A stretch of DNA of 34,404 nucleotides from an uncultured Thiotrichaceae bacterium (lineage in GTDB: Bacteria > Pseudomonadota > Gammaproteobacteria > Thiotrichales > Thiotrichaceae), in contig CALAMO010000043.1 in the NCBI GenBank assembly GCA_937925855.1, forward strand, positions 1-34,404. Direction: 5' to 3'. This document shows, piece after piece, positions 1 to 34,404 of this stretch. Position numbers and translations under genes: made by a program. Positions within the stretch are counted from its first letter, which is position 1, and each line of letters opens with the position of its first letter. The notes under the pieces are model-generated. The model was not told the DNA's origin. It did no database searches and saw only the letters and a list, made by a program, of their open reading frames with translations.

Positions 1-243
1 GTCTGTAAAAGCCTCAGCTAGTATCTAAATGCATTATTCTACCAATAGCACGCTCTATTTGCTGCTTAGATTGACTTTCAAACAAAGATCAGGTAACAAG
101 ATAGGGCTGACGTAGAAAAATAATAAACAGCGGCACGGCAAATAGATTTAACAGGTGATGGGGCCTCTATAGCGGAACCACCTGAAAAATAAAACATCAG
201 ATCTAGTTGCTAACGTCTACAGATTACCCTGAGGGCTTAAAAA

Positions 244-999
244 ATGACCGTAAACTCGGTTCCTTTGCTTCGCGCAACCCACTGGCTACAGGCAGGTTGG
301 CACTACTTCTCAGCCAATGTGCTTATCTGGTGCGCAATGTCACTGTTGTTTTTCATCGGCATCAGCGCGCTAGTTCTCATCCCACGCATCGGTATTTTCA
401 TCCTAGTTTTATTATTCCCTGCGCTATTTGCCGGTTTGTTGTATTCCGTTTATCGCAGCCGGTGTGATATGTCGCCCCGAATTGAAGACATCATTTATGG
501 CTTCAACAAACCTGTGCACAGAATGCGCTTGTTGCAGCTGGGCGCCCTCATGCTCATTTATCTTTTCGCATTAGTGCTATCGTTTTATCCACTCAGTGGC
601 GCGTTATTTCAGTATTTTTACAATATCTATGGCACTGAAAATCAAAGTGCTATGCAGTTAAAACTCGTGGCCACTCAGTTCGTACAGAAAAGCCCGCTAA
701 TTCTCTGGCTCCAGCTGCTCGCCATCATTGCTGGCATAGCCGCCTTTTCCTATGCCATTCCGCTGACGCTGTTTAACCGTATTAACCCCACAAAAGCGAT
801 TATGCTGAGCATGCAGGCGTTTCTGCATAACCTGCTGCCGGTCTGCATGTTGATCGGCTTGAGCCTAATTCTGATTATGTTGGCCTCGCTGGCCTTTGGC
901 CTTGGCTTTCTAATTGTGCTGCCGGTATTAGCGGGTGCTAATTACGCGAGCTACCGTGAAATGTTTGTACCCGAAACGAATAACCTAGCGGCCACCTAA
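244..999 (+). CDS. BPSS1780-family multi-spanning membrane protein
   Basis: A 251-residue inner-membrane protein of unknown biochemical role. The N-terminal stretch (Arg10 to about Trp19, pattern RATHWLQAGW) followed by hydrophobic helices is what I know from the BPSS1780/YciC-like family. I count five or six membrane segments, near residues 27-46, 48-70, 97-116, 158-180 and 198-235. The ATG at 244 is preceded by GAGGG at 231-235, eight bases upstream, so this start is well supported. The gene is convergent with tatC and separated from it by 82 bases. Family assignment is by overall look and is moderately sure. No function can be deduced. Confidence 0.75.
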   Translation: MTVNSVPLLRATHWLQAGWHYFSANVLIWCAMSLLFFIGISALVLIPRIGIFILVLLFPALFAGLLYSVYRSRCDMSPRIEDIIYGFNKPVHRMRLLQLGALMLIYLFALVLSFYPLSGALFQYFYNIYGTENQSAMQLKLVATQFVQKSPLILWLQLLAIIAGIAAFSYAIPLTLFNRINPTKAIMLSMQAFLHNLLPVCMLIGLSLILIMLASLAFGLGFLIVLPVLAGANYASYREMFVPETNNLAAT

Positions 1000-1010
1000 C
1001 AAGTGCTTAA

Positions 1011-1050
1011 CCTATCGCTGCACCATACCTTGTGTGTAACAGCGATAAGG
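1011..1050. terminator. Inverted repeat between convergent genes
   Basis: TATCGCTG at 1013-1020 pairs with CAGCGATA at 1040-1047, closing a 19-base loop, with two more G-C pairs possible at the base. It lies between the converging 251-aa gene and tatC. No T run follows on either strand, so a Rho-independent role is doubtful. Confidence 0.3.
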
Positions 1051-1081
1051 CACAAACGAAATCAGCACAGATCAAGACGAA

Positions 1082-2308
1082 CTAAGGTTTGTCCTGATCT
1101 TGCACGCGATCATCTGTCGCATCACTTTCACCGCCTGCCGCATCGCGCCCACTATCGTCTTCAGTTGCCGCATCCTGCTCAGCTGAATCACCGGTGTCTT
1201 GTGGCGCTGCGTCGGTGTCCTTTGCCTCGGTATGTAAAGCGTCGATACGCTCCAGCTCAGCCGCCATTTCCTCATCAGTGAGCGGACGGTATTCGTCGCT
1301 CTCTTCATATTGCAGATCATTGGGATCAACCTCATCCGCATAGGTATAGCTGTCGTCTTCCCACGCGGTCGGATCGTCATTCGCGCGGGCAGAGGCAGCA
1401 GTATCCGCCCAAGCCGCCGGTTCAGCGTTCGCGGCAGTCGATGAGCCCGTTACCAGAGTACGTTTGAAGCTGTCTTCAAGATCATCGTCACTGTCATCAT
1501 CATTATCAGCGGCGTACTCACGATCCATCGCGTCACGCTCGGCGGTTTCTTTAGCGGCTTTTTCTTCACCGGCAATAGAAACTTGCTTGGCAAACAGAAC
1601 ACTCGCAACCAAACCAATTTCAAACAGTATCCACATAGGAATAGCCAACATCAGCTGGGAAATCACGTCCGGCGGCGTCAACAACATGCCGACAATAAAC
1701 GCACCCACAATAATATAGGGACGTTTCTTAGCCAGATTTTCCCGCGTGGTCATCCCGGTAGAAATCAGCAGAATAGTCGCTACCGGCATTTCAAAGCCAA
1801 TGCCAAACGCTAGGAACAGCGCCATCGCAAAATCAAGATAGCTGCCGATGTCGGGCATATAAGTCGCCACATCAGGCACAAAGGCAGGCAGCACCGTGAA
1901 AATTAATGGCAGTAAAACAAAGTATGCAAACAGCACACCGAGGTAAAATAGCAGGACGCTGGACACTAATAAGGGTACGGCCAGACGCTTCTCATGGCGA
2001 TACAGGCCAGGTGCCACAAACCCCCAGAACTGGTACAGCACATAGGGCAGTGCAATCAGAAAAGCAGCCAATAAAGCCAGCTTCAACGGCACTAGAAACG
2101 GCGCAATCGTACCGGTCGAAATCATACCGTCTGGGACCTGTCCGGCGAGCGGCAGCGCAAACAGTTCATATAAATCTTTAGCAAACGGAAATAGGCAGAC
2201 AAAGACAAGACCAACCGCAATCACGATACGCAACAAGCGATCACGCAGCTCGTACAAGTGCGAGAGGAAACCTAACTCTTGATCACTCACCGGGGATTTA
2301 TCTGCCAT
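1082..2308 (-). CDS. tatC: Sec-independent translocase subunit TatC with long acidic C-terminal tail
   Basis: TatC is the receptor of the twin-arginine export pathway. It binds RR signal peptides and, with TatA and TatB, moves folded proteins across the inner membrane. Residues 10-245 carry the family hallmarks: an N-terminal LSHLYELRDRLL segment, FVAPGLYRHEKR after the second helix, a PxxL-rich periplasmic loop, and six predicted helices. TatC is normally about 250 residues, but this one has 408. The extra roughly 160 residues (about 250-408) are hydrophilic and packed with Asp, Glu and Ala, with a run near DNDDDSDDDLED, and should lie in the cytoplasm. The frame is open throughout, so this is a true extension and not a readthrough of a broken stop. 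It is the last gene of the tatABC set, 57 bases after tatB. Confidence 0.95.
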   Translation of the reverse strand: MADKSPVSDQELGFLSHLYELRDRLLRIVIAVGLVFVCLFPFAKDLYELFALPLAGQVPDGMISTGTIAPFLVPLKLALLAAFLIALPYVLYQFWGFVAPGLYRHEKRLAVPLLVSSVLLFYLGVLFAYFVLLPLIFTVLPAFVPDVATYMPDIGSYLDFAMALFLAFGIGFEMPVATILLISTGMTTRENLAKKRPYIIVGAFIVGMLLTPPDVISQLMLAIPMWILFEIGLVASVLFAKQVSIAGEEKAAKETAERDAMDREYAADNDDDSDDDLEDSFKRTLVTGSSTAANAEPAAWADTAASARANDDPTAWEDDSYTYADEVDPNDLQYEESDEYRPLTDEEMAAELERIDALHTEAKDTDAAPQDTGDSAEQDAATEDDSGRDAAGGESDATDDRVQDQDKP

Positions 2309-2365
2309 GGCTATTATAGAAACTACAAGGTATGCGGCGGGTAGAGTGGGATATGTTCATCGGCA

Positions 2366-2722
2366 TTATGATTTTTTATCGCTGGCGACTTGTAAGGATT
2401 CATGCACCGAATCCTGAAGTTCACGACCAGAGTTTTCGATTTGCGCGCCGGCTTGGTCAAAGCCCTGACGCAAGTCCTCGGCCTTGCTTTGCATGATGTC
2501 ACGCAATTCGCTGATCTCGCTCTCCTGCTTCTTCAGCAAGTTACGCATTTCCTCGGCCTGAAACTCGCGCTCAATATCACTGCGCGTACTGGCGACGAAG
2601 GCACGCGCCTTGCCTATCATCTTGCCCGCTTTTGCTGCAATACCCGGCAAACGCTCCGGGCCAATCACCAGTAAGGCAATGACACCAATCAGCAACATTT
2701 CCAGAAAGCCAGCGTCAAACAT
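2366..2722 (-). CDS. tatB: Sec-independent translocase subunit TatB
   Basis: TatB forms the substrate-receptor complex with TatC. The 118-residue protein starts MFDAGFLEMLLIG, with the conserved Glu8 in the membrane helix, then IGPERLPG (the hinge motif that separates TatB from TatA), then an amphipathic helix with Ala/Lys/Arg (AAKAGKMIGKARAF) and a long charged coiled-coil tail. It lies 15 bases after tatA and is probably co-transcribed with it. Identification is secure. The length is on the short side of the usual range for gammaproteobacterial TatB. Confidence 0.95.
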   Translation of the reverse strand: MFDAGFLEMLLIGVIALLVIGPERLPGIAAKAGKMIGKARAFVASTRSDIEREFQAEEMRNLLKKQESEISELRDIMQSKAEDLRQGFDQAGAQIENSGRELQDSVHESLQVASDKKS

Positions 2723-2737
2723 AGAATTGCGCCACGC

Positions 2738-2998
2738 TTACGACTGGGTCGTATCTTTTTGTTTCACTTCCGCATCGATCACATGTCCGACATCATCTGC
2801 CACTTCATGTGTCACCTTTTCCGCTTCCTGTTTGGCGGCGGCTACTGTTTCTTCTTCGTCTTTCATCGACTTCTTGAAGCTTTTAAACGCGCCTCCCAAA
2901 TCACCACCCATATTGCGTAGGCGCTTAGTGCCAAACAACAGCAAAATAATGACCAGAATAATTAATAATGACCAGGGACTAATACCACCGAAACCCAT
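2738..2998 (-). CDS. tatA: Sec-independent translocase subunit TatA
   Basis: TatA is the small protein that polymerises to form the Tat pore or membrane-weakening patch. The 86-residue sequence begins [20 protein letters not shown], followed by the hinge FGTKRL and the amphipathic helix with [15 protein letters not shown], all typical for TatA. The acidic tail ([11 protein letters not shown] and onward) is of ordinary length. It follows hisE after 71 bases in a hisE-tatABC order, an arrangement seen in many proteobacteria. Confidence 0.95.
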
Positions 2999-3069
2999 AT
3001 CTATCTCCTCAACAAAACGTGTAACTGCTTATTCTGAAAGCCGGAGGCTCTCTTACTCAGAAATTAAAT

Positions 3070-3399
3070 TCATTCTTCAAAGCCGCGGTTAGCTTTTTCC
3101 ACTAAGCCCGACGTACCGAAACGTCGCTCTAGCTCCGCTAACACATCAGCGGGGTGTAAGCCCTGCTGCGCCAATAAAACCATCGTATGAAACCAAAGAT
3201 CAGCTACCTCATAGACAATCTTTTCTTTATCACCGTCCTTCGCCGCCATCACTGTCTCGGTCGCTTCCTCACCCACTTTCTTCAGGATAGCGTCCAGGCC
3301 CTTGTGATAAAGCTGTGCCACATAGGAACTGTCTGCTGCGGCCTGCTTACGGGCTTCGAGCACAGCAGCGACTTCGGTTAATACACGATCATTCGTCAT
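3070..3399 (-). CDS. hisE: Phosphoribosyl-ATP pyrophosphatase HisE
   Basis: HisE hydrolyses phosphoribosyl-ATP to phosphoribosyl-AMP and pyrophosphate, the second step of histidine synthesis. It is an all-helical MazG-like protein. Visible hallmarks are [23 protein letters not shown] (residues about 22-44), where GEEATE supplies metal-binding glutamates, and [16 protein letters not shown] chose the ATG at 3399 because the homologues I know begin at that point. An ATG three codons upstream (3408) is possible, and neither has a clear ribosome-binding site. It is a monofunctional HisE: the HisI domain, fused or adjacent in many relatives, is absent here. Confidence 0.92.
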
Positions 3400-3493
3400 G
3401 CTGAGCATTATATAGAAGAACCAGCGGAAGAACAGATTAAAACTATCGGTGGTGGCGGTTGCCGCAGATTCAGACTAAGTGGTCTCATCTTCA

Positions 3494-4270
3494 TCAGCTA
3501 AGGCGCATTTCAATGCCCCGCTCAGCCATATATTGCTTGGCCTCACCCACTGTATATTCACCGAAATGAAAAATACTCGCCGCCAGCACTGCATCCGCTT
3601 TACCCACCAGCACGCCATCCGCCAAATCCTGCAAATTGCCCACGCCACCGGAGGCAATCAACGGCACATTCACGCGCTCATGAATAGCGCTCATTAAGTC
3701 CAGGTCGAAGCCACTCTTGGTGCCATCGCGATCCATACTGGTCACTAGTAATTCGCCCGCACCGTAGTTTGCCATTTTTTCCGCCCAATCCAGCGCATCA
3801 ATCCCGGTTGCCTTACGCCCACCGTGCGTAAAGATTTCCCAGCGCTTAGGCTCGCCCGCAGCACTCACGGTTTTAGCATCAATCGCCACCACGATGCACT
3901 GCGAACCATAATAATCCGTTGCATCACGCACCAGCTCAGGATTAAACACGGCGGCAGTATTAATACCGACCTTATCCGCACCTGCGTTGAGCATGCGCCG
4001 AACATCGTCCAGCTTGCGAATACCACCGCCCACCGTCAGCGGGATAAACACCTCAGAGGCCACAGCAGTGACCACATGCTCAATGGTATCCCGGTTATCG
4101 GAACTGGCGGTGATGTCCAGAAAAGTAATTTCATCCGCGCCCTCACGGTTATAGCGCGCCGCAATTTCTACCGGGTCGCCCGCGTCGCGAATATCAACGA
4201 AATTAACGCCCTTAACCACACGTCCGTTGTCTACATCCAGACAGGGAATAATACGTTTTGCCAGCCCCAT
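3494..4270 (-). CDS. hisF: Imidazole glycerol phosphate synthase cyclase subunit HisF
   Basis: HisF uses ammonia delivered by the HisH glutaminase to convert PRFAR into imidazole glycerol phosphate and AICAR. The 258-residue (beta/alpha)8 barrel shows the paired catalytic aspartates: Asp11 in [16 protein letters not shown] and the second in [13 protein letters not shown]. It also has the phosphate loops TVGGGIR and IASGGVG. The usual partner gene hisH is not in this window. It lies 20 bases after the 166-aa membrane gene and 94 bases before hisE. Confidence 0.97.
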
Positions 4271-4290
4271 AGGTCATTCCTAAGCGTTTA

Positions 4291-4791
4291 TTAATCCAAC
4301 CACGCACGGGTAGTAGGTTTGTTAATCAAATAGCGACACAGCAGGAATAGTGCCAACATGAGGCCTTTACCTAACAGGCCAGGCATCATTTCATCCACAA
4401 TAATCTGAAAGGTGAAGCTATCCGGCATTTGTAGGTACTGGTACAGCGCGGTACCCAATGTCCAGATGATGTAGTACATGATATAGAAATCGAATAGACG
4501 CCGCCCGCTGTCCTTATACCCCAGCAGGCGAAAGCCAATATAAGTCATCCAGGTGCCGACCACTAGACCAGCCACCAGAGTGAAATAAACATAGTTCAGG
4601 CTTAAGCCTAGACCGGTCCAACTCGTGCGCACATTGCCGACATCGCTCAGGCCCAGGTACAAATTCATGATATTAATGGCGAGGCCCATCATGCCAAAAA
4701 TCATAACCAGCAGGCCAACCATCCAGGGGGACTGCGCCTTTTCAGGGGCAAGGGTGTCCGCCGCAGCGCTGGCATTATGTGAAGTATTCAT
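4291..4791 (-). CDS. Unrecognised four-helix membrane protein between hisA and hisF
   Basis: I do not recognise this 166-residue protein. The first 22 residues are polar. Four hydrophobic segments follow, near residues 24-45, 63-85, 98-119 and 130-155, ending in a short cytoplasmic-looking tail (NKPTTRAWLD). The loops are short and contain no obvious catalytic motif. It is placed between hisA and hisF in the same direction, 20 bases before hisF, so it is probably in the same transcript. There is no known histidine step for a membrane protein, so the link may be positional only. Confidence 0.7.
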   Translation of the reverse strand: MNTSHNASAAADTLAPEKAQSPWMVGLLVMIFGMMGLAINIMNLYLGLSDVGNVRTSWTGLGLSLNYVYFTLVAGLVVGTWMTYIGFRLLGYKDSGRRLFDFYIMYYIIWTLGTALYQYLQMPDSFTFQIIVDEMMPGLLGKGLMLALFLLCRYLINKPTTRAWLD

Positions 4792-4885
4792 AGGTAGTTA
4801 TCCGGGTTAAACCGTCAAGTGACGTAATCGATTCCGCCGCAGGCAAAACGACGTAAGCCGCCGCCAAGTGATAGCCGCTCTGCGA

Positions 4886-5617
4886 CTACTGCGCGTCAGC
4901 AAACTGCTGAGCCTGCGCTAAATCAATTGTACCCTCATAAATCGACCGGCCCAGAATAGCCCCCATAATACCCTGCGTTTTCACCGCACACAGCGCCTCG
5001 ATATCCGCCATATCCGTCACGCCCCCCGAAGCCACAACCGGAATAGCAATACTCTGTGCGAGTTTCAGCGTCTCCTCAACATTCACGCCCGTCATCATAC
5101 CGTCACGCGCAATATCAGTGTACACAATAGCGCTGACCCCAGCCTGTGCAAACTGCTGTGCTAGCTCAACCGCAGATACGGACGAGACTTCCGCCCAACC
5201 TTCCGTCGCTACCCTACCGGCTTTAGCGTCTATACCCACAATAATATGGCCGGGAAACTGCTGACACAGTTCCAACACAAATGCGGGTTCCTGCACGGCT
5301 TTGGTACCGATAATGCAATACTGTACGCCCGCATCAAGATACGCCTGCACCGTGGCAGCATCGCGGATACCCCCACCAATCTGCACCGGTATTTCTGGGA
5401 ACGCCTGTACAATCGCCCGCACCACCTCATCATTCACCGGCTCACCTGCAAACGCACCGTTGAGATCAACCAAATGTAAGCGCCGTGCACCGGCACTGAC
5501 CCAGCGTGCAGCCATTGCCACTGGACTATCGGAGAAAACAGTGGTGTCGTCCATGCGGCCCTGCCGCAGGCGCACACATTGGCCGTCTTTTAGATCAATC
5601 GCCGGAATGAGTAACAT
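4886..5617 (-). CDS. hisA: Phosphoribosylformimino-AICAR ribotide isomerase HisA
   Basis: HisA opens the ribose of ProFAR to give PRFAR, the substrate of HisF. The 243-residue (beta/alpha)8 barrel begins [17 protein letters not shown] with catalytic Asp8. It has the phosphate loop QIGGGIRD, the second aspartate in [13 protein letters not shown], and the C-terminal phosphate site VVASGGV. Its length matches the family. In most proteobacteria hisA follows hisH directly. Here the upstream neighbour is a small membrane protein 93 bases away. Confidence 0.97.
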
Positions 5618-5710
5618 GTTTGCTGTCCTTGGTTTTGGGGGGAATAGCGTAGCGCAAACTACGGTGCAGTACGATATAACTTTAACCGCAGTGCCTCGTC
5701 CACAACAACA

Positions 5711-5905
5711 TCACCAGAAAAATGACCAGATCGACACACTTATCACGATAATGGCCATCAGGCTCAGCTTCCAGCCGCTTAAGCTACGCTCCGCATGGCT
5801 TTCTTCTTCCGTATCATAACGGGTGAATAGCAACGGTAGCATCATGCTCAACCGCCATAGCAAGTGGTCCAGTAAGCCACTCCAGCGCACCCAATGTAGC
5901 CGCAT
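5711..5905 (-). CDS. Small membrane protein, translationally coupled to the 532-aa protein
   Basis: A 64-residue unrecognised protein with two hydrophobic stretches, around residues 8-28 and 46-64, the last running to the C-terminus. I chose the ATG at 5905 because it shares one base with the TGA of the upstream gene (TGATG), and a G-rich stretch lies just upstream. A TTG one codon earlier is also in frame. The overlap argues for translational coupling and for a shared membrane complex with the 532-residue protein. This is inference, since neither protein is known to me. Confidence 0.55.
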   Translation of the reverse strand: MRLHWVRWSGLLDHLLWRLSMMLPLLFTRYDTEEESHAERSLSGWKLSLMAIIVISVSIWSFFW

Positions 5906-7503
5906 CAATAGCCCCCCGTCTCAGGCAGCGAATCAATACCGCTAGCCGCCGGCTTGTGCATCTGCGGCGCTTGTTCCTGCTCCTGCTGACGGGAATGAGA
6001 AATTACCAGCTCACGCCACATACTTTTGTTCACCCGGTAAATGTCAAAACGCCAGAGCTTGCGCCATTCGTTTTCATCCGCTTCCATCGTGAAAAACTCT
6101 TGCATGATAGCGGGCAAACGCGCCAACTCCACGGCATGGGCAAAACGGTCAATCTTTTTATGGGCATCCAGCCAAGCGACTAGACGCAACAGTTGCTGTT
6201 CGCGCTCACTGATTGCGGCCTGGGGCACTGGCACAATGAGGTAATAGCTAAGCCAGCCGTTGTAGATATAAGGCTGCAGCAGGTTAAGCTGATCATTATC
6301 CGCCGCTTTACTTTGATGGAAGCTCGCCAACTGCTTAGCATCCTGTGAGCTATAGCGCCGACCCGTGTAAAACCGGCCATATTCAATGCCATCAATCAGC
6401 CCTAGAATCAGAATAAACAGATCGATTAACAAACCGGCCACCAGGGGAACATAATCGGTACTGCTCAACTTTAGCTCAGCCAGCTTTTCCTTGGTATTCG
6501 TCAGCGTGTCAACGTCCATCAGCGAAGAGAACACCTGCCAAGCGCGCTGCAACACCGTGCGGTTATTGCTCTGGTCAAACAAAGTGACTCTACGCGGCTC
6601 TGGTAGAGCATCGAAGGCGGCAAACAGCGCGTCAATCTTGCGGGTGATTTCTGCATCCACACAGGAGACCACCACGCGCTCGTCATTATCATTCGGACTA
6701 ACCGATTCAAGGAAGCGGCGTTTATCACCGCGCCGCTCTTCCAGCTCCTCACGTATACGAATGACATTGGGGCCACGTTTGTACCCACCGATCAGCGTCA
6801 CGATATCATTCAGCTCACGCTCGCGCTGCTGCACAATACCCTCTTCACTTAAATCGAGATCATCCAGCAGGCGATTGAGCTGTAGAATATGCACACCGAC
6901 TTTGTCTTCCAGTTTACCCACATCACCCACAATCAGATTAAAACGCCGGGCCTCATCATTCCGCAGGTAATTAAGCGGCCCTTTACCGGGACGACTATTT
7001 TCACCGCACGTACCGCCATAAATATTTTCTTCACGCGCCCGCCCAGCTGAGTATTTGGATAATTCGTCGGCGACCTCGCGAACGTTAGCGAAGGATTGCT
7101 CGTAAGTTTTCGCACTGACGCGAATACTTTCAACGCCGTCTTTATAGACTTCTTGGGCGTAGCTACCGGCGCGAAACACCTCGTACCACCAACCGTAGCT
7201 GAAAAACACACTGAACAACATCGCCACAATGTAAACAAAGATAGCCAGAATCTGCGTGATGCGGCGATAAGCATGAATGGTAAATAGCAGGGTGACGACA
7301 AGCGTGGCCTGGATCGTAAATACCATGAAAGCAATGAAAATGGTTTGCCACTGCGACAGGTCATTATCATTCTCAACGTTGAGAATGACCAATCCTTTGT
7401 AGCTGGTCACATACGAAATGACCGATAGTAGAATCACCAGAATCAACGTTAATTTGATATTACGCGGTGGTTTTTCTACCTGACCGTTATCAGAAGCTGC
7501 CAT
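5905..7503 (-). CDS. Unrecognised membrane protein with large periplasmic domain
   Basis: A 532-residue protein that I cannot place in a family. Membrane helices are likely near residues 17-37, 54-76, 84-104 and 351-372. With a cytoplasmic N-terminus, this puts residues about 105-350 in the periplasm and 373-532 in the cytoplasm. The periplasmic part is helical and charged, with heptad-like stretches, and holds the only two cysteines of the protein (Cys166 and Cys281), which suggests a disulfide. The cytoplasmic part ends in a Gln/Glu-rich, probably disordered tail. AAGGA lies 11 bases before the ATG at 7503. It heads the long minus-strand gene run leading to hisA and tatABC. Confidence 0.8.
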   Translation of the reverse strand: MAASDNGQVEKPPRNIKLTLILVILLSVISYVTSYKGLVILNVENDNDLSQWQTIFIAFMVFTIQATLVVTLLFTIHAYRRITQILAIFVYIVAMLFSVFFSYGWWYEVFRAGSYAQEVYKDGVESIRVSAKTYEQSFANVREVADELSKYSAGRAREENIYGGTCGENSRPGKGPLNYLRNDEARRFNLIVGDVGKLEDKVGVHILQLNRLLDDLDLSEEGIVQQRERELNDIVTLIGGYKRGPNVIRIREELEERRGDKRRFLESVSPNDNDERVVVSCVDAEITRKIDALFAAFDALPEPRRVTLFDQSNNRTVLQRAWQVFSSLMDVDTLTNTKEKLAELKLSSTDYVPLVAGLLIDLFILILGLIDGIEYGRFYTGRRYSSQDAKQLASFHQSKAADNDQLNLLQPYIYNGWLSYYLIVPVPQAAISEREQQLLRLVAWLDAHKKIDRFAHAVELARLPAIMQEFFTMEADENEWRKLWRFDIYRVNKSMWRELVISHSRQQEQEQAPQMHKPAASGIDSLPETGGY

Positions 7504-7804
7504 ATCGGTTTACATTCCTTTAATACGCATTCCGCTGGAATTTGTGTGGTGCGTTGCACTCAGTTTGTACTCAGATTGAGTTTTCAAGGCTCTTATAGCT
7601 TAGGTTGTATTCGCTACGCAAGTTCAACGAATACCATCAAATTAGTTGCATGCAATCATAAATAAAATTTATACCTAGATTTCACGCTGCTTTTACCCGA
7701 TAGGTGGACAATAGATTAACGTCAAAACATCCTGTTTCTTGCATCCCGCACCAAAACACAGTGCAATACTAGTCAAGACGTCTACTCACATGGGAGAGCC
7801 TGTT
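7504..7804. other. Divergent intergenic region upstream of the 532-aa gene and msrA
   Basis: About 300 bases between two divergent genes, AT-rich in the middle. The one clear element is the perfect 10-base palindrome TTGCATGCAA at 7646-7655. I see no convincing sigma70 pair, tRNA or further gene. A TTG-initiated extension of msrA back to 7739 is open but unlikely. Confidence 0.4.
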
Positions 7805-8437
7805 ATGTTTGGATTTGATAAAGCACAAATGATTAGTGCACAAGAGGCATTGCCGGGCCGTGAGGCCGAAATGCCAGTACCAGACACCCACTTTGTCAAT
7901 GGCAATCCACTCAAAGGCCCGTTTCCTGCACATCTCGAACAGGCCATATTCGGTATGGGGTGCTTCTGGGGCGTTGAACGCCGCTTCTGGGTGCTAGAGG
8001 GTGTTTATACCACTGCCGCTGGTTATGCCGCTGGCTTTACACCTAACCCCACTTATCGCGAAGTCTGTTCCGGCCAAACTGGGCATAACGAGGTGGTCTT
8101 AGTGGTGTTTGATCCGGCGGTCATTAGCTACACAGCTCTGTTAACACTGTTTTGGGAGACACATAACCCCACACAGGGTATGCGCCAGGGCAATGACACC
8201 GGCACCCAGTACCGCTCCGGTATATACACCTACTCAGCAGCACAACAACAGGCCGCACTCGCCAGTAAAGCCACTTACCAGCACAGTCTTAATGTGGCGG
8301 GCCACGGTCAGATTACAACGGAGATTGTAACCGCACCAGAATTTTATTACGCCGAGGACTACCACCAGCAATATCTAGCGAAAAATCCTGGTGGCTACTG
8401 TGGGCTGAAGGGGACAGGGGTGAGCTGTTCAATTTAA
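7805..8437 (+). CDS. msrA: Peptide-methionine (S)-S-oxide reductase MsrA
   Basis: MsrA repairs oxidised proteins by reducing the S-epimer of methionine sulfoxide, taking electrons from thioredoxin. The protein is 210 residues from the ATG at 7805. I chose that start because GGGAG lies eight bases upstream and because the N-terminus MFGFDKAQ then aligns with E. coli MsrA; the frame runs further back to a TTG at 7739. The catalytic motif GCFWG has the nucleophile Cys53. The recycling cysteines are Cys199 (GYCG) and Cys208 near the C-terminus, the same layout as E. coli. The central [21 protein letters not shown] block is diagnostic. Confidence 0.96.
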
Positions 8438-8462
8438 GGTTGATGGGCTTTTAAATAAGACC

Positions 8463-10085
8463 TCACTCCAACCCTTGACTTTGTAAATAGTCATCATAGG
8501 TGCCGCGATAATCAACGATAGAGCCGTCTCCTTTTACATCGAGAATGCGCGTCGCCACCGAGCTTACAAATTCTCGGTCGTGTGACACAAAGAGCAGCGT
8601 GCCTTTGTAAATACCCAGCGCACCATTCAGTGATTCAATCGACTCCATATCCAGGTGATTAGTCGGTTCATCCATTAACATGACATTTGTATGTTGCAGC
8701 ATCAGCTTACCAAAGATCATGCGGCCCTTCTCGCCCCCAGAAAGTACGCGCACCGGTTTCTTCACGCTATCCCCCTTAAACAGCAGGCGGCCCAATGTGC
8801 CCCGAATCATGGTTTCAACATCTTCGCCTTCATAGCCGCCCTCACGCACGTAATCACTGACCCACTCCGTCAGCGTGCGGTCGCTGTCAAACTCATCTTC
8901 ATGATCCTGGTCATAGGTGGAATAAGTTGCTTTCTCCGCCCATTTAATCTTACCACTCTGGGCTACCAGCTCCTGCGTCAGCAACTTTAGCAGCGTGGTT
9001 TTACCAACACCGTTCTCACCAATAATCGCGACCTTATCACCCGCATTAACGGTGAAGGTGAAATCATTAATCAGCGGCTGTTCCATATCGTCATAGCCAA
9101 AGGTTAAACCATCGACTTCGACCGCGAAGCGGTGCAGCTTGTTTTTATCCTCGAAGTCAAAACGAATCCATGGGTATTGACGGCTGGAAGGCTTCATATC
9201 TTCCGGGCGAATTTTCTCAATCAGCTTGCGGCGACTGGTAGCCTGTCTGGATTTGGATTTATTGGCAGAAACCCTGCGGATAAACTCTTGTAACTCAGCA
9301 ATGCGCTCTTTGGCCTTGCTATTGGCCTGCTGCTGGCGCTCACGCGCCTGAGTCGATGCCTGCATGAAGTCATCGTAGTTACCGGGATAAACATTGATTT
9401 TACCGTAGTCGAGATCGGCGATATGCGTGCAGACCTGATTAAGAAAATGACGATCGTGCGAGATAATAATCATGGTGGAATCGCGCTCATTCAACGTGTC
9501 TTCCAGCCAGCGGATCGTATTAATATCGAGGTTATTGGTCGGCTCATCCAACAGCAGAATATCCGGGTTAGCAAACAGGGCCTGACACAGCAAAACCCGC
9601 AGCTTCCAGCCCGGTGCGACTTCTGACATGGGGCCATTATGCTGTTCGGTTGGAATCCCCACCGCTAACAGCAGCTCACCGGCACGCGCCTCCGAAGTAT
9701 AGCCATCTAATTCTGCAAACTGCCCTTCCAGATCAGCCGCCTTCATATAATCGTCTTCGGTGGCTTCCAGATTCGCGTAAATCGCATCGCGCTCGCTCAT
9801 AATCGCCCACATTTCCTCGTGGCCTTGGAGCACAACATCCAACACGCGCTGGTCTTCATAGCCGAACTGATCCTGACGCAGATAAGCCATGCGCTCATGC
9901 GGCTCTTTCGAGACGTTACCGGCGGAGGCTTCCTGTAAGCCACACAGGACTTTCATATAGGTGGATTTACCCGCGCCGTTCGCGCCGATCAAACCGTAGC
10001 GATTACCTTCGCCAAATTTAACGGAAACGTTTTCAAACAGTGGCTTGGCGTCGAATTGGACGGTGACATTAGCGGAGACTAACAC
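8463..10085 (-). CDS. ybiT: ABC-F family ATPase YbiT
   Basis: A soluble ABC-F protein with two nucleotide-binding domains and no membrane part. ABC-F proteins act on the ribosome, and YbiT is one of the four E. coli members. Domain 1 has Walker [10 protein letters not shown] (residues 34-42) and [11 protein letters not shown]. Domain 2 has GENGVGKTT, the signature LSGGEKGR and [10 protein letters not shown]. Between them lies the charged linker ([16 protein letters not shown] and onward). I chose the GTG at 10085 (540 residues): AAGGA sits eight bases upstream and the N-terminus [11 protein letters not shown] then matches YbiT. The frame is open to an ATG at 10124, 13 codons earlier. It is convergent with msrA. 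Confidence 0.95.
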
Positions 10086-10132
10086 GGTGCAAATCCTTCT
10101 TATGAGCGATCGATACGCATGCACAAATTATC

Positions 10133-10297
10133 TTAGCTCTGCCATACGTCATCCTTTAGAGATAACAAATTAAGCGGCTGAAAACATCTATCATGCTGCG
10201 TGGTGGAAATTTGAGGCGCTACTGTAGCACCGTCCAACAGCTCGCGGAAGGGATTGGGCGTATTATCATGGCCACAATAAACCTCAACCTCATTCAT
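10133..10297 (-). pseudogene. Short ORF after the HTH remnant, possible partner remnant
   Basis: A 54-codon reading frame whose ATG overlaps the end of the HTH remnant, as toxin genes often do after an antitoxin. The first residues (MNEVEVYCG) look faintly like the first strand of HipA proteins, but the rest matches nothing I know. It may be a decayed partner of the HTH gene or chance. Confidence 0.2.
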
Positions 10298-10469
10298 AAG
10301 CGCGTACCAAATTATCCAAGGTCGGCGTGCCCACATTCTCGCAGCTCAGGGATTTCCCCAGCAGCATCAGCACCCGCTCTACTATCCGAATCCCTAAATC
10401 GCAATAGTCATTTCGCTCCAGCGCGCCAATCGTGGTACGGTCGAGGTGTACTAAAAATCCACTGAACAC
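10290..10469 (-). pseudogene. Truncated XRE-type HTH regulator remnant
   Basis: On the minus strand an open frame from about 10484 to a TGA at 10290 reads DRTTIGALERNDYCDLGIR, then IVERVLMLLGKSL and GTPTLDNL. This is the second half of a small XRE/HipB-like regulator, including the recognition helix (TTIGALER) and the C-terminal PTLDDL-type tail. The first half, where the helix-turn-helix begins, is missing: the frame runs into the start of the GNAT gene and a stop at 10485-10487. A GTG at 10469 could start a 59-residue product, but half a DNA-binding domain is unlikely to work. I read it as a decayed regulator. Confidence 0.55.
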
Positions 10470-10472
10470 AAT

Positions 10473-10958
10473 ATGGAATACAGTTTACGCCGGGGCACAG
10501 CCGCAGACCTACCGGCAGTCAATCACATCATTGAAGCCGCTGTGATGAGCTGGCGGCTAGCAGAACGAGTTAAACGCTTATCGCTGCCTAGCTATCGTTA
10601 TGATGCCGCTGATTTAATGCACCTCACGCTCTGGCTAGTAGAAGACACTGGAGCTGAGCGCGAGGTGGTCGCCGTCGCTGGCTGGGAACCCGCTGATGCA
10701 GCGGATTTACCGGCTGAAGCGGCGGGCCTGCTGCTACACGGCCTCTATGTACGGCCGGAACGACACGGTCAGGGTGTTGGCCAACGTCTGCTTAAATTCG
10801 TGGAGCATCACGCCGCAGAGACCGGTTATGGGGGTGTGCTAGTCAAGGCGCAGGTCGAAGCCATCGGCTTTTTTCAGCAGCACGGCTATTGGGACTTACC
10901 CGTGGCAGATAGTGAACGGCATTATATGTATCGCATGTGGAAAAATATTGATCATTAA
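10473..10958 (+). CDS. GNAT-family N-acetyltransferase
   Basis: A 161-residue acetyl-CoA-dependent acetyltransferase of unknown substrate. It has the N-terminal RRGTAADLPAVNHIIEAA strand-helix, the core strand LHGLYVRPERHGQGVGQRLL (about residues 87-106) with the acetyl-CoA pyrophosphate loop RHGQGVG, and the late motif AIGFFQQHGY typical of the fold. There is no clear ribosome-binding site before the ATG at 10473. A decayed HTH gene begins immediately upstream on the other strand. It stands alone, with about 200 empty bases before the next gene. Confidence 0.88.
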   Translation: MEYSLRRGTAADLPAVNHIIEAAVMSWRLAERVKRLSLPSYRYDAADLMHLTLWLVEDTGAEREVVAVAGWEPADAADLPAEAAGLLLHGLYVRPERHGQGVGQRLLKFVEHHAAETGYGGVLVKAQVEAIGFFQQHGYWDLPVADSERHYMYRMWKNIDH

Positions 10959-11162
10959 TCTACAGTGATACGCCATGGCGAAAATACACTCGCAAGCATA
11001 GAAGTCTGCGGTAAACGTCGTAATTTGTGGAACCCTTATTAAGTCTCGTACACTAATCGATGTGCTGGGGTAACTGCCCAGTCAATTAACGTGCATACTG
11101 GCCGCTAAGGTTCTTTCCAACCCGTTATTAAACGAACCATTATTTTTTGTGAACAAACGATT

Positions 11163-12404
11163 ATGCAAACATTCACCGTTGTCTTTTTAGCTTTTTTGCT
11201 GGCCTCTGCACTGGTACAGCTTTGGCTATCCCTGCGCCAAAAACAGCACGTCAGTCAGCACCGTAGTAGAGTACCCACCGCCTTCAGCGATAAAATTACG
11301 CTGCAAGAACACCAGAAAGCAGCAGACTACACCCTAGCGAAAGGCAACTTTGGCCGCATCGAACTCATGTTGGGTTTCGTTGTTTTACTGGTGTGGACGC
11401 TGGGCGGCGGACTGGAATGGCTCGATCAAATATGGCGCAGCGCGGGGTGGGGGCCACTGCTAACGGGCACCGCCGTTATCTTAAGTATGATGCTGATCGG
11501 CAGTGTAATCGACATGCCAGCGTCGCTGTATCGCACGTTCGTGCTGGAAGAAAAGTTTGGCTTTAATAAAACTAATATGAAGACCTTTGTCATCGACCTG
11601 CTGAAAGGAACCGCTCTGGGGCTAGTCATTGGCGTGCCGTTGATTCTATTTATCCTGTGGTTAATGGAGTCTGCCGGTAGCTACTGGTGGATTTATGCCT
11701 GGATCGGACTCACTGCGTTTTCTTTATTAATGACCTGGGCCTATCCCAAATTCATCGCCCCTCTGTTTAATAAATTTAAACCGCTGGAAGAAGGCGAAGT
11801 CGCGGAACGTATTGATGCGCTACTCACGCGCACCGGCTTCAATAGTAAAGGCGTCTATGTGATGGATGGCTCAAAACGCTCCGGCCACGGCAATGCCTAT
11901 TTCACCGGCTTCGGTAAAAATAAGCGCATCGTATTTTTTGATACGCTGCTGGAGCATTTATCCCCCTCCCAGGTGGAGGCGGTATTAGCCCACGAGCTAG
12001 GGCATTTCAAGCGCAAACACATCGTGAAAGGCATGGCGCTATCGATTGCAATGACCTTTGCCGGTTTCGCCGTCTTAGCCTGGCTTATGCAGCAGGACTG
12101 GTTTTACACCTCACTCGGTATTACCCAGTCCTCAACGTATATGGCGCTAATTTTATTTATGCTGGTGAGTCCTGCTTTCACCTTTTTTATTGGGCCATTA
12201 ATGTCGCGCTTATCCCGCAAACATGAATTTGAAGCCGATGAGTTTGCAGCCCAACAGTCCAGCGCTTCGGAACTCATTGCCGCTCTTGTCGGTCTGTACA
12301 AAGAAAATGCGAGTACATTGACACCGGATCCTTTGCACTCGGCATTTTATGATTCGCATCCGCCCGCTGCGATACGAATCGCCCACTTACAAAAACAACG
12401 CTGA
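11163..12404 (+). CDS. Ste24-type M48 family membrane metalloprotease
   Basis: A 413-residue integral membrane zinc protease of the M48A (CAAX prenyl protease 1, Ste24-like) type. Bacterial members probably take part in membrane-protein quality control. The zinc motif HELGH is at residues 277-281, and the third ligand glutamate is in EFEADEFA (about 355-362). The marker segment LEEKFGFNKTNMKTF precedes the helices, and several membrane segments flank the active site. This length and layout differ from HtpX, which is about 290 residues. A good Rho-independent terminator follows at 12434. Confidence 0.93.
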   Translation: MQTFTVVFLAFLLASALVQLWLSLRQKQHVSQHRSRVPTAFSDKITLQEHQKAADYTLAKGNFGRIELMLGFVVLLVWTLGGGLEWLDQIWRSAGWGPLLTGTAVILSMMLIGSVIDMPASLYRTFVLEEKFGFNKTNMKTFVIDLLKGTALGLVIGVPLILFILWLMESAGSYWWIYAWIGLTAFSLLMTWAYPKFIAPLFNKFKPLEEGEVAERIDALLTRTGFNSKGVYVMDGSKRSGHGNAYFTGFGKNKRIVFFDTLLEHLSPSQVEAVLAHELGHFKRKHIVKGMALSIAMTFAGFAVLAWLMQQDWFYTSLGITQSSTYMALILFMLVSPAFTFFIGPLMSRLSRKHEFEADEFAAQQSSASELIAALVGLYKENASTLTPDPLHSAFYDSHPPAAIRIAHLQKQR

Positions 12405-12433
12405 TAAAAACAGTATAAGCCGCATGCCAAGAT

Positions 12434-12465
12434 AACCGTTGGCTCAAAACGCTCCGACGGTTTTA
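12434..12465 (+). terminator. Rho-independent terminator after the M48 protease
   Basis: AACCGTTGG (12434-12442) and CCGACGGTT (12454-12462) form a nine-pair stem with one G-U pair and an 11-base loop, followed by TTTTA. It starts 30 bases after the protease stop and ends 26 bases before the cytochrome gene, so the two are likely separate transcripts. GCATGC flanks it on both sides. Confidence 0.65.
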
Positions 12466-12490
12466 GCATGCATTATTACCGAGGATAGTA

Positions 12491-12874
12491 ATGAAACTAA
12501 TCGCACTCATGGCAAGCAGCTTGCTGCTAACTTCAGTTGCCATCGCCGAAGAAGTACCGAATGCCGCCAACGGTCAAAAGCTATTTAACGAATCCCGCTG
12601 CCTGGAATGTCACGGTGTTGACCTGTTCACCAGCAAAAACCGTAAGGTACAAAACTTACCTGGGCTGGAAAGTATGGTGCGCCGCTGTGACGCCAACCTC
12701 AGTACCAACTGGTTTGATGATCAAATTTTAGATGTCGTTGCTTATTTAAATAAGGCTTACTATAAATTTGATCTTGATACTCAACAAAGCAGTCATAGTG
12801 ATACTTATTCACCTGATGCCACGGCTGCAGAAGTTGAAACTGCCGTTGTGGCCGCAAATACCGGGGACGATTAA
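12491..12874 (+). CDS. Periplasmic monohaem cytochrome c
   Basis: A 127-residue exported electron-transfer protein. A signal peptide (residues 1-19, cleavage after AIA) precedes a class I cytochrome fold with one haem site CLECH (Cys37, Cys40, His41). Met62 is the likeliest sixth ligand. The block RRCDANL and then WFDDQILDVVAYLNKAYYKF is a pattern I associate with small cytochromes of sulfur-oxidising gammaproteobacteria. The third cysteine, Cys66, is unusual. The C-terminal 30 residues are acidic and Ser/Ala-rich. GAGG lies six bases before the ATG. Its redox partners are not in the window. Confidence 0.88.
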   Translation: MKLIALMASSLLLTSVAIAEEVPNAANGQKLFNESRCLECHGVDLFTSKNRKVQNLPGLESMVRRCDANLSTNWFDDQILDVVAYLNKAYYKFDLDTQQSSHSDTYSPDATAAEVETAVVAANTGDD

Positions 12875-12905
12875 AGGCAACCCAAGTCCAATAGACATGA
12901 TCCAA

Positions 12906-12923
12906 GCTCAATAAGCATTGAGC
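12906..12923. terminator. Hairpin after the cytochrome gene
   Basis: GCTCAAT and ATTGAGC form a perfect seven-pair stem with a four-base loop, 32 bases after the cytochrome stop. No T run follows, so it may be a transcript-end stabiliser and not an intrinsic terminator. Confidence 0.35.
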
Positions 12924-13002
12924 CGAGCCCGATGTAACAAGCACAAAAAAGCATTTTGCGGTATCGTAGCGCCTAGATTAACTCAGCAAGGCGCTTTGCC
13001 TA

Positions 13003-13032
13003 CTGACAATACTTTTCATGCTGCCTTATAAT
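13003..13032 (+). promoter_or_regulatory. Sigma70-type promoter for glyQS
   Basis: CTGACA (13003-13008) and a perfect TATAAT (13027-13032) are separated by 18 bases. Transcription would start near 13039, about 25 bases before the glyQ ATG. No riboswitch or T-box fits in so short a leader. Confidence 0.6.
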
Positions 13033-13063
13033 TTGGCCCTCATTACAATAGCGATCAACGTCA

Positions 13064-13993
13064 ATGGCTCACTACAATTACGACCTCTCCACCTTTCAGG
13101 GCATGATCCAAACCCTCCAGGCTTACTGGGCTGACCAGGGTTGTGTCATTATGCAGCCCTACGACATGGAAATGGGGGCGGGCACCTTCCACCCCGCAAC
13201 CTTCCTGCGTTCTATCGGGCCGGAACCATGGAATGCCGCATATGTCCAGCCATCACGTCGCCCCACTGACGGACGCTACGGTGAAAACCCAAACCGCCTA
13301 CAGCATTATTACCAGTTTCAGGTATTGATGAAGCCCTCACCGCCCGATTTACAGGAGCTGTATCTTGGCTCACTCAAAGCGCTGGGCTTCGATCCACTGG
13401 TGCATGATATTCGTTTCGTGGAAGATAACTGGGAATCACCCACGCTCGGCGCCTGGGGACTGGGCTGGGAGATCTGGCTTAATGGCATGGAGGTGACACA
13501 GTTTACCTATTTCCAACAGGTCGGTGGCCTGGACTGTCGCCCTGTCAGCGGTGAGATTACCTACGGTTTAGAGCGCCTCGCAATGTATATGCAGGGCGTG
13601 GAAAGTGTGTACGACCTGGTGTGGACGCGCGGGCCACAGGGTATCGTCACCTATGGCGATGTCTATCACCAGAATGAGGTCGAGCAATCCACCTACAATT
13701 TCGAGCATGCTGATACCGCCGAACTCTTCCACCAGTTCGATCAGTGCGAGCGTGAAAGCCAGCGCATGAGCGCAGCGGGCCTGCCACTGATCGCCTATGA
13801 GCAGATGCTGGGCGCGTCACATGCGTTTAACCTATTGGACGCGCGCAAGGCCATCTCAGTAACCGAACGCCAGCGCTATATTTTACGGGTGCGCACTTTG
13901 GCCCGCGCGGTCGCTGAGGGCTACTACCATACCCGTGAACAGCTGGGTTTCCCGATGCTGAACTCAGCCAATCAGTCACAGGAGGCCGCATAA
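13064..13993 (+). CDS. glyQ: Glycyl-tRNA synthetase alpha subunit
   Basis: GlyQ is the class II catalytic alpha subunit of the bacterial alpha2beta2 glycyl-tRNA synthetase. The 309-residue protein (E. coli 303) contains the highly conserved blocks [17 protein letters not shown] near the N-terminus, then [38 protein letters not shown] and [20 protein letters not shown]. It overlaps glyS by one base (TAATG), which couples translation of the two subunits. The start at 13064 lacks a strong ribosome-binding site but agrees with the conserved N-terminus. Confidence 0.98.
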
Positions 13994-16074
13994 TGAACGC
14001 CGCTAAACACGCTGATACCCTAGACTTTCTGGTTGAGATTGGCACCGAGGAATTACCGCCTAAAGCGCTGAAATCCCTGTCAGCAGCCTTCACCAACGGC
14101 ATCCAACACGGATTAGCTGAGGCCCATTTAACAGCCAGCGAAATCGTCGCCTACGCCGCCCCCCGACGGCTGGCAGTATGGATAAAACAAGCGCCAGTGC
14201 GTCAGGAAGACCAAAGCGTCGAGCGCAGAGGCCCAGCGGTGAAAGCGGCTTTTGATCAGGACGGCAACCCCAGTAAAGCAGCGCTTGGGTTTGCTGCCTC
14301 ATGCGGAGTGGCCGTCGCCGACCTAGAGCGTCTGGCAACCCCAAAAGGTGAATGGCTGATGTTTCGTCAGCAGCAGCCGGGCCAGCAAACCGCCGACTTG
14401 CTGCCTGCTATCGTTAATCAATCGTTAGCGGGTTTACCGATTCCAAAGCGTATGCGCTGGGGCGATGGGGAAGCTGAATTTGTGCGCCCCATACACTGGA
14501 TTGTCATGCTCGCCGGTGAAGCCGTCATTGAGACTGAGATTCTGGGCATTAAGAGTGGGCGGCACAGTCGCGGCCACCGTTTCCATGCACCGCAAACCCT
14601 GAGTATCAACAGCCCGGCCAGCTATGCAGAACAGTTGAAAAGTGCCTATGTGCTGGCTGATTTCCCCACGCGGCGTGAAATGATTCGCACTCAGGTGAAC
14701 GCAGTTGCGGCTCAGGCCGGTGGTTCAGCAATTATGCCAGAAAGCCTGCTAGAAGAAGTCAGTGCCTTGGTTGAATGGCCGGTGGCAATTGCCGGACAGT
14801 TTGAGCAGCGCTTTCTCGATGTGCCGCAGGAAGCGCTGATATATACCATGCAGGGCGATCAGAAATACTTCGGCCTGACCGATGCAAACGGCCAATTAAT
14901 GCCAAAGTTCATCACGATTAGCAATATTGAAAGCAAAGATCCCGCCAAGGTCGCCGCAGGCAATGAGCGCGTCATTCGCCCACGCTTCAGCGATGCAGAG
15001 TTTTTCTGGGAACAAGACAAAAAACACAGCCTGAACTCGCGGCGTGAAAAATTGAAGAACGTGGTATTCCAGCAAAAGTTAGGCAGCGTGCATGCTAAAT
15101 CAGAGCGCGTCGCCCAGCTGGCCGCCTATATCGCCCAGCAGCTAAATGCTGACGCCGCGCTAGCAACGCGCGCCGCCCAGCTGGCGAAATGCGATCTCAT
15201 TACCGATATGGTATTCGAGTTCACCGACCTCCAAGGTACGATGGGGCGTTATTACGCCTTGCACGACGGTGAGCATGCCGAAGTCGCACTGGCGATGGAA
15301 GAGCAGTATTTACCGCGCTACGCAGGCGATGCGTTACCGACTTCGGCGACGGGCCGTATTCTCGCGCTAGCAGAGCGGATTGATACCCTAACCGGCATTT
15401 TTGGCATCGGGCAAAAGCCCACCGGTTCAAAAGACCCCTTTGCCTTACGCCGCGCCGCGCTGGGTATTCTGCGCATTATGATTGAACAGGCATTACCGCT
15501 GGATCTGTCCGATCTATTAGATAATGCGGCGGAACAGCTCACGGCGCAGCTGGGTGAAAAACCCGAAACTCAGGCCGCGCTGGATTATGTTTTTGATCGG
15601 CTGCGCGCCTATTATCAGGATCAGGGTATAAACGCCGAACTGGTAGAAGCCGTCGCCGTATTAAAACCCACTCAGCCGCTGGATTTTGACCGCCGTATTA
15701 AAGCAGTAGCGGCGTTCCGCAGCCTAGCCGCCGCAGAAAGCCTAGCCGCCGCTAATAAGCGGATCAGCAATATTCTGGCAAAAGTGACGGGCGATTTACC
15801 CGATCATATTGACGCCAGCTTATTGCACGAAGCAGCAGAACAGGCGCTAGCGACCGCCATCACAGCACAGCAGGATAAGGTCATGCCGCTGTTTGCGGCG
15901 GGCGATTATCAGGCCGCCTTAATGTCACTCAGCCAACTCCAACAGCCGGTTGATCGTTTCTTTGATGACGTCATGGTGATGGCAGAGGATGCGGCGCTAA
16001 AGCGTAACCGGCTGGCGATGCTGAATCATTTGCGCGGTTTATTTTTACGGGTCGCAGACCTATCGGTGCTTTAA
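13993..16074 (+). CDS. glyS: Glycyl-tRNA synthetase beta subunit
   Basis: GlyS is the tRNA-recognition beta subunit that pairs with GlyQ. At 693 residues it matches the E. coli length (689). Visible marks are the N-terminal FLVEIGTEELPPKAL, APRRLAVW, the MRWGDGEAEFVRPIHW block, the HD-like central region with DLITDMVFEFTDLQGTMGRYYA, and KDPFALRRAALGILRI before the C-terminal anticodon-binding region. The ATG shares its first base with the last base of the glyQ stop. A weak hairpin follows at 16109. Confidence 0.98.
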   Translation: MNAAKHADTLDFLVEIGTEELPPKALKSLSAAFTNGIQHGLAEAHLTASEIVAYAAPRRLAVWIKQAPVRQEDQSVERRGPAVKAAFDQDGNPSKAALGFAASCGVAVADLERLATPKGEWLMFRQQQPGQQTADLLPAIVNQSLAGLPIPKRMRWGDGEAEFVRPIHWIVMLAGEAVIETEILGIKSGRHSRGHRFHAPQTLSINSPASYAEQLKSAYVLADFPTRREMIRTQVNAVAAQAGGSAIMPESLLEEVSALVEWPVAIAGQFEQRFLDVPQEALIYTMQGDQKYFGLTDANGQLMPKFITISNIESKDPAKVAAGNERVIRPRFSDAEFFWEQDKKHSLNSRREKLKNVVFQQKLGSVHAKSERVAQLAAYIAQQLNADAALATRAAQLAKCDLITDMVFEFTDLQGTMGRYYALHDGEHAEVALAMEEQYLPRYAGDALPTSATGRILALAERIDTLTGIFGIGQKPTGSKDPFALRRAALGILRIMIEQALPLDLSDLLDNAAEQLTAQLGEKPETQAALDYVFDRLRAYYQDQGINAELVEAVAVLKPTQPLDFDRRIKAVAAFRSLAAAESLAAANKRISNILAKVTGDLPDHIDASLLHEAAEQALATAITAQQDKVMPLFAAGDYQAALMSLSQLQQPVDRFFDDVMVMAEDAALKRNRLAMLNHLRGLFLRVADLSVL

Positions 16075-16108
16075 ACACAACCCGCACCCCAAAGCCTTAA
16101 GAGAAAAC

Positions 16109-16141
16109 GGGGAAGCATTGGCACCGGCACATCGCTTCCTC
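16109..16141. terminator. Hairpin between convergent glyS and prk
   Basis: GGGGAAGC (16109-16116) pairs with GCTTCCTC (16134-16141) with one G-U pair and a 17-base loop. The plus-strand sequence after it is pyrimidine-rich but has no clean T run. It probably serves to end glyS transcripts. Confidence 0.4.
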
Positions 16142-16184
16142 AACTTTCCTATTCTTTCCAATATCGCAAAAGCGCAACCGCTAT

Positions 16185-17105
16185 TCAACGACTTACTTTC
16201 GCCGCAAGCAGCGCATCCATTATCGGGCTTAAAATCAACTCCATCGCCAGCACCATCTTAGCGCCCGGCACTACGATTGAGTTTTGCCGCGACATAAAAG
16301 CATGCTGAATCATATGCAGCAGATAGGAGAAATTGACCTGTAAGCGCTCTGGATCGGCAAAGCGAATCACCACTAGACTTTCATCAGGGCCTGGAATATC
16401 ACGCGCAATAAACGGATTTGAAGTGTCCACCGTGGGTACGCGCTGAAAATTAATATCGGTGCGCGAGAACTGCGGGGTGATGTGGTTGATATAGTCCGGC
16501 ATGCGACGCAGCAGGGTATCGACAGTGACATCAGCCTCATAGCCGCGCTCCGCCTTATCACGGTGAATTTTCTGAATCCATTCCAAGTTGACGCTCGGCA
16601 CCACACCAATTCCCAAATCAACGTGGCGCGCCACATCATAGCCGCCGTAGCGCTGATCACTGCTATCATCTCGCACCATGCCATGCAGCCCTTCATATAA
16701 CAGCAGATCCGTGTCCGCTGGCAGCGCCTCCCAAGGGGTGAACTCACCGGCCTGAAAACGGCTACAACGCTTACCGCGCTGTGCGAGACGCTGTCGATGG
16801 CGCGCAGCCTCAGCGGCATTATGTAAATAATAACGCTGCTCACCGCTCCCGCTGGCCCCGTAAGTGTGAAACAAGCGCTCCAAAGCATGTAAATCATTTG
16901 CCTCTGGGCCAAAATGACTGAAATGCGCGATAGCACGCGCCTGCTGCTCAAAGGCTTTCCGTGTCAGGCTGTGATAGCTGTCACCCTCGATAAAAGCAGC
17001 CCGTATCGACTTCCGCCGAAAGATGTTTTCAAAAGCTTGTTTAACAAAGGTCGTACCCGCGCCAGATGAACCAGTAACGGCAATAACCGGGTGTTTTCTG
17101 GACAA
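16185..17105 (-). CDS. prk: Phosphoribulokinase, type I (PrkB/CbbP-like)
   Basis: Phosphoribulokinase makes ribulose 1,5-bisphosphate from ribulose 5-phosphate and ATP, the substrate-regenerating step of the Calvin cycle. The 306-residue protein has a modified P-loop GSSGAGTT (residues 12-19), IEGDSYHSLTR, HFGPEANDL, LLLYEGLHGM and a PTVDTSNPF region, the proteobacterial class I form. It starts at a TTG (17105-17103), and AGGAGG lies six bases upstream, so this rare start is well supported. No RuBisCO or other cbb gene is in the window. PrkB-type homologues of unproved role exist in heterotrophs, so autotrophy is possible but not shown. Confidence 0.92.
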   Translation of the reverse strand: MSRKHPVIAVTGSSGAGTTFVKQAFENIFRRKSIRAAFIEGDSYHSLTRKAFEQQARAIAHFSHFGPEANDLHALERLFHTYGASGSGEQRYYLHNAAEAARHRQRLAQRGKRCSRFQAGEFTPWEALPADTDLLLYEGLHGMVRDDSSDQRYGGYDVARHVDLGIGVVPSVNLEWIQKIHRDKAERGYEADVTVDTLLRRMPDYINHITPQFSRTDINFQRVPTVDTSNPFIARDIPGPDESLVVIRFADPERLQVNFSYLLHMIQHAFMSRQNSIVVPGAKMVLAMELILSPIMDALLAAKVSR

Positions 17106-17925
17106 TCCAACCTCCTAAGCGTGATGCTAGGCAAATCCAATTCACAGACCTGCATGTTTGTTAATCAATTTTACCTATACCTTCCCGTAAAAGTTTGTAT
17201 TCATTCTAACCAAGGTAACCTTATACCGAAATAAGCCATTAGCAGAGGTAAAATGACTACCGTTCGTCAGTTAGTGTCGTATTCTCAACCTGTGGATAAC
17301 TCTGTGAATTAAAGCGTGGAACAGTTGTTTTAATTAGGATCTGCGTCTCCGTCGCCTCTATTAATTTATCGACTAAATTGCTGATTATAGGGGTATTAAA
17401 TTGACTATTGATTAGTGTGATACAGGTTTAATGCACCCGAATAAGTATCATCAATCCATGTTAATAATCTAACGCTATTGTCAATAAATTTTAATTATTT
17501 TTTTGCACAAATGGTTTCTACCCATAAGGTTAATGATAGATTAAGTTTTTAAAATCATATGCTTACGACACAGCTTCAACGGCCTGTGGATAAAGTTGTG
17601 TTTAACTCGTTCGTCGTCGCTAACGATAGCGACAAATGCTTACAGCATAGTCTTAAACATAAAATTCAAATACTACCACTACCTTTTGATTTTTAAGGTT
17701 TTATCTGTTTTGATTAAATTATAAGCGCCAGCTGTGTGACACAAAAAATAGCTAAGACGCTTTGTGTCGGGATGTGAATAACTCGCTCGTTTCAAGCCAA
17801 GACACCACAATATATAGTGCTTCACAGCCACTTTCTGTAACGCTTCATTAAGCCTACATTCAAAGGCGACGCGATGGGCACGATCGGTTATGATAGCGCA
17901 TCATTTATCATTAATTGGCGTAAAA
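17106..17925. other. AT-rich gap with DnaA boxes; candidate replication origin
   Basis: About 820 bases without a gene. Three exact matches to the DnaA box TTATnCACA occur, all in the same orientation (read on the minus strand): 17291-17299, 17585-17593 and 17773-17781. One-mismatch boxes lie at 17303-17311, 17501-17509 and 17597-17605. A very AT-rich stretch runs from about 17461 to 17510 and would suit a DNA-unwinding element. Two GATC sites are present (17338 and 17882). Plus-strand lines sampled by hand are C-rich to the left and G-rich to the right, as expected for an origin. dnaA itself is not in the window. A DnaA-titration locus is the main alternative. Confidence 0.6.
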
Positions 17926-19254
17926 ATGGATCAGTCTGCACCGGATAAAGCGACACCCAGTGTTGGTTTTGTGAGCCTAGGGTGCCCAAAGGCACTCGTG
18001 GATTCAGAACGCATCCTAACGCAGCTGCGAGCAGAAGGCTATGCGGTTAGCGGGAGTTATCATGAGGCCGATTTAGTGGTGGTCAACACCTGTGGCTTTA
18101 TCGACTCAGCGATAGAAGAGTCGCTGGATGCCATCGGCGAAGCACTGGACGAAAATGGCCAAGTGATTGTCACGGGTTGTTTGGGGGCGGACAGCGAGAA
18201 GGTATTAAAAGCTTATCCCAACGTGCTGGCGGTCAGCGGGCCACATGCCTATGAAGAAGTGATGACGTCAGTGCACAAGCACTTACCACCGCTACACGAT
18301 CCTTATAGCGACTTGATTCCCCCCCAAGGGATTCGACTCACACCGCGCCACTACGCCTACCTGAAAATATCCGAGGGCTGTAACCATCGCTGTTCATTCT
18401 GCATTATCCCCTCTATGCGAGGTGATCTGGTATCACGCCCGATTGGTGAAGTGCTACAGGAAGCCGAAAATCTGGTGAATGCCGGTGTCAAAGAGCTGCT
18501 GGTGATCTCGCAAGACACCAGTGCCTACGGCATTGATGTTAAATACCGCACCGGTTTCTGGAACGGTCGCCCCATTAAGACACACAGCCAACAGCTGGCG
18601 GAAGCTTTGGGCAAGATGGGGGTTTGGGTGCGCATGCACTATGTCTACCCCTATCCACACGTTGATAACCTGATTCCACTCATGGCTGATGGCAAAATCC
18701 TGCCTTATCTTGACATTCCGTTTCAGCACGCCAGCCCAAGCGTATTGAAAAATATGCGGCGGCCCGCGCACGCCGAAAAGGTGCTACAGCGCCTGCAAAA
18801 CTGGCGGCAGCAATGCCCGGATATTGCCGTACGCAGTACGTTCATCGTCGGCTTTCCCGGCGAAACAGAAGACGACTTTCAGCAGCTGCTGGACTTCCTG
18901 CAAGAGGCACAGCTCGACCGCGTGGGCGCGTTTAAATATTCTCCGGTAGAAGGTGCAGCCGCGAATGCACTGCCCGACGCAGTCGATGAAGCCGAAAAAG
19001 ATGAGCGCCTCGAACGCTTTATGGAAGTACAGGCCGACATCAGTGCGCGCAAGCTTGCCGGTATGATGGGTCGGGAACTGGAGGTTTTAGTGGATGCCGC
19101 CGACGCCGGACAAAGCATTGGTCGCAGCTACCGTGATGCGCCAGAAATTGACGGTGAGGTATTGATTGAGGGTGCAGAATTGGCGGTGGGCGAATTTGCC
19201 CGCGTGCGTATCACGCACGCCGATGAGCATGATTTATGGGCTGAGCCCCTCTAA
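17926..19254 (+). CDS. rimO: Ribosomal protein S12 methylthiotransferase RimO
   Basis: RimO is a radical-SAM enzyme that adds a methylthio group to the conserved aspartate (Asp89 in E. coli) of ribosomal protein S12. Residues follow the family order: UPF0004 domain with cysteines Cys20 (SLGCPK), Cys56 (NTCGF) and Cys85 (TGCLGA) for one 4Fe-4S cluster; radical-SAM motif CNHRCSFC (Cys152, Cys156, Cys159); and a C-terminal TRAM domain ending HADEHDLW. I chose the ATG at 17926 (442 residues, E. coli 441). An in-frame ATG at 17890 would add 12 residues that relatives lack. The gene borders the candidate origin. Confidence 0.96.
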
Positions 19255-19296
19255 GGCATCACCATAAATTGATAAGCGGCTGAGCAATTAACGCTA

Positions 19297-19343
19297 CCGG
19301 GCCATTAAGAGGTGGGTTGAGATTTGATCTCGATTTGGCCCGG
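19297..19343. terminator. Nested inverted repeat between convergent rimO and dacB
   Basis: CCGGGCCA (19297-19304) pairs perfectly with TGGCCCGG (19336-19343). Inside the loop, GAGAT (19319-19323) pairs with ATCTC (19327-19331). It lies between two converging genes and could end transcription both ways, although no T run follows. Confidence 0.45.
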
Positions 19344-19377
19344 CGTCAGCGGAGCTGCGCTGCGGGCGATCAGCCCC

Positions 19378-21405
19378 TTAGCGGCTGACAAAATTATTGC
19401 GTGCGCCCCAGTAAACCCATTTAACCAGTTCATCATGTGCCTTCTTAGCACTGCTGCGGGCCTTACGGTCATTATGTAATATCGACACCACATACATTTG
19501 CCCATTGGATGCCTGGACATAGCCTGCTAGGCCCCGCACATTACGCAGCGTTCCTGTTTTAAAGCGTCCCCGCCCCGCCAGACCGCTCTTACGCATCCGA
19601 TTACGCAGCGTGCCGTCTACACCCAACACCGCCAGCGAGTTCATAAAATCATGACGCCACGGACTGTTATAAGCATTCACCAGCATTTCGCCTAGGTTAC
19701 GCGCTGAAATCCGGGAAACACGGCTTAAGCCAGAACCGTTTTCAATACGCAACTCAGGAAAATGCAAACCGCGACTTTCCATAAACTGACCAATCGCCAT
19801 GGCTCCTTTCCCAGGGGTACCCGGTGCGCCAAAGCGCTGTGCGCCTACGGTTAACATCAGCTGGCGCGCCATCACATTATTACTCTTCTTATTGATCGTT
19901 GGCAGAATGTGGCGCAGCGGCTTGGAACGATGACTAAAAACTAACTGTGCGCCTTGTGGCACCACACCCTTGCGGAAGCGACCCTGCATGCCGCCACCCA
20001 TTTTACCTACCCAGACCTTCCAAAACGCGCCAAACAAATTGGTATTCAAATCGCTGCGGCCACCTTTACTACGCGGCATTTTACGGGTATGGCGTTGCAC
20101 CCGTTTCGACAGGTTTCTGAATCGATAGCTGCTGCCCCGGCCCTGGTACAGCAGGGCCTCTGGCTGCGCATTATAGGCGGCACCGGATTTACCGTCGAAG
20201 GAGCCGGGTTTCTGATGTGGAATATTAAAGTGGCTGTTGTCAGCAACGAGATTACCCGCAATGTTTTTAATACCGCGATGGCGTAACGACCCGAGTAAGT
20301 GCCTCAGGTCAGACTCGCTAAAATCTGGGTTGCCATAGCCTTTAATCACGACATCACCGCGCAGCGTGCCCTGAACAATCGGCCCGGTAATATAGATTTC
20401 CGTTGGCCACTGGTAGTTTGGCCCCAAAGCACCCAAGGCAGCATAGGTAGTGACCAGCTTCATAGTGGAAGCCGGGTTGCGCGGTGTATCCGCCGCCGCC
20501 GTTAACACCGCCGGGCCACGGCCATTTGCTGGACGAACATAGGCGCTCATACCCCGTGCTGAAATACCGCGCAGGCGCAAATTATGAGCCACATCGCCCG
20601 GTAAGCGACTATGCCACCCGGCACCGCGAAACGTATTCGAGCGTGCCTGCTGATAAGCCACCGGCGTATTATGGTTCAATGCCTGACCGCTGCTGCCTTG
20701 TCCTCCTGCCAGTGTCAAGGGGGTTTGCGCCGCAGACCGAGCAGCAGCCTGCTGTTTTGCCTGGTTTTCACGGTAGCGAGCCAGGGAGCGAGCACGAATC
20801 TTGTCGTTTTTCTGTTGCTGTGCCAACTGTTGGCGACGCACAGCTTCCTGCTGCCGTGCCAAACGTTTTTGTTCAGCGATAGCGGCCTGCTGTCTTTGCT
20901 GCGACGCCTGTTGTGCCGCTAGGCGTTGTGCCTCAGCTGCTTTCTGTGCATAAGCTTTACGCTGTTGTTCTGCTTCATATTTGCGCTGGTATTCCAACCG
21001 AATCAGCCGCTGCTGTTCGGCCCGCAGTTTTTCTTGCGCAAGGCGCAGCTGCTCCTGCTTATATTTTTGATGGTATTTGAGACGGGTAATGCGTTGTTTT
21101 TCTTCTTCATAGCGCTGCTGGGCGGCCTGCTGATTGCGGGCCCGCTCTTGTGCCCACTGCTGGCGCTGCTGCTCGGCTATTTTCCCCCGTTTGCGGGCGG
21201 CATCCTGTTGACGTTGTTGCAAGGCATATTGCTGCGCAGTCAGCTTACTGTTGGGCTGAGCAATATAGCGGGGTGCATCCATCGTTGCCGTGACTTGCGT
21301 TGAACCCGTGACCGGCACATTGCTCTTCTTTTGCACCGAATGGGTGCTACAAGCCGCCAATAATGCAGAACATACCGCGAGCGCACTGATGCGTTGAACT
21401 AACAT
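19378..21405 (-). CDS. dacB: Lipoprotein D-alanyl-D-alanine carboxypeptidase/endopeptidase (PBP4, S13) with long coiled coil
   Basis: A penicillin-binding protein of the PBP4 class, which trims or cleaves peptidoglycan cross-links in the periplasm. The S13 triad is complete: STMK at residues 313-316, SNN at 508-510 and KTG at 616-618. The N-terminus is a lipoprotein signal ending LLAAC (Cys19), so the protein should be membrane-anchored; E. coli DacB is soluble. Residues about 55-230 are almost entirely Gln, Arg, Ala, Lys and Glu and look like a long helical rod or coiled coil of the TolA type. This makes the protein 675 residues, against roughly 480 for ordinary PBP4. GGGGA lies seven bases before the ATG. 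No frameshift is visible. Confidence 0.9.
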   Translation of the reverse strand: MLVQRISALAVCSALLAACSTHSVQKKSNVPVTGSTQVTATMDAPRYIAQPNSKLTAQQYALQQRQQDAARKRGKIAEQQRQQWAQERARNQQAAQQRYEEEKQRITRLKYHQKYKQEQLRLAQEKLRAEQQRLIRLEYQRKYEAEQQRKAYAQKAAEAQRLAAQQASQQRQQAAIAEQKRLARQQEAVRRQQLAQQQKNDKIRARSLARYRENQAKQQAAARSAAQTPLTLAGGQGSSGQALNHNTPVAYQQARSNTFRGAGWHSRLPGDVAHNLRLRGISARGMSAYVRPANGRGPAVLTAAADTPRNPASTMKLVTTYAALGALGPNYQWPTEIYITGPIVQGTLRGDVVIKGYGNPDFSESDLRHLLGSLRHRGIKNIAGNLVADNSHFNIPHQKPGSFDGKSGAAYNAQPEALLYQGRGSSYRFRNLSKRVQRHTRKMPRSKGGRSDLNTNLFGAFWKVWVGKMGGGMQGRFRKGVVPQGAQLVFSHRSKPLRHILPTINKKSNNVMARQLMLTVGAQRFGAPGTPGKGAMAIGQFMESRGLHFPELRIENGSGLSRVSRISARNLGEMLVNAYNSPWRHDFMNSLAVLGVDGTLRNRMRKSGLAGRGRFKTGTLRNVRGLAGYVQASNGQMYVVSILHNDRKARSSAKKAHDELVKWVYWGARNNFVSR

Positions 21406-21636
21406 GTGGAATCCCCGATCTCTGTGTTGTGTCTGACCTAATGCATAATACTAGGACAGTTCAAATGTGATTTGGCTATAAATAAGCCTATGACTTACTG
21501 GCAGCCAGCACAAGCCCTACACCGCCCGCCAGGCTTATATACTTTGCCACAAAGCGATAAACTAGGCATTAATACATGGAGTAGCGGTTCACGCCACCTG
21601 TGCAGCGTTCACACACTAGCCAAAAAATAAGGAATA

Positions 21637-22476
21637 ATGATGAAAGCAGGCATTCACTATGCGCTCATAAGCAGCCTATTACTGCTGCTTAGCGGCCTAA
21701 GCCACGCCGCGGACTGCCATGCGGTGCAAGCAAAATATGGTTGCCCGGCAGACACCCGCTTCCCACTACACCTCAGTTTTGATGATGGCCCGGCCTTACA
21801 GACCACAGATGTGCTAGACGCGCTGCGGCGTGAGCAGGTGCCCGCGACCTTCTTCGTGCTGGCAGAAAAGATCGATTGTGGCCGCACGCTGCAACAATGC
21901 TTTCAGGCAAACCCGGATACGGCGGCGGATGGCAGCAACTGTCTTGCTTACCGCCAGTGCGAGCTGCGGCGTACGATTCTGCATCAGGCGCGACAGGACG
22001 GCCATATGATTGGCTCGCATTCCTATGCTCACCTGCGCTACTCTGGCCTTCCCGTTGAGCTGGTGCGCAGCCATGTCAGCGCCTCAAAGCGGCTATTAGA
22101 ACCGTTTTTCACCACCGAACCCGCATTGTTTCGCCTGCCCTATGGCGATGGCTGGTTTAACCGCAAAGAGAAGGCCCACGTCTTACAAGAGCTAGCACGC
22201 CAAAATTTCCTCCATGTCGACTGGCAGATCTCAGCGTTTGATTGGGATACGCGCAACCAACAGGATGATAAAATTCTGGATAAGGTGTTGGGCCAAGTGT
22301 GTTCACGGCGCTATGGTGGCATTGCCTTATTCCACGACGGTGTGGCGCATCAGCCGCATCAAGGACGGCTACACACCACGCAGAATATGAGCCGCTGGCT
22401 GCCGATGATGCGTTGTGTGGTCGAGTTTGAGCCGTTGGAGTATTTCTTGCAGAATTTTAAGGTTAAGCCGCGTTAA
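21637..22476 (+). CDS. Secreted polysaccharide deacetylase (NodB/CE4) with extra cysteines
   Basis: A CE4 esterase that removes acetyl groups from a polysaccharide such as peptidoglycan, chitin-like or exopolysaccharide; the substrate cannot be told. A signal peptide (to about residue 24, LSHAAD) is followed by motif 1 SFDDGP with Asp49 and Asp50, motif 2 HSYAH (His128 and His132, metal ligands), motif 3 RLPYGDG, motif 4 VDWQISAFDWD and motif 5 ALFHDG. The mature protein has eight cysteines, four of them in an insertion between motifs 1 and 2 (IDCGRTLQQC and SNCLAYRQC), which suggests disulfides. A second ATG at 21640 has the better spacing to AAGGA and may be the true start. Confidence 0.9.
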   Translation: MMKAGIHYALISSLLLLLSGLSHAADCHAVQAKYGCPADTRFPLHLSFDDGPALQTTDVLDALRREQVPATFFVLAEKIDCGRTLQQCFQANPDTAADGSNCLAYRQCELRRTILHQARQDGHMIGSHSYAHLRYSGLPVELVRSHVSASKRLLEPFFTTEPALFRLPYGDGWFNRKEKAHVLQELARQNFLHVDWQISAFDWDTRNQQDDKILDKVLGQVCSRRYGGIALFHDGVAHQPHQGRLHTTQNMSRWLPMMRCVVEFEPLEYFLQNFKVKPR

Positions 22477-22546
22477 ACGCGGGCAATGGCGGGGATGTAT
22501 TGGGATGCGTTTATGATGTGTCTATATCAATATAAGGAGCACAAGC

Positions 22547-22858
22547 GTGAAGATTATCAGAAGCAAAGACTTTACTGCGTCAACCGCATGGGGAGCGATC
22601 GATATTGCCAATATGAATGGCATTACAACCCGCTTACACTGGACGGATAAACCCTATAAGTGGCATATCAACGAGGGAGAAGAGGTCTTCGCCGTCTTAG
22701 ATGGCTGCGTTGAAATGTTCTACCGCGAGGATGGCACAGAACATTCGACCGTATTAAAGACGGGGGATGTGTTTTTTGCCTCTGTCGGCACTGAACACGT
22801 CGCCCATCCCATCGGCGTGGCAAGAATCCTGGTCGTTGAGCATGCGGGCAGCGTATAG
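22547..22858 (+). CDS. Small cupin-domain protein
   Basis: A 103-residue single-domain cupin. The first cupin motif is around WHINEGEEVFAVLDGCVEMFY (about residues 39-59) and the second around LKTGDVFFASVGTEHVAHPIG. The histidine and glutamates there could bind a metal. Such proteins range from small enzymes to binding proteins, so no reaction can be assigned. Translation starts at a GTG (22547) with AAGGAG eight bases upstream. It is 58 bases before the dehydratase gene and is probably co-transcribed with it. Confidence 0.85.
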   Translation: MKIIRSKDFTASTAWGAIDIANMNGITTRLHWTDKPYKWHINEGEEVFAVLDGCVEMFYREDGTEHSTVLKTGDVFFASVGTEHVAHPIGVARILVVEHAGSV

Positions 22859-22916
22859 CTATAGTTTATAGGACTGACTTCAGCGGGATTTAGCGCTGTG
22901 ACACCAGGATAGAAAA

Positions 22917-23897
22917 ATGAAAGAAGCCTTCGATATCAATACGATTCACGCAGCTGCTGAGCGACTCGCGGGCAAAATCGTGCACACTCCGCTGCTGGAA
23001 TCCGCATTACTGAATGAACAACTTGGCGGTCGCGTCTTGTTTAAGCCGGAATGCCTACAGAAAACCGGTGCTTTTAAATTCCGGGGGGCACTCAATAAGC
23101 TCAGCACCTTAAGCGCTGAACAACGCCGCAGCGGCATTGTTGCCTTCTCCTCAGGTAATCACGCGCAGGGGGTCGCTGCGACCGCCAGAGACTTGGGCAT
23201 TGATGTCAAAATTATTATGCCGCAGGACGCACCCGCGCTAAAAATTGCCAACACGCGCGCCTATGGCGCAACGGTCATCCTGTATGATCGTTATACTGAG
23301 AGCCGGGAAGCTATTGGGCGTGATCTGGCGGAGCGCGAAGGGCGCACTCTGGTCAAACCGTATGACGACCATGACATTATGGCCGGTCAAGGCACAGCAG
23401 GGCTGGAAATTGCGCAGTCCTTACAGGCCATGGGCGTGCAGGCAGATGCCTTACTGTGTCCCTGTGGCGGCGGTGGATTGATTGCCGGGGTGTCGACAGC
23501 GATTAAAGCGCTATCACCTGAAACTGACGTGTATAGCGTCGAGCCAGAGGGATTCGAGGATACCCAACGCTCGTTAATCTCCGGTGAGCGCGAATGCAAC
23601 GCAACGCAGGGCGGCTCTCTGTGCGATTCGATTGTGACACCGCAGCCGGGCGCACTAACGTTTGCGGTGAATCGGCAGACGCTGAGCGGTGGGCTAGTCG
23701 TCAGCGAGGCCGCCGTCAAACGGGCGATGCGCGAAGCGTTTATCCACCTCAAACTAGTGGTCGAACCGGGCGGCGTGGTGGGTTTAGCGGCTTTATTAAC
23801 GGGGGAGTATCCCATCCAGGGCAAGACGGTGGTCGTGTTGCTGTCCGGTGGCAATGTGGATATGGCGACGTTTCTGGCCTGCTGTCACGAAGTTTAG
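22917..23897 (+). CDS. PLP-dependent threonine/serine dehydratase
   Basis: A fold-type II PLP enzyme that deaminates threonine to 2-oxobutanoate and probably serine to pyruvate. The PLP lysine is Lys54 in GAFKFRGA. The substrate-binding FSSGNHAQGVA segment and the phosphate loop CGGGGLI (from about Cys183) are intact. At 326 residues it ends after the catalytic domain, with no ACT-like regulatory domain. It therefore resembles the catabolic TdcB type or a serine racemase, not the isoleucine-feedback-inhibited IlvA. AGGA lies seven bases before the ATG. It follows the cupin gene in the same direction. Confidence 0.9.
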   Translation: MKEAFDINTIHAAAERLAGKIVHTPLLESALLNEQLGGRVLFKPECLQKTGAFKFRGALNKLSTLSAEQRRSGIVAFSSGNHAQGVAATARDLGIDVKIIMPQDAPALKIANTRAYGATVILYDRYTESREAIGRDLAEREGRTLVKPYDDHDIMAGQGTAGLEIAQSLQAMGVQADALLCPCGGGGLIAGVSTAIKALSPETDVYSVEPEGFEDTQRSLISGERECNATQGGSLCDSIVTPQPGALTFAVNRQTLSGGLVVSEAAVKRAMREAFIHLKLVVEPGGVVGLAALLTGEYPIQGKTVVVLLSGGNVDMATFLACCHEV

Positions 23898-23924
23898 ACA
23901 ATGGTCGAATGGTAAAAACGCTTG

Positions 23925-23940
23925 GAATTGTTGACAATTC
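23925..23940. promoter_or_regulatory. Palindrome upstream of acs
   Basis: GAATTGT and ACAATTC flank two central bases in a perfect dyad, 120 bases before the acs start. It contains TTGACA, which could be a -35 element, but I see no good -10 at the right distance. It may be an operator or the foot of a weak terminator for the dehydratase gene. Confidence 0.35.
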
Positions 23941-24059
23941 GAGGTATTACTGCTGATTTTTGGGACTTATTGCGCGTTTAAGCCATGTAGCCCCGCTCAC
24001 TCCCACAGCGCTAACAATCAGTCATCTTAGATACACGCATTCTTTAGGAGGAACCACCC

Positions 24060-26003
24060 ATGTCTGACGCGAAGACTTATCCCATTCCCGCCGGTTTTGC
24101 CGAGCAGGCGAATATCACCGCCGAGCAATATGCCGAGATGTATCAGCGTTCTATCGACGACCCCGATGGTTTTTGGGCGGAGCAGGCGAGCGAATATCTC
24201 ACCTGGTCGAAGAAATGGAGCCAAGTTTCGGACTGGAGTTTCGCCAAGGACGATGTCCACATCCGCTGGTTTGAGGGCGGTGAGATTAATGTGGCGGAGA
24301 ACTGCCTGGATCGGCATTTGGATACACGAGGCGATCAGACGGCGATTATCTGGGAGAGTGATGATCCCGGCGAGTCGAAAAAGATTACTTATAAAGAACT
24401 GCACGAGGAAGTCTGTAAGTTCGCTAATGTACTGAAAAGTCGCGGCGTTTCGAAAGGCGACCGGGTGTCGATTTATATGCCGATGATCCCGGAAGCAGCG
24501 GTGGCGATGTTGGCCTGTGCGCGGTTGGGGGCGATGCATTCGATTGTGTTTGGTGGGTTCTCGCCGGATGCGCTGCGTGACCGGATTCAGGATGCGGAAT
24601 GTGCGGTGGTGATTACAGCGGATCAGTCGGTGCGCGGCGGTAAGAATATTCCGCTGAAGGCGAATGCGGATAAGGCGATTGCGCAGTGCGATACGGTGAC
24701 GTCTTGTATCGTGGTGAAGCGCGGTGGCGATGCGGTGGATTGGAATGACTGCGACGTTTGGTATCACGAGGCAATGGCTGAAGCGTCAGCGGATTGTCCG
24801 GCGGAGCCGATGTCGGCGGAAGATCCGCTGTTTATTCTGTATACCTCCGGTTCGACCGGTAAGCCTAAGGGCGTGTTGCATACCACCGGCGGCTATCTGT
24901 TACAGGCGGCGATGACGCATAAGACGGTGTTTGATTATAAGGACGGTGAGGTTTACTGGTGTACGGCGGATGTCGGCTGGATTACCGGGCATTCTTATAT
25001 TGTGTATGGCCCGCTGGCGAATGGCGCGACCACGCTGATGTTTGAGGGCATTCCGACGTATCCGACGGCGAGCCGGTTCTGGGATGTGTGTGCGAAGCAT
25101 GATGTGGCGACATTTTATACCGCGCCGACGGCGATTCGCATGCTGATGGGTGCGGGCGATGAGTTTGTGGACAATAGCAAGATGCCGAATCTGCGGTTGT
25201 TGGGTACGGTGGGTGAGCCGATTAACCCGGAGGCGTGGGAATGGTATCACCGTGCGGTGGGTGGCGGTAAATGTCCTATTGTAGATACGTGGTGGCAGAC
25301 GGAAACCGGGGCGCACATGATGACGCCGTTACCGGGAGCGACGCCGTTAAAACCGGGTTCGGCGATGAATCCATTCTTTGGGGCGCAGCCGTTATTGGTG
25401 GATGATCAGGGTGTGGAAATCGAAGGCAATCCGGCGCAGGGTAATCTGTGTATGCGTGCGCCGTGGCCGTCGATGATGCGCTCGCTGTATGAGAATCATC
25501 CGCGCTTTGTGGAGGCTTACTTCTCGACTTTCCCCGGTTTGTACTTTACCGGCGACGGGGCGCGGCGCGATGAAGACGGGCATTACTGGATTACCGGGCG
25601 GGTGGATGATGTGCTGAATATCTCCGGCCACCGCATGGGCACGGCTGAGATTGAATCGGCGCTGGTGCTGCATCCGAAAGTCGCTGAGTCGGCGGTGGTG
25701 GGGTATCCGCATGAGATCACCGGACAGGGGATTTATGCTTATGTCACGCTGATGGCGGGTGAGGCGGGTAGCGATGAGCTACAGGCTGAGCTGGTGGCGT
25801 TGGTGCGGAAGGAGATTGGGCCGATTGCGAAGGTGAATATTATTCAGTGGGCACCGGGTTTGCCGAAGACGCGTTCGGGTAAGATTATGCGGCGGATACT
25901 GCGGAAGATTGCGGCGAATGAGACGGATGGGTTGGGGGATACTTCTACCTTGGCTGATCCTGGGGTTGTTGATGATTTGATTGCTAATCGGAAGAATACT
26001 TGA
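24060..26003 (+). CDS. acs: Acetyl-CoA synthetase (AMP-forming)
   Basis: Acs activates acetate with ATP and CoA through acetyl-AMP. The 647-residue enzyme has the adenylate-forming core [11 protein letters not shown], the DTWWQTETG motif that helps define the acetate pocket, [23 protein letters not shown] and the C-terminal [12 protein letters not shown]. Lys608 there is the residue whose acetylation switches off Acs in Salmonella (Lys609). TAGGAGGAACC just upstream gives a very strong ribosome-binding site. The coding strand is notably G-rich, unlike that of glyQ. A long antisense reading frame opposite its first third is only a shadow. Two hairpins follow the stop. Confidence 0.96.
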
Positions 26004-26012
26004 TTTAGTTCC

Positions 26013-26037
26013 CCCCTCTCCCTGATGTAGAGAGGGG
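26013..26037 (+). terminator. First hairpin after acs
   Basis: CCCCTCTC (26013-26020) pairs perfectly with GAGAGGGG (26030-26037) across a nine-base loop, ten bases after the acs stop. It lacks a T run and is followed closely by a second hairpin. Confidence 0.5.
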
Positions 26038-26049
26038 CTAAAGATTTTA

Positions 26050-26084
26050 AAAGCCCTGTGGCCGGTTGGTTGTGGGGCTTTTTA
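26050..26084. terminator. Terminator between acs and the toxin-antitoxin island
   Basis: AAAGCCC (26051-26057) pairs with GGGCTTT (26076-26082), with further A-T pairs at the base and a T run on the plus strand (A run on the left arm, so it can work both ways). It ends acs and probably the converging DUF4411 gene, whose stop is at 26088. Confidence 0.7.
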
Positions 26085-26087
26085 ACG

Positions 26088-26588
26088 TTAAACAGAGGCT
26101 CTGAAAAACGCACTTTCAGCCTTGAGCATCGCAAATGTATTTAAGTATTCCACACCAAAAGCATTACATACATTAGGAATTGCAATCCGCCTCGCATTTT
26201 CAGCAACAAGGTTTTCGAGAGTGACAAGCTTGCATTTATTGACAGCAGAATAAGCAATGAGCCATGGATCTGCCTTGCTTAGAAAAAATGCTTTTTGCTC
26301 AGCCGGTTTATCCAAGTTACCAACATAGTTAGCTATTTCACCAAAACAAATTTGTACATCGTCATCATGATCATCGAAACGGAAAAATCCGCTTTTCTTA
26401 TTCGCAGTTGCCCAAGTAGATAGGTTATCACCGCCAACTTTATCCATCAGTTCGCGGTGAACCCAGCTTATTGTTCCAACTTTTACCTGATTCGCTATCA
26501 GCCAGTCCCAAAAAACTGGAAACACATCGATTGGGTAATAAGTGTTATTTGCTGTAATCAAAATATTTGAATCGCAACAATATTTCAC
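26088..26588 (-). CDS. DUF4411 PIN-like toxin
   Basis: A 166-residue protein of the DUF4411 family, a PIN-like nuclease fold. The N-terminus CCDSNILITANNTYYPIDVFP with Asp6 is typical, followed by FWDWL, the SKADPWLIAYS segment with the second acidic site, and the late strand LVTLE. It should cleave RNA when released from its partner. Its start overlaps the stop of the upstream ImmA/IrrE gene by four bases (ATGA), the usual sign of a coupled toxin-antitoxin pair. The target is unknown. Confidence 0.8.
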   Translation of the reverse strand: MKYCCDSNILITANNTYYPIDVFPVFWDWLIANQVKVGTISWVHRELMDKVGGDNLSTWATANKKSGFFRFDDHDDDVQICFGEIANYVGNLDKPAEQKAFFLSKADPWLIAYSAVNKCKLVTLENLVAENARRIAIPNVCNAFGVEYLNTFAMLKAESAFFRASV

Positions 26589-27781
26589 GCGGCCTTTCCG
26601 CCTTCAAGGTTTAGGAAATTGTAATATTTATTTAGCGTATCAATTTTTTTAATTCCTAGAAGGCCAAAAGCTTCATTATATAGCGTTTTTCCTTCATGAA
26701 CCTCAGAAAGCAGTGCCTGAGAAAATAAGCGCCCATTTTTCAGATTGAGCATAACATTATATTTTGGGCCACCAGGAGAGTCGGACTCTTTTTGGCGCTT
26801 CTTCTTATCGAAACTTATTTCTGCTTGGTAAGCAGATTTAAACTCGTTTCTATTAATAAGCTTTGCGTCGTATGCCCGAATAGAACTGACTAACCGGCTA
26901 ACTTTGCAGGTTTTGCTAACTCGCTGAATATTGTTATCAACGGTGTCTTCTTTGTCCCACAAAGATTTAATGATTGAGAACGGAACTAAGACCTCAGCCG
27001 CAATCCGATCACATTTGCTTTCGATGGAGTTGCTCGTGCTGCTGTTACGACTACCAAGGTCGTAATTAGACACCCCTCCTTCTCCCATCCATATATGAGC
27101 AAATTCATGGATAATAGAAAATACCTGTGCAGACTTAGCATCTTTAGTGTTAATAAAAACAACTGGGCTATAGGGATCATAAAGCGCGAACCCTCTGAAT
27201 TCATCAACAGATAAACCACGATTGTTGTTACTCCCAACAGTGCCACTTCGGAAAACTAGAATACCCAGCTCCTCAGCATTTGTGACAAGCATATTAACGA
27301 ATGCGTTAGTGTCTTTAGCCAGGTTGCGTGCTTTGTCTACCTGCAAGTACTGAATGATAGACTCAGCAATATCTTTAATAGCTGAATGACGATTAAATTC
27401 ACCAGCAAAAGGGAGAGGGGAGAATCCCTCACGTAACCGGTACTCTTTGAACCATTGCTGTTTCAGTAGAGAAGAATGATAGACATCAATAAAATCAGGA
27501 CTAAATTCTGTCCGTTCTTCGTTTCTGATTGTACGGAGATCAGGTACCTCCAACAACTCTTTAGGGGGGGTATTTAAGAAAAGGTAGCCGAAAGGTATTT
27601 TCAACTTATTTGCAAGTTGTTTGGCTTGGTTAACAGTAGGCTTGTCCTCGCCAGACTCCCACTGCATAAGCTTCTCTGGTTTAACGGTGGGTCTCATTGT
27701 AGCGGCCAAATCAATCAATGAAACACTAGATCGCGCACGACCCCATGTAATCATTTTTCCATTGATTAGTGCTTTTGCCAT
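26585..27781 (-). CDS. XRE-ImmA/IrrE metallopeptidase, antitoxin of the DUF4411 pair
   Basis: A 398-residue protein with an XRE-like helix-turn-helix (about residues 8-70, ending with the PFGYLFLNTPP motif typical of this family) and an ImmA/IrrE zinc-peptidase domain with HEFAH at residues 225-229. Proteins of this kind stand before DUF4411 genes and are thought to repress the operon and counter the toxin. The four-base overlap with the DUF4411 gene supports this. No clear ribosome-binding site is seen before the ATG. AT content is higher than in the housekeeping genes, which fits acquired DNA. Confidence 0.85.
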   Translation of the reverse strand: MAKALINGKMITWGRARSSVSLIDLAATMRPTVKPEKLMQWESGEDKPTVNQAKQLANKLKIPFGYLFLNTPPKELLEVPDLRTIRNEERTEFSPDFIDVYHSSLLKQQWFKEYRLREGFSPLPFAGEFNRHSAIKDIAESIIQYLQVDKARNLAKDTNAFVNMLVTNAEELGILVFRSGTVGSNNNRGLSVDEFRGFALYDPYSPVVFINTKDAKSAQVFSIIHEFAHIWMGEGGVSNYDLGSRNSSTSNSIESKCDRIAAEVLVPFSIIKSLWDKEDTVDNNIQRVSKTCKVSRLVSSIRAYDAKLINRNEFKSAYQAEISFDKKKRQKESDSPGGPKYNVMLNLKNGRLFSQALLSEVHEGKTLYNEAFGLLGIKKIDTLNKYYNFLNLEGGKAA

Positions 27782-27903
27782 AGCCGTCGGAAGTTAGCCA
27801 CGAGTATTTTGTGCCAACCTTGTACCACCTCATTAACATTAGTGAAAAGAAAATAGCACAACCTGAAGCATCATGCAGTATCAGAGGAGATGTGCGTGTG
27901 TAA

Positions 27904-28173
27904 ATTACTTATCAAGTATCAACGACAGAACTGCTGCAAGGGCAATATGACTTTGATGAGCTGGAAGGCCTGGCAGAGAACGAAAAACAAACCCTGCTGG
28001 ATGCGGCGGTGCTGCGTTTCCTTGAACATACTATCTGCTTCCGCGATACCTTTGACGACGACACACTGCTGATCTTCCCCAGCCTGATTAAACAGAAACG
28101 GCCTTTGCAAGATGATGTACCGACTACTGATGATATTTCCTATGTGGTGCATAGACAGTCTGATGATTTATAG
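27904..28173 (+). pseudogene. C-terminal remnant of a larger protein
   Basis: An open frame between TAA at 27901 and TAG at 28171 with no start codon and clear protein-like composition (QYDFDELEGLAENEKQTLL, then LEHTICFRDTFDDDTLLIFP and SLIKQKRP). It looks like the end of a lost larger protein. The IFPSLIKQKRP part reminds me of bacterial STAND/Roco-type NTPases with a COR-like region, but this is a weak guess. The overlapping 60-residue frame starting at 27890 has poor composition and is not a gene. Confidence 0.55.
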
Positions 28174-28221
28174 CCTAAACCGATAAAAGGAGCTTCCCAT
28201 TCTCTTGCGCTCATCTATAAT

Positions 28222-28237
28222 TATAATTGCAATTATA
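28222..28237. promoter_or_regulatory. Palindromic operator before RHH-VapC operon
   Basis: A perfect 16-base palindrome, TATAATTGCAATTATA, ends 15 bases before the antitoxin ATG. TATAAT hexamers at 28216 and 28222 could be the -10. It is a likely site for autorepression by the RHH antitoxin. Confidence 0.55.
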
Positions 28238-28252
28238 TTTTAGGACTGCACT

Positions 28253-28483
28253 ATGGGCCAAATCACAATCTACCTGGATGATGACATCATCAACACAGTA
28301 CAGAAACAAGCAGTCAGCGAGAAAATTTCCAAAAGCCAATGGATCGCCCGCCTCATCAAAGAACGTACCCGCACAGAATGGCCCGAAAGTATCAAAGCAA
28401 TGGCCGGAAGCTGGCAGGATTTCCCTGAGGCAGAAGAAATACGTGCAGGAATGGGACAGGATGTTGAGCGGGAACCGCTATGA
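28253..28483 (+). CDS. RHH (CopG-type) antitoxin of a VapBC-like pair
   Basis: A 76-residue antitoxin. The N-terminus GQITIYLDDDIINTVQKQA and then KSQWIARLIKE form the strand-helix-helix of a ribbon-helix-helix DNA-binding fold. The tail (EWPESIKAMAGSWQDFPEAEEIR) is the toxin-wrapping part. Its stop overlaps the toxin start by four bases (ATGA). A perfect palindrome lies immediately upstream. The AGGA at 28242 gives a reasonable ribosome-binding site. Confidence 0.88.
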   Translation: MGQITIYLDDDIINTVQKQAVSEKISKSQWIARLIKERTRTEWPESIKAMAGSWQDFPEAEEIRAGMGQDVEREPL

Positions 28484-28875
28484 AATACATGCTGGACACC
28501 AATACCCTGATCTATTACTTCAAAGACATGGGGAATGTTAAACAGCAACTACTCAGCAAGTCACCGCAAGATATTTTGCTTTCATCAATAGTACTGTATG
28601 AAATTGAAACTGGTTTAGCCAAGTCGATTAACCCAGATAAGCGCCGTGAGCAGATAGCGGAGTTTGCCTCAGTAGTGCCTGTGCTTGAGTTTGGTGAGTC
28701 CGAGGCGAAAGCCGCTGCACAGGTACGTGCTCGATTAGAACAGGCTGGGCAACCCATTGGGCCGGTGGATAATTTAATTGCGGGTGCAGCTTTAACATCC
28801 GGTGCGGTACTGGTTACACGCAATGTTAGCGAGTTTGGGCGAGTAGCTGGCCTGCAAGTTGAGAATTGGTTTTGA
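28480..28875 (+). CDS. vapC: VapC-type PIN-domain ribonuclease toxin
   Basis: A 131-residue PIN toxin that should cut a specific RNA, often initiator tRNA or rRNA in this class, when free of its antitoxin. The acidic active site is intact: Asp6 in MLDTNTLIYYF, a glutamate in YEIETG, the aspartate in GPVDNLIAG, and the downstream TRNVSEF motif. It overlaps the antitoxin gene by four bases. It converges on the lone RHH antitoxin gene with nine bases between stops. Confidence 0.92.
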   Translation: MKYMLDTNTLIYYFKDMGNVKQQLLSKSPQDILLSSIVLYEIETGLAKSINPDKRREQIAEFASVVPVLEFGESEAKAAAQVRARLEQAGQPIGPVDNLIAGAALTSGAVLVTRNVSEFGRVAGLQVENWF

Positions 28876-28884
28876 CTAACAGCG

Positions 28885-29103
28885 TTAAATGCCCATAGCA
28901 TCCAGCTCGTCTAACATCCGCAAAGCCTTTTTAGGATCACCACGCAATTGTGCGGCTAAAAACTGCTGCTTTGCCGCTTCTTCTGCCAACAACTGCGCAT
29001 AAAGCTCATTCGTCAGCTTGTTAACACTGATTCCGCGTTGCTGAGCCACTTTTTTCAGGTCACCAGCAATGTCTTCTGGTAGGCGGATTGAGAATATAGT
29101 CAT
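28885..29103 (-). CDS. Lone RHH antitoxin-like protein
   Basis: A 72-residue ribbon-helix-helix protein: TIFSIRLPEDIAGDLKKVAQ gives the strand and first helix, RGISVNKLTNELYAQLLAEE the second. The C-terminal part is Gln/Ala-rich. No toxin gene lies next to it on the same strand: downstream is the converging VapC and upstream is the divergent brnT. It is either an orphan antitoxin, the remnant of a pair, or a regulator acting on the shared upstream region with brnT. Confidence 0.75.
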   Translation of the reverse strand: MTIFSIRLPEDIAGDLKKVAQQRGISVNKLTNELYAQLLAEEAAKQQFLAAQLRGDPKKALRMLDELDAMGI

Positions 29104-29149
29104 AACTTCAGTAACCTCAGCGTGCTTGTGAAGATAATTGCTCTACTTC

Positions 29150-29165
29150 TATTATACATATAATA
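29150..29165. promoter_or_regulatory. Dyad between divergent RHH gene and brnT
   Basis: TATTATA and TATAATA flank two bases (16 bases in all), touching the first brnT ATG. It includes TATAAT at 29159-29164 and TATTAT at 29150-29155. TTGTGA at 29126-29131 gives an 18-base spacing to TATTAT. It is a plausible joint promoter and BrnA operator. Confidence 0.5.
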
Positions 29166-29166
29166 T

Positions 29167-29442
29167 ATGCACATGATCGAAATCGACCTCGTCAAAGCAA
29201 GAAGAAACCCTGCTAACCACAATATCAACTTAGCGGAAGCGGAAACAGTTCTGTATGACCCATTGGCACTGACATTGGAAGATGGCACTGCTGATGGCGA
29301 ACAACGTTTTCTTACCGTTGGTATGGACGCAGAAGGTCGGATTCTCGCAGTTGTCTACACATGGCGCGGTGACAATATACGATTAATCTCAGCGCGAAAG
29401 GCCACAGGCCGGGAAAAACAAAACTATGAAAGCAGAATATGA
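29167..29442 (+). CDS. brnT: BrnT ribonuclease toxin
   Basis: BrnT is a RelE-fold ribonuclease that halts growth by cutting RNA. The 91-residue protein follows the family pattern: an IDLVKARRNPANHNINLAEAE start, then VLYDPLALTLED, GEQRFLTVGMDAEGRILAVVYT and the end block RLISARKATGREKQNYE. ATGs at 29167 and 29173 are both in frame; the second is nearer the usual family start. Neither has a ribosome-binding site, and the -10-like elements lie almost against the start, so the mRNA could be leaderless. It overlaps brnA by 17 bases, toxin first, as is standard for BrnTA. Confidence 0.9.
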   Translation: MHMIEIDLVKARRNPANHNINLAEAETVLYDPLALTLEDGTADGEQRFLTVGMDAEGRILAVVYTWRGDNIRLISARKATGREKQNYESRI

Positions 29443-29698
29443 TTTGAGCAATGCCAAGCGGGGCGCTGTACTCCCTTCAGAAGGAAAAAAACGTATCACA
29501 ATGTACCTCGATAATGAGGTGGTAGAGGCATTCAAGATTAAGGCAGATGAACAAGGTACCGGCTACCAGACCATGATTAATAATGTGTTGCGTGAATATC
29601 TCGGGACGCAGGCCAAACCTGTTGATGAAGCCACGCTGCGTCGTATTCTGCGCGAAGAAATAAAGGGCACTGCACAGGCGGGGCGGCCTGAGGTGTAA
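29426..29698 (+). CDS. brnA: BrnA antitoxin
   Basis: BrnA neutralises BrnT and represses the operon. The 90-residue protein has the RHH fold in its second half: RITMYLDNEVVEAFKIKADE, then GTGYQTMINNVLREYL, followed by a helical tail (DEATLRRILREEIKG). It begins inside brnT, 17 bases before the brnT stop. The divergent dyad at 29150 is its most likely operator. A long hairpin follows the stop. Confidence 0.9.
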   Translation: MKAEYDLSNAKRGAVLPSEGKKRITMYLDNEVVEAFKIKADEQGTGYQTMINNVLREYLGTQAKPVDEATLRRILREEIKGTAQAGRPEV

Positions 29699-29702
29699 GT
29701 AT

Positions 29703-29741
29703 CTATCAGCTGTTGCGCAAGAGAACTTCAACAGTTGATAG
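29703..29741. terminator. Long hairpin between brnA and vapC
   Basis: CTATCAGCTGTTG (29703-29715) and CAACAGTTGATAG (29729-29741) make a 13-pair stem with one G-U pair and a 13-base loop. It sits between two convergent operons. No T run follows on either side. Confidence 0.5.
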
Positions 29742-29782
29742 TGCAGAATTGATACGCGCCGACAGCGATGAACGCTGAAACC

Positions 29783-30211
29783 TTAGCCATTTATAAACGG
29801 ATTAAACACCTCAACACCTAACCCGGCAAAATCCTTAGTATTCCGAGTGACTACCTTAAGCTGCTGCACCTGCGCCGTACCAGCAATCAGTGAGTCCGCC
29901 AAAGGCAGTAAATATCCCTGCTGCTTACGCTGCACACGGAACAGAGCTGCCTGTTGCGCTTCAGCCCGTCCCAGTGGAATGATGTACTCAGCATACTGTT
30001 TGACCAACTGAACGATAACACCCTGTATGTTCTGCCTACGCCTACCCTCAGGCAATAGCTTCGCCCCATATTCTAACTCATGCAGTGTAATTGCCGATAA
30101 ATGCGCAATAGACAAGCTCCCGACAAATCGAATGACGCCCGCATCTGGCTCTGGCTGGGTCAGCTCTGAAATAATATTCGTATCAAGTAAGTAATCCATG
30201 ATAGCGCTCAC
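29783..30211 (-). CDS. vapC: VapC-type PIN-domain ribonuclease toxin
   Basis: A 142-residue PIN toxin of the FitB/VapC kind. Active-site marks: LLDTNIISELTQPEP near the N-terminus, HELEYGAKLLPEGRR, LPLADSLIAGTA and the closing VTRNTKDF. The first in-frame start is a GTG at 30211 that overlaps the antitoxin stop by four bases (GTGA). An ATG four codons later (30199) gives the N-terminus MDYLLDTN, closer to relatives. It is the second gene of a phd-vapC-type operon. Confidence 0.9.
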   Translation of the reverse strand: MSAIMDYLLDTNIISELTQPEPDAGVIRFVGSLSIAHLSAITLHELEYGAKLLPEGRRRQNIQGVIVQLVKQYAEYIIPLGRAEAQQAALFRVQRKQQGYLLPLADSLIAGTAQVQQLKVVTRNTKDFAGLGVEVFNPFING

Positions 30212-30474
30212 TCGAAAGATACTTCTCGGTCTGGTGCTTTTCTATCCGGCAGTTCCAGCTCGTCACAACCTGTAAAGTTATTTATCAGCCATTGCCCCAT
30301 TGGCTCAGTCGGAGCCTGAAGCTTTTCCCATTGCTCAACCGGCACAACAACATAAGGTTTTTTAGTGCCAATATACTGTGGTTGCTCGTTGGCGCTGCGT
30401 AATAATTCAGACAGCTTTGACTTCGCTTCGGCTATCGTCCAGACAGTGCTATTTGGTTCATATGAATAAGGCAT
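30208..30474 (-). CDS. Phd/YefM-type antitoxin
   Basis: An 88-residue antitoxin with the Phd/YefM signature TVWTIAEAKSKLSELLRSA, followed by the strand KKPYVVVPVEQWEKL. This N-terminal fold binds DNA as a dimer, while the C-terminal part (PDRKAPDREVSFE) should cover the toxin. The stop overlaps the vapC start. A 12-base palindrome 20 bases upstream of the ATG is the likely operator. Confidence 0.88.
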   Translation of the reverse strand: MPYSYEPNSTVWTIAEAKSKLSELLRSANEQPQYIGTKKPYVVVPVEQWEKLQAPTEPMGQWLINNFTGCDELELPDRKAPDREVSFE

Positions 30475-30493
30475 AATGGGTGACTCTTTTAAG

Positions 30494-30505
30494 TAGTCTA
30501 GACTA
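30494..30505. promoter_or_regulatory. Palindromic operator before phd-vapC
   Basis: TAGTCTAGACTA is a perfect 12-base palindrome, followed by a repeat of GACTA at 30506-30510. It is positioned about 20 bases before the Phd-type antitoxin start, where repressor binding would block transcription. Confidence 0.5.
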
Positions 30506-30553
30506 GACTATATGCTAGATCTTGGCAAGTCACCTGCCTCCCTGGCGAACCGA

Positions 30554-31042
30554 CTAAGTGCTGATCGCCGTAAAAATCTGCTCAGCCAGCCCTTTAGAAA
30601 ACTGACTATGTTCTCGCTTCCCCTCATGATCAAAAATATCAACCATCGCGCCTTCATAAATCACCCAAACCTCTTGTGCGCCTTTAGCAAGATATAGCTC
30701 CGTTTTCTGCGCCATTTCCTGTTTGGAATTAGAAGGTGAAACAATCTCCACACACAGCTCAGGTGCTTTGTTGTAGGGCGTGGCATAACCATGCTCAGCT
30801 ACAAATGCTGCCGAAGCCCAAACTACATCCGCTACTTTGACACCATCAGACGTATTCACCGAACACTCCGTAATGATCTCGCCCTTTGGCATATTGTTCC
30901 ACAGCATGGCGGAGAGGCGACCCTGAATGCGGCCATGGTGATTAGATGCCGGACTCATCAACAGTTTGCCAAATTTATTTAGTTCGATTTTGAAAGGCAG
31001 GTTTTGCAGCTGCGAGTCATTTAGGACTTCTGACCATTCCAT
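30554..31042 (-). CDS. Uma2-family (DUF820) PD-(D/E)XK nuclease-like protein
   Basis: A 162-residue protein of the Uma2 family, which has the restriction-endonuclease fold and no settled biological role. Likely catalytic residues are Asp72 (VKVADVVW) and Glu99 (CVEIVSPSNS), followed by the helix with KTELYLAKGAQEVWVI. I chose the ATG at 31042 because AAGG lies upstream and the residues before it look non-coding; the frame is open to 31156. It sits alone between two toxin-antitoxin operons and has no obvious partner. Confidence 0.85.
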   Translation of the reverse strand: MEWSEVLNDSQLQNLPFKIELNKFGKLLMSPASNHHGRIQGRLSAMLWNNMPKGEIITECSVNTSDGVKVADVVWASAAFVAEHGYATPYNKAPELCVEIVSPSNSKQEMAQKTELYLAKGAQEVWVIYEGAMVDIFDHEGKREHSQFSKGLAEQIFTAIST

Positions 31043-31142
31043 GAGCTTGACCTTTGGTTTGTCTATGGCTCTTATTATACGGCATTTGTGGCTACGGGCG
31101 TAAAAATGACTGATTAGATAGGTCAGTGATCCAGTCCAACCA

Positions 31143-31535
31143 TCAGCCCTCCCCAAAACACCGCTTCAACAACTTTCTATCAAAACTCAGCAGCTCAAAC
31201 CCATAATGCCTGCTCTTCACACAGAGTAACGCATCAACAAAATCCAGATTTTTGTACAGCACAATATTTAACGCTTCGATAACCTGAAATTTGTCATCAT
31301 TAATGACACCGTTAAACGACAGAATGATCTTTAAATCTTCCAGTACCTCAGCTTTGGGTAACTTATAAAATTTGTGCAAGACAAAAAAAGCTTCCATGAC
31401 CACCGAATCAAGAATGATGACCTGTTTTTCAGCTTGTTCTACCTGCTCAAAGATAGAGTTCCCCTGCGGTGATAACTCGGTATGGTCACCCAGCAAATAA
31501 CGAACGATAACATTAGCATCAATCAGCGCTGTCAT
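31143..31535 (-). CDS. PIN-domain toxin
   Basis: A 130-residue PIN nuclease. The acidic pocket is visible in TALIDANVIVRYLLGD, the glutamate of VVMEAFFVLHKFY, LDFVDALLCVKSR and LLSFDRKLLKR. It overlaps the preceding 85-codon gene by 17 bases, which marks the two as a toxin-antitoxin pair with the antitoxin first. It is AT-rich compared with nearby transporters. Its RNA target cannot be predicted. Confidence 0.9.
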   Translation of the reverse strand: MTALIDANVIVRYLLGDHTELSPQGNSIFEQVEQAEKQVIILDSVVMEAFFVLHKFYKLPKAEVLEDLKIILSFNGVINDDKFQVIEALNIVLYKNLDFVDALLCVKSRHYGFELLSFDRKLLKRCFGEG

Positions 31536-31776
31536 GCTTTTCCGTGAATGCGGCTACCATTGCTGCTTCACGCGCCTGTGCGTAGTCTACATCCTGTAAA
31601 TCTGCAGGAATCCGGTTACCATATTTTCCTGCTAAACGGCGTGCGTTGTTGGTTTTAAGATGGGGGTAAACGGTGGCAATAATACGCTTGCGTCGTTTAT
31701 CCACGACCTGTAAGGGTTCCGTTAAGTGGGTTAACATAGCGATATTTTTCTGAATTTCAGCGAGTCCGGCCTGCAT
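31519..31776 (-). CDS. Putative antitoxin of the PIN pair, family not recognised
   Basis: An 85-residue protein, first in the operon. It starts with a helical MQAGLAEIQKNIAMLTHL, followed by a basic strand-like EPLQVVDKRRKRIIATVYP and a polar tail. I do not recognise a standard RHH, Phd or AbrB signature, but the position, size and 17-base overlap with the PIN gene make it the antitoxin. GGAGAG before the ATG is a strong ribosome-binding site, and the AT-rich stretch upstream (31785-31815) can hold the promoter. Confidence 0.7.
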   Translation of the reverse strand: MQAGLAEIQKNIAMLTHLTEPLQVVDKRRKRIIATVYPHLKTNNARRLAGKYGNRIPADLQDVDYAQAREAAMVAAFTEKHDSAD

Positions 31777-31834
31777 AGCCCTCTCCTATATATTTATTTC
31801 TTATTATATATATTATCAGCACTAACCGCTTAAA

Positions 31835-32467
31835 TCACCAATTACCCGCCATCCTCAGCGCCAGTGCGAAAAAGATCAGCGCTGACACATAGCGAAAAAC
31901 CAGCACAAACCCCGTATGCGTGCGCAGCAGCTGACCAAACCGCCCGGCAAAGACTCCGACCGCGCCATTAACCCAGATACCGTTCACGCTGAAAATCAGC
32001 CCCAGCAGCAAGAATTGCAGGAAGGCTGCGCCGCGTTCCGGCTCAATAAACTGTGGAATAAACGCCAGAATGAAAATCGCCACCTTTGGATTAAACAGGT
32101 TTACGATCACCCCAGCGCAAAAGGCGCGGAAAACCGAAACCGGCACGGCCTTTGTGTCTGCTGCTGCCAATTCAAAATGCAGCAGGGTCTGCACCCCCAG
32201 CCACACCAAATAAGCCACCCCGAACCAGCGGATGATTTCAAACGCCAGCGGGTAAGTCGCCAGCAGGGCAGACAAGCCCAACGCGGCGAGCAGGGTATGC
32301 ATCATTGCCCCCAACGCGATGCCCAAATTAGCCGCAAACCCGGCTTTAGGGCCGGAACGAATCCCCTGTCCCAGGCAGAACAACATATCGTTGCCGGGCG
32401 TTAAATTGAGTGCCAGAACAGCGGGGTAGAAGAGCAAAAGCTGGGCCGGATCAATCAAGCGTCGCAT
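31835..32467 (-). CDS. LysE/RhtB-family exporter
   Basis: A 210-residue inner-membrane exporter of the LysE/RhtB group, which pumps out amino acids or their derivatives. The N-terminal LNLTPGNDMLFCLGQGIRSG is the family signature, with the NP(K)VAIF motif in the middle (NLFNPKVAIFILAFIPQFI) and about six hydrophobic segments. It begins 15 bases after the stop of the MFS gene, so the two probably form one transcript. The substrate is not evident. Confidence 0.9.
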   Translation of the reverse strand: MRRLIDPAQLLLFYPAVLALNLTPGNDMLFCLGQGIRSGPKAGFAANLGIALGAMMHTLLAALGLSALLATYPLAFEIIRWFGVAYLVWLGVQTLLHFELAAADTKAVPVSVFRAFCAGVIVNLFNPKVAIFILAFIPQFIEPERGAAFLQFLLLGLIFSVNGIWVNGAVGVFAGRFGQLLRTHTGFVLVFRYVSALIFFALALRMAGNW

Positions 32468-32482
32468 CCTTTTTTTGGCTAA

Positions 32483-33862
32483 TCAGGACTGTCTTACAAA
32501 CCGCCACGCCGCCAGCAAACCCAACGCGGCAAACGGTAAACAGGCCATAAAAATCCAGAACGTCGCAGCCTGCACAATCTGGATATTATCCGCGCTGTCC
32601 AACTGCGCCGTATTGGCAACAATCCCAATATAGGCCGCCCCAAGCGCATAACCCGCCCGATGCACCGTGGGTATTGCCGCAGCAATCCGTTCTTTCTCGC
32701 TCTCCGGTGCAATAGTGCTGGCAAGGCGCAAAATAAACGTCCATGCCATACCAAAACCCGCGCCTTCCACTAGAGCAAATACCGCAATCAGCCACACCGG
32801 GCCATGTGGCACGCTAAACACAAAGCCCGCAATACTCAATGTTAAGACCAGCATGCCATAAAAAATCATGCGTCGGTCATAGCGTTCATCCAGACGCGCC
32901 ACGGCGACCGCTGCCAGGCTCCAGCCGACGGATGAACAGGCGACAATGTAGCCTGCGACTAATACCCGCATGCCATGAATCTTGGTCATCAGATATGGGC
33001 CATAAACAGAAATCGCAATGGTCGCGATAGCAAAGCAGAGAATCATCGTCAGCCCGGCGCTCAGCGGATGGCGCAGTGAGATAGGGTTAAGTGGTAACAA
33101 CCTGGAATCTCCCGCGTGCGAGTCTGCGCGCAGAAACCAGATCAGCAGGCATACGCCTAATACAATGAGCAGCGGGGTACGCAGCGGGGAAATAGCCGCA
33201 CCGGCATAGGCGATACACAACACACCCGCAGTCAACAGCAACAGGCGATTAATGGGGAAGCGTTCATTTTGCGCCGTGGTGACAGGCGCTTTGGCCTGCA
33301 CCCGGCGTAGAATCCAAACGCTTAACAATAATGCGGCGATAGCAAAAAACCCAAAGGCCTGCCGCCAGCTGGCGTAGCTGGCAAATACACCACCGATCAG
33401 CGGGCCAATAAATGCCGAGATGCCCCATACCGTCGAGACAAACGCCAGCGCCTGTGGCACCAGATGCTTCGGGAATAGCGTGTTCATCGCAACAAAAGAC
33501 AGCGCGACCAAACCGCCGCCGCCAAATCCCTGTAACACCCGCCCACACAACATGACCCACATCGCCGGAGCGAGGGCGCTAATGATGCAGCCGATCGCAA
33601 AAAGCAGCGCGGCGATTGCCATTGGCTGCTTCAGTCCATACTTGATTGCCAATAAACCGCTGGCTGCCCCGGCGACAATCGAACCGATTTCGTAGAGAGC
33701 AACTGCCCAGGGGATGAGGTTGATACCGCCGATGTCTGCGGTGATCACCGGGATCAACGTGGCGATGAGGGTCGCATCGGCAGCGTGTAACCATACCGCG
33801 AGGCAGATTAGCGCCACCGCTGGCGCATACTGGCCGGTTAGGGTGGATCTCCATGAGGACAT
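32483..33862 (-). CDS. Major facilitator superfamily transporter
   Basis: A 459-residue MFS permease, most likely a drug or metabolite exporter of the DHA2-like kind. Early residues HAADATLIATLIPVITADIGG and the motif-A-like loop KYGLKQP, then GRVLQGFGGGGLVALSF and the WGISAFIGPLIGG motif C of antiporters, support this. A second conserved loop is seen at ARLDERYDRR. There are about 12-14 hydrophobic segments. It precedes the LysE-type exporter in the same direction, which suggests joint efflux of related compounds. Confidence 0.9.
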   Translation of the reverse strand: MSSWRSTLTGQYAPAVALICLAVWLHAADATLIATLIPVITADIGGINLIPWAVALYEIGSIVAGAASGLLAIKYGLKQPMAIAALLFAIGCIISALAPAMWVMLCGRVLQGFGGGGLVALSFVAMNTLFPKHLVPQALAFVSTVWGISAFIGPLIGGVFASYASWRQAFGFFAIAALLLSVWILRRVQAKAPVTTAQNERFPINRLLLLTAGVLCIAYAGAAISPLRTPLLIVLGVCLLIWFLRADSHAGDSRLLPLNPISLRHPLSAGLTMILCFAIATIAISVYGPYLMTKIHGMRVLVAGYIVACSSVGWSLAAVAVARLDERYDRRMIFYGMLVLTLSIAGFVFSVPHGPVWLIAVFALVEGAGFGMAWTFILRLASTIAPESEKERIAAAIPTVHRAGYALGAAYIGIVANTAQLDSADNIQIVQAATFWIFMACLPFAALGLLAAWRFVRQS

Positions 33863-34018
33863 AGCGGGGTTCCAGGTTTGTGGGCGTGGGGGACTATAAA
33901 TGCTAAATCTTTATCACAATACTCACAGTTTGGTCTGAGTGCTAATATCTACGAAAAACCTCTGTTGAGTCCATTGCTGACTAAGCACATTGTACCGTTC
34001 TTTTATCAGCATGATCTT

Positions 34019-34048
34019 TTGCAAGGCAAGTGATTCTATTGCTATAGT
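34019..34048 (+). promoter_or_regulatory. Sigma70-type promoter for the terminal RHH gene
   Basis: TTGCAA (34019-34024) and TATAGT (34043-34048) are separated by 18 bases. Transcription would start inside the adjacent palindrome, about 25 bases before the RHH start. Confidence 0.55.
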
Positions 34049-34049
34049 C

Positions 34050-34068
34050 TTGTCATACAGTATGACAA
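34050..34068. promoter_or_regulatory. Palindromic operator before the terminal RHH antitoxin
   Basis: TTGTCATA and TATGACAA flank CAG in a perfect eight-base dyad. It lies directly after the -10 element and 12 bases before the ATG at 34081, a classic position for antitoxin autorepression. Confidence 0.6.
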
Positions 34069-34080
34069 AGGTGAAGAATA

Positions 34081-34275
34081 ATGACGCTATCCGTCAGGCT
34101 CTCAGTAGAAGAAGAGGCATTGTTGGAAAAAACAGCCAGACGTATTGGCCGCAGCAAAAGTGAGTTGGCCAGACAGGCCGTTTATGAACTGTGTCAGAAA
34201 CTCATCCAGGCAGAACGCTCTCCTTACAGCATAGGAGAAGATTTATTTGGTGCAGGCAAATTGGCGAGACTGTAA
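34081..34275 (+). CDS. RHH (CopG-type) antitoxin, C-terminus probably cut by an IS
   Basis: A 64-residue ribbon-helix-helix protein (TLSVRLSVEEEALLEKTA, then GRSKSELARQAVYELC) with the start of a toxin-binding tail (SPYSIGEDLFGAGK). Relatives with this tail usually continue for 20-30 residues and are followed by a PIN toxin. Here the frame stops with LARL at 34275, just where the IS256-type element seems to begin, so the last codons are probably supplied by the element. Any toxin gene would lie beyond the window. Confidence 0.75.
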   Translation: MTLSVRLSVEEEALLEKTARRIGRSKSELARQAVYELCQKLIQAERSPYSIGEDLFGAGKLARL

Positions 34276-34404
34276 ACCCAAGTGTGTATCTGCTCCCTAA
34301 TGGCTACAGATAATTTTGTAGGCGTTCATCGAACTCAATCATAAAGCGGTTGAGCGCTGCTTTCCAGTTACGTATAGGCATCGTCCATTTTTTCGATGCA
34401 TCCT
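34266..34404. mobile_element. IS256-family insertion sequence, partial
   Basis: The end of an IS256-family element runs out of the window. The transposase C-terminus is at 34304-34404 on the minus strand. The outer boundary is placed near 34266 because GAGACTGTAAAC followed by TGTGTA resembles termini of this family. The other end and the target duplication are not visible, so the boundary is approximate. Confidence 0.6.
34304..34404 (-). CDS. IS256-family transposase, C-terminal fragment
   Basis: The minus strand reads DASKKWTMPIRNWKAALNRF, then MIEFDERLQNYL and a TAG at 34306-34304. The KKWTMPIRNWKAALNRF block is the conserved end of IS256 (mutator-type) DDE transposases. The rest of the gene lies beyond the window edge. 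Confidence 0.85.
   Translation of the reverse strand, partial: DASKKWTMPIRNWKAALNRFMIEFDERLQNYL

Follow-up and report, generated by a model that had tools for sequence, protein, structure and literature searches.

The gap between prk and rimO in an uncultured Thiotrichaceae bacterium is rich in DnaA boxes. The question that it raises is whether it could be a chromosomal origin of replication placed away from dnaA or, as the preliminary description of this DNA had offered as the other choice, a DnaA-titrating locus like datA. The window, i.e., the whole stretch of DNA that was analysed (34,404 nucleotides), makes up one entire contig (C43) of the draft genome, which comprises 64 contigs and 3.57 Mb.

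DnaA boxes in the prk-rimO gap

The gap extends from 17106 to 17925 (820 bases) and follows prk, which lies at 16185-17105; the identities of prk and rimO were backed by protein family matches. The right edge is set by the start of rimO. An ORF is readable from 17890, the match to RimO starts at approximately 17935, and the edge at 17925 given earlier fits a rimO start near 17926. The GC content is 36.7% in the gap versus 51.0% in the rest of the window.

Exact matches to TTATNCACA were found, as had been described, at 17291, 17585 and 17773, all three on the minus strand. Boxes with one mismatch were also present, although they numbered five (17303, 17459, 17479, 17501 and 17597) and not three. 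The AT-rich stretch reported at about 17461-17510 was found again, with 9 G/C among its 50 bases. An oriC would have DnaA boxes beside an AT-rich unwinding stretch; boxes and an AT-rich stretch are both present here. In the whole genome, 134 exact boxes were counted in 3,566,792 bases versus 66 matches of the pattern read backwards. Therefore, approximately 0.03 exact boxes would be expected per 820 bases, in agreement with the earlier estimate of fewer than 0.05. The DnaA boxes in the gap are real and go beyond chance.

No Rfam family was found in the window. When the whole gap was compared as DNA with 39 genomes, matches were obtained in three, one of which was the window's own genome. The other two matches were short (26-27 bases), and one of them (L013) was another core, in G016, of the element described below. 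Elsewhere in the window, at 26088-31535, there are short genes that read as toxin-antitoxin pairs (PIN-type and others), with a GC content below that of the rest.

Two tandem copies in the window

The gap was found to hold two tandem copies, A and B, each consisting of box II, box III at 12 bp and box IV at exactly 188 bp. Boxes II, III and IV of both copies have a single orientation. The features are as follows.

17279-17287, plus strand: copy A, weak resemblance to box I (6 of 8 bases) at -12, shifted from the register by 2 bp
17291-17299, minus strand: copy A, box II (TTATCCACA), exact match
17303-17311, minus strand: copy A, box III (TAATTCACA), 7 of 8, 12 bp from box II
17374-17386, minus strand: copy A, nearest IHF-like sequence at +83 (8 of 9), opposite in strand to the usual site
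17461-17510, no strand: AT-rich stretch, 9 G/C of 50, surrounding box IV of copy A
17479-17487, minus strand: copy A, box IV (TTATTGACA), 7 of 8, 188 bp from box II
17585-17593, minus strand: copy B, box II (TTATCCACA), exact match
17597-17605, minus strand: copy B, box III (TTAAACACA), 7 of 8, 12 bp from box II
17679-17691, minus strand: copy B, IHF-like sequence at +94 (8 of 9), opposite in strand to the usual site
17773-17781, minus strand: copy B, box IV (TTATTCACA), exact match, 188 bp from box II

At the position where box I would be in register (-14), only 3 of 8 bases matched in copy A and 1 of 8 in copy B. No full IHF match was found in the window copies, the best being 8 of 9, misplaced and on the wrong strand. 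The tandem copies of two relatives, G020 and G014, were likewise poor at box I (1, 2, 2 and 5 of 8). Among the single-copy genomes, box I matched at 7 or 8 of 8 positions in 8 of 11 when the first listed box II was taken. The two window copies are probably tandem and partly worn.

Conservation upstream of rimO

Relatives were compared at the same locus in a set of 20 of the 24 family genomes; G002, G008, G015 and G021, which gave only distant paralogues, were left out. A pair was counted when an exact box II was accompanied, at +172 to +203, by a second box matching 7 or more of 8 bases. A box II and box IV pair in the same orientation, approximately 188 bp apart, was present upstream of rimO in 14 of the 20 genomes and absent from G004, G005, G006, G010, G013 and G019; at the G003 locus, the pair was present and box III was absent. 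In general, the boxes in the rimO gaps of the family were mostly of one orientation and often about 188 bp apart. No exact box was found at any of eight rimO loci from other families. Under a stricter rule, the best 80 of a larger number of named rimO records yielded one match, in Cocleimonas sp. (JAGLDT010000258.1). There, box II is followed by box III, matched in 8 of 8 positions, by a full-match IHF site at +107 and by box IV at +190.

When the same-orientation pair was sought anywhere in the genome, it was found in 60 of 63 family genomes (111 matches versus 4 for the reversed pattern). A gap-shift control, with pairs 214-241 bp from start to start, matched 32 of the 63 genomes, and its reversed pattern gave 2 matches. 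This control was not clean, partly because of a second recurring pair (about 225 bp) and partly because of the distance between tandem copies; instead, weight was placed on the reversed-pattern controls and on features outside the search pattern. The second recurring pair of DnaA boxes, approximately 225-228 bp apart, was observed in the window's own genome at C2:123264-123499 (L260, 3265-3500) and also in L261, L262 and L263. It adjoins a gene read as a PfkB-type kinase in the four genomes looked at.

Anatomy of the family modules

Seventy-five distinct modules, taken from loci collected by several routes, were combined and then thinned to 63 modules from 48 loci; these modules share descent, and some of them are counted twice via tandem boxes. 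The first box was TTATCCACA in 64 of the 75 modules, and the second was TTAT[TAG]CACA in 70. The spacing between boxes II and IV was 174-177 bp in 6 modules, 178-181 bp in 13, 182-186 bp in 4, 187-191 bp in 32, 192-198 bp in 6 and 199-201 bp in 14. Peaks near 17, 18 and 19 helical turns are suggestive only, because the spacing is genus-specific and false members arise from tandem boxes 12 bp apart.

A full match to the IHF consensus between the boxes was found in 36 of the 63 thinned modules, compared with 1.6 expected from shuffles. All 36 matches lay on a single strand, and 28 of them (28 of 63 modules) were located at +105 to +108; a match of at least 8 of 9 was present in 44 modules. Box III was found 12 bp past box II in 49 of the 63, and box I, in the opposite orientation, 14 bp before box II in 30, with at least 6 of 8 positions matched in both cases.

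The strict pattern, which included the IHF site, was found in 36 of 63 family genomes, and the core pattern, with at most 2 mismatches, was found in 56 of 63; each control gave 0. Ten of the 16 family loci fetched for a core match lay beside priA. All ten had boxes I and III, an IHF site at +105/+106 that matched 7 to 9 of its 9 positions and, at +173 to +198, a further box with 7 or more of 8 positions matching. In G007, the gene order was rimO, module, prk, core, priA.

None of the 9 genomes of the window's genus matched the strict pattern with IHF, and several genomes of this genus carry a full or near-full element at priA. In the window's own genome, the sole match of the core-pattern search was a palindrome at C31:77281-77317, which is without box IV. 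This genome codes for IHF alpha, IHF beta and an Hda relative, as judged from protein family matches. On sequence comparison, the window is classed as a divergent member of a well-defined element.

Distribution of the element in the class

For the class, the strict pattern was defined as two boxes plus an IHF site, separated by gaps of loosely set length; the IHF site was allowed from +89 to +119. It was found in 68 of 369 sampled genomes, belonging to 60 of 271 genera, and the reversed control gave 0. Three family members of this draw, one being the window's genome, were unmatched.

The layout was studied in 30 class loci, which were those returned with sequence and not a random draw of all matches. 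Box III was present at +12 in 30 of 30 and box I at -14 in 26 of 30, whereas the mean number of loci with a box at other offsets was 0.13 for box III and 0.10 for box I. Neither box III nor box I was part of the class search pattern. In the main pair, the IHF site was located at +104 to +108, a range far narrower than the one allowed. A relative of priA was present in the flanks of approximately 1.5 kb in 13 of the 30 loci; three priA identifications, one of them at a class locus, were checked with NCBIfam.

Comparison with DARS1, DARS2 and datA of E. coli

In scans of E. coli K-12, boxes were found at 608 (plus), 622 (minus) and 634 (minus) in the bioD-uvrB gap (L301) and at 1636 (plus), 1650 (minus) and 1662 (minus) upstream of mutH (L300), i.e., in the 14/12 bp layout at both places. 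By our own mapping, we take these two triplets to be boxes I, II and III of DARS1 and DARS2. The full class copies have the same layout, with an opposite box I, box II 14 bp further and box III another 12 bp further.

In published work, box I of DARS is described as opposite to boxes II and III, with equal spacing in both loci (PMC5742627, PMC8682772). DARS2 is described there as having two IHF sites 3 bp apart (PMC4245941) and a box V with Fis sites (PMC8682772), and its conservation is described for relatives of E. coli (seven species in PMC8682772; also PMC4245941 and PMC5742627). DARS2 resembles the present element in that IHF-like matches lie past the core (at +79 and +95 in the E. coli scan) and a DnaA box lies past those. 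It differs from the element in the positions of both: here, the IHF site is near +106 and box IV, oriented as box II, is near +188, whereas the exact box of DARS2 past IHF lies at +197 in the other orientation, beside Fis sites (PMC8682772). The gene neighbours also differ from those of the E. coli DARS loci, being rimO and priA here. The window copies further differ from DARS in that they lack an in-register box I (3 of 8 bases match in copy A and 1 of 8 in copy B), and for this reason they fall outside DARS proper.

Identification of the element as datA was considered first and was set aside when the 14/12-bp core came to light; it is still a rival explanation for the copies in the window. 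The earlier proposal of a datA-like titrating locus was near the mark, as this is a conserved DnaA-box/IHF locus outside the origin; the full copies of relatives, though, have the DARS core.

Probable function of the element

Taken together, the box layout and its recurrence in relatives suggest that the gap is, with good probability, not an origin but a DnaA/IHF control element akin to that found across the class. Such an element would most likely adjust DnaA, the initiator of chromosome copying. In E. coli, opposing boxes I and II favour a head-to-head arrangement of ADP-DnaA and the release of ADP, and bending by IHF joins distant DnaA molecules. By analogy, DnaA would load onto box II and then recruit a second molecule to box III; a bend induced by IHF between the boxes would bring DnaA bound at box IV, on the same face of the helix, to the core. 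Where box I is present, ADP-DnaA molecules bound head to head at boxes I and II would lose their ADP, and DnaA would thus be recharged, as at the DARS loci of E. coli. Where it is lacking, as in the window copies, DnaA might instead be held (titrated), or its inactivation might be promoted. Since the window copies are without box I in register, titration or inactivation is at least as likely for them, and the chances that the element in the window recharges DnaA or that it holds or inactivates it are about even.

The strongest rival is a datA-like function, in which boxes of one orientation around an IHF site would favour the hydrolysis of ATP bound to DnaA or simply titrate the protein near the origin. 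We regard this as a serious possibility, though one that we would on balance doubt. According to published work, the essential boxes of datA share one orientation (PMC5742627), as do boxes II, III and IV of both window copies, and a minimal datA needs boxes 2, 3 and 7 and IHF (PMC10950094, PMC5742627). The family modules are like datA in that strong boxes of the same orientation flank one IHF site that points against them, with 162 bp between the boxes in E. coli datA and the same polarity but approximately 188 bp in the family. The distance from the rimO locus to dnaA is 31 to 178 kb in G014, G020, G007, G005, G022 and G065 and greater in other genomes. However, the opposite box I in register, present in most of the class loci (26 of 30, as given above), is a hallmark of DARS and not of datA. 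In addition, datA is without box I, and its weak box lies outwards of the strong box, whereas here the weak box is on the IHF side. The neighbourhoods are different as well, since E. coli datA is located at tRNA-Gly/queG and the window element between prk and rimO. In E. coli, DnaA boxes accumulate near the origin (PMC12371093). The boxes studied here resemble those boxes in lying outside oriC and, in several relatives, near the origin; they differ from them in having a fixed layout with an IHF site, beyond mere density.

A promoter of rimO or prk controlled by DnaA, perhaps together with an NrdR-like repressor, appears unlikely. The gap is a divergent promoter region, and the site at 17805-17820, upstream of rimO, is presumably an NrdR-like palindrome (14 of 16 positions of the NrdR consensus). 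By the same consensus, a palindrome of at least 13 of 16 was found in the rimO gap of 9 of the 20 family genomes and 0 of the 8 others. Nevertheless, the element is also found beside priA and unrelated genes, and it is reversed relative to priA. A promoter role is less likely because of this opposite direction at rimO and priA and the unrelated neighbours.

Reactivation of the DARS type may extend beyond the near relatives of E. coli and occur in a strict form across the class, and some lineages may have doubled the element, lost box I and turned a charger of DnaA into a sink; this broader proposal is tentative, and we would put it at slightly below an even chance. The strict form, often next to priA, would consist of a core of boxes I-II-III, an IHF site near +106 and a helix-phased box IV near +188. 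In this form, the distal DnaA box would perhaps replace Fis. A version defined by geometry in 60 of 271 sampled genera would make the recharging or holding of DnaA testable across the class. A search of the literature in open PubMed Central found no such element described at priA or rimO, which is weak evidence of absence.

Location of the replication origin

An origin displaced from dnaA into the prk-rimO gap is very unlikely, in spite of a box density far over chance and the AT-rich stretch, since the skew switches at dnaA in G070, in G007 and, by a strand-corrected fit, in G005, the window skew is unswitched at the gap, and another box cluster of the same genome shares its geometry with dnaA-adjacent clusters of several relatives.

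As the preliminary description had indicated, dnaA is not near the gap; it was mapped to a separate contig (C2:15458-16936), where its neighbours, as read from their translations, are presumably dnaN, recF, rnpA, yidC and mnmE. In the window, the third-position skew on the plus strand was -0.02 in glyS, -0.15 in prk, -0.07 in rimO and -0.16 in dacB. No change of sign across the gap was therefore found in the window, the skew being negative on either side. A gene at 24060-26003 of the window, read as acetyl-CoA synthetase, had a third-position GC skew of +0.47, far from that of its neighbours.

In G070, a single contig of 4.28 Mb, the local skew changed from negative to positive at approximately 108 kb, the position of dnaA. 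The rimO element of this genome lies at 744 kb, where rimO and prk were confirmed and the skew was positive in 5 of 6 pieces of 2.5 kb. Two G070 samples departed from the simple pattern: 1-10,000, to the left of dnaA (+0.019), and 480 kb, to its right (-0.031). In G007, the cumulative minimum was at 152,575 and the strand-corrected change point was at 153-155 kb, at dnaA; the rimO element is located at 65 kb, 88 kb from the skew minimum. Because of the switch at dnaA in these two genomes and its absence at the gap, the prk-rimO gap was rejected as the origin. A skew minimum elsewhere together with poor conservation of the boxes had been named as evidence against an origin in the gap: the skew did switch elsewhere, but the boxes were kept in the majority of the relatives.

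The other genomes were less uniform. The strand-corrected fit for G005 placed the change at 13-14 kb (dnaA), with 41-42 kb nearly as good and the raw minimum at 46,863; this genome tests only dnaA, because no box is present in its rimO gap. For G020, dnaA lies at 3,900 kb, with the raw minimum (3,902,827) beside it; the strand-corrected fit (3,927,001) fell between dnaA and the rimO gap, whose element lies at about 3,940.7-3,941.3 kb, 41 kb from dnaA. The skew of G022 was weak, with a raw minimum at 232,116 and a fit at 157,001, both away from dnaA (51 kb). The skew gave no answer in G014, for which a stretch of only 40 kb was used.

On C2 of the window's genome, the third-position skew was -0.39, -0.23 and -0.12 in three genes, the last of which ends at 6.2 kb; past this point, it was 0.01 to 0.30 in 8 of 9 genes and -0.22 in the ninth. 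Four exact DnaA boxes (minus, minus, plus, plus) were found at C2:3617-3747, near this change and 12 kb from dnaA, in a gap preceding a gene that we take to be fusA from its translation. The spacings between three of these boxes, 24 and 98 bp, are those of dnaA-adjacent clusters in several relatives, G002 and G007 among them. This cluster would be the likelier origin of this genome.

In G020, an exact DnaA box was also observed at C1:3937113 (L170), a few hundred bases upstream of a gene read from its translation as nrdA (ribonucleotide reductase) and a few kb from the rimO gap.
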